Program-made: the position numbers and the translations under genes
The notes under the pieces: model-generated
What the model saw: only the letters and a program-made list of their open reading frames with translations
Told to the model about the DNA's origin: nothing
The model's database searches: none
NCBI RefSeq assembly: GCF_010882175.1
Contig: NZ_WKLH01000007.1
Coordinates: 1-64,000, forward strand
Source: Mangrovibacterium lignilyticum
GTDB lineage: Bacteria > Bacteroidota > Bacteroidia > Bacteroidales > Prolixibacteraceae
Length of the DNA stretch: 64,000 bases
Direction: 5' to 3'
Shown here: piece by piece, positions 1-64,000 of the stretch
Layout of the letters: each line of letters begins with the position of its first letter
Numbering within the stretch: the stretch's first letter is position 1

Positions 1-7
1 GCATACA

Positions 8-166
8 ATGAGTGATTTTGATTCGTATTCTGAAAATGAGATTTTTATTCTGTCTGACGTAGATGGCGAAATCTTCATCCGTGAATTGGCAAATCCATCT
101 TTGCCCAATGATGCTCTCTTGAGTGCAAAGGCAAACTACGACGAGTATGTTAGGTCTCTTTTGTAA
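8..166 (+). CDS. Short ORF at left edge, hypothetical or C-terminal fragment
   Basis: A 52-codon ORF runs from an ATG near the left edge to TAA. The frame is open to the edge, so this may be the C-terminus of a longer protein cut by the window. The product is acidic and ends in YVRSLL. I recognise no domain. A 760-base stretch without a gene follows. It could be a real gene end or a chance ORF. Confidence 0.35.
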   Translation: MSDFDSYSENEIFILSDVDGEIFIRELANPSLPNDALLSAKANYDEYVRSLL

Positions 167-926
167 GAAAAGAATGAGGCTGAGGTTCCTACTATCCCAC
201 AGTAGTTTTTGTGCTACGACGCTTAATTTCTCTGATTGTTTGTTCGGCTGATAGAGCCCTTTTTTGATCGCTCATAACAATTTATTTCTTTAAAGTTAAT
301 GAATTAAGCACTCATTAATTTCTTAGATAAATTGTCCCAATTCAGTTGAAGATATACATAAAATAGCCTTTAAAGGTATGCGTTCCCATGGCGGTCATAA
401 TTTCGATGAAAGAAACCCAAATTAATACGCAAAAGACAAGCAACTTCATGTTTACAAGTTAATACTTGAAGATGCTGTATTCAAGTATTTTGCATTGGTA
501 GTCTGTTGTTTATTAGGGAATTAATTAAAGTTCGAGTTTCTTGACCTTTTAGTGAGACTCTTCTTTTTTGCAATATTTATTGGCGTCCTCATCTTGAACT
601 GTTCAGGGTGGGGTGGCCTTATTGTGGCTGTTTGCTGGGAGCAATTCACCATTTCGTGTTCTCTTCTTGCGATTTGACAGCGATTCGTTGCCGATAGATG
701 TAACGTTGATTCTTAACCGCATTTTTCTGATTTCAGCTGATTGAACGTTCGCAAAAACCATACGCAAGGTGCAACCTCAAAATTTGCACTGTTACACGAT
801 TGTAAGGATTTTCCCGGCATATACTCATCCCTCTCAATGCACTCCGTTACTCCAGTTGCTCCTTGCAATTGCATTTTGTGGTTGCTATACCAGCATATCA
901 TTTTTTTAACTTAAAATTCAATCATT
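167..926. other. Gene-poor stretch with no assignable gene
   Basis: All frames are broken by frequent stops. The only open frame of note is a 62-codon minus-strand ORF at 713-901, whose Cys- and Met-rich product looks like nothing known. Near 345-420 one plus-strand frame reads as protein-like text (around the residues GMRSHGGHNFDE) but ends at TAA and has no clear start. It could be a decayed gene end. There is a small dyad (TTAATGA/TCATTAA, 296-318). The promoter of the 89-residue gene should lie at the right end. I see no RNA gene. Confidence 0.5.
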
Positions 927-1196
927 ATGAAAACGTTTAAGAAAAATTACATCGGTAAAGGAACTCAAGTTGAAAACTTCGACATCGTACGAATTTCGGT
1001 GAAGAAATCGGAGTTGGAAAAGTGCTCACACGAGTACGAAGGTGAAACTTACGTGACCTTCGAGGTTGCCCGGATGCAACAACCAGACAAATACGGTAAG
1101 ACCCACACCTGTTACTACCAGTCCAGAGAAGAGGAACCGGATACTCCTAAAGAAACCTCCTCAAAAGGAAAACCCAAAAAGGAAAAAGCTTCCTGA
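927..1196 (+). CDS. Small conserved-looking hypothetical protein, 89 aa
   Basis: I do not recognise the family. The protein has no signal peptide or membrane segment and is probably cytoplasmic. Residues 1-70 look folded, with mixed charge and the aromatic stretch TCYYQSRE. Residues 71-89 form a low-complexity Lys/Glu/Pro/Ser tail. The ATG at 927 follows an A/T-rich leader typical of Bacteroidota. A textbook intrinsic terminator starts four bases after the stop, so it appears to be a single-gene transcript. Sequence character, start context and terminator together argue for a real gene. Function unknown. Confidence 0.65.
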   Translation: MKTFKKNYIGKGTQVENFDIVRISVKKSELEKCSHEYEGETYVTFEVARMQQPDKYGKTHTCYYQSREEEPDTPKETSSKGKPKKEKAS

Positions 1197-1199
1197 TAG

Positions 1200-1222
1200 A
1201 AAAGCCCGAAAGGGCTTTTTTT
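1200..1222 (+). terminator. Intrinsic terminator of the 89-aa gene
   Basis: AAAAGCCC-GAAA-GGGCTTTT forms a perfect stem with a GNRA tetraloop. The run of seven T begins within the 3' arm. It sits directly after the TGA stop at 1194-1196. Confidence 0.9.
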
Positions 1223-1430
1223 ATTGAAAGTTGATAGAGGAGTAATAATAGGAATTCTACGTCGTTTACTAAATTGACAAGGATCAAATGGTAATCAGCC
1301 TGTTGTGAGACGTAATCGTCCATGGCAGGCTGCTTTGCTAATATGTAGAATAGCGGAAATGATTAACTAACTCAATTAAATTTCGCCCCTCCAATAATAT
1401 TCCGATGTATAAGTCGTTCATGCTTTTGTT

Positions 1431-1470
1431 AAAAAACCGGTTGTCGATAAGCGAGTTTGTGCGGTTTTTT
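1431..1470 (-). terminator. Probable terminator of the HTCS gene
   Basis: On the minus strand, AAAAAACCG and CGGTTTTTT pair around a ~22-base loop, giving a short G/C core followed by a T run. It lies about 30 bases past the HTCS stop codon. The long loop makes it weaker than a classical terminator. Confidence 0.55.
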
Positions 1471-1499
1471 ATTTCAAAAGCTGCATTCTACTTCATTAT

Positions 1500-4400
1500 T
1501 TATCCTTTGTAATCGCTCGGTTTACAGTCGAATTGTTTTTTGAAACAAGTGGCGAAATAGGCTGGAGATGAGAAACCGATCATATCTGCTATTTCAGAGA
1601 TTGTATAATCTCCGGTTAATAATAATTCGGCAGATCGGTTTAATTTATATTGATTAAAAAATGTGTTGGGTTTTTCTCCGGTTAGCGCTTTCATTTTGTG
1701 ATAGAACTTCGTTCTACTCATATTCATTTTTTCCGCGATAACTGTGATATTGATTTCCTGGTTAGAGAGCTCATTTTCCAGTAGCTCATAAAGTTGACTC
1801 ATAAATGCTTTGTCCCTTGGCGAAAGTATGTTTTCTTCTACCATGTTGGTGTCTGTTCTGCTGGTCAAAATTTGAGAAAGCAGCTTTTGGTTTTTTAACT
1901 GTGACTTCACCATCGCCTGGATGTATTCCGGTTCAAATGGTTTGGTAACATAGGCATTGGCCCCGGTTTCCAATCCTTCTATTTGTTCTTCCAGTAAGGT
2001 TTTCGCGGTAAGCAGAATAACCGGAATATGACAATAATTGATGTTAGCCTTGATTTCCCGGCAAAGCTCGTAGCCGGTCATACCCGGCATCAGTACATCG
2101 CTGATGATTAAGCTGGGTGAAATTTTATCGATGTTTTTCAGTGCACTTTCCCCATCATATTTGGTGAATACGTTATAATCTCTTCGTAGTAAGTTTTTAA
2201 GGAAGTAGGCAATCTCAACGTCATCATCAACGACGAGGATCGTGTCTTTGTCTTGACTGAACTGCTCATTATCAGGATTAAAGGTAGTGACTGCTTTTAT
2301 ATTCTCATTTTCATTGTCCTTTTGTGTATCAGTTGCTTCTGCTACCTCCGAGGCTGCGTAGGCATTTTTTGCGGTGGGAATAACAAAGCTAAATGTACTT
2401 CCTCCCTCTGTATTGTTAGATGCCTTGATTTCTCCATGGTGCAGGTTTAGCAGGCGTTTGGTGAAATACAAACCAATGCCTGTTCCCCAATTAATCGTTG
2501 CATTTTTTTGATCGTCAATTTGGTAATAACGCTGAAAAACTGACTCCAACTTATCTTCGGGGATTCCAATTCCGGTATCTTTGACCTCAACCAGTGCATA
2601 ATAGTTTTCATAATTGGGATCCAGGTTTGGAAAATGTGATATTGCAGACTCCGCGGAAATTATATTCACGGAGACGGAAATTTCCCCATTTTCGTGGGTG
2701 AATTTCAGTGCGTTGGATAAGAGATTGGCAAGAACCTTTTCTAATTTATCGATATCAATAAACATGAAAAAGGATTCCTCCAAACCGGAATAATTCAGCT
2801 TAATCTGCTTTTCTTTTGCCGGAAGCTCAAAAATCTCCAGCGTATTTTTAACCTGGTAGGTTAGGTCGGCCCGCGTAACTTTTAATTTCAATGCATCGGC
2901 TTCGAGCTTGCTTAAATCCATTAACTGATTGACCAGACGAAGCATCCGCTTAATACTTCTTTGCACTAATTCTACCATGGATTTTTCTTCCGGGCGGAGA
3001 CTGGAGCTCTTCGATAAGAGATTTACCGGCGCTTTTATAACTGATAACGGTGTCCTGAATTCATGCGAAATATTGGAGAAGAAACTCATATTCATTTGAT
3101 TAATGAATGCCTCGTGTTCTTTTTCCTTTTTGGCAATGAGTGCGTTTGTTCTGTTAATGCGATTTTTTTCTTTTAGCTTGTAGATGTAGTAAACTATAAG
3201 AAGAACGATGAAACCATAAATGAACAAAGCCCCGATACTAAACCATGGTGGTCTGGAAATGATTAATCGTAAAGAAGTTTCAGATTCTGAAGAGGTATAA
3301 TCGTTACTGGTTATCTTTAATTTAAAGTTATAGGTTCCTGGCTTTAGGTTTGAAAAATGGGCAACCCGGTTATTTTTGGCATCAATCCAGTCGGCATTGT
3401 ATCCCTCGAGTTTATAGTAAAAACGGAGTCTCGAGTATTCACTTATATCCAATGCTGTATAGTGAATACTAATATTGTTTTCATTATGCTTTAGGCTTAT
3501 TGACTTAGAAGCTTTGTTGTTGCTTGCGGTTTTGTAATAGTATTCGTTATTAATTTTTAAATCTTCAATAAGAAGCGAAATCTTTCGGTTGATGGAAATA
3601 GAAGATGGCTGGAAAATAGTAAAGCCATGTGTCCCCCCAAATATCAAAGATTTATCGGGTAGCATGGCCGAGCATTTTATATTGAACTGGTTCCCTCCTA
3701 ATCCGTCGTAGCTGTAATAAGTGAATTGTTTGTTCGTGGCAGGGATGTAATGACTAAGACCATATGATGTTCCTACCCATAATTCATGTTTGTCATCCTC
3801 AATGATACTTGTGGCATTTCTGATCGGTGTTTTTTCTATCGTGTTGCTTCGTGGTACATACTTTAGCAAAGGACCATTCATTTGGCCGATCCAAATGTTT
3901 TGCTGGGAATCTTCGTAGAGCGTTGTTGGTTCAAATCTTGTCGTTTCGATCAAATTGTCCAGTGAGTAAATTTTGTTATTATTTTTTGGATCGATGATTT
4001 TAATCGGCTGGTTTGTTGCCGCTACCATAATTGTCCCGTCGCTTAATGCCAGGATTGAACTATTACTTTCGATATTGCGATCAAAAACCGGGAGCACAAT
4101 AAGATCCACGGAAGTATTTTCAAACATGTATACACTCTCGCTTTCCGAACACACCCATACATTATGGCTATCATCGATGGTTAATTGGCAAAGCATTTTA
4201 GTAATTCCTCCAAAGTGAGTTTTTGTTCGAATTAATTGATCATTCCTGTTAATGCAATGAAGAAATTTACCGGGAGTTATCATCCATACGTTTTGATTGT
4301 CGATAACCAGGTCCCTGATCTTATCCTGAAAAAAAGGATCTTCTTTGAAAAATGTAGAGAGATCAACTCTTGAATCTATCTTCTTTGTAATTAGATTATA

Positions 4401-5540
4401 ATTGAACAGCTCATCGCCATAGGTGCTAAACCAAATACTTTTGGAGCCATCAAGGGCTAATGTTTTTACAGAATTTCCTTTTACAATGGATTGTAAGTGC
4501 CGGTCATAATTAAACTGGTTTTTGTATTTATAGATGATATAATGGCCCTTTTCATGTGATCCAATCCACAGGTTATCGTTTGTATCCAAAAATAAAGTCG
4601 TAATGTTACAATCAGGTACCTCAAACGGGAATTCATAATCATTTTGAAAAAGTATTCGGTTGTTTTCTTTGTCGAAAAGAAACAGACCATTTTTGTGCGT
4701 GATAAACAATAGTTGTGTTTCCGAATATTCAAATACTTCCGTCACAAGGGCTTTGGACAATACCGGGTGCTTTAAAATTGTCTCAGGAACGGCCAGCTCT
4801 TCCATTGACCTTGTATCGAATCGTTTTAGTCCACCAGTTCCGTGCATGGTCCAGAGATCGCCGCCCTTTAAAAGACTGCTGTAGATTAAATAGGGAATTT
4901 TTTCAGGTTTAAATGTTTTTAAAAGTTTATATTCGGGTTCATTGTAGCATTTAATGTTGAACCGGGATACTAGCCAAATTCGATTATACCCATCCGCAAA
5001 ACACCTGTTTTGAGTTGAATATTCATCGAAATCAATCAGATGGTAAAATGTGTTTTGAACACTGTCATATTTGTAAATAGCATTTCCTAAGTTGGCATAA
5101 ACAGTTCCCCGTGGGGACTCCAGAATTTGAAATACCGTTTTAAAGTTATTATCGATAATTGTGTTATTGAATTGCTCTTTTTCGCGATCGTAAATGCAGA
5201 TCCCTTCTTTTGTCCCAACCCAAAGCTTGTTTTCGTGATCGATCAATAGACTCTGGATGCTGTTATTGCATATGGAGTGTTGGTTCCCCTCGTTATAGAA
5301 GTATTGATAATACTCGTAACTGTTATACCTGTTTAATCCCCTGTCGGTACCAAGCCAGATATACCCGTTAGCATCCTGTGCCATACAATTGATCTGTTGA
5401 TTTGAGATTTCATTGGATATTTGAAACAAATCACTCCTAATAGGTAGCTTATGTTTACTACTGCCGTTCGTACAAGATATTGAAACGACGAAAAAAGCCA
5501 GGTAGGTCAATACGATTTTAGTGATATTGCAGGTCCGCAT
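1500..5540 (-). CDS. Hybrid two-component system sensor/regulator (HTCS)
   Basis: A single-protein signalling system of the type that controls Bacteroidota glycan loci. Visible order: N-terminal hydrophobic signal (possible lipobox Cys23); ~600 residues of two-bladed Reg_prop repeats (recurrent I/VWLGT and LWVGT strings) forming the periplasmic sensor; a Y_Y_Y domain at ~690-760; a membrane segment at ~767-788; HisKA with SHEFRTPL and phospho-acceptor His826; HATPase with LLSNALKF and DTGIGIP boxes; a receiver domain with Asp1148 in the SDVLMPG motif; and a C-terminal AraC-type HTH at ~1240-1346. At 1346 residues it is full length with no visible lesion. It is divergent from the receptor-like/sulfatase/GH3 group, which is its likely target. 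The ligand cannot be read from sequence. Confidence 0.95.
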   Translation of the reverse strand: MRTCNITKIVLTYLAFFVVSISCTNGSSKHKLPIRSDLFQISNEISNQQINCMAQDANGYIWLGTDRGLNRYNSYEYYQYFYNEGNQHSICNNSIQSLLIDHENKLWVGTKEGICIYDREKEQFNNTIIDNNFKTVFQILESPRGTVYANLGNAIYKYDSVQNTFYHLIDFDEYSTQNRCFADGYNRIWLVSRFNIKCYNEPEYKLLKTFKPEKIPYLIYSSLLKGGDLWTMHGTGGLKRFDTRSMEELAVPETILKHPVLSKALVTEVFEYSETQLLFITHKNGLFLFDKENNRILFQNDYEFPFEVPDCNITTLFLDTNDNLWIGSHEKGHYIIYKYKNQFNYDRHLQSIVKGNSVKTLALDGSKSIWFSTYGDELFNYNLITKKIDSRVDLSTFFKEDPFFQDKIRDLVIDNQNVWMITPGKFLHCINRNDQLIRTKTHFGGITKMLCQLTIDDSHNVWVCSESESVYMFENTSVDLIVLPVFDRNIESNSSILALSDGTIMVAATNQPIKIIDPKNNNKIYSLDNLIETTRFEPTTLYEDSQQNIWIGQMNGPLLKYVPRSNTIEKTPIRNATSIIEDDKHELWVGTSYGLSHYIPATNKQFTYYSYDGLGGNQFNIKCSAMLPDKSLIFGGTHGFTIFQPSSISINRKISLLIEDLKINNEYYYKTASNNKASKSISLKHNENNISIHYTALDISEYSRLRFYYKLEGYNADWIDAKNNRVAHFSNLKPGTYNFKLKITSNDYTSSESETSLRLIISRPPWFSIGALFIYGFIVLLIVYYIYKLKEKNRINRTNALIAKKEKEHEAFINQMNMSFFSNISHEFRTPLSVIKAPVNLLSKSSSLRPEEKSMVELVQRSIKRMLRLVNQLMDLSKLEADALKLKVTRADLTYQVKNTLEIFELPAKEKQIKLNYSGLEESFFMFIDIDKLEKVLANLLSNALKFTHENGEISVSVNIISAESAISHFPNLDPNYENYYALVEVKDTGIGIPEDKLESVFQRYYQIDDQKNATINWGTGIGLYFTKRLLNLHHGEIKASNNTEGGSTFSFVIPTAKNAYAASEVAEATDTQKDNENENIKAVTTFNPDNEQFSQDKDTILVVDDDVEIAYFLKNLLRRDYNVFTKYDGESALKNIDKISPSLIISDVLMPGMTGYELCREIKANINYCHIPVILLTAKTLLEEQIEGLETGANAYVTKPFEPEYIQAMVKSQLKNQKLLSQILTSRTDTNMVEENILSPRDKAFMSQLYELLENELSNQEINITVIAEKMNMSRTKFYHKMKALTGEKPNTFFNQYKLNRSAELLLTGDYTISEIADMIGFSSPAYFATCFKKQFDCKPSDYKG

Positions 5541-5779
5541 AGTCAGGTTTGTTGCTTCGTCAAATTTAAATGATTTTAACTCGAATTTTAAGTCTACGTA
5601 ACCAAAACGTTGAATTAGAACAATTTTAAAGAAAAATGAACAAATCTGAAGGTTATGTGATCAAAAATGAAGGTGTTCCACCTGCATTCGAAAGTCTCCC
5701 GGATGTCAGCAGTGTAGATTTGTAATCAGAACTTTTGTTCTACCGCTAGATCAAGATTTAAAACTTAAACTGAATTGAA
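5541..5779. promoter_or_regulatory. Divergent intergenic region with AGAAC-N4-GTTCT dyad
   Basis: This spacer separates the HTCS gene from the receptor-like gene and should carry both promoters. At 5728-5741 there is a perfect inverted repeat, AGAACTTTTGTTCT, about 40 bases before the receptor ATG. That is a plausible site for the HTCS AraC domain or another regulator. A 29-codon ORF at 5636-5725 is probably chance. Confidence 0.45.
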
Positions 5780-8014
5780 ATGAAAAGACAAAAAATCTAC
5801 ACAAGTATTTTATTATGCTTTTGTCTGTTTTCAGTGTTTAATGTCTCAGCCCAGAAAGCTGATACTGAAAAAGCGAAAGCAGATTCTATTGCCACTACTG
5901 ACTCTAAAAAGGAGGAAAAAGGTCGAAATGTTATGCTGAATGCAGCTTCTAACAGTGGCCCAAGAGAAATTAATATTGGATTACCAGGTTTAGCAACTGG
6001 AATGGCAATACGCGAAAACGGGGTCCCGGTGTCATGGACCTGGCCCGAAATGCCTATATATTGTTGGAGGTCCGGAGTTGGAAATGGTAAAGTACGTTTA
6101 CTTAGTATTGCAGAAAGGGCGTTGACAATCGGACAATTTGGCTATGCTGTAAGCGCAGATTCCAGGATCGGTGGAGATCAATTAGATATTAGAGGTTCTG
6201 TGTCCGGTGGTAGTTTCGGTTGGTTACAAACTGATTTGGCTGTTTCGGCTCCGATTGCCAAAAATTGGTCTTTTGTTGCAGGGGTGTTTTCTGATACTGA
6301 TCCGGGATCGACAAAATTGGCATTTGCGAAAGCAAGCAATTCAGCGGAGGTATACAGATTGGGATTGACAAAGAGATTTAATAACAACAAAGGTAAAATT
6401 AGTTTCTTGTATAAAAGATCAAAGGCCCATTGGTTATCTGAAATGGCTGTTTCAAGATTTAAAGGTAACGGAGAAGTTGAAGAAATTGATGGCTTAAGAA
6501 TGGGGCGGGACTCTTATACTCTGAATACCGGAAGAATCAGATTGCTAGATGCAAAATCAGGTGAGTATTATTTTACAAATTTTGGAAGTCATGATGATGA
6601 AAATACATCCAGTGCATTCTATGTATTTGGAGACCTTAATTTGAAGAATAATTGGAAATTGGATTATACGTTGAATTATCGTCGTTCAGTGACTGCCACT
6701 TCTTTTGTGGCGTATACAGGAGTTAAAAATACTACCTCTGCCGTAACTTACATGGATGGTTCTGCTTATGAAGGAGAAAAATATCAGATTGTGTTGGCAC
6801 AAAATGATAATAATACACCGCAAACGAGTTTTCAGGGAAGGTTTGAGCTAAGTAAACAAGGAACAAACCATGCCCCCAGAATTGGATTAATGAGTAATTA
6901 TTACAAAAGAGATAAATATGTGGCTAACAGGTCGTTTTTTGCACAGGAAATTGCAGCTCAACCTCGCCAGTTATTAATCAACGGGCAATCTGATGAATAC
7001 GGATTTTGGGGGTACAATGCTATTGCCGAGTATAATGATGGGTATGAACATCAAACAACGCTATATTTTATCGATGATTTTAAAGTTACACCCAATTTGA
7101 ATGTAAGTTACGGTGCAAATGTGAGGTACCAGAAAATTAATGGAAATCATGCAACAAACAGGGGGCTAAACTGGACATTAGCCAATGCCGATATTGCGGA
7201 TTTTGATTACGACTTTTTTAATTATACTGCAAATATTGATGCATCATACAACATAACCAAGTATGCCGGTTTGACTGGTCAGTTTTTGTATAATACAGAA
7301 AATGGACAATTAAAGGATTTTTCGCTTGCACAACTACCAAGAATAGACACCAAAGTCAAAACGCCATTCTTTAAAATAGGGGTATTTGTTAATCATCCAA
7401 AAATCAGCTTAGTATCAGCATATACTCGTGTCGTTAAGAATAACTTCAATAAGAATTTGAACCTGACAAATCCATTGGATCGGAATCAAACTGAATCACA
7501 AAAGGTTTTTTATGATATCAAAACAAGTGCCTGGGTTAATGATATTATTGCAAAACCATTTAAAGGATTTAATGTGCACTATAATTTAACAATCCAAAAC
7601 CCTATTTACGATAACTTTGAGTTTACTGCATTTGGTAAGGATTATGACTATAGTGGAAATAATGTAACGCAAATTTCAAAAGTGTTAATGGAAATTGACC
7701 CTAGTTATACATTCGCAAAAAATAAGGTGACTGTTTGGGCAAGTGCCAGATATTTTAGTAAACAATATGCCAGCATTACAAACGCACTGTTCTTTAAAGG
7801 ATGGTGGGAAACATTTGGTGGAGTAAACTACAGAATGAATAAGAATGTGGCATTGGATGTTAAGGTTGTTAACCTGCTTAACCAACGTGGTGTTAAAAAC
7901 GAAATTTCTGGATCTGAATTAGATACCGATGAGTCTTACTATGTTGGAAACTATATCGTTAGTAGTTTTATCCGACCATTTACAGTTGAAGCAAGTTTGA
8001 AATTCAATTTTTAA
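5780..8014 (+). CDS. TonB-dependent receptor-like outer-membrane barrel, 744 aa
   Basis: Residues 1-24 form a signal peptide ending VSA-Q. A short Lys/Ala/Asp-rich linker follows, then a plug-like region at ~48-150 (NVMLNAAS, REINIGLPG, ENGVPVSW). Many alternating aromatic/polar strands then run to a C-terminal Phe (LKFNF), the usual outer-membrane barrel signature. Unlike SusC proteins it has no carboxypeptidase-like domain, no STN domain and no obvious TonB box, and it has no SusD partner. The sulfatase gene follows after 193 bases. I infer uptake of a sulfated or sulfatase-processed ligand. A non-TonB porin is the alternative. Confidence 0.75.
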   Translation: MKRQKIYTSILLCFCLFSVFNVSAQKADTEKAKADSIATTDSKKEEKGRNVMLNAASNSGPREINIGLPGLATGMAIRENGVPVSWTWPEMPIYCWRSGVGNGKVRLLSIAERALTIGQFGYAVSADSRIGGDQLDIRGSVSGGSFGWLQTDLAVSAPIAKNWSFVAGVFSDTDPGSTKLAFAKASNSAEVYRLGLTKRFNNNKGKISFLYKRSKAHWLSEMAVSRFKGNGEVEEIDGLRMGRDSYTLNTGRIRLLDAKSGEYYFTNFGSHDDENTSSAFYVFGDLNLKNNWKLDYTLNYRRSVTATSFVAYTGVKNTTSAVTYMDGSAYEGEKYQIVLAQNDNNTPQTSFQGRFELSKQGTNHAPRIGLMSNYYKRDKYVANRSFFAQEIAAQPRQLLINGQSDEYGFWGYNAIAEYNDGYEHQTTLYFIDDFKVTPNLNVSYGANVRYQKINGNHATNRGLNWTLANADIADFDYDFFNYTANIDASYNITKYAGLTGQFLYNTENGQLKDFSLAQLPRIDTKVKTPFFKIGVFVNHPKISLVSAYTRVVKNNFNKNLNLTNPLDRNQTESQKVFYDIKTSAWVNDIIAKPFKGFNVHYNLTIQNPIYDNFEFTAFGKDYDYSGNNVTQISKVLMEIDPSYTFAKNKVTVWASARYFSKQYASITNALFFKGWWETFGGVNYRMNKNVALDVKVVNLLNQRGVKNEISGSELDTDESYYVGNYIVSSFIRPFTVEASLKFNF

Positions 8015-8207
8015 CTGTATTAATCTGAGTTTCTCTAAATCTCACAATGGGTTTCGGAAGCTTTCAATCGATAACCTGAATTAGAGGTTCACCGTCAGAC
8101 ATAATTTTAAAAAATATCGAGACAAAAATGATGAGTGCCATATATGGGTATTTAATTGAAGTAATATGTGTAATTGCCAATAAGTTATAAATCTAAATCT
8201 GTTAAAA

Positions 8208-9890
8208 ATGAAAAATTTGAAATTTAAAATCTCAAGGGTTGCGTTAATACCTATACTATCAAGTTTCTTGTTACTGTTTTCCTGTCAAAGTAAAGGGGGC
8301 GAACATAAATCAGAGGAGCCGTCAAAACGGCCTAATATCCTTTTCATAATATCTGATGACCATGCTTACCAGGCAATCAGTGCCTACGGTGGCCGGTTGG
8401 CCGAAGTTGCACCGACACCAAACATTGATAGAATTGCCAACGATGGGGTACGTTTTAATCATTGCCTGGTAACCAATTCAATTTGTGGCCCATCGAGAGC
8501 GGCTATTTTTACAGGAAAGTACAGCCATAAAAATGGATTTATCGACAATACTTTCGGTTCTAAATTTGATTTTAATCAGCAAACTTTTGGGGAATTGCTT
8601 CAACAAGCCGGTTATAATACGGGAGTACTAGGTAAACTACATTTAGGACAAACTCCTACAAAAGGTTTTGACTATGTTGATATACTTCCGGGACAAGGTT
8701 CTTACTATAATCCTATGTTCATTAATAAAAAAGGTCAGTATACCCTGGAAGGTTATGCAACAGAAATCATTACGGATAAAGCGATCAGCTTTATGGATTC
8801 GGTTAAAAATGATGACAAACCTTTTATGTTATTTCTGGGGCATAAGTCACCTCACCGTCCTTGGCAACCAGGGCCTAATGAATTAGGAATGTATGAAAAT
8901 GTAACTATCCCAGAACCAGCAACTTTATTTGATGATTATTCTGGAAACAGAGAAGTTGCCGGAATGAATTACATGAGTATCTCAGACGCCATGAAGATGG
9001 AACAGGACTGTAAAATTACAGATAAACCACAAGCTGGTTTTAACAAAGAGCAACAAACTGCTTGGGATGAAGTATATGGTCCTATTAATGAGGAGTTTAA
9101 GAAAGATAATCCACAGGGCGATGATTTAACCAGATTCAAATATCAAAGATATATGAGAGACTATTTGGCATGTATTGCAGGAGTTGATAAAGGAGTTGGT
9201 AAAGTGTTAGATTATTTAAAAGAGTCAGGATTAGATAAAAATACAATTGTAATTTATACTTCTGATCAGGGATTTTATTTAGGAGAACATGGTTGGTTTG
9301 ATAAAAGATGGATGTATAAAGAGTCTTTACGAACACCTTTATTAGTTAAGTGGGATGGTGTTGTTAAGCCAGGAACTGTCGATGATAAAGATTTGGTTTC
9401 AAACCTGGATTTTGCGGAAACGTTCTTAGATCTGGCCGGAGCACCAGTGCCTTCAGATATGCAAGGAGCAAGTCTTGTACCTATTTTGGAAGGTCATACA
9501 CCTGAAGATTGGAGAACAGCGCACTACTATCATTATTACGAGCATCCCTCAGAGCACGATGTTAGACGTCACTATGGTATCACCACCGCTAAATATAAGT
9601 TGATCCATTTCTACTACGACCTGGATAAATGGGAACTGTACGATCTGGAAAAAGATCCAAATGAAATGAAAAACATTTATGGAGATCCGGCTTACGCCGA
9701 CGTTCAAGCTGACCTTTATAAACAGTTGGAAGCGTTAAGAGTAAAGTATGAAGACAATGATTCATTGAATGAGAAATTTATTGAAGAATACAAAGAGAAA
9801 GTTAAAACGAATCCACTTGTTGAGTACTGGAAACTTCCTCAAGATGAGATGATGAGATTGTACAAGGAGTATTTGAAGACTCAGAAGTAA
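8208..9890 (+). CDS. S1-family sulfatase lipoprotein (GlcNAc-6-sulfatase-like)
   Basis: Hydrolyses a sulfate ester from a glycan. The signal peptide ends in a lipobox, LLLFSC, with Cys26. Metal-binding Asp50-Asp51 lie in FIISDDHAY. The formylglycine signature is C93-G-P-S-R97, so the protein depends on a Cys-type maturase (anSME) not present in this window. C-terminal elements include [11 protein letters not shown] and the block around [16 protein letters not shown], resembling the subfamily of Bacteroides N-acetylglucosamine-6-O-sulfatases (S1_11). The subfamily call is from memory of motifs. At 560 residues the length is normal. It sits between the receptor-like gene and a GH3 gene. Confidence 0.92.
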
Positions 9891-10124
9891 TGAATTTCAA
9901 ATTGAGAAGTAAGATTTATAAGAGTTAATGAAATCGACGATAAAATGACCAATGATTTTGTTCTCCGATTTTGTTAAGGGCAAGTAAATCAAAAAGAAGC
10001 AAATAGTTTTTTTCATAAGAATTGGTGATTGAACTTGTGCTGGTGGGAAGTAATAAGGTGAAGCTTCCCCCGGCATAAGCTACCAATTTTATGAAAAAAG
10101 AAGTAATCAATAGAAAACCATAGC

Positions 10125-12575
10125 ATGAAACAAACATTTAAACAATTAAGCAACAATATATCTATACCAATTTTATTGATGTTGGTACTTAGCTTATTTT
10201 CTTGTTCTACTACCAAACAAGGTCAGGAAGATAAAAAAGTCGAGAAGATCATATCAAAGATGACTTTAAAACAAAAGGCGGAATTATTAATCGGGACCGG
10301 CTTTGATATGAAACTTCCCGATTCGATAGCCGCGCAGTATGGATTTCTTTCAGCAGAATACGGAGATTCGGACTACGATAAAATGGTAGAACATGTAAGA
10401 ACTTATTTACCGGGTGCAGCTGGTTTTACGGCTGAATTCCCTTCTCTTGGAATTACTTCACAGGTTTTGTCTGATGGTCCGGCCGGATTACGGATTAAGC
10501 CTAAACGTGAAAACGATTCAAACACCTATTATTGCACGGCTTTCCCGATTGCAACGGTATTAGCGTCCAGCTGGGATACCGACCTGGTTTATAAAGTCGG
10601 AAAAGCAATGGGAAATGAAGTGCTGGAATACGGCTCAGATGTGCTGCTTGCTCCAGGCATGAATATTCAACGTGATCCGCTTTGTGGACGTAATTTTGAG
10701 TACTATTCAGAAGATCCCTTAGTGACAGGGAAAATTGCTGCTGCTATGGTCAATGGGATACAGTCAAACGGTGTCGGAACATCAGTAAAACATTTCGTAG
10801 CTAATAACCAGGAAACAAATCGTTTGTCAGTAAATACGATTGTAAGTGAAAGAGCCTTGCGGGAAATCTATCTTAAAGGTTTTGAAATTGCAGTCAAGGA
10901 AGCGCAACCCTGGACCGTGATGTCATCCTATAACATGTTAAATGGAGTTTATACCTCAGAGTGTGAAGATCTTTTAACAAAGATTTTGCGTAACGATTGG
11001 GGCTTTGAAGGCTACGTCATGACCGACTGGGGTGGCGGAAGTGACGTGGTGGCTCAAATGAAAGCCGGAAATGATTTGATTATGCCTGGAATCGGAGATC
11101 AGATTAAAAAACTGATCAATTCGGTGAAAGAAGGTACGTTGGACGAAGCCGTTTTAGACCGGAACTTGTCGCGAATCCTGACAATCATGATGAAAACACC
11201 GGGTTACAAAGGCATTAAGGCGACCAATAATCCTGACCTAAAAGCCCATGCACAAGTGACACGCCAAGCTGCAAGCGATGGAATGGTTCTGCTGGAAAAT
11301 AAAGCACAGGCATTGCCAATTGCTATGTATGTGAAGAAAATTGCGGCCTTTGGAAATACATCGTATGAATTTATAGCCGGAGGAACGGGTAGTGGTGACG
11401 TGAATGAAGCGTATACTGTGTCGTTAACCGAAGGATTGGACAATGGTGGTTTTGAAACAGATGCTCAACTGGAGACCGTTTATAAAAAGTATATCAAAGA
11501 AGAACGGGCTAAAGCCAAGAAGTCTGACAACTGGATTACTTCAATACTGGGCGCTAAACTGCCTGTTGACGAGATGAAAGTTTCGCAAACCTTAGCCCGG
11601 AAGATGGCAATAGAGAATGATTGTGCTTTAATTACCATTGGAAGAAATTCTGGTGAAGGCGGAGATCGGAAAGCCATTCCCGGAGATTTCTATTTGACGG
11701 ATATTGAGAAAGACTTAATTGAGGAAGTTTCTAAAGCTTTCCATGCAGAAGGTAAAAAGGCCATAGTGATTTTGAATATTGGAGGTGTGATTGAAACAGC
11801 AAGTTGGAAAGATATTCCGGATGCGGTATTACTAGCCTGGCAACCTGGTCAGGAGGGTGGAAATTCCGTTGTTGATGTTTTATCCGGTAAGGTAAATCCA
11901 TCTGGAAAATTGGCCGTTTCATTTCCAATTTCATATGATGATGCCCCAACAGCAAAAACCTTTCCGGGCGTAGCGGTTGAATCAGATGAGGTAGATGATG
12001 CTGCAGACCTTTCCGGATTCTCGTTTTCGAAACGTGTTCCATGGGAAGTTGTGTACCAAGAGGATATTTATGTCGGTTACCGTTACTACAATACCTTCAG
12101 AGTACCTGTATCCTACGAATTTGGTTATGGTCTGTCTTACACGGATTTTGAATACAGTAACCTGAAACTAGTTTCGAATCAGTTTGATGGAAAACTGACA
12201 GCTTCTGTTGAAATTACCAACAAAGGAGCTATGGCCGGTCGGGAAGTCGTTCAGGTTTACGCCAGTGCTCCTTCCGGAAAGATTGATAAGCCGGAGGAAG
12301 AGTTAGTGGCTTTTGGAAAAACAAAGCTCCTCCTACCAGGTGAAAAAGAAGTGTTGACTTTTGAAATCACCACAAAAGATTTGGCTTCATTTGCTGAGGA
12401 TAGATCTTCTTGGGTTGCTGAAGCCGGGACATACACATTGAAAATAGGGGCGTCGTCCAAACGCATAAAGAAAGAAGCCACATTTGAACTGTCGAACGAG
12501 TTTATTGCCAGTACTGTTTCAAAGGCATTAACTCCTGATCGAAATATTGAAAAATTTAAGCCTAAATCAAATTAA
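10125..12575 (+). CDS. GH3 family beta-glycosidase lipoprotein (first of a paralogous pair)
   Basis: An exo-acting retaining glycosidase, most likely a beta-glucosidase or beta-xylosidase. It has a lipobox Cys27 (LSLFSC). The N-terminal TIM barrel (~40-350) has GRNFEYYSEDP and KHFVANNQE binding motifs and the nucleophile Asp301 in VMTDWGG. An alpha/beta sandwich follows at ~400-640, then a C-terminal FnIII-like domain at ~715-795 that contains GREVVQVY. It is strongly similar to the GH3 at 22425-24779, with long identical stretches around the substrate-binding motifs. It is last in the receptor/sulfatase group, and a hairpin follows its stop. Substrate specificity cannot be assigned. Confidence 0.92.
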   Translation: MKQTFKQLSNNISIPILLMLVLSLFSCSTTKQGQEDKKVEKIISKMTLKQKAELLIGTGFDMKLPDSIAAQYGFLSAEYGDSDYDKMVEHVRTYLPGAAGFTAEFPSLGITSQVLSDGPAGLRIKPKRENDSNTYYCTAFPIATVLASSWDTDLVYKVGKAMGNEVLEYGSDVLLAPGMNIQRDPLCGRNFEYYSEDPLVTGKIAAAMVNGIQSNGVGTSVKHFVANNQETNRLSVNTIVSERALREIYLKGFEIAVKEAQPWTVMSSYNMLNGVYTSECEDLLTKILRNDWGFEGYVMTDWGGGSDVVAQMKAGNDLIMPGIGDQIKKLINSVKEGTLDEAVLDRNLSRILTIMMKTPGYKGIKATNNPDLKAHAQVTRQAASDGMVLLENKAQALPIAMYVKKIAAFGNTSYEFIAGGTGSGDVNEAYTVSLTEGLDNGGFETDAQLETVYKKYIKEERAKAKKSDNWITSILGAKLPVDEMKVSQTLARKMAIENDCALITIGRNSGEGGDRKAIPGDFYLTDIEKDLIEEVSKAFHAEGKKAIVILNIGGVIETASWKDIPDAVLLAWQPGQEGGNSVVDVLSGKVNPSGKLAVSFPISYDDAPTAKTFPGVAVESDEVDDAADLSGFSFSKRVPWEVVYQEDIYVGYRYYNTFRVPVSYEFGYGLSYTDFEYSNLKLVSNQFDGKLTASVEITNKGAMAGREVVQVYASAPSGKIDKPEEELVAFGKTKLLLPGEKEVLTFEITTKDLASFAEDRSSWVAEAGTYTLKIGASSKRIKKEATFELSNEFIASTVSKALTPDRNIEKFKPKSN

Positions 12576-12596
12576 TACCGATGTTTTAAGGGCGAT

Positions 12597-12637
12597 AGGG
12601 AACTTCCTACGATTCCTAATCGTTTAGGTAGTTCCCT
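12597..12637 (+). terminator. Long hairpin after the first GH3 gene
   Basis: AGGGAACTTCCTA pairs with TAGGTAGTTCCCT with a single mismatch, and the loop contains a second small stem (CGATT/AATCG). No long T run follows, so it may stabilise mRNA or act as a partial terminator. Confidence 0.65.
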
Positions 12638-12721
12638 GACCCCATTTTCCCTTGAATGATAAGATTGAATTTCTGAAATTTACACTGTCTTTTTCTATTA
12701 AATATTAAAATGTAAAAAGTA

Positions 12722-13336
12722 ATGGACAAGTTAAAAAAGATAGTTGGGCTATGCTTGGTCGTTATCATCATCGCGTCATGCAATACAAAGTCAAAAAGTA
12801 AATTGGAGCAGCCTGGTGTTGTGTCCGAGTCCATGCAGAAAGAAAACATACAATTTGACAAAGCAAAGATCTTTCAAGCTGCACTTGATGGAAATATTCA
12901 AGTTGTGCAGGACGCTTTGGAGAATGGGTTTGATCCCAATACAGTGGATGAAAATACAAGAACAGCTTTAATGCTGGCTGCATACAATGGACATACTGCG
13001 ATTGTGCAACTGTTGATTGATCGGGAAGCAGACGTAAATTTTGCGGACGAGATTCAAAGAACAGCGTTGATGTATGCTTCAAGCGGCCCTTTTGTAAATA
13101 CCGTTTTAGCTTTGTTACATGCCGGAGCAAAACCCAATCTGACAGAGAAAGAACAAAATTGGACTGCGGCTATGATGGCTGCTGCTGAAGGTCAGCTGGA
13201 AGTTTTGAAAACACTTGTTGCTTTTGGAGCCGATCTTAGTCTGGTTGATGTTGACGGAGAATCATCATTGGATTTTGCCGACTCTAAAGGGTATTCAGAT
13301 GTTTCTGAGTATATTAAAAATCAAATAGGAAGATAG
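12722..13336 (+). CDS. Ankyrin-repeat lipoprotein
   Basis: The signal peptide has a lipobox at Cys20 (IIIASC), followed by a Lys/Ser-rich tether. Ankyrin repeats cover ~45-195, with the typical TALMLAAYNGHTAIVQLLI and AAMMAAAEGQLEVLKTLV patterns, about four to five repeats. It is probably a periplasmic or surface protein-binding module; the sequence does not show the partner. It lies downstream of the GH3 hairpin, and a strong terminator is ~285 bases further on. It may be an accessory of the sulfatase group or independent. Confidence 0.85.
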   Translation: MDKLKKIVGLCLVVIIIASCNTKSKSKLEQPGVVSESMQKENIQFDKAKIFQAALDGNIQVVQDALENGFDPNTVDENTRTALMLAAYNGHTAIVQLLIDREADVNFADEIQRTALMYASSGPFVNTVLALLHAGAKPNLTEKEQNWTAAMMAAAEGQLEVLKTLVAFGADLSLVDVDGESSLDFADSKGYSDVSEYIKNQIGR

Positions 13337-14155
13337 GAAGCTTGCAAATAGGTAAAGTTCAATTAGACTCTCTTTGCCTAAGAGTCCTAAATTGTGCCCG
13401 ATAGGCGATCTGTACCAATGAAGATAGTTTGCTTCGCAGTCCATAGTAAGCTGCTTTACTTTAAGATGAATTGAGGTAGATTTTGGTTTATGTGAGTAGC
13501 CTCAATCTACTAATAACAAAATGGCTGAGTGGCTTTTTGAAACTGAAGCATATTTGGGGTACTGGCTATAAAATTCTTAAGCGATCGTTCGGTTGTAGTC
13601 GTTTGGTCAATGTCAATGAATAAGGTGAAGGCATTCAAAATATGCCTTCACCTTACTTGTTTTTAGTCTGCCTTTTTCCGTTCAAAAAGCTAGACTCGAT
13701 CACAATGGCTCCATCTCTAAGACTCGCAAATATGCCGCTTGTAGCCGCGATAGTGGGTTTTCCTCAGTTGATTGGATGGAAACTTTTCCATTTGAAAACA
13801 GTCATACATCAGTCGATGAAAATAAGAGGACGTTGGCAAGGACACTTGGTGATTTCTACTTCATATCGGAGTGATCTTTGAAGTTTGTTTAAGCTATGCT
13901 GATTATCTAATTAGTCCCCATGAATGTTAGATGATTTGCGTCTTTCTGGTTAGAAAGGTAATAGATCTAAATTCCAGATTTATCAGGTTCATTTTTGTCG
14001 AACTTATTCCTGACTTGAAATGAATATAAAACCTCCTTCTACATGAATATTATCAATTTTTTAATACTGGAGTAGGGGAAGTTTATTTCTCAGCCGTCTA
14101 AATAATTGAATTGTTGAGATAGAACTCAATGAATTGACAAGAAAAAGCGTCGACA
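13337..14155. other. Gene-poor gap between the sulfatase group and the first ECF unit
   Basis: No convincing gene in 819 bases. The first ~285 bases are followed by a very strong terminator at 13621-13664. A 79-codon ORF at 13642-13881 begins inside that terminator and is not credible as a gene. Its translation (LDSITMAPS, GWKLFHLK) faintly recalls a DDE transposase core, but too weakly to call. Immediately before the sigma gene is a small dyad, TTGAG-N6-CTCAA (14114-14129). Confidence 0.5.
13621..13664 (+). terminator. Strong intrinsic terminator
   Basis: TAAGGTGAAGGCAT and ATGCCTTCACCTTA form a perfect 14-bp stem around a 7-base loop, followed by CTTGTTTTT. It could end the ankyrin-gene transcript 285 bases upstream, or a short untranslated RNA lying between. 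Confidence 0.8.
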
Positions 14156-14692
14156 ATGTATAATGAAAGTAATCTACTGGAATCTTTGGCTAAAGGCGAT
14201 AGACAGGCCTACAACTTGCTTTATTTAATGTATGCACCGAAAGTAGAAGTTTTTGTCGAGAAGTTAGTGAAGAACAAAGAAACAGCTGAGGATATTACCC
14301 ATAATGTTTTTCTTCAGGTGTGGGAGAAAAAGGACATTATATCAAAGGTTAATTCATTTAATCAGTATGTTTTTAAGATGGCTAGGAATTCAGTATTTGA
14401 CTTATTCGATCATAATTTAATAAAAAGGAGGTATAAGAAGGCAATTGAGAGTAAAGGAAGTTTGGCAGTTCTAAGAACGGAGTCTGAAGAGGAGATCCAT
14501 ACAAAAGATCTGTCGATGTTAATTGATTTGACTATTAACCGAATGCCTCCGAAAAGGAAGATTGTGTTTTTGATGAGCCGCAAAGAAGGTTTATCGCACA
14601 AAGAAATAGCCGAAAAACTAAACATAAGTACAAAAACAGTCGAAAATCATTTAGCCCAAGCACGAGAAGAGATTCGTAGAGTTATATCCTGA
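14156..14692 (+). CDS. ECF sigma factor (SusC-linked, FecI-like)
   Basis: An RNA polymerase sigma factor of the extracytoplasmic function type. Region 2 is at ~22-90 (the DITHNVFLQVWEK stretch), and region 4 at ~120-178 has the HTH SHKEIAEKLNISTKTVENH. The normal 178-residue length and the FecR anti-sigma gene 89 bases downstream mark it as the regulator of the adjacent SusC/SusD unit. In the FecI/FecR scheme, ligand binding to the STN-bearing SusC is relayed through FecR to free this sigma factor. Confidence 0.95.
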   Translation: MYNESNLLESLAKGDRQAYNLLYLMYAPKVEVFVEKLVKNKETAEDITHNVFLQVWEKKDIISKVNSFNQYVFKMARNSVFDLFDHNLIKRRYKKAIESKGSLAVLRTESEEEIHTKDLSMLIDLTINRMPPKRKIVFLMSRKEGLSHKEIAEKLNISTKTVENHLAQAREEIRRVIS

Positions 14693-14781
14693 ATCGTTTG
14701 ATTCCGAAGATTGAAGTTTGTTGTCTAGTATCAATTTTAGGGCGGTTTACGAAATTTGGATAAGAAGAAAATATATCAGAA

Positions 14782-15750
14782 ATGGCAGAAGAGAAAATAA
14801 TAGAGAATATTGTGAATGAGTTTCTGGATCACGAATACCCAAAGGAGATTCAACTTGAATTTCAGGAGTGGATTTTGAATTCTCAAAACAGAAAGGAGAA
14901 GGATGAAGCTCTGATGAAATATGCGGCAGGTTTAAGACCGGAGTTTGACCATCAGATATTTAGCCAAAAGTTGGAAAAGGTAAACGCGACTATTGACAAG
15001 AAAAAAAATCGAGATAACAAACGCTTATTTATTTGGTTTTCAAACATTGCCGCTGCGTGCATGTTGTTGGTTGTCACCACTTACTTCCTAACTGTTAAAT
15101 ATGCTACAGTAGCAAACAATCAAGTTTTTATAACCTCTTCTCATTCCAAAGGTGAGTTTCAGTTGCCGGATGGATCAAAAGTAATATTGAATGCATCCAG
15201 TCGTTTGGAGGTGCCAGCTGATTTTAGTGATAAGAATAGACACGTACAGCTTGATGGTGAAGGATATTTCAATATCAAAAAAGATCCTGATCATGCGTTT
15301 ATGATTGCTTCAGAGCGTGTTGATATTAGAGTGTTAGGGACAATTTTTAACGTGAAATCCTATTCGTCGCGTGAATATGCTGAGGTGGTTTTAGAGCGTG
15401 GACTGGTTGAAATTACAGGGAAAAGTATATCCAAGCCAATCAGAATGGTACCTGGAGAAAGGTTAGTCGTCGATAAATCAGTTGAGCTAGACGAAGTTTT
15501 TGTTGACAATTATACCAGCTGGACTGGTAAACAATTGCTCATTGATAATCTGCCTCTAAAAGATATTCTTATAAACCTTGAGCACTGGTATAACGTGGAA
15601 TTCGAAGCAACAGGCAAATTTGATCCGAGTCCCCGCCTAACATTTATGGTACATAATGAAAGCCTGGATAAAGTATTAGAGCAGATTGCCATGCTAACTC
15701 CATTTAAGTACAAGGTTTCTGACAATGTTGTTTACTATTATTCAGAATAG
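14782..15750 (+). CDS. FecR-type anti-sigma factor
   Basis: An inner-membrane protein with a cytoplasmic N-terminal part (1-83), a membrane span at ~84-106 (FSNIAAACMLLVV), and a periplasmic FecR domain at ~125-215 (GEFQLPDGSKVILNASS, VLGTIFNVKSY). The C-terminal DUF4974-like region at ~245-320 (LPLKDILINLEHWYNV) is STN-like and would contact the SusC signalling domain. Encoded between the ECF sigma gene and SusC. Full length with no defects. Confidence 0.94.
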   Translation: MAEEKIIENIVNEFLDHEYPKEIQLEFQEWILNSQNRKEKDEALMKYAAGLRPEFDHQIFSQKLEKVNATIDKKKNRDNKRLFIWFSNIAAACMLLVVTTYFLTVKYATVANNQVFITSSHSKGEFQLPDGSKVILNASSRLEVPADFSDKNRHVQLDGEGYFNIKKDPDHAFMIASERVDIRVLGTIFNVKSYSSREYAEVVLERGLVEITGKSISKPIRMVPGERLVVDKSVELDEVFVDNYTSWTGKQLLIDNLPLKDILINLEHWYNVEFEATGKFDPSPRLTFMVHNESLDKVLEQIAMLTPFKYKVSDNVVYYYSE

Positions 15751-15853
15751 AAAATCTAAATGTAGAAAAATCCAAATTATACGCCTATGAGCACAGTCTT
15801 TATAAGTCATTAACCTAACCATTCCATTTGAATAATTTAATAGTATTTAAACT

Positions 15854-18800
15854 ATGAAGCTAAAACCTAATTTAATCTTTATGAAAAAAAACGTTTCATT
15901 CGAGGCTTTTAAGGCTAAGAAACCGGGGAGGATTTTATTTCTATTATTCATCTGTACCATACTCTCTTTAAACGTTATGGCACAGGAAATAAAGAGTGTA
16001 ACAATAGATAATGATAATATATCTATAAAAGATCTACTTCGGGAAGTAGAGAGGCAAAGTGGTTGTGCGTTTTTTTATAACAACAGTGACATCGATGTCA
16101 ACAAGAAAGTGTCTGTTAAGGCGAGTAACCAGTCTGTCGAAGACCTGCTAAGAGAAATTTTACCTGATGATTTAACCTTTAAAGTAAATGGTAAAATATT
16201 TACGATTTTAAAGAGGGGAGATGGCGCAAAACAGGAGAACCTTTCAAAGAATATCTCGGTTATAGGAACGATCACTGATGTTGGTGGAGAGCCGCTACCA
16301 GGTGCGACGATTATATTAGAAGGAACGACAATAGGGACAATCTCTGACGCCAATGGAAAGTTTAATTTAAGCAATATTCCAGGTGCAGGACGATTATTGG
16401 TAAAGTTCATCGGGTATAATGATCAGTTGTTTTTGGTAGAAGGTCGAACAGAAATAAATATAGTTCTAGATGAAGAAATTAACGAGCTAGATGAAGTTGT
16501 TGCTATTGGATATGGTACACAAAAGAAAAGTAATGTTACCGGAGCTATTGCATCGGTAAAAGCCGAAGCATTAGAAAACCGCTCTACAGGTGATGTTGGA
16601 CGCGCGATACAAGGTAAAGTTGCTGGAGTTCAGATTATGGCATTAAGTGGAGCGCCCGGATCAAGTACGAGCTTTCGAATCAGGGGATATTCAAGTAATG
16701 GTTTATCGAATCCTTTGTTTATTGTCGATGGATTAAAAGTAGATAATATTGATTTCCTTGATCCTGAGAATATCGGATCTATTGAGATATTAAAAGATGC
16801 TGCCTCGGGTGCTATATACGGTACAGAGGCAGGTAACGGAGTTGTACTTATAACAACTAAAACGGGTAAACGAGGAACGAGTCGCGTTTTTTACAATACG
16901 CAGTTTGGCATTCAATCGATGACAAACAAGGTTGACATGATGGATGCGGATGAATTTAAACAGTTTTGGTCAGATGCAGGTGTTTCTCAGGGGGCTTTTC
17001 AAAACGCTAATACCGATTGGCAGGAAGAAGTTTTTGAAAATGGAGAAACACAAAGCCATATAATTGGATTTGAAGGAGGTAACGATAAGGGTTTGTTCTT
17101 TGCATCTGTTAAATACAGCAAAAACGACGGAATGGTCGTTGGTGATAAAGATGTAAACAAACGTTACATCGGACAGATTAACGCTTCATACAAAATAAAT
17201 GATTGGATAAAGGTTGGAACAACAAATTCCATTGATCACAGCACTACTACATCCATATCTCAAAACGCCTATAATTCTGTTAATAGTGTAATCGGAAGTG
17301 CTTACTTCTTCGATCCGACTGTCCCCAAATTCTATGAAAATGATGCCGACGCTCCTACCGAAAACGGCTACAACTTATTGGAAGCAGAAGCTGCGGGTTA
17401 TAATGTTCTTCGGAATGAACAGAATCAACTTTACGGTACTTCCCGGTTTATTATAGAACCACAGAATCCGTTGGGAATGATACATAATTCCGATAATTTG
17501 AGGCGTAATTCGTCGTTAGGCGGTACACTTTATGCCGAACTAACTCCTTTCGAAAATTTCTCTTTTACTTCAAGGTTGGGGTATGGATTGGGATCTACTC
17601 ATACAAAAACATACAGGGAGCCTTACTGGTGGAGTGCAACCAAATATCTTATAAATCCGGCACTCAACGAGGCTATGTATCAGTCCACTTATTATCAATG
17701 GGAAAATTTTGCGAATTACAGTTTCTCAAGAGGCAATAGCGAATTCACTGCCATGGCTGGTATGCAGTATACTCAGAATCTTATGGAATACATGTCTGCA
17801 AGTACGGATGAATTAATTAGTGCTTTGCCTAATTTTCATAACTTAAATAGTTCATTTGCAGATGCAAATGATGCTATTGGCGGAAGTTCCGATAAGACCA
17901 GCAATATTTCTTATTTCGGGCGACTTGGATGGAGTTATGCCGATCGATATATTCTTCAGGCAAACTTCCGTGCGGATGCTTATGATGCTTCAAGACTTTC
18001 GAAATCTAATCGGTGGGGGTATTTCCCCTCTGTGTCTGCCGGTTGGGTGGTGTCGAATGAAAGTTTTATGCAGGAAAAGAACCAAGATATACTTTCATAT
18101 TTTAAAATTCGCGGTTCATGGGGGATAAACGGTAATGTTAATTCATTAAGTAATTACAGGTACACAACCTATGTGACGTTAGCAAGTGATTACTATAATT
18201 TCAATAATGGGCTTATTGCCGGATCAGCTCCATCGGATGTACTTCCGAATGAGGATTTAACTTGGGAAGAGTCTGAACAGTATGACGTTGGTGCAGATGT
18301 TCGATTCTTTAGCGATCGTTTGTCCTTTTCCTTCGATTATTACAATAAAATAACGACTAATTTACTTACTGAGATGACGGCTCCGGCAGTTTCGGGAACT
18401 TCAAGCCAGTGGGTAAACCTTGGTAAAATAAAAAACTCGGGTTTGGAATTTGAACTCGAATGGAAAGATCGGGTTGGTCAATTTAGCTATGGAATACAAG
18501 GAAATATTTCCACACTTCATAATGAGGTTTTGGAAAGTCCATATGAAGAAGGTCGTTATCCTGGAGGTGGTGGATTCTTCACTGAGGCGACCTACTTTGA
18601 GGTGGGTTATCCGATATGGTACCTCCGAACAAACATTATTGACCATATAGACTATTTGACAGGTCAGCCCGTGTATAAAACAGCCGAGCAACTTGGAACT
18701 GATGATGGAAAAGATTATGTAGGTTCTAGTATTCCAGACTATACATACGGAGTTACGTTAACAGCTGATTATAAGAACTTCGATTTGAAAGTATTTGGTT

Positions 18801-19273
18801 CTGGTGTTCAGGGATCAGAACTGTTTTGGGCCATTGCACGTTTGGATCAACCCAAAGGTAATTTACCAACCGCTATTACTGAGGATCACTGGTCGATGGA
18901 TAACATTGACGGAGTACATCCCGCGCCAAGCTTATGGAACAATACTACGAGCTTATTTTATTACGGCTCATCTAATGATTTTGTATTTAATTCATCATAT
19001 TTTAAAATTAAGCAGATACAACTGGGGTATACGTTCCCTAGGAAGTTGATCTCCAAACTAAAGATGTCTTCATTAAGAGCTTATGTCTCACTGGATAACT
19101 TCTTCACGTTTACGAAATACCCAGGTAACGATCCTGAAGTTATGTCAGGGCTCTCAAAAGGAGACGAACCAAGAAGTTCGAACGGTATGTCTCAAGGTGG
19201 AGGAATGGGAGTTGACAGGGTACGCTATCCTGCAATGAAACAAGTATTATTTGGTGTTAATGTATCATTCTAA
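15854..19273 (+). CDS. SusC-like TonB-dependent receptor with STN domain (unit 1)
   Basis: An outer-membrane importer for a glycan or glycoside. Signal peptide to ~43 (NVMAQ). STN domain at ~50-115, which signals to FecR. Carboxypeptidase-like beta-sandwich at ~137-215 (GEPLPGATIILEGTTIGTISD). A candidate TonB-box region follows (LDEVVAIGYGTQKK). Plug at ~225-340 with the SusC signature (PLFIVDGLKVDNIDFLDP, IEILKDAASGAIYG), then a barrel to 1139 ending VSF. An in-frame Met10 could be the true start. SusD follows after 18 bases. Confidence 0.96.
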   Translation: MKLKPNLIFMKKNVSFEAFKAKKPGRILFLLFICTILSLNVMAQEIKSVTIDNDNISIKDLLREVERQSGCAFFYNNSDIDVNKKVSVKASNQSVEDLLREILPDDLTFKVNGKIFTILKRGDGAKQENLSKNISVIGTITDVGGEPLPGATIILEGTTIGTISDANGKFNLSNIPGAGRLLVKFIGYNDQLFLVEGRTEINIVLDEEINELDEVVAIGYGTQKKSNVTGAIASVKAEALENRSTGDVGRAIQGKVAGVQIMALSGAPGSSTSFRIRGYSSNGLSNPLFIVDGLKVDNIDFLDPENIGSIEILKDAASGAIYGTEAGNGVVLITTKTGKRGTSRVFYNTQFGIQSMTNKVDMMDADEFKQFWSDAGVSQGAFQNANTDWQEEVFENGETQSHIIGFEGGNDKGLFFASVKYSKNDGMVVGDKDVNKRYIGQINASYKINDWIKVGTTNSIDHSTTTSISQNAYNSVNSVIGSAYFFDPTVPKFYENDADAPTENGYNLLEAEAAGYNVLRNEQNQLYGTSRFIIEPQNPLGMIHNSDNLRRNSSLGGTLYAELTPFENFSFTSRLGYGLGSTHTKTYREPYWWSATKYLINPALNEAMYQSTYYQWENFANYSFSRGNSEFTAMAGMQYTQNLMEYMSASTDELISALPNFHNLNSSFADANDAIGGSSDKTSNISYFGRLGWSYADRYILQANFRADAYDASRLSKSNRWGYFPSVSAGWVVSNESFMQEKNQDILSYFKIRGSWGINGNVNSLSNYRYTTYVTLASDYYNFNNGLIAGSAPSDVLPNEDLTWEESEQYDVGADVRFFSDRLSFSFDYYNKITTNLLTEMTAPAVSGTSSQWVNLGKIKNSGLEFELEWKDRVGQFSYGIQGNISTLHNEVLESPYEEGRYPGGGGFFTEATYFEVGYPIWYLRTNIIDHIDYLTGQPVYKTAEQLGTDDGKDYVGSSIPDYTYGVTLTADYKNFDLKVFGSGVQGSELFWAIARLDQPKGNLPTAITEDHWSMDNIDGVHPAPSLWNNTTSLFYYGSSNDFVFNSSYFKIKQIQLGYTFPRKLISKLKMSSLRAYVSLDNFFTFTKYPGNDPEVMSGLSKGDEPRSSNGMSQGGGMGVDRVRYPAMKQVLFGVNVSF

Positions 19274-19291
19274 TTTTAAGGTATTACTACA

Positions 19292-20896
19292 ATGAGAAAA
19301 TTCAAAATAATAATAGCACTACTTGTTACAGGGTTTTTATTTACCATGTGTAACGAGGATCTTTTAGATATTGAACAGCGGAGCGTCGCCAACTTAGACA
19401 GTTATTATGCAAATGCAACAGACGCCGATGCAGAATCTCTTATCGCATATGTTTATGCAGAAGTGTACAATGTAACAGGATATTTTTGGGTGAACTTACT
19501 AAACTCTTTGTCTGATGATTCACCAGCAACAGGGGGTCTTTATTCCAATATTAACGTTACCTCTTCTAATCACACAGGGAGTCAGTATTTCACGAATTTC
19601 TACAACATCAATTATCTCTGTAATCTGATAATTGAAAAGCTGGAACCTAATTCAGAAGTTAAGGAGCAGATTATTGGCGAAGCATACTTTTGGAGGGCCT
19701 ATGCTTATACAAATCTAATCAGGTTATGGGGGAATCCTCCACTCGTAGATCACGTTCTGGCAACAGAGGAATTAACACCAACAAACGGAACCACAGAAGA
19801 ACTTTGGGATTATGTAGAGACAAGCTTGCAAGAGGCAATTGCCAGACTTCCTGAAAAATCTGGATTAGGTGGTCAACAGGAAATTGGTGGTCGCGTCACC
19901 CTGCATTCCGCGTATGCCCTTCTTGGTAAAGCACAATTACTAAGGGGAGATTATGCAAGCGCAATAACAAGCCTGGAAAAAGTGATAAATTCAGGCAAGT
20001 ATGACCTGATTGATGATTTTACAGAACTATATCACATGCCAGCCGATTTTTGTGATGAGTATATGTGGGAATGGAATGTGAACGACAATTCAACCGCAAG
20101 CACCTATATGAATGAAGGAGACTTCAGGTTTATGAGATTTATCTGGAATACTGCTAATGTTACTGTTCCGGGAGGTATAACAGAGCAGGGGGTAAGCGGA
20201 GCAGATCTGAATAAGGACTTTTATGACTTTATGGTTGACCGGGGAGAGAAAGGAAAACCCCGTTACTATGGAACCATTTGGGATTACGAGGATATACTAC
20301 AACGATTTGTAGATCTTGGTTTAGCTACTGATACAGAAGAGGCAGTATCTGAATTTTGGAAAACGGATGCATCTATGATTAACTGTCAAGGGTATTTTAG
20401 AAGCAAAGTTCTTGCCTGGGCCGACGAAGTGGTGCCTGATTCAAGAGAAGCCGGACTACCTTATACCTATACAAACTGGCCGGGAATGAGATATGCAGAA
20501 GTACTTTTACTTTATTCCGAGGCATGTATACAATCAGGAACAAAAGTTTCGGAGGGACTGGTAGCATTAAATAAAGTTCGTGTTCGTGCCGGCCTTAGTG
20601 GCTTAGGGTCTTTCGATCTTCAGGATGTTAAGGATGAAAAAAGAGCGGAACTAGCCTTTGAAGGAGAACGCTATCTTGATCTTATTCGTTGGGGGGATGC
20701 ACCAACAGCTCTCGCAACCCGAGGTTTAACTACTTATACTTTTTACGGATATCTTTCGGGAACAACCGATTACGATGTTACTGAGGAAGCTTTTGCGGGA
20801 GCATCGGGTTTTCAATCGGGACGTGACGAACTTTTTCCTTACCCGTATTCAGAGACCCTTCTTAATCCTAACCTGATACAAAATAGTGGTTGGTAG
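19292..20896 (+). CDS. SusD-like surface glycan-binding lipoprotein (unit 1)
   Basis: The RagB/SusD partner that lids the SusC barrel and captures ligand. Lipobox Cys20 (LFTMC) is followed by NEDLLDIEQ. Helical TPR-like scaffold: IIGEAYFWRAYAYTNLIRLWGNPPLV (split over ~125-152) and ALLGKAQLLRGDY. The C-terminal RagB motif includes KRAELAFEGERYLDLIRWG at ~450-470. At 534 residues the length is normal. Translated right after SusC. Confidence 0.96.
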   Translation: MRKFKIIIALLVTGFLFTMCNEDLLDIEQRSVANLDSYYANATDADAESLIAYVYAEVYNVTGYFWVNLLNSLSDDSPATGGLYSNINVTSSNHTGSQYFTNFYNINYLCNLIIEKLEPNSEVKEQIIGEAYFWRAYAYTNLIRLWGNPPLVDHVLATEELTPTNGTTEELWDYVETSLQEAIARLPEKSGLGGQQEIGGRVTLHSAYALLGKAQLLRGDYASAITSLEKVINSGKYDLIDDFTELYHMPADFCDEYMWEWNVNDNSTASTYMNEGDFRFMRFIWNTANVTVPGGITEQGVSGADLNKDFYDFMVDRGEKGKPRYYGTIWDYEDILQRFVDLGLATDTEEAVSEFWKTDASMINCQGYFRSKVLAWADEVVPDSREAGLPYTYTNWPGMRYAEVLLLYSEACIQSGTKVSEGLVALNKVRVRAGLSGLGSFDLQDVKDEKRAELAFEGERYLDLIRWGDAPTALATRGLTTYTFYGYLSGTTDYDVTEEAFAGASGFQSGRDELFPYPYSETLLNPNLIQNSGW

Positions 20897-20958
20897 ATTA
20901 GGACCGTTGTTAAACAATTATAAGATGCTTTTATGATATATAGTTTTAACAAATCAAA

Positions 20959-22239
20959 ATGAATATAATGAAAGAACTTAAAATAATATTAACTGTTTTA
21001 GTAATCTTCTCATCAATCTGTGTTTTCACATCATGTAGTGACGATGATGAAGTAATTATTAAGGCTACCCTTGAATTAGAGAAATCAGAAACGACAGTTC
21101 CGTATACAGCCGGAAGCTTTACTGTTGGTGTTTCAGCAAATAACGAATATAGTGTTACAGTTGATGAGACAGGCACAGATTGGTTAACTTATGAAATAGT
21201 TGACAGCGGAGACTCCCTAAATGTTTCCTACATCCAAAATGATAGCACCCTTGTGAGAACAAGTCGTCTGATTGTAATAAATGATGATGTTATGAGATTT
21301 TTATACGTTGACCAGGAAGGTTTCCCATCATCGAGTATTACCACAGTTGATCTAAATTATACCGTAACGACAGGTGGAGGATATACTATCCTCAGTGTAC
21401 CGGACGAAGATTGTGACCAAATTCCTATTGGCTCAACAGTAGTTTTTGAATGCGGAGAATCAGGATCAATTTCATTCCTTGATGCAAGCTATACCGAATT
21501 TGCAGGAGGAATTCCAGTAAATGGAACATTTAGTTTCGTTTGGACGCAGGAAATTGCAAATATTACAGCAGGATCCGGAATAACGACAGGCATCCTTCGT
21601 GACGGATTCGAGGTTACCGGAGCGTATGCAATGTTTTCAAAAACCAGCCTTGAATATTCTATAAATGAGGGGGGGGGATATACTATCTTCTCTGTTAGCG
21701 CTGAAGAATGTGAGAAAATACCGATTGGTGCAACGCTTGATTTTTCATGTCCGAGTGACAATGGAACAATTTCGCTTCTCGATGCCACATACGCTGAATA
21801 TGCTGGTGGAAGCCCGGTTAATGGTAAATTCAGTTTTAGTTGGACAAATGGGATTGCTGCGACTACGGCAGAAAGTGGAATAACTACAGGAGTTCTTCGT
21901 GATGGATTTGATATTTCATCACTATTCTTTATCGATATGAATACTGATCTTGAATATTCAATAGTTGAAAGTGGTGGCTATACCATTTTTTCTGTATCGC
22001 TTGAAGAATGTGCTAAAATTCCTATTGGAGCAACGGTAGTTCTCGAATGTCCAAGTGATGCCGGTACTATTTCATTACTAGACGCAACGTATACCGAATA
22101 TGCAGGAGGAAGCCCAGTAAACGGAGAGTTTAGCTTTGTTTGGACAAAAGAAATAGCTGCTATAACTGCTACTTCTGGAATCACTACAGGAATACTTCGT
22201 GATGGTTTTGATGTAAGCAGCATGCGTTGCCACAATTAA
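20959..22239 (+). CDS. Surface lipoprotein: BACON-like domain plus three 100-residue tandem repeats
   Basis: Probably a surface glycan-binding protein in the SusE position. Lipobox Cys26 (VFTSC) is followed by SDDDE, an acidic stretch resembling the Bacteroidota lipoprotein export signal. Residues ~36-120 look like a BACON domain (SVTVDETGTDWLTYE, ending FLYVDQEG). Three near-identical repeats then occupy 131-220, 231-320 and 331-420, an exact 100-residue period. Each has GGYTI, IPIGAT, DATYxEYAGGSPVNG, FSFxW and GILRDGF motifs and two Cys 13 residues apart (152/165, 251/264, 351/364), possible disulfides. I do not recognise the repeat family. A glycan-binding role is inferred from position only. 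Confidence 0.85.
   Translation: MNIMKELKIILTVLVIFSSICVFTSCSDDDEVIIKATLELEKSETTVPYTAGSFTVGVSANNEYSVTVDETGTDWLTYEIVDSGDSLNVSYIQNDSTLVRTSRLIVINDDVMRFLYVDQEGFPSSSITTVDLNYTVTTGGGYTILSVPDEDCDQIPIGSTVVFECGESGSISFLDASYTEFAGGIPVNGTFSFVWTQEIANITAGSGITTGILRDGFEVTGAYAMFSKTSLEYSINEGGGYTIFSVSAEECEKIPIGATLDFSCPSDNGTISLLDATYAEYAGGSPVNGKFSFSWTNGIAATTAESGITTGVLRDGFDISSLFFIDMNTDLEYSIVESGGYTIFSVSLEECAKIPIGATVVLECPSDAGTISLLDATYTEYAGGSPVNGEFSFVWTKEIAAITATSGITTGILRDGFDVSSMRCHN
21349..22218 (+). repeat. Three in-frame 300-bp tandem repeats inside the surface lipoprotein gene
   Basis: Units at 21349-21618, 21649-21918 and 21949-22218 encode homologous 90-residue domains joined by 10-residue linkers. The second and third are closest. 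The first has diverged most (GESGSISF in place of PSDNGTISL). DNA similarity is visible throughout, including a shared 3' end reading ATAAC/TAC...CTTCGTGATGG. Confidence 0.9.
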
Positions 22240-22251
22240 TTGTGATAAATA

Positions 22252-22275
22252 AGAGGTGGTTGAATGGCCACCTCT
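22252..22275 (+). terminator. Hairpin between the surface lipoprotein gene and the GH3 gene
   Basis: AGAGGTGG and CCACCTCT pair perfectly around 8 bases, without a clear T run. A perfect 14-base palindrome, CACAATTAATTGTG, overlaps the stop codon just upstream (22231-22244). Possibly a partial terminator or processing site that sets import proteins above enzymes. Confidence 0.55.
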
Positions 22276-22424
22276 ATTCAGAATTACTGTTAAGTTCTAA
22301 GAATTATAAAAGTCAAAATTTGACAATTCAATAACGAATTTTGTCAACGGCCCAGATCCAATCGATTTTGCTCCATTATCCTCAGCCTAGGGCTTGTCGT
22401 GGGCTGTTTAATCTTACTACAGAA

Positions 22425-24779
22425 ATGAAACAATTTAAATTCATATTAGTCATTCTTTGTCTACTTTCAGGTAACCTGATACCGTTTGAAAACGTGTACG
22501 GACAAGCTATATCCAATCTTCCTCAGTTGGGAAAATCACCAATTGAGGAAGTAATTGCTGCCATGACGCTCGAGGAGAAAGCAGCGCTCGTGGTAGGCAC
22601 CGGGTTAAAAATGGGTGAGAAAGAAAATAGTATGGGATTTCAGATTCCGAATCAACCAATACCCGGAAGTTTGGCCGATCAAACTAAAGTATATGTTTCG
22701 GGGGCAGTTGGCAGAACATTAGAAATTCCCCGTCTGGGAGTGACAACAATTGAAATGGTTGATGGTCCTGCCGGTCCTAGTTTTGGATCGCGAACAACAG
22801 CTTATCCTATCGCTACTAATCTGTCCTCGACATGGGATGTTGATCTTGTTTATGAGATAGGAAAATGTATGGGGAATGAAGTCTTGGAATACGGACTTGA
22901 TTTATTGCTGACCCCAGGTATGAATATCCATCGGAATCCGCTGGGGGGGCGAAATTTTGAGTATTATTCTGAAGATCCGTTACTCTCCGGGAAAATGGGA
23001 GCAGCTATGGTAAACGGAATCCAATCGCAAGGTGTTGGGACTTCGGTGAAGCACTTTGTGGCAAACAATCAGGAAACTAACCGGATAGCTGTAGATGCCA
23101 GAATTAGTGAACGGGCTCTCCGCGAAATTTACTTGAAAGGCTTCAAGATTGCTCTAAAAGAATCCGATCCCTGGACTTTGATGGCTTCCTATAACTCCGT
23201 AAACGGAGCAACAGCAACAGAAAATTATGACTTGCTGACTACTATTGCTAGAAACGATTGGGGATATGAGGGAATAATCATGTCGGATTGGGACACTGGC
23301 AAAGATCCTGTGGTACAAATGAAGGCCGGTTTGAACCTGATAATGCCTGGACCATATCAGGATACGTTGATCATTCAAGCAGTTAAAAGTGGAAAACTGA
23401 AAGAAGAAGTGTTGGATCAAAACATCGCATGGATTTTGAAAAACACAATGAGATCACCAAAATTCAAACATTACCAATATTCCAATAAACCTGATCTGGA
23501 GAATAATGCTCAAATGGCACGTAAAGCGGGAGCCAATGGAATGGTTTTATTAAAAAATGAAGTCAACGCCCTTCCTTTAAAAGATAAGAATCAAAAGATA
23601 GCCTTGTTTGGAAACGGATCGTATGTAACCAATGTCGGAGGTTCAGGCAGTGGTTTTGTAATGCGTGCAGGTCCAACGGTAAATATTATCGATGGCCTGA
23701 AAAGTAGCGGTTATTCTATAGAGGATGTGTCCAAACAGGTTTATAGCAACTATATAAAAGAGAACACGCCCAAGCAAAACATGATGGATGCTATACGAGG
23801 TAGGATCAAGAGGGCTACTGAGATGCCTGTCAATCCGGAATTTGCAGATGAGGTTTCAGATAACGCAGACGTCGCAATAATAACCATTCGTCGTAATTCT
23901 GGGGAAACGGAAGATAGAAATATTGATGGAGATTTTAATCTGACTGAAACTGAAATAGGTAATATTGAAACCATAACAAAAGCTTTCCACTCAAAAGGTA
24001 AAAAAGTGGTCGTCGTATTGAATGTCGGCGGAGTGATTGAAACAGCAAGTTGGAAAGACATGCCGGATGCAATTTTAATAGCCTGGCAACCCGGACAGGA
24101 AGCAGGAAATGCCGTAGCAGATATATTAAGTGGAAAAATTAATCCATCGGGAAGACTTCCCGCTACATTCCCTGTAAAATATGAAGATGTTCCTTCAGTA
24201 AGAAATTTTCCGGGAACGCCAGCCGATAAGCCTGAAGACGTTGTTTACGAAGAAGGTATTTATGTCGGCTATCGATACCACAACACGTTTGATGTTGAAA
24301 CATCTTATCCCTTTGGTTATGGCCTAAGTTATACCGAGTTTGGCTACAGCGATTTAAAACTGAGCTCCCCAAAATTTAAAAATCAAATTGAAGCCAGTAT
24401 TAAAGTAACCAACAACGGGAAGGTAGCTGGTCAAGAGGTTGTTCAGCTGTATATTAGTGCCCCCGAAAATAAACTCGATAAGCCGGCTGAAGAGTTAAAA
24501 GGTTTCACAAAAACCAAATTGTTACAACCTGGCGAATCTCAAACTATATCCTTCAAAATCGATGGATATGAACTTGCGTCTTTTTATTCTGAGAGGTCTG
24601 CATGGATAGCAGATGCAGGTGAGTATACTGTGAAAATCGCTGCTTCATGCGAGGATATAAGACTTTCACAAAAATTCAATCTGGAAAATGATATTCTGAT
24701 TGAGGTCGTGAGCAAGGCACTCTTGCCGAAATTTGAAATTAACGAAATGAAGAACGAACTGAATAAATCTGAAAAATGA
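22425..24779 (+). CDS. GH3 family beta-glycosidase (second of the paralogous pair)
   Basis: An exo-acting retaining glycosidase exported by a signal peptide (MKQFKFILVILCLLSG... ending VYGQ). I chose ATG 22425 because the upstream in-frame TTG (22341) adds 28 residues with no signal character. TIM barrel with GRNFEYYSEDP, KHFVANNQE and nucleophile Asp288 (IMSDWDT). The alpha/beta sandwich contains TIRRNSGETEDR, and the FnIII-like domain contains GQEVVQLY. It resembles the GH3 at 10125-12575 along its whole length but is soluble rather than a lipoprotein. Its end overlaps the next gene by four bases, so the two are translationally coupled. Confidence 0.93.
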   Translation: MKQFKFILVILCLLSGNLIPFENVYGQAISNLPQLGKSPIEEVIAAMTLEEKAALVVGTGLKMGEKENSMGFQIPNQPIPGSLADQTKVYVSGAVGRTLEIPRLGVTTIEMVDGPAGPSFGSRTTAYPIATNLSSTWDVDLVYEIGKCMGNEVLEYGLDLLLTPGMNIHRNPLGGRNFEYYSEDPLLSGKMGAAMVNGIQSQGVGTSVKHFVANNQETNRIAVDARISERALREIYLKGFKIALKESDPWTLMASYNSVNGATATENYDLLTTIARNDWGYEGIIMSDWDTGKDPVVQMKAGLNLIMPGPYQDTLIIQAVKSGKLKEEVLDQNIAWILKNTMRSPKFKHYQYSNKPDLENNAQMARKAGANGMVLLKNEVNALPLKDKNQKIALFGNGSYVTNVGGSGSGFVMRAGPTVNIIDGLKSSGYSIEDVSKQVYSNYIKENTPKQNMMDAIRGRIKRATEMPVNPEFADEVSDNADVAIITIRRNSGETEDRNIDGDFNLTETEIGNIETITKAFHSKGKKVVVVLNVGGVIETASWKDMPDAILIAWQPGQEAGNAVADILSGKINPSGRLPATFPVKYEDVPSVRNFPGTPADKPEDVVYEEGIYVGYRYHNTFDVETSYPFGYGLSYTEFGYSDLKLSSPKFKNQIEASIKVTNNGKVAGQEVVQLYISAPENKLDKPAEELKGFTKTKLLQPGESQTISFKIDGYELASFYSERSAWIADAGEYTVKIAASCEDIRLSQKFNLENDILIEVVSKALLPKFEINEMKNELNKSEK

Positions 24780-26344
24780 AAAATCTAAAAATATTTATAT
24801 TTCTTCTGTCCATATTGGCCTTTTCAAACTGTACAAATGCTCAACAAAATAAGCAAGACAGAAAACAAATACAGCCTGCTATATCCGAAGATGTTAAACA
24901 GTATTTGAAAGAGCAGGGAATCGATATAAATGCACCCATTGAACCGATGCTTGCAGCCAGTGAGACAAAGGCGATTGTGCATGTAAATTGTGCCATATCC
25001 AAAGGCGAGTTTTTGCATGCTGAAAGATATAATAACTTTGAGAGTAGCGGTGAGTTTGTGGAGCAGAGGGACTCAGATGTCGACTTTTACAATCAAAGTG
25101 GATTACATGGAAAAATTTATCGTGTTTGGTTTATTGGGAACAAATATTTCGATGATGCGACCGGCAAAGTTGATATTAGTGAAATGTCGGACTATTTATC
25201 AGATGCCTGCAGAATCTCGGATAACGTGATGGTCAATTGCAGTCACCTTGGAGTCGTGCGTGGATGGAATGTTAGTGATGATGAAAAGATTGAACGTCTG
25301 GCTCAAATTCTGAAGGAATTAAAAACGAACTTCCCTAAGATAAAATATATTGAAGCTACTAATGAACCCGATTATGCCAACGAGGGAGTGACCCCCGAAA
25401 ACTATTACCAGTATTATAAAATCTATTATAAGGCCGTAAATAAAGTTAATGCAGACTTGAATCCTGAAAGCCCATTGCTGGTTGGAGGACCCGCAATTTC
25501 ACAATTTTCGCTTACATGGTTGCAACCGTTCCTGGATGCCTATGTTGAAGATTCATCGCCCGATAAGCGGATCGATTTTATATCTTTTCATGGGTATTAC
25601 ACAAAACCGGATTCTGCGTATATCCTGTTTAAAGACAATCCGTCACTTGTAAAGGATCAACGCGTAATCTTGAATCAAGAACTTGCAAGCAGAAATATGA
25701 AAGTTGATGTTCCCGTGTTTATTACGGAAATGGGGATGTACCCGGGGCCAGCTTTTGATGATTTTACTTCTATGAAAAATGACCACCTCCGTCAGGCTGC
25801 GGGAATGGCATCAATTTTATATTGGTATATGGAAAGTAAAAATACATACCCTTTCAATTGGGTAATGCGCCACCGCAGTGAAGGCAGAAAGGACCAGTTG
25901 GTAACAAGGACTGATTTGGGGCTGCCGTTTGTCCAAACTGAAAAATTCACACCTTATGGCAATATGATGCTGATGCTTTCTAAGATGAAAGAAACAAGGG
26001 TAACGGCGGAGCCCTCCACTAAGCCTATAGAAGGGAAAGGACTGTATTCGCTTGCAGCTGCTGATTCCTCAGGTGTATCCGTGATGGTCTGGAACTATCA
26101 AGGTAAACAGACGGAAGGATTTAAAGCAGAATTGAATATTGCGAATTTGCCCGATTCATTAAGAGGTAAAAAATTAACAGCTAGGATCTATCGCATCGAC
26201 CGAAATACGAGCAATTACCATGCAGATCCGGATGACTGCAATCTTCAATTGGTTGAAGAGAAATATCTCGATGGAAGTGAAGATCTTAGCACTCCTTTAG
26301 ATTTGGACCCCAATACATTACAGCTTATCGTGCTCGAGGAGTAG
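24776..26344 (+). CDS. Clan GH-A glycoside hydrolase, GH39-like (beta-xylosidase type)
   Basis: A TIM-barrel retaining glycosidase. The N-terminal signal has a possible lipobox Cys19 (AFSNC). The acid/base is Glu197 in EATNEPDYAN, and the nucleophile is Glu318 in FITEMGMYP. The 121-residue spacing fits clan GH-A. YWYMESK, and FNWVMRHRSEG near 365-375, line the pocket. A C-terminal beta-sandwich (~410-522) resembles that of GH39 and GH51. GH39 is the best match I can give; another GH-A family is possible. ATGA overlap with the preceding GH3 suggests the two act on the same product. A long hairpin follows. Confidence 0.8.
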   Translation: MKNLKIFIFLLSILAFSNCTNAQQNKQDRKQIQPAISEDVKQYLKEQGIDINAPIEPMLAASETKAIVHVNCAISKGEFLHAERYNNFESSGEFVEQRDSDVDFYNQSGLHGKIYRVWFIGNKYFDDATGKVDISEMSDYLSDACRISDNVMVNCSHLGVVRGWNVSDDEKIERLAQILKELKTNFPKIKYIEATNEPDYANEGVTPENYYQYYKIYYKAVNKVNADLNPESPLLVGGPAISQFSLTWLQPFLDAYVEDSSPDKRIDFISFHGYYTKPDSAYILFKDNPSLVKDQRVILNQELASRNMKVDVPVFITEMGMYPGPAFDDFTSMKNDHLRQAAGMASILYWYMESKNTYPFNWVMRHRSEGRKDQLVTRTDLGLPFVQTEKFTPYGNMMLMLSKMKETRVTAEPSTKPIEGKGLYSLAAADSSGVSVMVWNYQGKQTEGFKAELNIANLPDSLRGKKLTARIYRIDRNTSNYHADPDDCNLQLVEEKYLDGSEDLSTPLDLDPNTLQLIVLEE

Positions 26345-26368
26345 CATTGTTTGCCTACTTTGAATATG

Positions 26369-26416
26369 AGTCGCCACTTAATTCATTCGGGTTAACCGAG
26401 TGAGTTAGTGGCGACT
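26369..26416. terminator. 48-base near-perfect hairpin
   Basis: AGTCGCCACTTA at the left pairs with TTAGTGGCGACT at the right, and the inner TCATTCGG/CCGAGTGA continues the stem with wobble pairs, leaving a ~4-5 base loop. There is no T run on the plus strand (TGCTTATC follows). It ends the GH3/GH39 transcript or protects its 3' end. Confidence 0.7.
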
Positions 26417-26456
26417 TGCTTATCGGTGCAGAACTGAGGTCTTGAATGATGATTAT

Positions 26457-26473
26457 TGTTTGGTATACAAACA
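26457..26473. promoter_or_regulatory. Palindromic operator candidate before the second ECF gene
   Basis: TGTTTGGTATACAAACA is an inverted repeat with 6-base arms (TGTTTG/CAAACA) and 5-base centre GTATA, ~50 bases before the sigma ATG. It may be a repressor site or part of the promoter. Confidence 0.4.
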
Positions 26474-26525
26474 TTCTTTTGTACTTTAGTCATTGCTAGT
26501 GAGTCGCATTTATGGTATTTAAAAC

Positions 26526-27116
26526 ATGAAAGATAATAAAACAGGCATTGACGAATCTGTGGTAAAAAGGTTTACCCTCGGAGATATGCAGGCATTTGAT
26601 GAAATCTATTCATTGTTTAATTACAAGTTGCAGAAATTTATTTTTTCTCTTGTCAAGAACACAACTGATACAGAAGATCTTGTCCATGAGGTTTTTGTGA
26701 AGGTATGGGAAAACAGAGAGAAGCTAAAAGCGCATTCTGCATTCAACTCCTATTTATTTACGATCGGCTACAATACAACAATCAGCTTCCTAAGAAGAAG
26801 GGTGCACGACACACGTTACGTTGAATATGTAAAGTCTGTTCAGGTAGAGACAGATGATGTTGATCTGGTGGAGCAATTAGATACCGAGGAGATGAAGGAA
26901 ATGCTGAATAATCTAATTGAGAAAATGCCGAAAAGACAAAGAGAGGTGTTTAAAATGAAACATTTTAAAAATTCCTCTTATAAGGAGATTGCCGAAGCCC
27001 TTAACATCTCAGTCAACACTGTGGAAAACCATATTGTCAAGGCCCATCGATTTTTGAAGGAACATCTCGGAAAGTCATATTTAGCGATGCTCTTTTTTAT
27101 TGATCTTTTTTTGTAA
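26526..27116 (+). CDS. ECF sigma factor (unit 2)
   Basis: A second FecI-like sigma factor. Region 2 at ~22-90 includes DLVHEVFVKVWENREKL. Region 4 at ~125-182 has the HTH SYKEIAEALNISVNTVENH. The C-terminus carries a hydrophobic tail (YLAMLFFIDLFL) absent from the unit 1 sigma factor, a feature seen in other Bacteroidota ECF factors. FecR begins 129 bases downstream. Expected to drive the second SusC/SusD unit. Confidence 0.95.
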   Translation: MKDNKTGIDESVVKRFTLGDMQAFDEIYSLFNYKLQKFIFSLVKNTTDTEDLVHEVFVKVWENREKLKAHSAFNSYLFTIGYNTTISFLRRRVHDTRYVEYVKSVQVETDDVDLVEQLDTEEMKEMLNNLIEKMPKRQREVFKMKHFKNSSYKEIAEALNISVNTVENHIVKAHRFLKEHLGKSYLAMLFFIDLFL

Positions 27117-27245
27117 AAAAATCATAGGGAGAATAGTGGTTTTTATTTTTTGAACGTCTAACCATTAGTTGACCGCAGAAAATATCAATCAAATTTCTGT
27201 TTAGTCAGCTGATTTTAATAGTTTTATTAAGATCTATTGAAATAA

Positions 27246-28325
27246 ATGGCTATGACAAAATATCTTCTAAATAAATTTCATTCAAATAAATGCACCGCGG
27301 CCGAAGTTGATGACTTCTATGCTGGGATATCACACGGGAAAATTGACATCAATTTGTTCCAAAGTTACTGGGATGAAATAGGTGTTGAAGAGAATCCCGA
27401 TCGCGAGCTGGCTCAGGCTCGGTTGGATAAAGTTCATCATACCATAAATCTAAATCAATCGAAGAGGATTGGAGAAAAACAGCATAATCTTTCTGGTAAG
27501 ACAGTCCGAATCGTAAGATTATTATCAAGAGTAGCAGCAGTTTTAATGCTCCCGGTTTTAACATTATACATTTATATACAATTTTTTCAATCTGACCGCT
27601 TCGATTATTTAAGTGACTCCTCTAAGTATGAAGTAGTAGCTCCTCCAAATTCGAGAACACAGTTTGAGCTAGCTGACGGGACAGTGGTTTGGCTGAATCA
27701 AGGGAGTAAACTGATCTATCCTCATCATTTTTACGGTAGTACGAGATCTGTTCAGTTAGATGGAGAGGCTTATTTCGAAGTTGCGACAAATAAAGAGATT
27801 CCTTTCGTCGTTTATTCAGGAAATTTAGCGGTTAAGGCCGTTGGAACTGCCTTTAACGTGAAGTCATTTAGTGAAGACGTCAAATTTGAAACTTCGCTGG
27901 AGTCGGGGAGAGTGATTATTCTGAATGGCCCCAGGGATAATGCCGGAGAGGTGTGTGAAATGAAACCCGGTGAGCGTTTTGTGTTTGATGAGAATACAAA
28001 TAAGTATACGCTGAAGCAGGAAGATTTAACAGCTTATGTCTCATGGAAAGAAGGGAAATTAGTGTTCCGGGAGAATCCAATGAATGAAGTGGTTGAACGT
28101 TTATCTCGATGGTATAATGTCGAAATAGAATTAGAAGATCCAGGATTAGAGTACCTTACTTTTACGGCAACTTTTGTTGACGAACCTCTGGAACAGGTTT
28201 TAGAAATGATGGAAAGCATCGCTCCAATTACATACACAATAACTGCCCGAAATAAAAAGCGGGACGGAACATTCACCGAAAAGAAAATTTTAATTCGTAA
28301 AAAAGGAGGTAATGAAATAAACTAA
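27246..28325 (+). CDS. FecR-type anti-sigma factor (unit 2)
   Basis: Cytoplasmic N-terminus, membrane span at ~92-113 (VAAVLMLPVLTLYIYI), periplasmic FecR domain at ~130-230 (TQFELADGTVVWLNQGSKL, AVGTAFNVKSF), and a C-terminal DUF4974-like segment at ~275-345 (NPMNEVVERLSRWYNV). Same architecture as the unit 1 FecR, with a longer basic tail. Expected to hold the adjacent ECF factor until the STN-SusC signals. Confidence 0.94.
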   Translation: MAMTKYLLNKFHSNKCTAAEVDDFYAGISHGKIDINLFQSYWDEIGVEENPDRELAQARLDKVHHTINLNQSKRIGEKQHNLSGKTVRIVRLLSRVAAVLMLPVLTLYIYIQFFQSDRFDYLSDSSKYEVVAPPNSRTQFELADGTVVWLNQGSKLIYPHHFYGSTRSVQLDGEAYFEVATNKEIPFVVYSGNLAVKAVGTAFNVKSFSEDVKFETSLESGRVIILNGPRDNAGEVCEMKPGERFVFDENTNKYTLKQEDLTAYVSWKEGKLVFRENPMNEVVERLSRWYNVEIELEDPGLEYLTFTATFVDEPLEQVLEMMESIAPITYTITARNKKRDGTFTEKKILIRKKGGNEIN

Positions 28326-28362
28326 ATAATGCATGGAACGTAATCGCTGTTGAACTTAAAAA

Positions 28363-28389
28363 GCAGAGTAATGCGCCACATCACTCTGC
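28363..28389 (+). terminator. Hairpin in the FecR-SusC spacer
   Basis: GCAGAGT/ACTCTGC form a perfect 7-bp stem, with TGAGTTTTAA downstream. It may end the sigma/FecR transcript so that SusC starts from its own sigma-dependent promoter, or it may sit in the SusC leader. A second short stem (AACTC/GAGTT) lies near 28405-28423. Confidence 0.45.
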
Positions 28390-28449
28390 CTGAGTTTTAA
28401 AAAACAACTCTCTGTAGGAGTTATTTCAAACTAAAAACTAAACAAAAGT

Positions 28450-31400
28450 ATGAAAAAAACGATTTATCTCGCCAATGAGGTGGGAAATGCGTGTAATGCG
28501 CGAAAAATTTTATTGGTAATGAAACTAACAGCCTTCTTCTTATTGGTTGCGATTATTCAAGTTATGGGGCTTGAATCGTACTCCCAAGAAACAAAGTTGA
28601 CTCTAAACTATCAGAGCACTTCTTTGAAACAAGTTTTGTCAAAAATTGAGAACGAAACAAATTTCTATTTTCTGTATAGTTCCGAAGTCATAGATGTAGA
28701 GCGAAAGGTTGATGTAGACGTCGATAATGAGAATATTACAGAAGTTCTCGATATGATTCTGAAAAGCAATGGAATTCATTATGAGATAAAAGGTCGGCAG
28801 ATTCTTCTATCAGAAGAAGGCAGTAAGAACAATTTTTGGGAAAGTTCCCAACAGACTGTTACGGTCAAGGGAAATGTAACCGATTCTTCGGGAGCTCCTT
28901 TACCCGGAGTTACTGTTTTGGTAAAAGGGACAACCCAAGGTGTTATTACGGATTTTGATGGAAATTATACTCTTAACAATGTGGCTTCCAATGCAACTTT
29001 GGTGTTTTCTTTCGTCGGTATGGAATCCAAAGAAGTTCAGGTAAATGGATTAAATTCAATCAATGTAACTTTGGATCAAAGTACGATTGGATTGGAGGAA
29101 GTTGTTGCTGTTGGGTACGGTATTCAGAAGAAGAGTGATGTGATCAGTTCCGTTACTTCGGTAAAAGCTGACGAACTAGTGAAAACCACGTCTTCTGACC
29201 TTGGTGAGATGCTAAGGGGTAAAGCAGCTGGCGTTCTCATTTCTACTGCCGATGCAAGTCCTGGTAGCTCTTCTACTATTCAGATCAGGGGAAAAAGATC
29301 CATCAATGGCGGTAATGAGCCCTTGGTAATTGTAGATGGTGTTCAAGTTTCCAGTTTAAATGACGTCAATCCCAATGATATCGCTTCCATGGAGGTACTA
29401 AAGGATGCAGCAGCACAGGCAATCTATGGAGCACGTGCTTCAAATGGGGTTATTTTGATCACTACTCAAAGAGGGAAAGAGGGGAAAATTCAAATTAATT
29501 TCTCTGGTTACTCTGGAGTGCAGACTCTTCAAAAACATTTTGATACATATAGTGGAGATGAATTCATAGAATATAAGCGTGAAGCTTTTAGAGCCTCTAA
29601 TGGGGGAGTGTTTTTACCGGATGATCAAGTATTTTCTGCTTCAGAACTGGAGACTATTGCCTCGCGTGACTATATCAATTGGGAAGATAAGATTATTAAC
29701 AGTAATGCGAATATTACGAATGGAGATATTAGTGTTTCTGCGGGTACAGAAAAAACTAAGATTTACAGCAGTTTTAATTTCTTTAGACAAGAGGGGCTCA
29801 TAAAGGGGTCGGACTATAATCGAGGTCAAATTCGTTTGAATTTAGACCAAACCATTAGTGATTGGTTAAAAGTAGGAATAAACACGTCTTACCAGATTTC
29901 AAATAAAGACAACCCAGGTGTTGCGTATACAGATGACGCAGGATCAATGTTGTTGAGATCTATTACGACCTCACCTTTAGGTCAAGTTTATAATGAAGAT
30001 GGTAGCTTAAAAATACATCCAAGTGACGTTCAGGATAGTTTTAACCCATTGCTGGATTTAAATGAAATTATCAATACGACTGAAGATAAAAGAGATATTA
30101 TCAATGTGTTTTTTGATCTGAAGCCGTTCAAAGGATTTAATTACAGGTTCAATGCCAGTAGAACTACTATAAATAGAAAAAGCATCATCTACAACTCATC
30201 AAAATCATTGTTAGGTATTCAAGCAGGTGGCCAAGGTTTGGGTTCAATCACCTATGATGAGAATAAATCTTGGCAGTTGGAGAACATCTTTAATTATGAT
30301 TTTGATTTTAGTAATGAAGATCACAGTTTAAATCTAACGTTTGTTCAAAGTGTGTTAAATACACAAACATACTATTTAACAAATGAAGCAAAGAATTTTC
30401 CCAATGATAATTTAGGAATTTATGCCATATCAGCTGCAGGAACAAATCAAACAACGATAGGAGGTTTGGAAAGAAATTTGGTTTCTTTTGTAGGCCGAGC
30501 TCAATATAATTTTGCAGGTAAATACTATTTGTCGGCATCAATGCGTGCTGATGGCTCCAGTGTTTTTGGCGCGAATAACAAATGGGGGTATTTCCCTGCC
30601 GTAGGAGCTGGATGGAACGTTCATCACGAAGATTTCATGACTAATAGTGGTATCGATATCCTAAAATTAAGGGCTAGTTATGGTAGTGTCGGTAACGAGG
30701 GGATAGAGCCTTATCAAAGCTTAAGTACTTTGGTGCCCAGAGATTACATTATCAATGGCGCTAAAACAGGTGGCCTTTTGCCAGGTGCCAGCCTTCCTAA
30801 TCCTGATCTTAAATGGGAAACTTCAACAACGCTAAACTTAGCGCTTGATTATGGTATTCTTGATAACAGATTACATGGAACCGTTGAATTTTACAATACA
30901 AGAACCAAGGACTTGCTTGTAGATCGTGCACTTGAAGCCGTCACAGGATACGCTGTAAGCAAAACCAATGTGGGAGAGATCGAAAATCAGGGTATTGAAG
31001 CCTCATTCAATGCAGATATTATCAAAAAGAAAGATTTTACGTTAAGTGCAGGGTTTGTTATTAATAGCAATCGAAACAAGATAATCAGCTTATATGGCGA
31101 GGATAAAGATGGTGATGGAAAAGAAGATGATGACGTTGCCAATCGCTGGTTTATTGGGAAGCCAATTGATGCATATTACGACTATAAGATGATTGGTATT
31201 TTTAGTTCTCAAGAACAAATAGATAATTCCAACACACCTAATGCCGAATTGGGGGATATCCAGGTTTGGGACCGAGATCCTAGTGACGGTGACCTAAATG
31301 CTGACGACCGTGTAATTACAAGTCAAACTCCTGATTGGTATGGTACTTTTACGTTGAATATGGAATACAAGAATATTGATTTCTCGATGAGTCTATATAC

Positions 31401-31803
31401 AGTTCAAGGTGTCACCAAGTTTAATCCGTTTTTAGTCGATTATCAGACGGGTGGTAACCCAAGAGGGATTTTGTCGGGAGTTAAGGTAAATTATTGGACA
31501 CCAGAGAATCCAACCGGTGATCGCCCCAGACCATTGGAAGCAAGAGGTAGACGATTTATGGATTTGGGTAACGTGACAGCAGGTTTGGAGGACGCTTCGT
31601 TTTTTAGACTGCAAAACGTAACTCTAGGTTATACGTTGCCAAAGAAAATTATTGATAAATGGAGCTTGAGTAAATTTAGAGTTTACGTCACAGGACAGAA
31701 TTTGATAACGGTGACAGACTTTCAATCGTTTAGTCCCGAAAACAATGCCTATTCCTATCCTGAGTCTATTTCAGTAACTGCAGGTATTCAAGTTGGATTT
31801 TAG
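28450..31803 (+). CDS. SusC-like TonB-dependent receptor with STN domain (unit 2)
   Basis: An outer-membrane importer. The long N-terminus is followed by a hydrophobic signal (~24-46, ending SYSQE). STN domain at ~50-118 (TSLKQVLSKIENETNFYFLY), carboxypeptidase-like domain at ~135-210 (GAPLPGVTVLVKGTTQGVITD), plug at ~220-335 (PLVIVDGVQVSSLNDVNP, MEVLKDAAAQAIYG), then a 1117-residue barrel protein ending VGF. The extended start is typical of STN-SusC proteins; Met24 is the alternative. SusD follows after 23 bases. Confidence 0.96.
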   Translation: MKKTIYLANEVGNACNARKILLVMKLTAFFLLVAIIQVMGLESYSQETKLTLNYQSTSLKQVLSKIENETNFYFLYSSEVIDVERKVDVDVDNENITEVLDMILKSNGIHYEIKGRQILLSEEGSKNNFWESSQQTVTVKGNVTDSSGAPLPGVTVLVKGTTQGVITDFDGNYTLNNVASNATLVFSFVGMESKEVQVNGLNSINVTLDQSTIGLEEVVAVGYGIQKKSDVISSVTSVKADELVKTTSSDLGEMLRGKAAGVLISTADASPGSSSTIQIRGKRSINGGNEPLVIVDGVQVSSLNDVNPNDIASMEVLKDAAAQAIYGARASNGVILITTQRGKEGKIQINFSGYSGVQTLQKHFDTYSGDEFIEYKREAFRASNGGVFLPDDQVFSASELETIASRDYINWEDKIINSNANITNGDISVSAGTEKTKIYSSFNFFRQEGLIKGSDYNRGQIRLNLDQTISDWLKVGINTSYQISNKDNPGVAYTDDAGSMLLRSITTSPLGQVYNEDGSLKIHPSDVQDSFNPLLDLNEIINTTEDKRDIINVFFDLKPFKGFNYRFNASRTTINRKSIIYNSSKSLLGIQAGGQGLGSITYDENKSWQLENIFNYDFDFSNEDHSLNLTFVQSVLNTQTYYLTNEAKNFPNDNLGIYAISAAGTNQTTIGGLERNLVSFVGRAQYNFAGKYYLSASMRADGSSVFGANNKWGYFPAVGAGWNVHHEDFMTNSGIDILKLRASYGSVGNEGIEPYQSLSTLVPRDYIINGAKTGGLLPGASLPNPDLKWETSTTLNLALDYGILDNRLHGTVEFYNTRTKDLLVDRALEAVTGYAVSKTNVGEIENQGIEASFNADIIKKKDFTLSAGFVINSNRNKIISLYGEDKDGDGKEDDDVANRWFIGKPIDAYYDYKMIGIFSSQEQIDNSNTPNAELGDIQVWDRDPSDGDLNADDRVITSQTPDWYGTFTLNMEYKNIDFSMSLYTVQGVTKFNPFLVDYQTGGNPRGILSGVKVNYWTPENPTGDRPRPLEARGRRFMDLGNVTAGLEDASFFRLQNVTLGYTLPKKIIDKWSLSKFRVYVTGQNLITVTDFQSFSPENNAYSYPESISVTAGIQVGF

Positions 31804-31826
31804 TAGAATTTAAAAATTGAAGAAAG

Positions 31827-33380
31827 ATGAAATTAATTAATAAATTAAATAAATTCAAGAATATCTATATTCTGTTATTGTCGTTCTTGTTAATAACCTC
31901 ATGTGATAATCTATTAGATGAAACACCTATTGATGTTATTGATGCAAATTTTTTATACACCACTGAGACAGGTTTAGAGTCTGGAGTAACTGGACTTTAT
32001 AATTTAATGAGAGAGTTGTATTACCCTGCTGGAACAGATGCACCAATACAGGCAAGTGCGTTTTTCAGAATTGCCACTGACTTAGGCGTTGCGCGAATTG
32101 CGTCTAGTTGGGCTTATGATCCTAATCAATATAACCCTGCAGCCATCGGACCAACAGGAAAGTGGGACCAATTATATTTGATAATTGAACGGTGTAATGC
32201 TCTCATTGAAAATGCTCCAAATATTGATATGGACCAAACTAAAAAAGATGTACTTGTAGCGCAGGTAAGAGCAATGCGTGGCGAAGTATACATGGAACTA
32301 TACACTATTTATCACAACATCGTACTTAAGACGGAACCAAATGAGGACGTGGAATATGCGGCGGCAGAACCTGCCGACATTTGGGCTTTGGTAAACAGTG
32401 ACCTTGATTTTGCAATATCAAAACTTGATTGGGTCGTCGAACAAGGACGTTATGGGCAAGGTGTTGCAAGACACCTAAGAGGTAACGCTGCTATGTGGCA
32501 AGAAGATTGGCAGGAAGCCGCAGATCAGTATGATGCTATCGTTGAAAATGGACCATATCATCTAGTAGGGTTGGATGAGGTATTTTCTGGCGACAGAAAT
32601 AATGCAGAATCATTATATACTTATCAATTCAGCCAGGAATTGGCAAGTGGAAATGCATCTGCAGGAGGTGGCGCAACTGCTTACGCAAGCTTTTTCAACA
32701 ATCGCTATTACGAAGCAGGAAGTGGCGAAATGGTTCAAGCAGTTGAATACGGAGGAAACGCTTTTGGATGGGCATTTCCTAATGATTATTTGCAGTCCTT
32801 GTATGATCAGACAAACGATCAGCGATATGTTACTTATTACTATGATCAAAGTGCATATGTTGTGAATAATCCTGATCACGCCAATTTTGGGCAACCATTC
32901 GTTTCAACTGAAGATAACTACAGACGATACCATTGGAGTCTTAAAAAGTTTCATGATGAAAACAAGCCGGCTACATCTACTGATAGTTATCAAAACTATA
33001 TTCATTATCGGTTTGCCGAGACACTACTTTTCGGTGCAGAAGCACATTGGCGACTAGGTGGTGACACAGACGCCACAGCTCTGGAATACATTAATATGGT
33101 CAGAAGAAGAGCTTTCGGAGACAATGATCATGACTACACTTCCATAACTTTAAACACTTATCTTGACGAACATGCGCGTGAGATGGCTTTTGAGCATTCT
33201 CGTTGGTTTGTGCTAAAGAGACTTGGGCTGCTGGCTGAAAGAGTGACTATGCACTTTAAGGTTGGTTCAAATTCCACTAATGTAGCAGGTAGAGATATGC
33301 AGCCTTACATGGTTAATTACCCTATTCCTCAATCAGAAATCGAATTAATGGGTACATTCCCGCAGAACGATGGTTATTAA
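31827..33380 (+). CDS. SusD-like surface glycan-binding lipoprotein (unit 2)
   Basis: RagB/SusD partner of the preceding SusC. Lipobox Cys26 (LLITSC) is followed by DNLLDETPIDV. TPR-like helices (VRAMRGEVYMELYTIYHN, HLRGNAAMWQEDW) and the C-terminal RagB region (AREMAFEHSRWFVLKRLG, MVNYPIPQSEI). 517 residues, full length. Weakly similar to the unit 1 SusD, so it probably captures a different ligand. Confidence 0.96.
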   Translation: MKLINKLNKFKNIYILLLSFLLITSCDNLLDETPIDVIDANFLYTTETGLESGVTGLYNLMRELYYPAGTDAPIQASAFFRIATDLGVARIASSWAYDPNQYNPAAIGPTGKWDQLYLIIERCNALIENAPNIDMDQTKKDVLVAQVRAMRGEVYMELYTIYHNIVLKTEPNEDVEYAAAEPADIWALVNSDLDFAISKLDWVVEQGRYGQGVARHLRGNAAMWQEDWQEAADQYDAIVENGPYHLVGLDEVFSGDRNNAESLYTYQFSQELASGNASAGGGATAYASFFNNRYYEAGSGEMVQAVEYGGNAFGWAFPNDYLQSLYDQTNDQRYVTYYYDQSAYVVNNPDHANFGQPFVSTEDNYRRYHWSLKKFHDENKPATSTDSYQNYIHYRFAETLLFGAEAHWRLGGDTDATALEYINMVRRRAFGDNDHDYTSITLNTYLDEHAREMAFEHSRWFVLKRLGLLAERVTMHFKVGSNSTNVAGRDMQPYMVNYPIPQSEIELMGTFPQNDGY

Positions 33381-33399
33381 TAAATAGTAGTTCCTATTG

Positions 33400-33441
33400 A
33401 TCTTAGGAAGGCATTTTCGTAAGAAAATACCTTCCTAAGAT
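33400..33441 (+). terminator. Strong hairpin between SusD and the enzyme genes
   Basis: ATCTTAGGAAGGCATTTTC pairs with GAAAATACCTTCCTAAGAT over 19 bases with one wobble position and a 4-base loop. ATCTTTC follows. It separates the import pair from the eleven-gene enzyme run on the same strand. Confidence 0.75.
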
Positions 33442-33565
33442 ATCTTTCATCGTATTTCGTCTGGTTCATTTTTGAGCTGGAATATCTAGTTTATGTCCAG
33501 TCGTATAGAGATGGCATTCTAAGTCATCATTTTTGATTCTTTTAATACCCGCAATACTAATCAAG

Positions 33566-35734
33566 ATGCACCCTGAAAAATATTCATCAATCTTTACCTT
33601 TTTTCTACTTGTATTTCTATATACATCAGTTGGCGCTTACGCTACAACTCCGAAAGCAATAGATCGTCATGCATTGGTGACCAGGCATAACATCAGGTGG
33701 CCTTGGGAAGAGCGCGGCCAGATTCCTATGGGGAATGGCGAGTTTTGCATCGGTGTGGATGGAACAGGTCTTCAGACCTTTGGTGGTAACACGATGTCGC
33801 ATTGGGGCTGGCACTCATTTCCTCTTCCGGAGGGTGTAACTCCTGATAAGGTTCCAGAAACTGGATCTTTCATTAATGTGAAAAATGGAGAGCGCTATAT
33901 CGGAGCAGATACTGTTCCGTCAGGTAAAGAAGCTATCAGAAATTGGATGTACGATAATCCCCATATCTTTAACTTAGGACGTTTGCGTTTCGTTAGATAT
34001 GATGGTGCTGAGTTAACTGTGGAAGATATTACTAGTAATGGGAGTAGAAATCTTGATTTGTGGACGGGAACCCATAGTTCAAGGTTTGCAGTTAGTGGAG
34101 ATTGGATAAATAAAGGTGCCTGGGTAAACCCTGATGTGATGGGGGGCAGCGGGCAGCAGGTGATGGTTACCACATATGTTCACCCATATAATGATCAGGT
34201 ATCTGTAAAAGTTGAGTCTGACCTGATAGCCAGGGGGGTGATTAAAGTGGCATTGGATTTTCCATATCCAACATTAAACAATAAAACTGATTGGGTAGGT
34301 GATTTCAAAAGAACTGAAAATAACTTAACAACCCAAGCCCAAACCAGTAAGGTCAGAGCTGACTTTAAAAGAGAGGTAGATGATTTTACGTATTACGTAG
34401 CGCTGAACTATACTGAAGGTGCTAAGGTAACTCCTTCAACTTATGATGGTGGTAAAGTTTGGTATCTTGAAGGAAACGGATTATCTACTGTGGAATTTAG
34501 CACCACTTATTCTCCAACTCCCATTGGTAATGAAGTCCCTGACTTTGAAGCCACGAAACAGGCTAGTACAACACACTGGGAAAACTTTTGGATGAGCGGT
34601 GGAGCAATCGATCTTTCAGAAAGCTCCGATCGAAGGTGGTATGAACTGGAACGTCGTATTGTTCTTTCGCAATGGTTAACTGCTGTGCAAACAGCCGGAA
34701 GCTGGCCTTCTTCAGAGAGCGGACTGATGAATATAGACCCCTGGCGCGGACAGTTTCACTATGAAATTATATGGTTTCACCAGGCACATTATGGATTTTG
34801 GGGCCGTTGGGAGCTAACTGATGAAGCAGTACAATCCTATCAGAGGTTTATACCGACAGCACGCAAACGGGCACAACAATTCGGTCTTAAGGGATTAGAA
34901 TGGCCTAAATCGGGAAGCCCGTCTGGACGTAGCGCTCCGTGGGAGGGAAATCAGTCGTTATTGTGGAAACAGCCTCAACCCCTTCATTTTGCCGAACTGG
35001 ATTATAAAATACACCCTAAGAAAGAAACACTAGATAAGTGGGCTGAAGTCGTATCCGGGACCGTAGAATATATGGTAGACTTTTTAACACTTGATGAAGA
35101 AACAGGAATATATCATATTCAGCTAAATATGGGCCCAGGGGAGTGGGGAGAGTCTACCGACAATCCGCAGGTGCTCGCCTTTTGGCATTGGGGAATTGAA
35201 CAGGGGCAAACTTGGCGTGAACGCATGGGGCTTGGGCGTGAACCGCACTGGGACGAAGTACTGCAACACCTTGCGAAGTTTCCAATGAAAGACGGCATTT
35301 ATGTCGATAGTCAAGGACAGCCATTACGTCTTACTGGTATTCTTGGTTTAATGCCTCCATCAGAGGCGATCACACTCGAAACAGCCACTCGTACTTATGC
35401 AAAAATGAAAGAAATGTCAAATCAAATGACTGGTTCTGTATTTGGTAGCAGGAGTATGGGGTGGGGAGTTGCCATGGGGGCGCTTGCACAAGCCAAAATG
35501 GGGGATGCCGAAGGCGCTGTTGAATCCTTGCTTGGAGGTTTGGGGACAGCTTTCGATGTTGCAGGGATCAACCGGGGATTGGGAGGTGCTTATTTGCCTA
35601 CCAATGGCGCATTACTTTACGCCGTAGCAGTGATGGCTGCAGGCTGGGATGGTGCACCGAACAGAAATGCTCCTGGATTCCCGGATGATGGTTCGTGGGT
35701 TGTTCGGTGGGAGGGGCTTCAACCAGCCCCTTAA
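33566..35734 (+). CDS. Six-hairpin glycosidase-like protein, paralog A
   Basis: Probable secreted glycoside hydrolase of uncertain family. I chose ATG 33566 because the open frame starts at TTG 33533. The signal peptide ends VGAYA. The N-terminal beta-sandwich (~25-310) opens with RHALVTRHNIRW and GQIPMGNGEFC. The C-terminal half looks like an (alpha/alpha)6 barrel of the GH65/GH95 type, with WRGQFHYEIIWFHQAHYG (Trp393-Glu400), APWEGNQ (Glu460) and a closing GWDGAPNRNAPGFPDDGSW. It is clearly homologous to the protein at 41285-43405 but lacks that protein's WEHPN and WGWDFPW motifs, so it may differ in substrate or activity. Conserved Glu400 and Glu460 are catalytic candidates only. Confidence 0.75.
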   Translation: MHPEKYSSIFTFFLLVFLYTSVGAYATTPKAIDRHALVTRHNIRWPWEERGQIPMGNGEFCIGVDGTGLQTFGGNTMSHWGWHSFPLPEGVTPDKVPETGSFINVKNGERYIGADTVPSGKEAIRNWMYDNPHIFNLGRLRFVRYDGAELTVEDITSNGSRNLDLWTGTHSSRFAVSGDWINKGAWVNPDVMGGSGQQVMVTTYVHPYNDQVSVKVESDLIARGVIKVALDFPYPTLNNKTDWVGDFKRTENNLTTQAQTSKVRADFKREVDDFTYYVALNYTEGAKVTPSTYDGGKVWYLEGNGLSTVEFSTTYSPTPIGNEVPDFEATKQASTTHWENFWMSGGAIDLSESSDRRWYELERRIVLSQWLTAVQTAGSWPSSESGLMNIDPWRGQFHYEIIWFHQAHYGFWGRWELTDEAVQSYQRFIPTARKRAQQFGLKGLEWPKSGSPSGRSAPWEGNQSLLWKQPQPLHFAELDYKIHPKKETLDKWAEVVSGTVEYMVDFLTLDEETGIYHIQLNMGPGEWGESTDNPQVLAFWHWGIEQGQTWRERMGLGREPHWDEVLQHLAKFPMKDGIYVDSQGQPLRLTGILGLMPPSEAITLETATRTYAKMKEMSNQMTGSVFGSRSMGWGVAMGALAQAKMGDAEGAVESLLGGLGTAFDVAGINRGLGGAYLPTNGALLYAVAVMAAGWDGAPNRNAPGFPDDGSWVVRWEGLQPAP

Positions 35735-36014
35735 TAAAAGAAGTAAATAAGAAGCAAGCTGTATCTCGACGAAATTAACCGTAATCATTGAAATTTATTC
35801 AATTGAAAACGGATAATAATCCAATTCTGAATAGTGGATGATGTACACTAAACCGTCTAGAGTATGTAATTGGGCAAAATCGTCAGTTTTTGACAGAACT
35901 GATTCATCTCTCTTCATATTCAGGTAATTCAGCCAATTTCGACGGATAAAGCAGAGAAGATAGGATCTTTAGTGAAAGGAAACATCGAGCAAAGTAAACT
36001 ACTAACCAATAAAA

Positions 36015-39000
36015 ATGAGAAAACTATTTATACTAATCGCGTGCACGTTTTATTTTAACAGTGGGTGGACACAAGACGGTGGCTTTTTAAATAACCTGTC
36101 AAAATATATTGAAAATACGGAGGTATTTGAGCTTGGGCAGGAAGAAGGAAGAGCATTTCACATACCGGAACAAAACATATTACTTAACGGTAGCTGGAAG
36201 TTCTATTATAGTGATGTAACTGAAGGCATCCCTTCCGATTTTTTCGAAATGGATTTTGATGATTCTGAATGGGATTTAATTGAGGTGCCTTCTAATTGGG
36301 AAATGAAGGGGTATGGAGATAGAATGTTCCGAAATATTAGTTTAGGATACCAATATGCGAAATCGGAAGAAGCAAAAAAAGAAGCCGGCGAGTTTGCTGT
36401 TGTTCCCCCGGAGGTTCCTGATGAATACAATCCTACGGGAGCATACCGAAAGTCATTTGATTTGCCGACAGCTTGGCAAGGCCAGGAAGTCTTTTTGCAT
36501 TTTGAAAAGATCGCGTCGGCATCTTTTGTGTGGGTAAACGGTCAGCAGGTTGGGTATAATGAAGGTGCACATGAACCGTCGGAATATAATATCACACCTT
36601 ACTTGCATGCGGGGAAGAATACCATTGCTGTTTTTGTAATGAAATTTTCTGACGGATACTATTTGGAAGGGCAGGATTATTGGCGTTTGGCTGGTATTTT
36701 TGATGATGTATGGGTTTACTCATCACCCAAAGTTCGTCTTTTCGACTGGCAGGTAATCACCGATTTTGACGAAAGCTATACTGATTCGAAGCTATCGCTT
36801 AATATCGATATCAAGAACTACGGAGCGGGTCTAAAAGATTATAAACTGAATGCGACTCTCGAGAGAAATGGACGGAAGATTGCCAGCTTTGGAAGTTCAA
36901 AGTTCAGTGTTAAAAAAGGTAAGCAAACTATAAGTCTTTCAGAAATAATCAAACAACCTGAAAAATGGACTTCTGAAACTCCAAACCTCTATGGTTTGAG
37001 GATGGAGTTACTTAATAATGAAGGCAAAGTCGTCGACCAAATTCAAACTAAAATTGGCTTTCAAAAGACGAAAATCATTGGGAATGTTTTTTATCTCAAT
37101 GGCGTACCGGTGAAACTGAATGGTACGAATACACACATGCAGCATCCGGAAATGGGGCATGTTGTAGATGAAGCTACCATCCGTAAAGACATGGAGCTTT
37201 TGAAGCAGTTCAATTTCAACCTCGTACGTATATCCCACTACCCACCCGTTAATAGGTATTTGGAATTGGCTGACGAATACGGATTGTTTATAGTTGATGA
37301 GGTGGGGAATGAGTGTCACGCCACACAGTATGTGTCGGATATGCCTGAGTACACCGAAATGTATAGAGACCGGACTCGGAAGGCAGTGCTTCGGGATCGA
37401 AACCATCCAAGTATTTTGTTTTGGAGCGCTGGTAATGAGGCAGGTGAGGGTGAAAATATCACAGAGGTCGTTAAGGAAGGTAAGCGGCTCGATCCTACGC
37501 GTTACTGGATGTATGGCGGCAATGATATGGTTCATCCTGCCGAAGACATAATCGGTCCCCGTTATCCGTCTCCGTTACAGGAAGAAGTTAATCTGGGACT
37601 TGACACAACTGATAGCCGGCCATCGTTCATGGACGAGTATCTATCCGTGACCGGTAATGGAGGAGGAGCGCTTGATGAGTACTGGCGGGTTATTTATAGG
37701 CACCCAAGAATTGTGGGTGGTGCTATATGGGATTTTGTGAGCAACGGTTTAACCGACTCGGTTCGTATTTTGTCGGATAAATCTCCTTTTGAAACACCAA
37801 CCTACGCTATGGGCAATTCAAAATTGGTAAACGGAGTTAACGGAAAGTGTCTTGATCTCAACGGACATGATGAGTGGGTTGAAGTTTATCGAAGTAATAA
37901 CCTTGAAATATCGGGAGATCAGTTGTCAATCATGATGGATGTATTTCCCCGCTACCTGAATAGTAGCGCTGGCTCCTTTTTGACCAAAGGAAGTAACCAG
38001 TTCGGGCTGATACAAAACGGGAAAGATTCACTGGATTTCTACATTTTCACCAAGGAAAAACAAACTTTAAGTGTACCTCTGCCTGAAATGTGGGAGAACC
38101 ATTGGCATAACATTTTAGCGACTTATGATGGTGCTCAGATGAAACTTTTTATCGATGGTGTTGAAGTTGGATCGGCGAAAGTGAGTGGGAAAATCAAAAA
38201 TTTGCCCTTTCCTGTGAATATTGGTCGAAACGCTGAAATTCACACGCAGGATACGAAAGACTATGTCTGCGATTCGAAGATTGACAATGTCAGGTTGTTT
38301 GCAAAAGCCATATCACCTTCCAGCAACCTCAATCCTTCGGATGCCGTTTTATGGTTGGATTTTGAAAAAGAAACTAATGGAGGTGCTTTTTATAGTAATG
38401 GAATGGGGGCCAGAACTTACGGTAGTATTTGGCCAGACCGTAAACCTCAGCCAGAGTTATGGCAAATGAAAAAGTCAGCACAGCCACTCTCTTTTAGGCT
38501 ATTGAGTACTGAAAAAGGTGTACTGGAAGTTTGGAACCGGAGCGATTTTACAAATGCTTCCCACTGGGAATCGACCTGGACACTGACAGAAGATGATAAG
38601 GTGCTTCAGCAAGGTGTTTTGGAATTGAATGTCGAGCCGGGAAATCGTTCTAAAGTGATGGTCAACTATAAAAAGCCTGAGATTATTCGTGGTAAAGAGT
38701 ATCGGCTCAATATCAGTTCCTCGTTAAAGCAGGATGAAATATGGGCAAAAAAAGGCCATGAAATTTCATGGGACCAGTTTGAGCTAACTGGCTGGAACGA
38801 TCCCTTACCCCCCAGGGGTCCCACCAATCTGGCGGCAACATTATCAACCAAAGAAGGGAATCATATCATTACAGGAGAAGGATTTTCATACACTTTCGAC
38901 GAAAATTCTGGCGAACTTAAATCCATGTTGGTCGATGGAGATGAAATGATTAAGGCACCTATCAAACTCAGCATATGGCGTGCTCCAGTGAATAATCAGA

Positions 39001-39791
39001 ATGATCGGTGGGCTGGATACAGCTTCAGGCAGCCTAACTGGAAACCGGAGTATGGACGAACCATGGCCACAGATTTATATTCAACCGGCGTAGATGAACT
39101 TCATTTTATTCCACTTGAAGTCAGAGCGGATGAGGCTGAAGGAATGGTGTCCATTTATGTGCGTGAAGTTGCTCTTACTAGGCAAGATCAGAATACCGTA
39201 TCCCTTGACTACCTTATTGAAGGAGGAGCTGCCGGTGCAATCGGTGGATTTGAAAGTATCTATGAATACAAGGTCTATGGAGATGGTTTCATCGAAATTA
39301 ATCACCGAGTGATGCCACAAGGCCAGATGCCCCAGTTGCTACCTCGAATCGGCCTTAGTTTGATGCTTGATAATGAGTATGATCAGGTCGAATGGTATGG
39401 CCGGGGACCTCAGGAAAATTATCCTGATCGCAAAAGTGGCTACAGACTTGGAATCTATAATTCAACAGTAGATAAAATGTACGAGCCCTATTTAGTTCCT
39501 CAGGATTACGGTCTGAGAATGGACAACCGATATTTGAAAATGACGAATAGCGAGGGTAGAGGCCTTGTGTTTTCCATGGACCAGCATTTCAATTTCAACG
39601 CTCATGCGTACACGACGGAAAACATAACCAAGGCGCTTTATACATTTCAACTGGAGAAGGCCGATGGAATCACGCTTAATTTGGATTATAAAACTACCGG
39701 TGTTGGCGATACCTCCCAGCCGGTGTTGAATTCATACCGGGTGTATCCGCAAGAGTATTCGAGAAAAATTACGATAAAACCAATTAAATAG
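36015..39791 (+). CDS. GH2 beta-galactosidase-like enzyme with inserted LamG domain
   Basis: A large LacZ-type retaining glycosidase (1258 aa). Signal peptide to ~19 (SGWTQ). GH2 sugar-binding domain at ~40-225, Ig-like domain at ~230-350, TIM barrel at ~350-595 with acid/base Glu475 (SAGNEAG) and nucleophile Glu541 (FMDEYLSVTGN). A concanavalin/LamG domain is inserted at ~600-770 (LDLNGHDEWVEV, WHNILATYDGAQMKLFIDG). A second GH2 beta domain and a Bgal_small_N domain at ~940-1255 (WYGRGPQENYPDRKSGYRLG) follow. Substrate is probably a beta-galactoside. A ~280-base spacer precedes it and may hold a promoter. GH43 follows after 57 bases. Confidence 0.94.
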   Translation: MRKLFILIACTFYFNSGWTQDGGFLNNLSKYIENTEVFELGQEEGRAFHIPEQNILLNGSWKFYYSDVTEGIPSDFFEMDFDDSEWDLIEVPSNWEMKGYGDRMFRNISLGYQYAKSEEAKKEAGEFAVVPPEVPDEYNPTGAYRKSFDLPTAWQGQEVFLHFEKIASASFVWVNGQQVGYNEGAHEPSEYNITPYLHAGKNTIAVFVMKFSDGYYLEGQDYWRLAGIFDDVWVYSSPKVRLFDWQVITDFDESYTDSKLSLNIDIKNYGAGLKDYKLNATLERNGRKIASFGSSKFSVKKGKQTISLSEIIKQPEKWTSETPNLYGLRMELLNNEGKVVDQIQTKIGFQKTKIIGNVFYLNGVPVKLNGTNTHMQHPEMGHVVDEATIRKDMELLKQFNFNLVRISHYPPVNRYLELADEYGLFIVDEVGNECHATQYVSDMPEYTEMYRDRTRKAVLRDRNHPSILFWSAGNEAGEGENITEVVKEGKRLDPTRYWMYGGNDMVHPAEDIIGPRYPSPLQEEVNLGLDTTDSRPSFMDEYLSVTGNGGGALDEYWRVIYRHPRIVGGAIWDFVSNGLTDSVRILSDKSPFETPTYAMGNSKLVNGVNGKCLDLNGHDEWVEVYRSNNLEISGDQLSIMMDVFPRYLNSSAGSFLTKGSNQFGLIQNGKDSLDFYIFTKEKQTLSVPLPEMWENHWHNILATYDGAQMKLFIDGVEVGSAKVSGKIKNLPFPVNIGRNAEIHTQDTKDYVCDSKIDNVRLFAKAISPSSNLNPSDAVLWLDFEKETNGGAFYSNGMGARTYGSIWPDRKPQPELWQMKKSAQPLSFRLLSTEKGVLEVWNRSDFTNASHWESTWTLTEDDKVLQQGVLELNVEPGNRSKVMVNYKKPEIIRGKEYRLNISSSLKQDEIWAKKGHEISWDQFELTGWNDPLPPRGPTNLAATLSTKEGNHIITGEGFSYTFDENSGELKSMLVDGDEMIKAPIKLSIWRAPVNNQNDRWAGYSFRQPNWKPEYGRTMATDLYSTGVDELHFIPLEVRADEAEGMVSIYVREVALTRQDQNTVSLDYLIEGGAAGAIGGFESIYEYKVYGDGFIEINHRVMPQGQMPQLLPRIGLSLMLDNEYDQVEWYGRGPQENYPDRKSGYRLGIYNSTVDKMYEPYLVPQDYGLRMDNRYLKMTNSEGRGLVFSMDQHFNFNAHAYTTENITKALYTFQLEKADGITLNLDYKTTGVGDTSQPVLNSYRVYPQEYSRKITIKPIK

Positions 39792-39848
39792 TCACTTCGA
39801 CATTTTCAGTTGTGACAGAATAATAAACCCAGATAAGGTCAATTTCAA

Positions 39849-41270
39849 ATGAGATTAAGCACGAAAAAAGATGTAGTTATGGATACTGGAAGTACAATAG
39901 CAAAAGAAGGGGCGTATTCCAGGTTCCACTCGGCTATGACTTACTATCCATTACTACTTCTTTTTTTAACTATTTCGAATTCAACATTCTGCCAAAATCC
40001 GATTGTTCCGGCTGGTGTATATCTGGCCGATCCTTCAGCTCATGTTTGGCACGATGGTAAATTATACGTTTACGGGTCATTGGATGAAAGTACGGAGTAT
40101 TACTGTTCTTATAAATATCATGTACTCTCTACTTCAGACTTGGTACACTGGGATATAACAGAGAATGTTTTTGCATCAAGAGGTGATAATGACAAGGTCC
40201 CTTATTCAGATAAGGAACTTTATGCTCCCGACTGCCAGTTTAAGAATGGAATGTATTATCTGTACTATTGCCAGCCTGACCGGAAAGCAGCAGAAGGGGT
40301 TGCTACAAGTAAATTTCCAATAGGACCGTTTACCTCAGGGGCATCAATTGCACTCGGAGGAATAGAAGAGATCGATCCGGCAGTGTTCATTGACGATGAT
40401 GGACAGGCCTATTATATCTGGGGCCAATTCGATGCGAAAATTGCCAGATTGAAGCCTAATATGACGGAGATCGATTCCTTATCCATTGTTCCCGAATTAG
40501 CTACTGAGAAGGAACACTTTTTTCACGAAGGCGCTTTTATGTTTAAAAGAAACGGAATCTATTATCTTGTTTATTCCGATATAAGCCGGGGAAACCAACC
40601 AACCTGTATTGGTTATTCTACAAGTGATTCTCCTTGGGGGCCTTTTAAATATGGTGGAGTTATAGTTGATAATGACAATTGTGATCCGTCAACATGGAAT
40701 AACCATGGTTCTGTCGTAAAATTTAAAGGTCAATGGTATGTCTTCTATCATCGATCCACTCACAACAGTAGAATGATGCGAAAAGCATGTGTTGAGCCCA
40801 TCACTTTTAATATGGATGGTAGCATAAATGAAGTGGAGATGACTTCTCAGGGGGCTGGACCTCCATTCAATGCGCTGGAGAAAATTGAATCAGAATGCGC
40901 CTGTTTGCTTTTGGGGAATTCGAGGATTGAATTATTTGAAACGATGAACGAAAAACTCGGAGGCATTCAAAATGGAGACAAGGTGGCCTACAAGTATATT
41001 GACTTTAAAGATGGAGCAGATCAAATTCAGTTTCGGGTAAAAGCTCTTCAAAATGGGGGAAAGATAAGTGTGAGACTTGATCAACCTTGGGGAGCTGAAG
41101 TTGGAGTCTTGAATATTCGCGGAGACGAGGCCGGCGATTGGAACACAGTGACTTCAAAAATAAAAAAGGTTGGGGGTGTTCATGCTGTCTGGTTGGCCTT
41201 TTCCGGTGATAAGAACGAATTGTTTGAATTAGATTGGTTTGAATTCGCCAATAATTCTGAAATTGAATAG
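39849..41270 (+). CDS. GH43 glycosidase with C-terminal CBM6-like domain
   Basis: A five-bladed beta-propeller inverting enzyme, arabinofuranosidase or xylosidase type. The catalytic triad is visible: general base Asp61 (YLADPSAH), pKa modulator Asp176 (EEIDPAVFID) and general acid Glu227 (FFHEGAFMF). Residues ~350-473 form a beta-sandwich of CBM6 type (KYIDFKDGADQIQFRV, VWLAFSGDKNELFELDWFEF). The annotated ATG adds 29 residues before the obvious signal peptide; Met30 (39936) gives MTYYPLLLLFLTISNSTFCQ and may be the true start. Fourteen bases separate it from the next gene. Confidence 0.92.
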   Translation: MRLSTKKDVVMDTGSTIAKEGAYSRFHSAMTYYPLLLLFLTISNSTFCQNPIVPAGVYLADPSAHVWHDGKLYVYGSLDESTEYYCSYKYHVLSTSDLVHWDITENVFASRGDNDKVPYSDKELYAPDCQFKNGMYYLYYCQPDRKAAEGVATSKFPIGPFTSGASIALGGIEEIDPAVFIDDDGQAYYIWGQFDAKIARLKPNMTEIDSLSIVPELATEKEHFFHEGAFMFKRNGIYYLVYSDISRGNQPTCIGYSTSDSPWGPFKYGGVIVDNDNCDPSTWNNHGSVVKFKGQWYVFYHRSTHNSRMMRKACVEPITFNMDGSINEVEMTSQGAGPPFNALEKIESECACLLLGNSRIELFETMNEKLGGIQNGDKVAYKYIDFKDGADQIQFRVKALQNGGKISVRLDQPWGAEVGVLNIRGDEAGDWNTVTSKIKKVGGVHAVWLAFSGDKNELFELDWFEFANNSEIE

Positions 41271-41284
41271 TAAATAAAAATGAT

Positions 41285-43405
41285 ATGAACCGAAAAAATA
41301 GTTCTATAATAACGATCGTAATTCTCTGCGTAGTTGCAGTTTTTTGTACTCAGTGTAATGCTGACAAGCCCGCAAGGTCAATTGATCGACATGCATTGGT
41401 AACCAGGCATAATATTGAGTGGAATGATATGGAAGGACAGATTCCACTTGGTAATGGTGAGTTTTGCTTTAATGTTGACGGAACCGGGTTACAGACATTT
41501 GGAGGAAATACTATGGCACACTGGGCTTGGCATTCGTTTCCTCTTCCGGAAGGTGTAACTCAGGATCAGATTCCGGCTACTGGTACTTTTCAGAAAGGAC
41601 GCAATACGGGACCTGATATTTTCCCCGAAGGAACTTCTGCTATTCGTCAGTACATGTTTGACAATCCCCATAGCTTTAATCTTGGGCGAATCCGTTTGGT
41701 CAAATCTGGTGGCCAATCAGTAGCTCCGGAACAAATTCAGAATTTATCCCGGACGATGGATTTATGGACAGGGATTCAAACTTCTTCTTTTTCGGTGGAA
41801 GGCAAACCGGTGCAGGTAGAAACGTGCGTAGATCCCTCTACGGATATGGTTTCAGTACGGATTGAATCACCACTTTTCGAAAATGGAGAGTTGGGTATTG
41901 CAATCGATTTTCCTTATCCAGCGATTCAACGGAATAAACCTTGGGTGGGCAATTTTAAACGAACCGAGGGCAACTCCACAATTCGTATGAATGATCAGGT
42001 AGATGATCAACGTGCTGATTTCCTTAGGGAGATAGATGATGTGGTTTATTATACGTCCTTAAACTGGAGTGACGGTGGAATGCTTAAATCACCTGAGGAA
42101 ATGGCCCCAAATACCTGGCGTTTGGAGGTTAAAGGCATATCCTCATTTCAGTTTACCTGCGCTTTTTCTTCTAATCCCTTGAAATCGAGTCTACCTGACG
42201 TTCATGAATCAGAACAAGCAAATAAAGAACATTGGCCTCTCTTTTGGAAAAAAGGGGGAGCAATAGACTTGTCCGAAAGTAAAGATGAACGCTGGATGGA
42301 ATTGGAGCGTCGCATTGTACTTTCACAATATTTGACGGCGGTACAGTCTGCCGGAAGTCATCCGCCTGCCGAAGTTGGATTGATGGGAATCGATTCTTGG
42401 CGGGGACAATTTCACATGGAAATGATTTGGTGGCATTTGGCGCATTATGCCTTATGGGATCGTTGGGAAATGGCCGATAGTGCTTTGACAATCTATAAGC
42501 GTTTCATCCCTACGGCACGTGCACTGGCACAGCAGCTCGGATACAAGGGTTTGCAGTGGCAAAAATCAGCGAGTCCGGAAGGAAGAACAGCTCCGTGGGA
42601 GGGGAATCAGGTTCTAATTTGGAAACAGCCTCACCCGATCTTTTTTGCAGAGTTAGAATACCGACTTCATCCCACGCGCGAAACACTTGAAAAGTGGGCT
42701 GAGATTATTGAGGGAACTGCGGAATACATGGCAGACTATCCTGTACGTGACGATCAAACTGGAACCTATCATTTGGATCCTGTTATGCCGCCGAGTGAAC
42801 AGGGAATAACAAAAGATGACATTTTTGATTTGGCCTATTGGAAATGGGGCTTGCAACAAGCTCAACTTTGGCGGGAACGTATGGGATCTGAGAGAAACTC
42901 TCATTGGGATGAAGTCATACAAAATCTTGCAGAACTACCGGTGAAGGACGGGCTTTATCTGCATTCACCGGAGTGGGAAGATACCTATACCGAACGTAAC
43001 TGGGAACACCCCAACACGGTTGGTGTTTGGGGGATGTTACCTCCTCAAAAAGATATGGATTTTGATACAGCACATCGCAGCCTCCTAAAAGTCTGGGAGA
43101 CTTGGCAGTGGAAACGTTGCTGGGGCTGGGATTTTCCATGGACAGCGATGGCTGCTGCACGCCTTGGCGAACCCCAAATGGCTGTTGACGCTCTGCTGTT
43201 AGATGCTGGTACAAAAAACCACTATGATGAACGGGGTGTGTGCACTGGTGGCCCTTGTCCGTATTTGCCTGGTAATGGTGGGCTGTTGTACGCCGTTGCA
43301 TTGATGACTGCAGGCTGGGATGGCGCTCCAGATAAGAATGCTCCCGGATTTCCGGACGACGGATCGTGGGTGGTAAAATGGGAAGGGCTCAAACCTGCAC
43401 CATAA
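41285..43405 (+). CDS. Six-hairpin glycosidase-like protein, paralog B (lipoprotein)
   Basis: Homologous over its whole length to the protein at 33566-35734. The signal has a lipobox candidate Cys24 (FCTQC). N-terminal beta-sandwich with RHALVTRHNIEW and GQIPLGNGEFC, then an (alpha/alpha)6-like half with WRGQFHMEMIWWHLAHYA (Trp372-Glu379), APWEGNQ (Glu439), WEHPNTVGVWGMLPP and WGWDFPWTAMAAARLG. It shares the closing motif GWDGAPDKNAPGFPDDGSW. It retains aromatic motifs missing in paralog A and is likely the canonical form. I cannot name a CAZy family with certainty; GH65/GH95-like fold is the best structural guess. Tightly spaced within the enzyme operon. Confidence 0.78.
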   Translation: MNRKNSSIITIVILCVVAVFCTQCNADKPARSIDRHALVTRHNIEWNDMEGQIPLGNGEFCFNVDGTGLQTFGGNTMAHWAWHSFPLPEGVTQDQIPATGTFQKGRNTGPDIFPEGTSAIRQYMFDNPHSFNLGRIRLVKSGGQSVAPEQIQNLSRTMDLWTGIQTSSFSVEGKPVQVETCVDPSTDMVSVRIESPLFENGELGIAIDFPYPAIQRNKPWVGNFKRTEGNSTIRMNDQVDDQRADFLREIDDVVYYTSLNWSDGGMLKSPEEMAPNTWRLEVKGISSFQFTCAFSSNPLKSSLPDVHESEQANKEHWPLFWKKGGAIDLSESKDERWMELERRIVLSQYLTAVQSAGSHPPAEVGLMGIDSWRGQFHMEMIWWHLAHYALWDRWEMADSALTIYKRFIPTARALAQQLGYKGLQWQKSASPEGRTAPWEGNQVLIWKQPHPIFFAELEYRLHPTRETLEKWAEIIEGTAEYMADYPVRDDQTGTYHLDPVMPPSEQGITKDDIFDLAYWKWGLQQAQLWRERMGSERNSHWDEVIQNLAELPVKDGLYLHSPEWEDTYTERNWEHPNTVGVWGMLPPQKDMDFDTAHRSLLKVWETWQWKRCWGWDFPWTAMAAARLGEPQMAVDALLLDAGTKNHYDERGVCTGGPCPYLPGNGGLLYAVALMTAGWDGAPDKNAPGFPDDGSWVVKWEGLKPAP

Positions 43406-43423
43406 AATTTAAAACCTACAATT

Positions 43424-45205
43424 ATGAAAAACTTAAAGATAAAAGACATTCGAATAATCGTATTGGCGATCCTTTGTTTATGCGTATCGGTTGTAAAGGC
43501 TCAACTTTCACCGGTTTTTGATAACAAGGATCTTCAACGAGTGCGTACATCGGATTTAAGCCAGGCTTTTATTGTTCCACAACGAATTGTCTGGACTTCG
43601 GATAGTACCGGAAAATTCGTACAAAACACCGAAATGCTATTGAGCCCTTCTACCGGGCAATCGGATTTAAGCAGGGGGGATGTATTTACCATCAAGAATG
43701 ACGGAGTAATGCAACATGGAGTTGTTCTTGATTTTGGAAGAGAAATTCAGGGTGGAATTGAAATTGTTACTTCACGTGGAAATCCAGGTCCTCCGGTTAA
43801 AGTGCGCATACGATTGGGAGAGTCGGTGGGCGAGACCATGACCGATGTAGGAGTAAATGGCGCCACAAACGATCATGCGATGCGCGATTTTGAAGTTGCC
43901 CTGACGAATATGGGGCGCCTGGAAATCGGTGAATCCGGTTTTCGCTTTGTCAGAATTGATTTGGTGGGAGCTGATGCACAAATACGGATCAAGGAAATTA
44001 GCGCTATTTTCAGGTATCGGGATATTCCATACTTGGGATCATTTACCAGTAATGACGAGCGGTTAAACAACATATGGCTTACTGGCGCTTATACGACTCA
44101 TCTGAATATGCAGGAATACCTATGGGACGGAATAAAACGTGACCGCCTGGTGTGGGTGGGAGATATGCACCCCGAGGTAATGACCATCAATTCAGTTTTT
44201 GGATATAATGATGTGGTGCCCAAAACGCTGAATTTTGCAAAAGATCAATATCCACTTCCCAACTGGATGAACGGCATAAGTTCATACTCCATGTGGTGGA
44301 TAATGATACAACGGGATTGGTATAATTACCAAGGTGATCTGAGCTACCTCAAGGAACAGAAAGAATACTTGGTTGGTTTGCTCCACCAGCTTGCAAAATA
44401 TATTAATAAAGACGGGAAGGAAATATTGGACGGAGAACGATTTTTGGACTGGCCTACTAGTGAGAATAAAGAAGCAACTGATGCTGGTTACCAAGCCATG
44501 ATGGTGATGGCCTTTAGCGCTGGAGCCGAGTTGTGTAAGATTCTGGATGAAACCGCAACCGTCTCACTTTGTGAGCAATCAATAGAGAAATTGAAGAAAT
44601 ACGTACCGGAAATGGCAGGCACCAAGCAAGATGCTGCATTGCTTGCTATATCTGGTTTGATTTCCCCTCAAGTGGCAAATGAAAAAGCTCTGAGCCTGGA
44701 TGGGGTCCATAAAATGTCAACTTTCTATGGTTATTATATGCTCACTGCTCGTGCAATGGCTGGAGACTACCAGGGAGCAATTGACAATATCCGGGAGTAC
44801 TGGGGAGCTATGCTTGATTTGGGAGCCACTACTTTTTGGGAAGATTTTGACATAGACTGGATGACAAACGCAGCCCGGATTGATGAATTGATCCCAGAAG
44901 GGAAAATTGATGTGCATGCTAATTATGGCGATTACTGTTATGTCGGATATCGTCACAGTCTATGTCATGGCTGGGCATCCGGGCCTACTGCTTGGTTGAC
45001 ACAATATGTGCTGGGTGTCAATGTTGTTGAGCCTGGTTGTAAGGTAATAAAACTAGCTCCTCATTTGGGCGATCTAAAGTGGGTCAAAGGTACTTTTCCC
45101 ACACCCTATGGAATCTTGATCATCGAACATCAGAAAGAGTCTGATGGATCAGTCCGGACAACTTATGAGAAACCTGAGGAAATCAAGGTCATCGTTGAAA
45201 ATTAA
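43424..45205 (+). CDS. Compact GH78-like alpha-L-rhamnosidase
   Basis: Predicted to remove terminal alpha-L-rhamnose. Signal peptide ends VVKAQ. A beta-sandwich at ~45-200 (GVVLDFGREIQGGIEI, RFVRIDLVG) precedes the (alpha/alpha)6 catalytic domain. WDGIKRDRLVWVGDMHPE contains Asp240, Asp247 and Glu251, at the position of the GH78 general-acid loop. FWEDFDIDW contains Glu473, at the usual general-base position. The C-terminal domain has SGPTAWLTQYVLGV and LKWVKGTFPTPYG. At 593 residues it is shorter than most GH78 enzymes, lacking the extra N-terminal domains. Confidence 0.85.
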   Translation: MKNLKIKDIRIIVLAILCLCVSVVKAQLSPVFDNKDLQRVRTSDLSQAFIVPQRIVWTSDSTGKFVQNTEMLLSPSTGQSDLSRGDVFTIKNDGVMQHGVVLDFGREIQGGIEIVTSRGNPGPPVKVRIRLGESVGETMTDVGVNGATNDHAMRDFEVALTNMGRLEIGESGFRFVRIDLVGADAQIRIKEISAIFRYRDIPYLGSFTSNDERLNNIWLTGAYTTHLNMQEYLWDGIKRDRLVWVGDMHPEVMTINSVFGYNDVVPKTLNFAKDQYPLPNWMNGISSYSMWWIMIQRDWYNYQGDLSYLKEQKEYLVGLLHQLAKYINKDGKEILDGERFLDWPTSENKEATDAGYQAMMVMAFSAGAELCKILDETATVSLCEQSIEKLKKYVPEMAGTKQDAALLAISGLISPQVANEKALSLDGVHKMSTFYGYYMLTARAMAGDYQGAIDNIREYWGAMLDLGATTFWEDFDIDWMTNAARIDELIPEGKIDVHANYGDYCYVGYRHSLCHGWASGPTAWLTQYVLGVNVVEPGCKVIKLAPHLGDLKWVKGTFPTPYGILIIEHQKESDGSVRTTYEKPEEIKVIVEN

Positions 45206-45227
45206 ATTCATTAAAAAATACCCCCTG

Positions 45228-46094
45228 ATGAACAAAACAATACAAATCTTTTCGTTGCTCTTCATTAACCTAATCGCAGTGGTTTGTCAAGCACAAACTG
45301 TTATTCCACTCTATAATGGTGAGATCCCACCAGGATCTGAAATATTGACAAGGGGAGAAACTGCCCGCCGTGATGAGAATGGAGATATCATTACAATACG
45401 GAATGTTTCCATGCCCACTTTAACAGTCGTCCGACCTGAAGAAGATAAAAAGAATGGGACTGCCCTTATAATTTGCCCCGGTGGCGGCTTTCAGGGACTG
45501 GCATTTCAACACGAAGGTGCCGAGACGGCTAAATGGTGTATTGAAAAAGGGATTACTGCATTTATTTTAAAATATCGATTAATGCCCTTTCCATATCCGG
45601 AATTAGACAGAGCAGAGCAATCACAACGAGATTCAATCTTTATCCCATTTGTTCGTCTTGCAGCGGCAGATGGACTTGAGGCGATTAAGTACGTTAGAAG
45701 CCACGCATCGGAATTCGGGATCGATCCAGCAAAAATAGGAATTGTTGGCTATTCGGCTGGAGGGACTGTTACGGGTTCTGTTGCACGGACTTATACGCCG
45801 GAATCCCGCCCCGATTTTGTTGTGCCTGTGTATGCTTATTGCGGTGCCATTCTGGGAGATCGTGTTCCTGAAGATGCTCCTCCGATGTTTCTTGCCTGGG
45901 CAACAGACGATCCGATTGCAAAAGGAAATCCTGGTCTCTATGAGCAATGGAGAGATACGGGAAAATCTGTTGAAATGCATTGCTTTTATTCGGGAGGACA
46001 CGGTTTTTCAGTCGTCAAACAAAACAAACCCTCAGATCAATGGCCTACCCTTTTCGAGGAATGGATGATTAATCAAGGGTTTCTGAACAAATAA
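45228..46094 (+). CDS. Secreted alpha/beta-hydrolase, acetyl-esterase-like
   Basis: Probable deacylase of sugar hydroxyls (CE20/xylan-acetyl-esterase-like by motif). I chose ATG 45228 because it gives a clean signal peptide (LIAVVCQAQ); the upstream in-frame ATG lies inside the rhamnosidase gene. Oxyanion region CPGGGFQGLAF. Nucleophile Ser176 in GYSAGG, acid in ATDDPIA, His in YSGGHGF. 288 residues. Homologous to the esterase at 50257-51159, with the same DDPIA and GGHGF blocks. Confidence 0.88.
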   Translation: MNKTIQIFSLLFINLIAVVCQAQTVIPLYNGEIPPGSEILTRGETARRDENGDIITIRNVSMPTLTVVRPEEDKKNGTALIICPGGGFQGLAFQHEGAETAKWCIEKGITAFILKYRLMPFPYPELDRAEQSQRDSIFIPFVRLAAADGLEAIKYVRSHASEFGIDPAKIGIVGYSAGGTVTGSVARTYTPESRPDFVVPVYAYCGAILGDRVPEDAPPMFLAWATDDPIAKGNPGLYEQWRDTGKSVEMHCFYSGGHGFSVVKQNKPSDQWPTLFEEWMINQGFLNK

Positions 46095-46129
46095 TAGACA
46101 ACCGGCAGAAAACTAAAAAAGAAGGATAG

Positions 46130-46840
46130 ATGAAAGAACTCAATGTTTTAAACAATAGAAATGTTTTTGCACTCAGTACCGCTCGATTTATGCCGTTTTT
46201 GTTCTGTTCCTTGTTTTTGTTTGTTTCTTCCTCCGTGTTCTCTCAAGCGGTGATGTCAAAGAAGACATGGATTATCACTGATTTGCTGAAAGAACGAGAA
46301 GATGTCACCGTTTTGGGCAATCCTGAAATAATTGATTCTCCTTATGGCTATGCTGTACAATTTGATGGTGTGGATGATGGCTTCCTTTTGGAGGAGATGC
46401 CTTTGAAAGATCTCTCAGAGTTTACCATAGAAATGCTAATCCGGTTTGATCGTGGTGGCACTGAAGAGCAACGCTATTTTCATACAGGAACGGTTAGGCA
46501 AGATCGTGTATTAATGGAAATGCGGTCTGACGATGATTCATGGTATCTGGATGGGATGTTTGAATCCAAGACAAAATGGGTTGTCTTGATGGATCAGGAA
46601 CTGGAGCATCCATTGGATAAGTGGTATCATATCGCATTTACGGTGAAGGATGGTGAGCAGACTACTTTTGTTAATAGGAAGAAAGAACTTGAAGGCATTG
46701 TTGAGTTTTCACCAATCGTAGAAGGGAGTACGTCGATTGGTGTTCGTCAGAACAAAATATCATGGTTTAAAGGAGCAATTTATTGCATTCGAATTACCGA
46801 CAGCGTTATAGACCCATGCGAGTTTATGGGCTTTAAGTAG
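46130..46840 (+). CDS. Secreted LamG/concanavalin-like domain protein
   Basis: A 236-residue exported protein. Signal peptide to ~38 (SSSVFSQ), possibly starting at Met21. The rest is a single jelly-roll domain: VQFDGVDDGFLLEE, SEFTIEMLIRF, DKWYHIAFTVKDG, GAIYCIRITD. Such domains bind glycans or act as lyases/hydrolases. I see no catalytic residues that I can assign, so a binding protein is the simplest reading. Encoded between esterase genes in the enzyme run. Confidence 0.8.
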   Translation: MKELNVLNNRNVFALSTARFMPFLFCSLFLFVSSSVFSQAVMSKKTWIITDLLKEREDVTVLGNPEIIDSPYGYAVQFDGVDDGFLLEEMPLKDLSEFTIEMLIRFDRGGTEEQRYFHTGTVRQDRVLMEMRSDDDSWYLDGMFESKTKWVVLMDQELEHPLDKWYHIAFTVKDGEQTTFVNRKKELEGIVEFSPIVEGSTSIGVRQNKISWFKGAIYCIRITDSVIDPCEFMGFK

Positions 46841-46882
46841 CTATCTCCAGATGAATAATAAATAACCTCTAAAACTAAAGCT

Positions 46883-48583
46883 ATGACAAACAACAGACGA
46901 AATTTCTTAAAGACCTTAGGTGTTGGATCTGCGACACTGGGATTAAGTGGCGTTGGAATAACATCCTGCATTCCATCCGATAAAAAGCCATCTCTGCCGG
47001 AGCAGGTAGTGGAGATATCAGAAAACGGAGCTATTGTTGAAACCAAGTTCGGAAAAATAAGGGGCTATCGGCGAAACGGGATTTATACCTATAAAGGCAT
47101 ACCTTACGGTGCTTCAACTGGGGGTAAAAACAGGTTTATGGCACCGCAGGAACCTGAAGCATGGACTGGAGTACGCAATGCTTTAAGTTTTGGGAACGCA
47201 GCTCCTCAAGGTGGAGGATTGGGCGACCCGATGCGCCCTGATTTCAGCCATTTTAGTGATTGGTTTACTTATGATTGGGCCGAGAAAAGATATGATGAGG
47301 ATTGCTTGTCTGTTAATGTATGGACTCCGGAAATTAATAATAATACGAAGCGACCCGTACTCGTTTGGTTTCATGGAGGAGGTTTTGCCGGAGGTTCGTC
47401 AATCCAAATAGAAGCTTACATTGGGGAAAATCTTAGCAGAATTGGCGACGCGGTCGTTGTTAGCGTAAACCATCGTCTAAATCTATTCGGATTTTTAAAT
47501 CTTGGAGCTATTGGAGGAGAAAAATATAAGGATTCTGCGACAGCAGGCATGCAGGATTGTGTTGCGTCCTTGAGATGGGTAAATGAAAATATTGCCAATT
47601 TCGGAGGAGATCCCGGTAATGTTACCATCTTCGGTCAATCCGGTGGTGGTGCCAAGGTAAGTCTTTTGATGGCTATGCCTGCAGCTAAAGGGCTGTTCCA
47701 TAAAGCAATGACCATCAGTGGTGCAATGTTGAAGGTAGCTTCGTATGATTCCCAGGCAGAAAAAGCCCATGCTTTTCTCAAGGCAGCTGGAATCAGTCCC
47801 AAAAACATCGATAAAATTCAGGATATACCCTGGCAGGATTTGTATCGGATCACCAGAACAGATCGTGCCTTGGGCTCAATGGTTTACGCTCCTTGTTTGG
47901 ATAATCTACATATTCCCAGGCATCCTTTTGATCCGTCAGCGCCCTCAATATCAGCAGGAATTCCTATGATTATTGGTAGTTGTACCGGCGAACAATCTCA
48001 CAGTGGTGACGATCCATCGCTGGAGGATATCACCTTTGAGGAACTTGTGGATCGGATTCAGAATGGTCGGGGAGGTCGTGGACTATTTGTTGGGAATCTT
48101 GCTTTTGGAAATCGGACTAAAGATGTGATTGATGCTTATGCTAAAGTATTTCCAGAGAAAAAACCTGTTGCAATTTGGTCATTACTTGGCGGCCGAAATA
48201 GTCAGCTTAAACAAGCAGACCTTCAAACGGCTAATGGCGGAGCAGTCTATAACTACTGGTTCGACTGGGCTACCCCGCTTTATGACGGACGTCCAAGGGC
48301 TTACCATAATAGCGATTTGCCATTCTGGTTCAGCACAACTGATGTGATGGATACAATGACCGGAGGAGGAGACCGACCGCGTAGACTAGCTGAGAAAATG
48401 AGCCTGGCACTGGCTAATTTTGCCAGAACCGGAGATCCTAATCACGAGGGGATTCCATATTGGCCGAAGTATGATCAAGAGCGCGGAGCTGTAATGATTT
48501 GGAACGATGTCTGTGAAGTCAGGAACGATCCCGATCGCGAAGCAAGGAATTTAGCCGACGATATTAGAAACTCAAATTCATAA
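46883..48583 (+). CDS. Type-B carboxylesterase with Tat-like signal (first of two)
   Basis: Cholinesterase-fold esterase. Tat-type N-terminus NNRRNFLKTLGVG, with a possible lipobox in GITSC. Oxyanion stretch FHGGGFAGGSS. Nucleophile Ser253 in GQSGGG, where Gln replaces the usual Glu of GESAGG. The C-terminal His is probably in the YHNSDLPFWF segment. 566 residues, full length. It may cleave acyl or aromatic esters (for example feruloyl or galloyl types) from the substrate; this is inference from neighbours. The paralog begins ten bases downstream. Confidence 0.9.
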   Translation: MTNNRRNFLKTLGVGSATLGLSGVGITSCIPSDKKPSLPEQVVEISENGAIVETKFGKIRGYRRNGIYTYKGIPYGASTGGKNRFMAPQEPEAWTGVRNALSFGNAAPQGGGLGDPMRPDFSHFSDWFTYDWAEKRYDEDCLSVNVWTPEINNNTKRPVLVWFHGGGFAGGSSIQIEAYIGENLSRIGDAVVVSVNHRLNLFGFLNLGAIGGEKYKDSATAGMQDCVASLRWVNENIANFGGDPGNVTIFGQSGGGAKVSLLMAMPAAKGLFHKAMTISGAMLKVASYDSQAEKAHAFLKAAGISPKNIDKIQDIPWQDLYRITRTDRALGSMVYAPCLDNLHIPRHPFDPSAPSISAGIPMIIGSCTGEQSHSGDDPSLEDITFEELVDRIQNGRGGRGLFVGNLAFGNRTKDVIDAYAKVFPEKKPVAIWSLLGGRNSQLKQADLQTANGGAVYNYWFDWATPLYDGRPRAYHNSDLPFWFSTTDVMDTMTGGGDRPRRLAEKMSLALANFARTGDPNHEGIPYWPKYDQERGAVMIWNDVCEVRNDPDREARNLADDIRNSNS

Positions 48584-48592
48584 AGATCAACA

Positions 48593-50188
48593 ATGAAACC
48601 AATAAACAGAAGATCCTTTCTCGTCACAACCCTCTCGGCAATTCCAGCAGTTGTATTGGCCGGTAATGGACTGATGAGTTTTACATCCTCCGTGATAGAA
48701 ACCGAAACAATTTATGGCAAAGTAAAAGGATATGATTTTAACGGGGTTAAAATCTTTCGAGGTATTCCTTATGGAGATACAACTGAAGGAGAGGCCAGAT
48801 TTTTACCACCGAGAAAACCGCAAAGCTGGACAGGTGTAAAAGATTGTACACTCAATGGGCCTCGTTGCATTCAAGGGGGCCGTAGTATTTTTGAAACCGA
48901 TCGACTTGGACCTTACTTCTCGGGCGGACGTGCAGATCGGTTTGAACTGTCCAAACAGCCCAGTGGCGAAGATTGCTTAAACCTGAATGTCCTGACCCCT
49001 GGGATAACAGGTAAACGTCCGGTGATGGTTTATATTCATGGAGGGGGCTTTCAGGATGGTGGTGGGTTGTTAGCGGTTTTTTCAGACCGTCATGTACGGG
49101 AACAAGATGTCGTCCTGGTAGGTATCAATCACCGTTTGAATGTCTTTGGATATACTTATTTCGGGGGCATTGATAAAAAATATGAGGTTGGGAATCCCGG
49201 TCAGTTGGACTTAGTCGCTGCGCTGGAATGGGTTCGTGATAACATTGAAAGCTTTGGTGGTGATCCGGAAAACGTTACGATTTTCGGTGAGTCAGGTGGG
49301 GGAGCAAAAATTTCTACCCTGCTAGCCATGCCTGCTGCAAAAGGCTTGTTCCACAAGGCTGCCATTCAAAGCGGTAGTTTTGTTGGAAAGGCCATGGATG
49401 TCGACACCGCTACAAATTCAGCCAGAGAGTTAATGTCAAAATTAGGTGTGACTACTGTCGATGATTTACAGAAAGTTCCGGCAAACGAGTTATTCCGGTC
49501 AACAATGGGGGGTGGAATGAGACAGGGGCCGGTCGTTGACGGTCATTCGTTGCCAGGGGATCCCTGGTATCCCGATTCCCCTGAGATATCGGCTAACATA
49601 CCATTACTGATTGGAAATGATAAAGATGAGGCTACACTTTTTGCCTTGAATAACGAATCTCTTTTCAGTCTAGATAGGGCCGGTTTGCGCAGTGAATTAT
49701 TGAAGGCAAAAATTCCTGAAGACAAGGTCGATGATCTACTTGCGTTGTATCAAAAAGCACACCCTTCGGATAGTCCAAGTGATTTGTATTTTAGGATTTC
49801 GACAGATCGCGGTGCCCGTTACAACGCGGTAAAGCAGGCTGAAATGCAACTAGAACGAGGTCAAGCAGATGTATTTATGTACTACTTCCAGTACAATACG
49901 CCAGTGGATGAAGGGAGACTTAGGGCATTTCATACCAGTGACTTACCTCTAATAATGCGTTTGACACTCTATCCTGAGTCGGAGCAGCTTTCCCGTCAAT
50001 TGAGTGCTGCCTGGGCTGCATTTGCGAGAAATGGCAATCCAGGGACAAAGAATCTAGCTTGGCCAGCATATGCGACAAACGACAGGGCAACAATGATTTT
50101 TGATATCAATAAGAGTGAAGTTGTAGCTGATCCAGACAAGGATATACGGGAAATGCTACTGAATATGCCATCTGGATCCCTTCTATAA
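48593..50188 (+). CDS. Type-B carboxylesterase with Tat-like signal (second of two)
   Basis: Tandem homolog of the preceding gene. N-terminus NRRSFLVTTLSAIPAVVLA is Tat-like. Oxyanion IHGGGFQDGGG, nucleophile Ser234 in GESGGG, HTSDLPLIM near the catalytic His. 531 residues. Shares MPAAKGLFHKA and GDPENVTIFG with its neighbour. The two probably arose by duplication and then diverged at the nucleophile elbow. Confidence 0.9.
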   Translation: MKPINRRSFLVTTLSAIPAVVLAGNGLMSFTSSVIETETIYGKVKGYDFNGVKIFRGIPYGDTTEGEARFLPPRKPQSWTGVKDCTLNGPRCIQGGRSIFETDRLGPYFSGGRADRFELSKQPSGEDCLNLNVLTPGITGKRPVMVYIHGGGFQDGGGLLAVFSDRHVREQDVVLVGINHRLNVFGYTYFGGIDKKYEVGNPGQLDLVAALEWVRDNIESFGGDPENVTIFGESGGGAKISTLLAMPAAKGLFHKAAIQSGSFVGKAMDVDTATNSARELMSKLGVTTVDDLQKVPANELFRSTMGGGMRQGPVVDGHSLPGDPWYPDSPEISANIPLLIGNDKDEATLFALNNESLFSLDRAGLRSELLKAKIPEDKVDDLLALYQKAHPSDSPSDLYFRISTDRGARYNAVKQAEMQLERGQADVFMYYFQYNTPVDEGRLRAFHTSDLPLIMRLTLYPESEQLSRQLSAAWAAFARNGNPGTKNLAWPAYATNDRATMIFDINKSEVVADPDKDIREMLLNMPSGSLL

Positions 50189-50256
50189 TGCATTATTCAA
50201 GGATAGTTTGTCGGCTTGATAATATTTTATTGGAACACTAAACTAAAAAATCAGAA

Positions 50257-51159
50257 ATGAAAAAATCGGTTATTATCGTCATACTTATCTCTTTACTGGT
50301 CGGAAATGCTTTTTCCCAGGATATTGTGCACTTGTATGAAGGAAAGGCACCCGGCTCTGAGGATTGGGATTATGCCGAAGTTGAATTTGTAAATCCGGGT
50401 ACGACTACAAAAATGCTGCGCAATGTTGTTGATCCGACCTTGGAGGTGTTTATGCCGGAAAAATCCATTTCAACAGGAACAGCTGTAATTATTTGTCCAG
50501 GAGGAGGCAATGTCTGGCTTTCTTACGAGAGCGAAGGTACAGAGGTAGCGGGATGGCTCGCAAAAAAAGGAATAACTGCGTTTGTCCTTAAATACCGACT
50601 AAATAAGACGCCCGAAGATCCAAAGGAGTTTAAAGAATTTTGGAACGGATTTGGGGCAAAAATTAAAGCTATGCGGAAAGCTGAAGAAAAAGCCGATAAG
50701 AAAGTTGTTGACCAGTCCGAAACAGATCAACACTATTTCGGGGGAGATGATGGAATCCGGGCTATTCAGTATGTAAAGGAGCATGCAAGTGAATACAATA
50801 TTAGCCCCAATAAAGTAGGAATGATCGGATTCTCGGCAGGAGCTGGAGTTACAATGCATACGATTTTAAACATTAGTTCTGATAGTCTGCCGGACTTTGC
50901 TGCTCTGATATACGGGGGGTGGCTTAGAGGAAAAGATGTACCGGATCATGCCCCGCCTCTTTTTATTTTATGTGCAGCCGATGATCCGATTGCATCCGGG
51001 AGTCCAGATTTGTATGCCGCCTGGCGAGCAAAGGGCTTATCTGCCGAACTTCATATTTTCTCTAAAGGAGGACATGGATTTGGAATGGATCAGCACGGAC
51101 TTCCCGTAAATAAATGGATTGAGAGATTTTATGACTGGCTAAAAATTTCAAAGTTTTAG
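50257..51159 (+). CDS. Secreted alpha/beta-hydrolase, acetyl-esterase-like (second)
   Basis: Signal peptide ends GNAFSQ. CPGGGNVWLSY forms the oxyanion region. Nucleophile Ser193 in GFSAGAG, acid in AADDPIA, His in KGGHGFGM. 300 residues. Compared with the esterase at 45228 it has a longer Lys-rich helical insert (~125-155). Likely deacetylates sugars. Sixteen bases precede the GH3 gene. Confidence 0.88.
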   Translation: MKKSVIIVILISLLVGNAFSQDIVHLYEGKAPGSEDWDYAEVEFVNPGTTTKMLRNVVDPTLEVFMPEKSISTGTAVIICPGGGNVWLSYESEGTEVAGWLAKKGITAFVLKYRLNKTPEDPKEFKEFWNGFGAKIKAMRKAEEKADKKVVDQSETDQHYFGGDDGIRAIQYVKEHASEYNISPNKVGMIGFSAGAGVTMHTILNISSDSLPDFAALIYGGWLRGKDVPDHAPPLFILCAADDPIASGSPDLYAAWRAKGLSAELHIFSKGGHGFGMDQHGLPVNKWIERFYDWLKISKF

Positions 51160-51175
51160 CCATAACACGAAAGAA

Positions 51176-53431
51176 ATGACAAGTATGCAGTTGAATCGTA
51201 AATTGTTGAACAGATCTGGTTTTTATAAAGGATTTTTGATCCTAGTTATTTTCATATTATTGATCGTTGTTAGTTGCACTTCTTCTGAAAATAGGGATGA
51301 TGAGTCTCCTGTTTACAAAGATAAAAACGCGCCCATTGAAAGTCGGGTTCGTGATTTGATTGGAAGGATGACAATTGAGGAAAAGATCTATCAATTAACG
51401 CAAGTGGCATTCGGGAAAAATATGAACATAAATAATATTGGTGGAGAGATGGATAAGATTCCACCAGAGATGGGGTCCATAATTTATGTGAATCAAGATC
51501 CAGCAGTTCGAAATGCCCTGCAGAAGAAGGCTATCGAGGATTCTCGTTTGGGTATTCCAATCCTTTTTGCAAACGATATTATACACGGGTTTAAAACAAT
51601 CTACCCGATTTCTCTGGGGCAGGCATGTTCCTGGAATCCTGAAATTGTAAAGCAGGCATGTGCAGTAGCGGCCAAGGAATCCAGAAGTTCCGGGATTGAC
51701 TGGACTTTCTCACCCATGGTTGACGTTGCCCGTGATCCACGATGGGGAAGAGTCGCAGAAGGATATGGAGAAGATCCTTATGCAAACGCTGTTTTTTCGA
51801 TTGCTTCAGTGCAGGGATACCAGGGAGATGATCTCGGCGATGAAAATACCATAGCCGCCTGTTTAAAGCACTATGTCGGTTATGGCGCTTCTGAAGGGGG
51901 CAGGGATTACGTTTACACTGAAATTTCGAAGCAAACACTTTGGGACACTTATTTACCTCCTTTTGAGGCTGGCGTAAATGCTGGCGCAGCGACGATCATG
52001 AGTGGTTTTCATGATATTAGCGGTGTTCCTGCAAGTGCCAACTATTACACTTTGACAGAGGTATTGAAGGAGAAATGGGGATTTAACGGCTTTGTGGTTT
52101 CCGATTGGAACTCTGTTAAACAGCTGAGATCTCAAGGTGTTGCAGGATCAGATAGAGAGGCAACTCTTAAAGCCATTACAGCAGGTGTGGACATGGACAT
52201 GGCCGACGGGCTTTACCTTGAGAATGTAGCGGAATTAATTAAAGACGGCAGTCTTCCCGTAGCCCGATTAGATGATGCCGTGAGCCGAGTTTTGAGACTC
52301 AAATTTCAACTGGCTCTTTTTGATCGTCCATATGTGCTTGAGGTGCCGGAGGAGGAACGCTATTTGCTTCCTGAGTATCTTTTGGTAGCAGAAAAATTAG
52401 CAGAGGAGTCCACCGTATTGCTAAAAAATGAACATAAGACGCTTCCGATAAGTAAGAAAGCTTCTTTGGCGATCATTGGTCCAATGGCAAAGGAGCAGGA
52501 AAACCTTTTGGGCTCTTGGTCGGCACACGGGGAAGCTAAGGATGTAATCAGCATCTATGAGGCGATGCAACAAGAATTCCCGGATTCAAAGATAATTTAT
52601 GCCAAAGGATGTGATTTTGAAGGCATCGATAAAACAGGTTTCTCGGAAGCATTAAACGTTGCCCGAAAAGCAGAAATAGTCGTGTTGTGCCTGGGAGAAA
52701 AGAATTCATGGAGCGGGGAAAATGCCTCTCGATCAACCATTTCCCTTCCTGAAATTCAGGAAGATCTACTTACGGAACTTAGCCGATTGAACAAACCCAT
52801 TGTATTATTGCTGACAAATGGGCGTCCGCTGGAATTAGGTCGTATTGAGCCTCATTGTCAGTCTATTGTCGAGATGTGGCAGCCTGGAGTTGTTGGAGGT
52901 AATCCAGTTGCAGGTATTATTTCAGGCAGAATTAATCCATCAGGGAAACTCGCGATGACCTTTCCTTTTGCAACCGGACAAATCCCAATCTACTATAATA
53001 TGAGGCAACAGGGCCGTCCAAGGTCAGGCAAGTACCAGGATATTACGACTGAACCGCTTTTCGAGTTTACTCATGGTTTGAGTTACACATCATTCAAGTA
53101 TGGAGAATTAAAAGCGGACAAAGATACCATTACGAAAACGGAGAAGTTGGTCATTGACATTTCCGTTTCTAATATTGGAGATAGGGATGGGGCGGAAGTT
53201 GTACATTGGTTTGTTACAGATCCTGTAAGTACTGTTTCCAGACCGGTGAAAGAGTTGAGATATTTCGAGAAGCAAATGATTAGAGCGGGACAAGCAAACG
53301 TATTTCGTTTTGAAATAGACCCCATGCGGGATCTAAGTTATGTCGATGAATTAGGGAACCGTATGCTTGAATCCGGAGAGTATTATATCTCAGTCAATAA
53401 TAAAAAGGTGAAAATTAGTTTGATAGATTAA
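51176..53431 (+). CDS. GH3 beta-glycosidase, BglX-type lipoprotein
   Basis: Periplasmic or surface exo-beta-glucosidase/xylosidase. Membrane signal with lipobox Cys34 (IVVSC). RVRDLIGRMTIEEKI starts the TIM barrel; FSPMVDVARDPRWGRVAEGYGEDP is split over ~180-203; nucleophile Asp310 in FVVSDWNSV. Alpha/beta sandwich (SWSGENASRSTI) and C-terminal FnIII-like domain (FTHGLSYTSFKYG). Distinct in subfamily from the other two GH3 proteins, closer to E. coli BglX. Last gene of the enzyme run. Confidence 0.93.
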   Translation: MTSMQLNRKLLNRSGFYKGFLILVIFILLIVVSCTSSENRDDESPVYKDKNAPIESRVRDLIGRMTIEEKIYQLTQVAFGKNMNINNIGGEMDKIPPEMGSIIYVNQDPAVRNALQKKAIEDSRLGIPILFANDIIHGFKTIYPISLGQACSWNPEIVKQACAVAAKESRSSGIDWTFSPMVDVARDPRWGRVAEGYGEDPYANAVFSIASVQGYQGDDLGDENTIAACLKHYVGYGASEGGRDYVYTEISKQTLWDTYLPPFEAGVNAGAATIMSGFHDISGVPASANYYTLTEVLKEKWGFNGFVVSDWNSVKQLRSQGVAGSDREATLKAITAGVDMDMADGLYLENVAELIKDGSLPVARLDDAVSRVLRLKFQLALFDRPYVLEVPEEERYLLPEYLLVAEKLAEESTVLLKNEHKTLPISKKASLAIIGPMAKEQENLLGSWSAHGEAKDVISIYEAMQQEFPDSKIIYAKGCDFEGIDKTGFSEALNVARKAEIVVLCLGEKNSWSGENASRSTISLPEIQEDLLTELSRLNKPIVLLLTNGRPLELGRIEPHCQSIVEMWQPGVVGGNPVAGIISGRINPSGKLAMTFPFATGQIPIYYNMRQQGRPRSGKYQDITTEPLFEFTHGLSYTSFKYGELKADKDTITKTEKLVIDISVSNIGDRDGAEVVHWFVTDPVSTVSRPVKELRYFEKQMIRAGQANVFRFEIDPMRDLSYVDELGNRMLESGEYYISVNNKKVKISLID

Positions 53432-53477
53432 ATGATTTAGTTGGTGGATGTTTGTTGTAAGGGATAGATAATCAGTT

Positions 53478-53551
53478 TCCTAAGAAATGTGTACGTGTGT
53501 CTTTATTGTATTTGTACGTCAATCTGATTGGGGACAGGTAGAACGTCTTTA
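53478..53551 (+). promoter_or_regulatory. Promoter-like block, copy 1 (before the SDR pair)
   Basis: Homologous to 55646-55719. Conserved landmarks in register: TCCTAA, AATG-Y-GTAC, the 13-mer TGTACGTCAATCT (53513-53525), TTGGGGA, AGGTAG and GTCTTTA. The distance from the first landmark to the last is the same in both copies. It ends 73 bases before the SDR ATG. GTAC half-sites (GTACGTGTG and TGTACGTC) suggest an operator. Confidence 0.65.
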
Positions 53552-53624
53552 ATTCGAAGTTGATTGGCTAATTTGTTGAGGTAATTGGGATTCCCAATAA
53601 AAAGCAAATTTAAACTTAGGAATT

Positions 53625-54440
53625 ATGAAAGTTCAGAATAAGAATATTGTTGTTACAGGTGGTGGAGGCGGAATGGGGCGCCAGCTAGTGTTGGCATTAC
53701 TAAACAAAGGAGCTAAAGTAGCTGCCATCGACATTAATAAAGAGGCGTTGGAGGAAACGGTCTCACTTGCGGGGCCCAATGGTTCAAACCTGAGTTATTT
53801 TGTACTTGACATTACGAATAATTTTGCGGTTGTAGAAACGGTTGAACTCATAGTGGCAAAATTTAAAACAATCGATGGACTGATCAATAATGCAGGGATT
53901 ATTCAAGCATTTGTCGGTGTTAATGAGCTCGACTACGATAAAATTGAACGTGTCTTTAATGTCAATTTCTGGGGAACACTTTATCTCACAAAGACATTAT
54001 TGCCTCACCTATTGTCCAGGCCTGAAGCCCATATTGTCAACGTGTCGAGCATGGGTGGTTTCATGTCTTTCCCCACACAAACAATCTATGGTGCCTCTAA
54101 GGCGGCGGTAAAAATTCTGACAGAAGGGCTTTATGCCGAGTTAAAGGATACAAAAGTCAGGGTGACTGTCATTCATCCTGGAGCTATAGCAACTAATATC
54201 ACGGTAAACTCTGGTTTGGATGGACCGAAGGTCGATGCTGATAGCTCTGCAAAAGATGGAATGGCTTTATCACCTGTGATAGCTGCAGATCTCATAATCA
54301 GAGCGATGGAGAAAAATAAATTCAGAGCTACTGTGGGAAAAGATGCATGGGTATTAGATAAGCTTTATCGTTTATCGCCCAAAATTGCTACTAATTTTAT
54401 AGGTAAAATGATGAAGAAGAGTCTAGGCCAACAAAAATAA
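53625..54440 (+). CDS. SDR-family oxidoreductase (first)
   Basis: Classical short-chain dehydrogenase. NAD(P)-binding TGGGGGMG at 11-18, Asp35 after the second strand (AAIDIN), which favours NAD(H), NNAG at 88-91, catalytic Ser142 region and Tyr155-x3-Lys159 (IYGASK). 271 residues with a C-terminal basic tail, resembling SDRs that act on steroids, acyl chains or sugars. Substrate not assignable. Downstream of the GH3 but preceded by its own promoter-like block. Confidence 0.92.
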   Translation: MKVQNKNIVVTGGGGGMGRQLVLALLNKGAKVAAIDINKEALEETVSLAGPNGSNLSYFVLDITNNFAVVETVELIVAKFKTIDGLINNAGIIQAFVGVNELDYDKIERVFNVNFWGTLYLTKTLLPHLLSRPEAHIVNVSSMGGFMSFPTQTIYGASKAAVKILTEGLYAELKDTKVRVTVIHPGAIATNITVNSGLDGPKVDADSSAKDGMALSPVIAADLIIRAMEKNKFRATVGKDAWVLDKLYRLSPKIATNFIGKMMKKSLGQQK

Positions 54441-54570
54441 TTTGTTGTTGGTGTGCTTTCTGTATTTGAAACATGTCAGATGATGGGATTGAGATTTTTT
54501 CAGTATCGTATTCTTTTTACCGAACTCATTGAAAAGCTAATTAAATCAGTAACTAAAAATCAAATTAACG

Positions 54571-55335
54571 ATGGAAGGAATTAAAGACAAAGTAATTGTA
54601 TTTGCCGGCGCTGGCGGAATTGCCGACGGGACAGCAAAATTTCTAGGAGCTGGAGGTGCCAAAATAGTTGTTGGAGATATTGTGAAGGAAAACGCCGAAC
54701 GTTGCGTAAAGATAGCGAAAGACGCTGGTGGAGATGGCGTCGCGGCAGTGCTTGATATTTCCAATGCAGATCAAGTGAAAAGTTTGATTGATTTGGCCAT
54801 TGATAAATATGGTAAGATTAACGGCTTATTCAACGTGGCTGCCAATATTCAGCCGGAAGAGGTTGCTAAGGATACCAATCCGGTCGACATCGATTTGGCA
54901 GTTTGGCAGCGTAATATCGATATTAATCTTACTGGTTATATGCTTACTTCCAAATACGCTATTCCGCACATTTTGGAAGCTGGTGGAGGTTCAATTGTTA
55001 ATACGATTTCCGATGCTGTCTATGCCGGAATGCCAGACAAACTTACCTATTCGGTTACGAAAGCCGGAATTGGAGCGTTGACGCGAAATATAGCCGCAAG
55101 GTATGGAAAACAAGGTATTCGGTGCAACGCTGTTTCTCCAGGTTTAGTTTTGACAGAGGCTGGACTTCAAAACTCAGGTCATTTGGTTGAAATGGTACTG
55201 CAAATGATGCCTGCGCCGAGGGTTGGAAAGCCCGAGGACATGGGGTCAATGGTATCCTTCCTGCTTTCAGATCTTACAGAATGGATTACTGGCCAAACAA
55301 TCTGTGTTGATGGTGGAGCGGTGATGAGAACTTAG
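54571..55335 (+). CDS. SDR-family oxidoreductase (second, atypical motifs)
   Basis: 254-residue short-chain dehydrogenase with the catalytic Ser147, Tyr160 and Lys164 (TYSVTK) intact. The cofactor loop reads AGAGGIADG in place of TGxxxGxG, and the NNAG motif is replaced by NVAAN at ~88-92. Asp36 suggests NAD(H). The C-terminal ITGQTICVDGG is canonical. Lies 130 bases after the first SDR and is followed by a strong terminator, so the two form a unit. Substrate unknown. Confidence 0.9.
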   Translation: MEGIKDKVIVFAGAGGIADGTAKFLGAGGAKIVVGDIVKENAERCVKIAKDAGGDGVAAVLDISNADQVKSLIDLAIDKYGKINGLFNVAANIQPEEVAKDTNPVDIDLAVWQRNIDINLTGYMLTSKYAIPHILEAGGGSIVNTISDAVYAGMPDKLTYSVTKAGIGALTRNIAARYGKQGIRCNAVSPGLVLTEAGLQNSGHLVEMVLQMMPAPRVGKPEDMGSMVSFLLSDLTEWITGQTICVDGGAVMRT

Positions 55336-55411
55336 GAGTGATCCACGATTAAAGTTAATGGCCTTTAGTTTGGTTGATATCAAACAAAGTGAATTGGGTG
55401 ATACGTCTTTT

Positions 55412-55459
55412 AATGAATCCGAATTTGAGTTCTAGATTAAGCTCAAATCCGGATTCATT
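55412..55459 (+). terminator. Terminator of the SDR pair
   Basis: AATGAATCCGAATTTGAG pairs with CTCAAATCCGGATTCATT at 17 of 18 positions around a 12-base loop. GTTTAAT follows. Stem strength makes termination or 3'-end formation likely. Confidence 0.75.
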
Positions 55460-55645
55460 GTTTAATAGGCTATACAGAGCTATTTCAATTCGATTCTACT
55501 ACTAATTTGATAGAGGATTTCTAGGACTGGTTGAAAGAAAGCCTCTATTTGGGGTGCTTCGAGTGTAATTTTTGCTTTGATGAAATATTCAGGATGAAAA
55601 GTGAGAAGTTTAATAATGATCCTCGTAATGCGTTGTTACACTGAG

Positions 55646-55719
55646 TCCTAAATAATGCGTACACACTTTTTTGCTAATTCTGTACGTCAATCTAACTTGG
55701 GGATTCTAGGTAGTCTTTA
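55646..55719 (+). promoter_or_regulatory. Promoter-like block, copy 2 (before the efflux operon)
   Basis: Second copy of the block at 53478-53551, with the core TGTACGTCAATCT at 55681-55693 identical and outer landmarks (TCCTAA, AATG, TTGGGGA, AGGTAG, GTCTTTA) retained. It ends 44 bases before the TolC-like ATG. Implies a shared regulator with the SDR pair, or a duplicated promoter. Confidence 0.65.
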
Positions 55720-55763
55720 TAGCGGCCTTCATAGACTATGTTTGCTTGTAAAAATATCTAAGC

Positions 55764-57146
55764 ATGACGGCTAAAAGATTAAACCTAACAATCTCACTGT
55801 TGATGTTCATTTGTTTTCAAAGTCTTTCGCAGGAAAAACATAAAATGAATATCAACCAACTCTTAAAATTTGCGACCGAAAACAACTACGAACTTCGCGA
55901 AGCAAAGTTTAACCAAATCCAGAGTGAATTGACCATCAAAGAGACCAGAGCAAACGGTCTGCCAAAGATTGATGGTGAAATGGATTACAAAAACTATTTA
56001 AGTCTTCCAACCATGATTCTCCCGGGAGAATTGACCGGTGTTGCCGGAGCTCCCGACATTGAAGCACAGTTTGGAACAAAACACAATCTTGATGCATCCA
56101 TTCAGTATTCACAATTGCTTTTCTCTCTGAAATACATCAACGCTTTAAAAACCACCAAGAAAGTTAACGAAATCAGACAGTTGGAAGTTGATAAGTCTGA
56201 AGAAGAGCTAATTCAGCTACTGTATTCGGAATATTATAACCTGCTTGCCATCTACAAAAATCTCGACATTATCGAAAGTAATATGGAGTCGCTCCAATTA
56301 AACCGTGACAATGTTGCCGCACTTGTAGATGGAGGATTGGCTCTACAAACTGATTTGGATAAGATCGACGTTAATTACGCGAATCTTGAGGCCAGCCGGG
56401 AAAATGTTCTTTCCGGAATTGATATACAAACCAATAACTTAAAATACGTCATCGGCATGGCGCCGGACACCAAACTTGAAGTGGATACAGCTGGTTTTAG
56501 TCAGCAATTCGCCAACGCGCGGTTTATTGACAAATACAACGGTGATTCATTGGATATAAACAATTTGATTGAAGTCTCTATCTTGAATAAAAACCTGGAA
56601 TTGAACGAGTCGCAAATTAAGTTGGCAAAATCAGAACCAACACCGACTGTTGCATTCTATGGCAGCTATATGTACCAAGCTCAGCGAGACGAGTTCAACT
56701 TGTTCAACCCGGATGAAAGCTGGTTTAAAGTAAATCTGATTGGGGTCAAAGCGACGATCCCGATTTTTGCAGGACTCGGAAACCGAGCCAAAATCAGCAA
56801 TGCTAAAATTGACCGGGAAATTACCTTGGATAGGCTTGCTAAAGCCAAACAAGGCTTGAGCCTTCAGTATCAAAATGCCATGATGACCTACCGCACCAGC
56901 ATGAAGAACTGCCGTATACAAAGCGATAACGTTGAACTTTCTGCAAGAGTCAAAAAACAAGAAGAAATAAAGTATAAAGAAGGAATAGGAACACTTACAG
57001 ACTACCTGATCTCTGAAAGCGATTACCGCAATGCTCAAATCAATTTTGTACAAAACTTCCTGAACATGAAGAAAGCGGAAATTGATCTTCTCAAAGCAAA
57101 AGGACTTCTAAAATCATTCGCGGGCTTAAATCAATTACCTGAATAA
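55764..57146 (+). CDS. TolC-family outer-membrane efflux protein
   Basis: Outer-membrane channel of a tripartite pump. Signal peptide to ~22 (FQSLSQ). Two repeats of long coiled helices (residues ~30-240 and ~250-450), with Gln/Asn/Leu-rich heptads and the usual KYKEGIGTLTDYLISE near the C-terminus. 460 residues, full length. First gene of a three-gene efflux run with the adaptor and RND transporter. Confidence 0.94.
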   Translation: MTAKRLNLTISLLMFICFQSLSQEKHKMNINQLLKFATENNYELREAKFNQIQSELTIKETRANGLPKIDGEMDYKNYLSLPTMILPGELTGVAGAPDIEAQFGTKHNLDASIQYSQLLFSLKYINALKTTKKVNEIRQLEVDKSEEELIQLLYSEYYNLLAIYKNLDIIESNMESLQLNRDNVAALVDGGLALQTDLDKIDVNYANLEASRENVLSGIDIQTNNLKYVIGMAPDTKLEVDTAGFSQQFANARFIDKYNGDSLDINNLIEVSILNKNLELNESQIKLAKSEPTPTVAFYGSYMYQAQRDEFNLFNPDESWFKVNLIGVKATIPIFAGLGNRAKISNAKIDREITLDRLAKAKQGLSLQYQNAMMTYRTSMKNCRIQSDNVELSARVKKQEEIKYKEGIGTLTDYLISESDYRNAQINFVQNFLNMKKAEIDLLKAKGLLKSFAGLNQLPE

Positions 57147-57208
57147 AAACACACAAGGGATAAGAGCCATATTCATCAAGTATTACATCAGAATTAAAAC
57201 AACATAAA

Positions 57209-58276
57209 ATGAAAAATATAATTAAAAAAACGCTTTACACACTTGCTACCGTTTTGGTATGCGTTTTAATATTTTTTCAACTTCAGTCCAACAAAGCTGA
57301 AACAGCTAAAATAACCGAGTTTGCTACACAAACAGGAAATTTCTACCCTGTAAAAGCAATGATAGTTAAGGCAGGAACTTTAGAAACCGACATGGAAACG
57401 ACTGGATTTATACAGTCGGAAACGGACCTGGATGTTCTCGCTGAAACACAGGGAACAATTAAAGAAGTCTATAAAGAAAAGGGCGATTACGTTATAAAAG
57501 GAGACATTATTGCCAAAGTTGACGATGAATTGTTGGCAGCACAGCTGTCTGCTAGTAAAGCTACCTATGAGCAGTTGAAAAAAGAGGTTGACCGCTTTAC
57601 AAAACTTCATAAGCAGAATGCGGTGACAAGTCAGAATCTGGAAGAAGTTAAGCTAAACTTTGAATCTGCAGAAGCCAACTATATTTCGGCTAAAAGACAA
57701 TTTGATGACACCCGGATAAAAGCCCCAGTAAGCGGATTCATCGAAAATGACTTCATTGAAGAAGGGCAATACATTTCACGGAACGGTAAGGTTTGCAACA
57801 TTATCGATTCGAAAAAACTAAAGCTGAAAGTTTCGGTAGCTGAACGCGATTACCAGCATATCAAAATCGGACAGAAAGTTAGAATCAGTACACCTGTTTA
57901 TTCGGATACTGAGTTCGACGGTAGCATTGCTTATATCGGAAAAAAAGCTGGTTTTGGAAATACTTTTGACGCTGACATTAAGGTGATTGGCGACCAGCAG
58001 AATCTGCTAAAAGCAGGCATGTTTGTTACGGCTAACATTGCGCTGGAAAATGACAGCCAGGGTATTTATGTTCCCAGAAAAGCGATCAACGGATCACTAA
58101 AAGATGCATCTGTTTATATCATCGAAAATGGAGTTGCGGTTTCCAGGAACGTAAAGATCGGAGGTGGAGTTGATAACCTGGTGGAAGTTACTGATGGATT
58201 GGTCCCTGGAGAAACACTTGTGACGGAAGGAAACTACAGCATTTTTAACGGTGCTAAAGTTAAAATTTTGGACTAA
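57209..58276 (+). CDS. RND membrane-fusion (adaptor) protein
   Basis: HlyD/AcrA-type periplasmic adaptor, 355 aa, with an N-terminal membrane anchor (~9-25). Barrel-sandwich lipoyl half-motifs lie at ~75-110 (GTIKEVYKEKGDYVIKGDII) and ~160-185 (RIKAPVSGFIENDFIEEGQYI), flanking an alpha-hairpin. Beta-barrel at ~200-270, membrane-proximal domain to the end. Spaced 62 bases from TolC and 39 from the RND gene. Confidence 0.94.
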   Translation: MKNIIKKTLYTLATVLVCVLIFFQLQSNKAETAKITEFATQTGNFYPVKAMIVKAGTLETDMETTGFIQSETDLDVLAETQGTIKEVYKEKGDYVIKGDIIAKVDDELLAAQLSASKATYEQLKKEVDRFTKLHKQNAVTSQNLEEVKLNFESAEANYISAKRQFDDTRIKAPVSGFIENDFIEEGQYISRNGKVCNIIDSKKLKLKVSVAERDYQHIKIGQKVRISTPVYSDTEFDGSIAYIGKKAGFGNTFDADIKVIGDQQNLLKAGMFVTANIALENDSQGIYVPRKAINGSLKDASVYIIENGVAVSRNVKIGGGVDNLVEVTDGLVPGETLVTEGNYSIFNGAKVKILD

Positions 58277-58315
58277 TCCCCGATACACTTCGGATCAAAT
58301 CAAAATAAAGAACAG

Positions 58316-61300
58316 ATGAAACTCGTAAGCTTATCCATAAAAAGAAGCACAGTCCCAATTGTGTTATTCACAATTTTGATTCTTTTGGGCTTGTTCTCAG
58401 CCACAAAAATAAAATATGCCTTGATGCCTGAAATCACGACTGCAACGGTTGTTGTTTCTACGGTTTACCCGGGTGCAGGGCCAAATGAAGTTCAGCAATC
58501 AGTCACCATCCCAATAGAAGATGCTGTGGCATCACTGAGTGGAATTGAAGAAATTGAATCAAGCTCAATTGAAAACCTTTCGATCGTAACGCTATCCTTG
58601 GCATTGGATGCCAATGTAGATGTAGCTGTTCAGGAAGCAACACAAAAAATCAATAGTATAGTTGCTGACCTGCCCAAAGAAATTCGGACACCATCGATTG
58701 AGAAATTTGATTTAAGTGCCCTGCCCATCTTTGTTGCAGGGGTACAATCGGATCTTTCAGAGACGGAATTTTTCGATTTCGTAGATAACCGGATAAAACC
58801 AGAACTAGCCAGTATCCCCGGCGTTTCTAGGGTAGAACTGTCAGGAGGTTTGGAACGGGAAATTAAAATCATGCTAGATCCTAAGAAATTAGAGGCAAAC
58901 AAACTCAATTTGCTTGAGGTTTCGATGATGATTGAATATGCTAACATGGAACTTCCGACCGGAAAGTTGAAGACCAACACTAACGAGATGACAATTCGTT
59001 TGTCCGGGAAAATAAGAACAATCAAAGAATTAAAAGACATCATTGTCGGTGGATCAAAAAATGGAGCTGTAGTTAAATTAGCAGACATTGCCGATATCTA
59101 CGATGGAATCGCTGATCCCGAGAAAATTACACGGATTGACGGAGCTGAGACAATCGGTATTGAAATCAGTAAGCAGAAAGATGCCAACTCGGTTGAAGTT
59201 GCCAAACTTGTTCGGGCAAAGTTTGCAGAGCTTGAAGCGACCTATCAAAAAGACAATCTGAAGTTTTCAACAGCCGACGATCAATCTCGCTTTACAATTG
59301 CTGCAGCAGATGCTGTAATGCACGACTTGGTACTGGCCATTATCCTGGTGTCGCTCATCATGCTGGTCTTTCTACATAGCATGCGTAACTCAATCTTTGT
59401 ATTGGTCGCCATTCCAACTTCTTTGGTTTCCACTTTTACAGCCATGTACTTGTTTGGGTTCTCCTTCGACTTAATTAGTTTAACATCACTCTCACTTGTC
59501 GTCGGCTCGCTGGTTGATGACGCCATTGTTGTCATTGAAAACATCTACCGACATATGGAGATGGGGAAAAACCGGATTCAGGCTTCTTATTTTGCGGTCA
59601 AAGAACTCGGCATGACTGTTACCGCTATTACGCTGGTATTGGTTGCCGTATTCCTGCCGATCGCCTTTGTTACCGGAATTGTTGGAGATATCCTTCGTGA
59701 ATATGCTGTTACAATCGTAGTATCCATGCTATTGAGTTTGCTGGTTTCTTTCACACTGGTTCCTTGGATGACTTCAAAATGGGCCAAATTAGCGACTCCA
59801 AAAGAAAACTTTTTGGGGAAGCTACTGGGAATTTTTGAACGTGGAATAGATAAGTTTAATGCTGTTATTCACGGAGCCATGCTTTGGGCTCTGAAACACA
59901 AACTGATTACAATTATTGGTTCAACTATTTTGTTTTTCGGGTCATTCATGCTGTTTCCTGCTGGTTATATCGGCGCTGAATTTGCCTCATCCGGCGACAG
60001 GGGCTCATTTATATTGAGACTTGAGTTCCCACATGATATAAGCCTTGCTGAGAACAATAGTACCACACGAAAAGTAGAAGAGTTTTTAATGAATCAACCC
60101 GAAGTTGATATGGTTTATACGACGGTTGGTAAAAAATCAGGAATCATTTCGACTTCTGCCACTCCCTATTACAGTGAAATAAGTGTGAATATGGTACCCT
60201 TGGATCAACGAAATATCTCGACCAATATTTTTTCCAGAAAAATTCGTTCACAATTGGAAGAAAGGATTATTGGCGCAAAGATAAAAGCTGTTGCTGTTAA
60301 CCTGATGGGGAGCGAAGATGTTCCATTAAAATACTATATCGTTGGGCATGATATTGATAGTGTAATGTCCTATTCGCATAATGTTCTCAAAACATTAAAG
60401 TCCATTAACGGGACGGTAGAAACGGAACTAAGTGTTGACTTGGCCAACCCCGAATATAACATTGTGGTAGACCGCGATAAGATGACTAAGCTTGGTCTGA
60501 ACCTGGCAACTGTCGGTGGAATTCTGAGAACATCATTCGCGGGAAATACCGACAACAAATTCCGCGATGGCGAACAGGAATATGATATTAACATCCAGCT
60601 TAACGAAGCGGACCGTAGAAACAAAAGCGATCTGGAAAACATCGCTTTTGTTTCCATGAGCACGGGAGAATTAATAAAACTATCTCAGTTTGCGGATATT
60701 GCAGAAAGTACCGGACCTTCAAAATTAGAACGATATAATCGTTCTCCGTCTGTCCAATTAACCAGTCAGATTTTTGGGGTATCTCAAGGTACGGTTCAGT
60801 CTGAATTTACAGATAAACTAAGCCAGATACGCGCACCGGAATCAACAAAGGTGACGACATCAAAACAAACAAAATTGATGGCTGAATCATTTGCCGACCT
60901 GGGCCTGGCCTTTTTAGCAGCTATTATATCGGTATACCTGATTATGGTTGTCCTCTACAACAGCTGGGCTGATCCATTTGTCGTCATGTTTTCCATTCCA
61001 TTGTCAATTACCGGTGCCATTTGGGCCCTGGCATTGGCAAACCTGACCTTAAACATATTCTCGATTTTGGGGATGGTTATGCTCGTTGGCCTGGTGGCAA
61101 AGAATGCGATTCTAATTGTCGACTTTGCTAATGAGCTAATGAGTCAGGGGAAGGAACTGGTCTCTGCCATTTCTGAGGCAGTGGAGCTACGGTTCAGACC
61201 AATCCTAATGACCAACGTTTCGATGATTATTGGGTTGATTCCACTGGCTTTTTCTCAGAGTGAGGGTGCAGAATGGAAAAACGGCATCGGCTGGACATTG

Positions 61301-61438
61301 ATTGGTGGACTGACCGTTTCAATGGTACTGTCAATGATTATTGTTCCTGTAGTTTTCTATATCGTAAAAAGACTTCAGCTAAAGATGGGAGTTTTAGATA
61401 AACAGGAAATTCAATTTGAAGATTACAATCTAAGTTAG
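58316..61438 (+). CDS. RND-family efflux transporter
   Basis: Inner-membrane proton-driven drug/hydrophobe exporter, 1040 aa. TM1 at ~12-30, large periplasmic loop, TM2-TM7 from ~335, a second loop (~555-860) and the last TM cluster at ~870-1020. Proton-relay pair Asp401-Asp402 sits in VGSLVDDAIVVIEN. Hydrophobic-efflux (HAE1/AcrB-like) type rather than heavy-metal type as far as motifs show. Substrate unknown; the shared promoter block with the SDR genes hints at an SDR-related compound. Confidence 0.95.
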   Translation: MKLVSLSIKRSTVPIVLFTILILLGLFSATKIKYALMPEITTATVVVSTVYPGAGPNEVQQSVTIPIEDAVASLSGIEEIESSSIENLSIVTLSLALDANVDVAVQEATQKINSIVADLPKEIRTPSIEKFDLSALPIFVAGVQSDLSETEFFDFVDNRIKPELASIPGVSRVELSGGLEREIKIMLDPKKLEANKLNLLEVSMMIEYANMELPTGKLKTNTNEMTIRLSGKIRTIKELKDIIVGGSKNGAVVKLADIADIYDGIADPEKITRIDGAETIGIEISKQKDANSVEVAKLVRAKFAELEATYQKDNLKFSTADDQSRFTIAAADAVMHDLVLAIILVSLIMLVFLHSMRNSIFVLVAIPTSLVSTFTAMYLFGFSFDLISLTSLSLVVGSLVDDAIVVIENIYRHMEMGKNRIQASYFAVKELGMTVTAITLVLVAVFLPIAFVTGIVGDILREYAVTIVVSMLLSLLVSFTLVPWMTSKWAKLATPKENFLGKLLGIFERGIDKFNAVIHGAMLWALKHKLITIIGSTILFFGSFMLFPAGYIGAEFASSGDRGSFILRLEFPHDISLAENNSTTRKVEEFLMNQPEVDMVYTTVGKKSGIISTSATPYYSEISVNMVPLDQRNISTNIFSRKIRSQLEERIIGAKIKAVAVNLMGSEDVPLKYYIVGHDIDSVMSYSHNVLKTLKSINGTVETELSVDLANPEYNIVVDRDKMTKLGLNLATVGGILRTSFAGNTDNKFRDGEQEYDINIQLNEADRRNKSDLENIAFVSMSTGELIKLSQFADIAESTGPSKLERYNRSPSVQLTSQIFGVSQGTVQSEFTDKLSQIRAPESTKVTTSKQTKLMAESFADLGLAFLAAIISVYLIMVVLYNSWADPFVVMFSIPLSITGAIWALALANLTLNIFSILGMVMLVGLVAKNAILIVDFANELMSQGKELVSAISEAVELRFRPILMTNVSMIIGLIPLAFSQSEGAEWKNGIGWTLIGGLTVSMVLSMIIVPVVFYIVKRLQLKMGVLDKQEIQFEDYNLS

Positions 61439-61528
61439 ATTATTGAAAATGGCCTTTTGTTTACACAGCTATACTTTCTGGACGCAGAATTTATAGCTGT
61501 TATTCACTTCATAAAATATCGAATACTC

Positions 61529-62551
61529 GTGAGTAAACTGTTTTTGAATATATTTTTTTGGGGCTCAATGTTCGTTTTATCAATGTTACATATAGATGTG
61601 ACCGCACAATCAACTTCACCAAGTAAAAATGATCGTGAAGCAATGGAACGAGCTTATTGGGAAAACATGACATTGAAAAACCCGTCTTTGCGATCTGTCC
61701 TGGTGAGTTCAGAGTTCATCCCGCATCACCGAATCAATTCTAAGTTAAATGGATCACCTTATTTCACGGGAGATGCTGATCTGTTAAGAAACTCAGTTCA
61801 AATGAGGTTCCCGGTGTTTAAATGGAATAACAAATCGATTGATTTAACCGGAAGTGCATTGAATCAAAGAACAGTTTTGACGGAAGTTGAGAGTTTCTAT
61901 CCCGGGAATATTGATTTTGAACACAAGGTGAGCCAAACTAGTTTAGGGATTGTCGCTGGCTTTACAATGAGATCTAAGCTATTTAAAAAGCGGATAATTT
62001 ATCGGATAAATTTTAGTAGTCTTTTTGATTCCGATTTTTCACAATCACAACACTCTCTTATCGGAGTTGGGCTTATAAGCCTCAAGAGCAATGCCTATAC
62101 AAGTCTATCTGTTGGTTTAGCGATAATTGCTAGTCCAACCGTCAAAATACCGGTATTTGGGTTGGTGAGTTACGAGCATACTTTCGCTACTCTAGGACTT
62201 GACCTTTCTGCTAATCTTCCCTATCGATTGAGTTTGCGGAAAGAATTGACAGCCAGAAGTGCTCTGTCGTTTGTCAATGAACTGGGAGGGCCGATGTTTT
62301 TCTATCAAACTACGGGGGGGTATACCGTAAATCAAGCTCGTTTAAATATGACAGAATTGCGAATAGGATTACTTTGGGAAAGAAGACTTGGCAGAATATT
62401 GGTCTGTGGAGCTTCCTTTGGTTGTGTTAACACATTTAAATCAGAAATTCACAATGTCGTTGCTTTTAGAGATTTGGGAACAGTATTGAAAAATGAGGCT
62501 GCATTTGACTATTATTTCGGTTTGAATTTTTCAGTGTTGTCTTTTCGCTGA
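61529..62551 (+). CDS. Predicted outer-membrane beta-barrel protein (DUF6268-like)
   Basis: 340-residue exported protein. I chose GTG 61529 because it gives a full signal peptide ending DVTAQ; the open frame extends to TTG 61457, and ATG 61568 would truncate the signal. The mature part alternates Ser/Gly/aromatic strands (SLRSVLVSSEFIPHH, LIGVGLISL, YEHTFATLGLDLSANLPY) and ends FSVLSFR, fitting a barrel. No catalytic motif. Family name is from memory and uncertain. It follows the RND gene by 90 bases and may be co-transcribed. Confidence 0.7.
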   Translation: MSKLFLNIFFWGSMFVLSMLHIDVTAQSTSPSKNDREAMERAYWENMTLKNPSLRSVLVSSEFIPHHRINSKLNGSPYFTGDADLLRNSVQMRFPVFKWNNKSIDLTGSALNQRTVLTEVESFYPGNIDFEHKVSQTSLGIVAGFTMRSKLFKKRIIYRINFSSLFDSDFSQSQHSLIGVGLISLKSNAYTSLSVGLAIIASPTVKIPVFGLVSYEHTFATLGLDLSANLPYRLSLRKELTARSALSFVNELGGPMFFYQTTGGYTVNQARLNMTELRIGLLWERRLGRILVCGASFGCVNTFKSEIHNVVAFRDLGTVLKNEAAFDYYFGLNFSVLSFR

Positions 62552-62597
62552 TTTTTATTTCGGATTGAATGTGATGTGTTTAGGTGCGATTGTGGGT

Positions 62598-62924
62598 TTA
62601 TTCCTCAAAACCATCAATCGATTTTTCAAAAAGGATACCTCCTTTAAACATTCCCTTTAAGACGGGATGAATTTCTCGACCAAGTCTTGTCAAACTATAT
62701 TCAACTCGTGGTGGAACTTCAGGAAAAACAGTTCTATTAATTATTCCGTCTGTTTCTAATTCTTTCAATTGTTTAGTCAGCATGCGTTCGCTAATGTCAG
62801 GCAATAATTTAACTAACTCACTATATCTCTTATCTCCTTGATAAAGGTGCAAAATGATCGTTCCTTTTCGTTTTCCTTTGACGACATTTATAAATGTATC
62901 AATCGGGCAATAACTTTTTTTCAT
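62598..62924 (-). CDS. HxlR-type transcriptional regulator with N-terminal Cys
   Basis: A 108-residue winged-HTH protein of the HxlR/DUF24 family: GTIILHLYQGDKRYSELVK, PDISERMLTKQLKELE and PRVEYSLTRLGREI. Cys6 (KKSYCPID) matches the conserved N-terminal Cys that senses quinones, diamide or hypochlorite in YodB, HypR and QorR. Divergent from a quinone-oxidoreductase-like gene, a layout also known for QorR. Probably represses that gene and itself until Cys6 is oxidised or alkylated. Confidence 0.92.
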   Translation of the reverse strand: MKKSYCPIDTFINVVKGKRKGTIILHLYQGDKRYSELVKLLPDISERMLTKQLKELETDGIINRTVFPEVPPRVEYSLTRLGREIHPVLKGMFKGGILFEKSIDGFEE

Positions 62925-62960
62925 TTTTTTTCTTCCCTTAAAGCCTTGTAAATATTAAAA

Positions 62961-62978
62961 ACGGAACTAAATGTTCGT
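62961..62978. promoter_or_regulatory. Candidate HxlR operator in the divergent spacer
   Basis: ACGGAACTAAATGTTCGT is an inverted repeat (ACG-AAC / GTTCGT with one bulged G) in the 137-base spacer between the HxlR and MDR starts. A TTGTAA direct repeat flanks it (62946-62951 and near 62991). Near 63025 GATGTTTG loosely resembles the Bacteroidota -7 element and could be the MDR promoter. Confidence 0.4.
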
Positions 62979-63061
62979 ATCGTAATATTTTGTAAGTTGT
63001 TGATATATAATGAATTTATTCTGATGTTTGTACAAAAGTAATTAAAAATAGGAGACAGAAG

Positions 63062-64000
63062 ATGAAACAGAACAATTCTACTTTCAGAGCATTTCGCGTT
63101 GAAGAAAAAAATGGAAGCTACATTGGGGCAGTCAAAGAAATTCAATTTAGCCCATTACAGCAGGATGAAATACTGGTTAAAGTACACTACAGTTCATTAA
63201 ATTATAAAGATGCTTTATCAGCTTCGGGCAATAAAGGAGTAACCCGAAACTATCCCCATACCCCAGGGATTGATGCAGTAGGAGTAATTGAAAGATCGAA
63301 CAGTGAAACACTGAAAGTTGGAGAAAAAGTAATTGTTACCAGTTATGATTTAGGAATGAATACTGACGGTGGATTTGCAGAATATATTCAAGTTCCATCT
63401 GAATGGGCTGTGAGGTTACCAGAAAAATTGACGATGAAAGAAGCAATGATATACGGGACAGCTGGCTTAACCGCGGGAATGTCTGTACTGAGACTAACTG
63501 AATTAATAAAACCGGAAGATGGAAAAATAGTGGTTTCCGGAGCTACAGGAGGAGTTGGTGCCCTTAGCGTATTAATATTAGGTAAATTGGGATATTCTGT
63601 GACTGCAATAACGGGCAAGGAAACTGAACGGGATTATTTGATTAACCTAGGTGCAAAAGAGATAATATTGCGAAGTGAGATCGAAAATTTTGTTAAGAAA
63701 CCACTGTTGAAACCGTTGTTTGCAGGTGCAATAGATACAGTGGGAGGAGTAATTCTTGAAAACATTATTAAGTCAACCGGTTCGATGGGAGTCGTGACTT
63801 GTTGTGGCAATGTTGCATCTCCTAAACTTGATTTAACCGTTTTCCCGTTTATTCTGAGAGGTGTTACACTTATCGGTATTGATTCACAAAACTATCCCAT
63901 GAAATACCGGACTAAAGTGTGGGAAAAGCTTGCTGACAAGTGGAAACCAGAGCAATTGGAAGAAACGTGCTGCGAAATTGGACTTGAAGAAATACAACAC
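63062..64000 (+). CDS. MDR-family quinone oxidoreductase, YhdH/YhfP-like (3' end cut)
   Basis: NADPH-dependent medium-chain reductase without the zinc ligands. The reading frame is open from ATG 63062 to the window end (313 codons), only a few residues short of the usual ~330. Catalytic-domain motifs: SSLNYKDALSASGNKGV, PHTPGIDAVG, SYDLGMNTDGGFAEY. Nucleotide-binding GATGGVGA at ~161-168, then AIDTVGG and GIDSQNYPM, diagnostic of YhdH/YhfP (acryloyl-CoA reductase type). Reduces quinones or enones. Divergent from the HxlR regulator. Confidence 0.93.
   Translation, partial: MKQNNSTFRAFRVEEKNGSYIGAVKEIQFSPLQQDEILVKVHYSSLNYKDALSASGNKGVTRNYPHTPGIDAVGVIERSNSETLKVGEKVIVTSYDLGMNTDGGFAEYIQVPSEWAVRLPEKLTMKEAMIYGTAGLTAGMSVLRLTELIKPEDGKIVVSGATGGVGALSVLILGKLGYSVTAITGKETERDYLINLGAKEIILRSEIENFVKKPLLKPLFAGAIDTVGGVILENIIKSTGSMGVVTCCGNVASPKLDLTVFPFILRGVTLIGIDSQNYPMKYRTKVWEKLADKWKPEQLEETCCEIGLEEIQH

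Follow-up and report, generated by a model that had tools for sequence, protein, structure and literature searches.

A paralogous pair of six-hairpin proteins in a SusC/SusD cluster of Mangrovibacterium lignilyticum: a predicted inverting exo-glycosidase and a conserved, probably glycan-binding partner

The window analyzed here, a 64,000-nucleotide stretch of Mangrovibacterium lignilyticum (contig NZ_WKLH01000007.1, positions 1 to 64,000), carries a cluster of genes for glycan capture and breakdown in which two related proteins, paralogs A and B, are embedded (Table 1). From the SusC-like receptor at 28450 to the end of the GH3 gene at 53431, all genes lie on the same strand with short gaps, an arrangement consistent with an operon. 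Scans for regulatory signals returned 31 promoter-like sites (shuffle mean 26.0) and 10 terminator-like sites (shuffle mean 11.2), with no excess of either. No lyase was found among the genes scanned around A and B. A GH39-like enzyme is encoded upstream.

Table 1. Genes of the cluster containing paralogs A and B
Feature	Coordinates	Strand	Remarks
SusC-like TonB-dependent outer-membrane receptor	28450..31803	+	Pfam
SusD-like glycan-binding protein	31827..33380	+	Pfam
Paralog A	33566..35734	+	722 aa, putatively secreted six-hairpin protein
GH2 LacZ-type beta-galactosidase with Laminin_G_3 insert (residues 632-769)	36015..39791	+	
GH43 + CBM6	39849..41270	+	best-scoring solved relatives are xylosidases/arabinofuranosidases
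Paralog B	41285..43405	+	706 aa, putative lipoprotein, predicted inverting glycosidase
GH78-like (alpha-L-rhamnosidase-type) six-hairpin protein	43424..45205	+	
alpha/beta-hydrolase esterase	45144..46094	+	nearest NCBIfam PaeX and AxeA1, below cut-off; start codon uncertain
Laminin_G_3 domain protein	46130..46840	+	
Carboxylesterase (COesterase)	46883..48583	+	
Carboxylesterase (COesterase)	48593..50188	+	
alpha/beta-hydrolase esterase	50257..51159	+	
GH3	51176..53431	+	

A preliminary description of this DNA had proposed A and B as paralogs with a beta-sandwich plus (alpha/alpha)6 barrel that could not be placed in a characterized family, and most of that outline held. Both open reading frames are real at the positions it gave, and the two proteins are identical at 369 of 734 aligned positions (50%; 727 bits), far above chance. 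RHALVTRHNI, GNGEFC, WRGQFH, APWEGNQ and GFPDDGSWVV are common to both, WEHPN and WGWDFPW are present in B and absent from A, and A also lacks, relative to B, a 10-residue stretch beside the site. As judged by eye, A begins with a Sec-like leader without Cys, and the leader of B is followed by Cys24, itself preceded by an atypical Gln23. A TTG codon further upstream would give A an alternative length of 733 aa.

The unplaced status of the pair was borne out in that no curated Pfam or NCBIfam model reached its cut-off for A or B. Among GH65 models, the NCBIfam kojibiose hydrolase model (KJHdlse) scored B at 17.5 bits against a cut-off of 800 and did not match A; the GH95 catalytic model PF22124 matched neither. 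We collected 59 candidate homologs of at least 600 residues and used 47 of them in alignments A1 and A3; across the 51 rows of A1, including two that duplicate A and B, there were weak matches to KJHdlse in 7 rows, to PF03632 in one (E 2.5e-4), to PF22124 in one (E 4.7e-4) and to the N-terminal PF14498 in 20, the last being below cut-off for B. A PDB search with B as a single sequence gave chance-level matches only. The family profile, in turn, matched the GH65 alpha-1,2-glucosidase FjGH65A (7fe3; E 5.4e-8) and the kojibiose phosphorylase 3wiq (E 6.9e-7). AlphaFold models of A and B supported the proposed fold, and Foldseek matched the B model to GH65, GH95 and GH139 structures; 7fe3 ranked top by TM-score (0.71/0.76) and sixth by E-value, after GH95-type entries. 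The model of A is also folded (pLDDT 85.9), with stretches below 50 at residues 1-3, 390-392, 620-625, 627-629, 659-661 and 672-678. GH65, GH95 and GH139 are thus distantly related to the A/B family. A literature search that covered few subscription papers or preprints, and is weak evidence of novelty, found no paper naming this family and none on the neighboring DUF4450.

Of 13 published FjGH65A residues carried over through the profile alignment with 7fe3, 12 landed on the expected amino acid with the offset unchanged throughout, and the thirteenth, Trp391, fell within an insert. The GH65 general acid Glu472 maps to Glu505 of B and Glu526 of A, two residues that the preliminary description did not name and that we predict to be the acid. 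The hydrolase base Glu616 of GH65 maps to Val652 of B and Ile668 of A, which are not conserved, in a loop where the alignment is weak. Pro575/Ala576, the positions of the phosphate-binding serines in phosphorylases, map to Trp613/Gly614 of B, three and two residues ahead of Asp616; the same positions are Met-Gly in A (Met/Val-Gly across A-type proteins), and the phosphate-site His position is Leu in both paralogs. A single profile alignment against four GH95 proteins from this genome, inspected by eye, showed the GH95 catalytic residues to be absent from B: the column of the IDGN Asp holds Pro662, and that of the second Asn of NIN holds His377. Asp616 of B, a Gly in A and likewise not named in the preliminary description, is the candidate base, as judged from these alignments and its conservation. 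The catalytic pair suggested earlier found no support: only 8 of 114 family members have Glu at the column of Glu460 (A)/Glu439 (B), which is therefore unlikely to be catalytic, and Glu400 (A)/Glu379 (B), invariant in all 114, aligns with neither acid nor base and instead with Asp344 of GH65, a sugar-binding residue of subsite -1.

These counts refer to 142 family reading frames of at least 600 aa, of which 114 were left once near-identical proteins were removed; shorter pieces, including the two halves of one copy (genome G086) split by a TAG codon, were left out. Glu505, His377, Glu379 and His384 are kept in all 114, and the three A-type proteins accordingly retain the acid Glu526 together with His398, Glu400 and His405. 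Asp616, within WGWD, and His575 are present in 111/111 non-A proteins and in 0/3 A-type proteins; paralog A itself carries Gly in place of the candidate base Asp and has lost the His loop. A conservation threshold of 97% or more among the 111 non-A proteins marked 84 positions. Of these, the three A-type proteins change 13, 14 and 13 (positions 380, 382, 383, 450, 452, 479, 526, 575, 607, 613, 616, 618, 622 and 624), whereas 109 non-A proteins show at most 5 changes and the remaining two show 6 and 13, with 10 of the 13 being gaps (protein L091). We also noticed 15 Asp/Glu columns (A residues 340-722) common to the three A-type proteins and found in less than half of the non-A proteins. Only one of these, Glu445, occurs in no non-A protein (0/111), and it lies three residues ahead of the column of Glu392, a subsite +1 residue of FjGH65A.

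A tree built from 36 of the 114 proteins groups the A-type proteins in a single clade (support 100/100), whose stem measures 0.97 substitutions per site. They come from only three genomes, representing two genera, in each of which the frame is intact and retained within the cluster (76-83% identity). Their dN/dS of 0.05-0.09 is rough, as dS values of 1.5-1.9 approach saturation and two of the three pairs could not be solved by YN00. These A-type proteins share a single origin followed by purifying selection. With B as query (E up to 1e-5), 77 of the 140 genomes from the taxonomic family to which the window belongs gave a match, as did 27 of 395 genomes sampled over the phylum with A as query (E up to 1e-20). 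Taken together, A and B most likely belong to one uncharacterized family of exported exo-glycosidases that is widespread in Bacteroidota.

We surmise, with a probability of roughly 55%, that B is an inverting exo-glycosidase with Glu505 as acid and Asp616 as base, and that A is a conserved paralog that has lost hydrolysis and probably binds glycan. B would trim a terminal sugar off the oligosaccharides that the SusC/SusD system handles, with Glu505 protonating the leaving group and Asp616 activating water, perhaps via the invariant His377; Asp616 would sit where a barrel helix begins, on the element used by GH65 phosphorylases to hold phosphate. A is without Asp616 and the loop that bears His575, retains the acid and a good part of the pocket, and has been conserved ever since; its most likely role is to bind the glycan that B acts on, or a related one, with no hydrolysis. 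Homology, fold, the mapping of the acid, the pattern of conservation, the single origin of the three A-type proteins and purifying selection come from computation, while the base role of Asp616, the inverting outcome, the absence of hydrolysis by A and its binding role are inferred. The preliminary description had offered either two steps on related linkages or one catalytic and one binding form; the loss of Asp616 and His575 in 3/3 A-type proteins favors the latter.

Two observations nevertheless caution against calling A inert. An Asn base has been proposed for GH95 and GH139 (available excerpt of PMC12282258), so a lost carboxylate is no proof of a dead enzyme, and the gain of Glu445 means that A may have changed its reaction or specificity. 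Both would fit an unlikely but serious alternative in which the two paralogs are active on two related linkages, with another residue or an amide serving as the base of A in a reshaped pocket, and the retained acid, His398, Glu400 and His405 as well as purifying selection on A point the same way. However, Glu445 is the sole A-only acid among the 15 columns and aligns beside the +1 side rather than the base side, and the 10-residue stretch beside the site is gone from A.

Loss of a water-activating base with retention of the acid, on the very element that holds phosphate in GH65, would also be expected if A had become a glycoside phosphorylase using phosphate as nucleophile, in analogy to the split between GH65 phosphorylases and hydrolases. 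We consider this quite improbable and rejected it, given that the mapped phosphate-site residues (two Ser and one His) are absent from A and that A carries an export-type leader, whereas phosphorylases are usually cytoplasmic. That A is merely a decaying duplicate without function, as its lost active-site residues and long stem branch might suggest, is scarcely credible in view of the low dN/dS and the three intact orthologs kept inside the cluster.

Returning to a catalytic B and a binding A, we postulate, tentatively and with the odds somewhat against it as a whole, a broader scenario. An unclassified glycosidase family commonly carried by Bacteroidota of the rumen and gut, in many cases within rhamnogalacturonan-I-type clusters, may have relocated the base to Asp616 (perhaps together with His377) on the element that forms the GH65 phosphate site, and the duplicate in one lineage may have become a conserved non-hydrolytic glycan receptor through loss of the base and the facing loop. 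For the A/B clusters themselves, gene context gave no ground for a rhamnogalacturonan substrate: in six such loci (L036, L037 and L100-L103), none of ten queries from rhamnogalacturonan clusters was the best match of any reading frame, so this reading was not transferred to A and B. The pair offers a natural experiment in the possible conversion of a glycosidase into a binding protein, and a glycosidase family unnamed by the curated models searched gains a short list of candidate catalytic residues. Should an activity be found for B, family copies beside rhamnogalacturonan genes would gain a likely function.

Among known systems, an unclassified six-hairpin protein annotated as "uncharacterized GH" (JM81_RS13825, PUL 7 of Maribacter sp. 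MAR_2009_72), whose cluster also encodes GH105, GH43_18 and GH78, is similar by description (PMC11036162). The GH65 enzymes 7fe3 and 3wiq resemble the family in fold, in the position of the general acid and in the subsite -1 strand bearing Glu379 of B and Asp344 of FjGH65A, but identity in the Foldseek alignment is 16%, the GH65 base is unconserved, the sugar-binding pair K538/Q539 of FjGH65A has no aligned residue in B, and all family-model matches are sub-threshold. GH95 alpha-L-fucosidases/galactosidases share the fold (TM to query 0.65-0.68), the EM-W strand and the weak PF14498 match; in contrast, His377 and Pro662 replace their catalytic Asn and IDGN Asp, and B would use Asp616 instead. 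The GH139 2-O-methyl-fucosidase BT0984, characterized by its Gln411-Asn412 pair, Asp723 and acid Glu561, is similar in fold (TM to query 0.59-0.62; 12-13% identity), and B would share with it an activating Asp located elsewhere than in GH95. A GH139 member without the acid has been suggested to be a binding protein (available excerpt of PMC12282258); in A, unlike that protein, it is the candidate base that is lost and not the acid.

A and B are 50% identical and have in common all five motifs listed in the preliminary description, with two further motifs limited to B as described there; its observation on the pair stands. Its interpretation, that the two act on related linkages or represent one catalytic and one binding form, is partly right: of these options, one hydrolytic plus one non-hydrolytic form is the better supported, with catalytic residues that differ from those proposed. 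All functions given here for A, B and their neighbors are predictions.

No Pfam or NCBIfam model reaches its cut-off in A or B. Among the 51 rows of the family alignment, weak matches recurred to the GH65-type N-terminal domain PF14498 (20 rows) and to the kojibiose hydrolase model (7 rows), with B, for which the cut-offs were compared, below both. A PDB search with the profile of these rows retrieved GH65 enzymes, namely the alpha-1,2-glucosidase FjGH65A (7fe3, E 5.4e-8), kojibiose phosphorylase (3wiq, 6.9e-7) and weaker ones thereafter; B as a single sequence yielded just two chains, both at chance level (E 0.5 and 0.64). In a structure search, the model of B (pLDDT 90.9, pTM 0.91) resembled GH95, GH65 and GH139 structures, with GH95-type entries on top by E-value among the matches listed and 7fe3 highest by TM-score (0.71 and 0.76) among the 50 listed. 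On these results, the A/B family is a remote cousin of GH65, GH95 and GH139 that does not qualify for membership of any of the three in the tests applied.

According to PMC8626586, Glu472 of FjGH65A is the acid, Glu616 is the base, and Pro575/Ala576 replace the two phosphate-binding serines of the phosphorylases. In the profile alignment, 12 of the 13 published FjGH65A residues tried matched the expected amino acid once numbering was shifted by 3, the other, Trp391, landing in an insert. The acid thus aligned falls on Glu505 of B (residue numbers are those of B unless marked) and Glu526 of A, Asp344 of subsite -1 on Glu379, Pro575/Ala576 on Trp613/Gly614, close to Asp616, and the base on a variable position of the family. 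When four GH95 proteins from the same genome were aligned and judged by eye, their NIN-T-EM strand matched the strand bearing His377-Met-Glu379-Met, and the Asp of IDGN matched Pro662. By the spacings given in PMC12282258, these NIN and IDGN residues would be AfcA N423 and D766.

Fourteen Asp, Glu or His positions are kept in at least 97% of the 111 family proteins (of 114) outside the A-type clade; 11 are unaltered in all three A-type proteins, whereas Gln replaces His450, Gly replaces Asp616 and His575 is missing through a deletion. By this pattern of conservation and loss, Asp616 is the strongest candidate for the base, for which His377 is a possible go-between, and A would be a natural loss variant of that candidate. 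Counting against simple loss in A is its own Glu445, near the position aligned with GH65 subsite +1, which is found in 3/3 A-type proteins and 0/111 others.

A-type proteins occurred in three genomes (M. lignilyticum, the same-genus G104 and Draconibacterium mangrovi). The searches took B as query against 140 genomes of the family and A as query against 395 from across the phylum, these sets overlapping by at least the M. lignilyticum genome, and also covered 8 genomes reached via loci with A. Much of the cluster, B included, is present in Aestuariibaculum sp. M13, whose genome search returned no A-type copy. A 36-row tree groups the three A in a single clade with a stem branch of 0.97 substitutions per site and places the B group, weakly supported (81/74), as its sister. 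Identity among the A orthologs is 76-83%, with dN/dS of 0.06-0.09 by NG86 and 0.05 by YN00 (a single pair), values that are approximate because dS is 1.5-1.9. Between M. lignilyticum and G104 (locus L100), dS (NG86) is 1.47 for A vs. 0.19-0.91 for ten other cluster genes, which suggests allele exchange, the A allele of one of the two strains having come from elsewhere.

Family copies at loci L039, L040 and L048, in Clostridia- or Oscillospiraceae-labelled bins, have best segments 52-62% identical to B, above most Bacteroidota copies listed, and reflect either transfer or misbinning. One in-frame TAG splits a copy in genome G086 (L014/L111), the halves of which were treated as separate.

Features of the M. 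lignilyticum genome (G000; 5.63 Mb, 16 contigs); window positions unless a contig (C10) or locus (L106) is named
Feature	Position	Strand	Remark
A/B cluster	28450-53431	+	SusC to GH3
Sigma factor and FecR	26526-28325		immediately upstream of A/B cluster
Second SusC/SusD pair, 426-aa protein without family, GH3, GH39-like enzyme	15854-26344		
LacZ-type GH2	36015-39791		
744-aa protein	5780-8014		
426-aa protein	20959-22239		
Third family copy	C10:477523-479610		within L106 (G000:C10:467000-486900)
DUF4450 protein	L106:3833-7561		

The A/B cluster runs SusC, SusD, A, GH2 with a Laminin_G insert, GH43-CBM6, B, a GH78-like enzyme, an esterase, a Laminin_G protein, two carboxylesterases, an esterase and GH3. 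Xylosidases/arabinofuranosidases are the closest matches of its GH43-CBM6, and the GH39-like enzyme upstream of the cluster has a weak match to a xylosidase. In the LacZ-type GH2, the Laminin_G_3 domain sits between the barrel and domain 4. The 744-aa and 426-aa proteins adjoin CAZyme genes; neither has a Pfam match that exceeds its cut-off or an NCBIfam match at 1e-5, and the former also has no PDB sequence match at 0.01.

The third copy sits in a cluster of rhamnogalacturonan-I type (L106; L154), surrounded by PL11, two GDSL esterases, GH43, a DUF4450 protein, GH2, GH106, PL22, a GH88/GH105-type hydrolase, GH95 and a hybrid regulator. The DUF4450 protein also weakly matches a six-hairpin rhamnosidase, and no mention of the term was found in the literature searched. 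With proteins of this cluster as queries, 20 of 83 loci had a relative of GH106 close to a family gene; the corresponding figures were 14 for DUF4450, 9 for the GH105-type hydrolase and 4 for PL11, as counted by hand over loci that include the query's own, are often short and are not independent. These four queries were never best match in the A/B cluster, which does carry the GH78-like enzyme. The published rhamnogalacturonan-I cluster of B. thetaiotaomicron comprises GH106, GH2, GH28, an esterase, lyases and unsaturated-residue hydrolases (PMC8002723), and GH106, GH105, GH78 and PL11 serve as signs of pectin clusters (PMC10807430).
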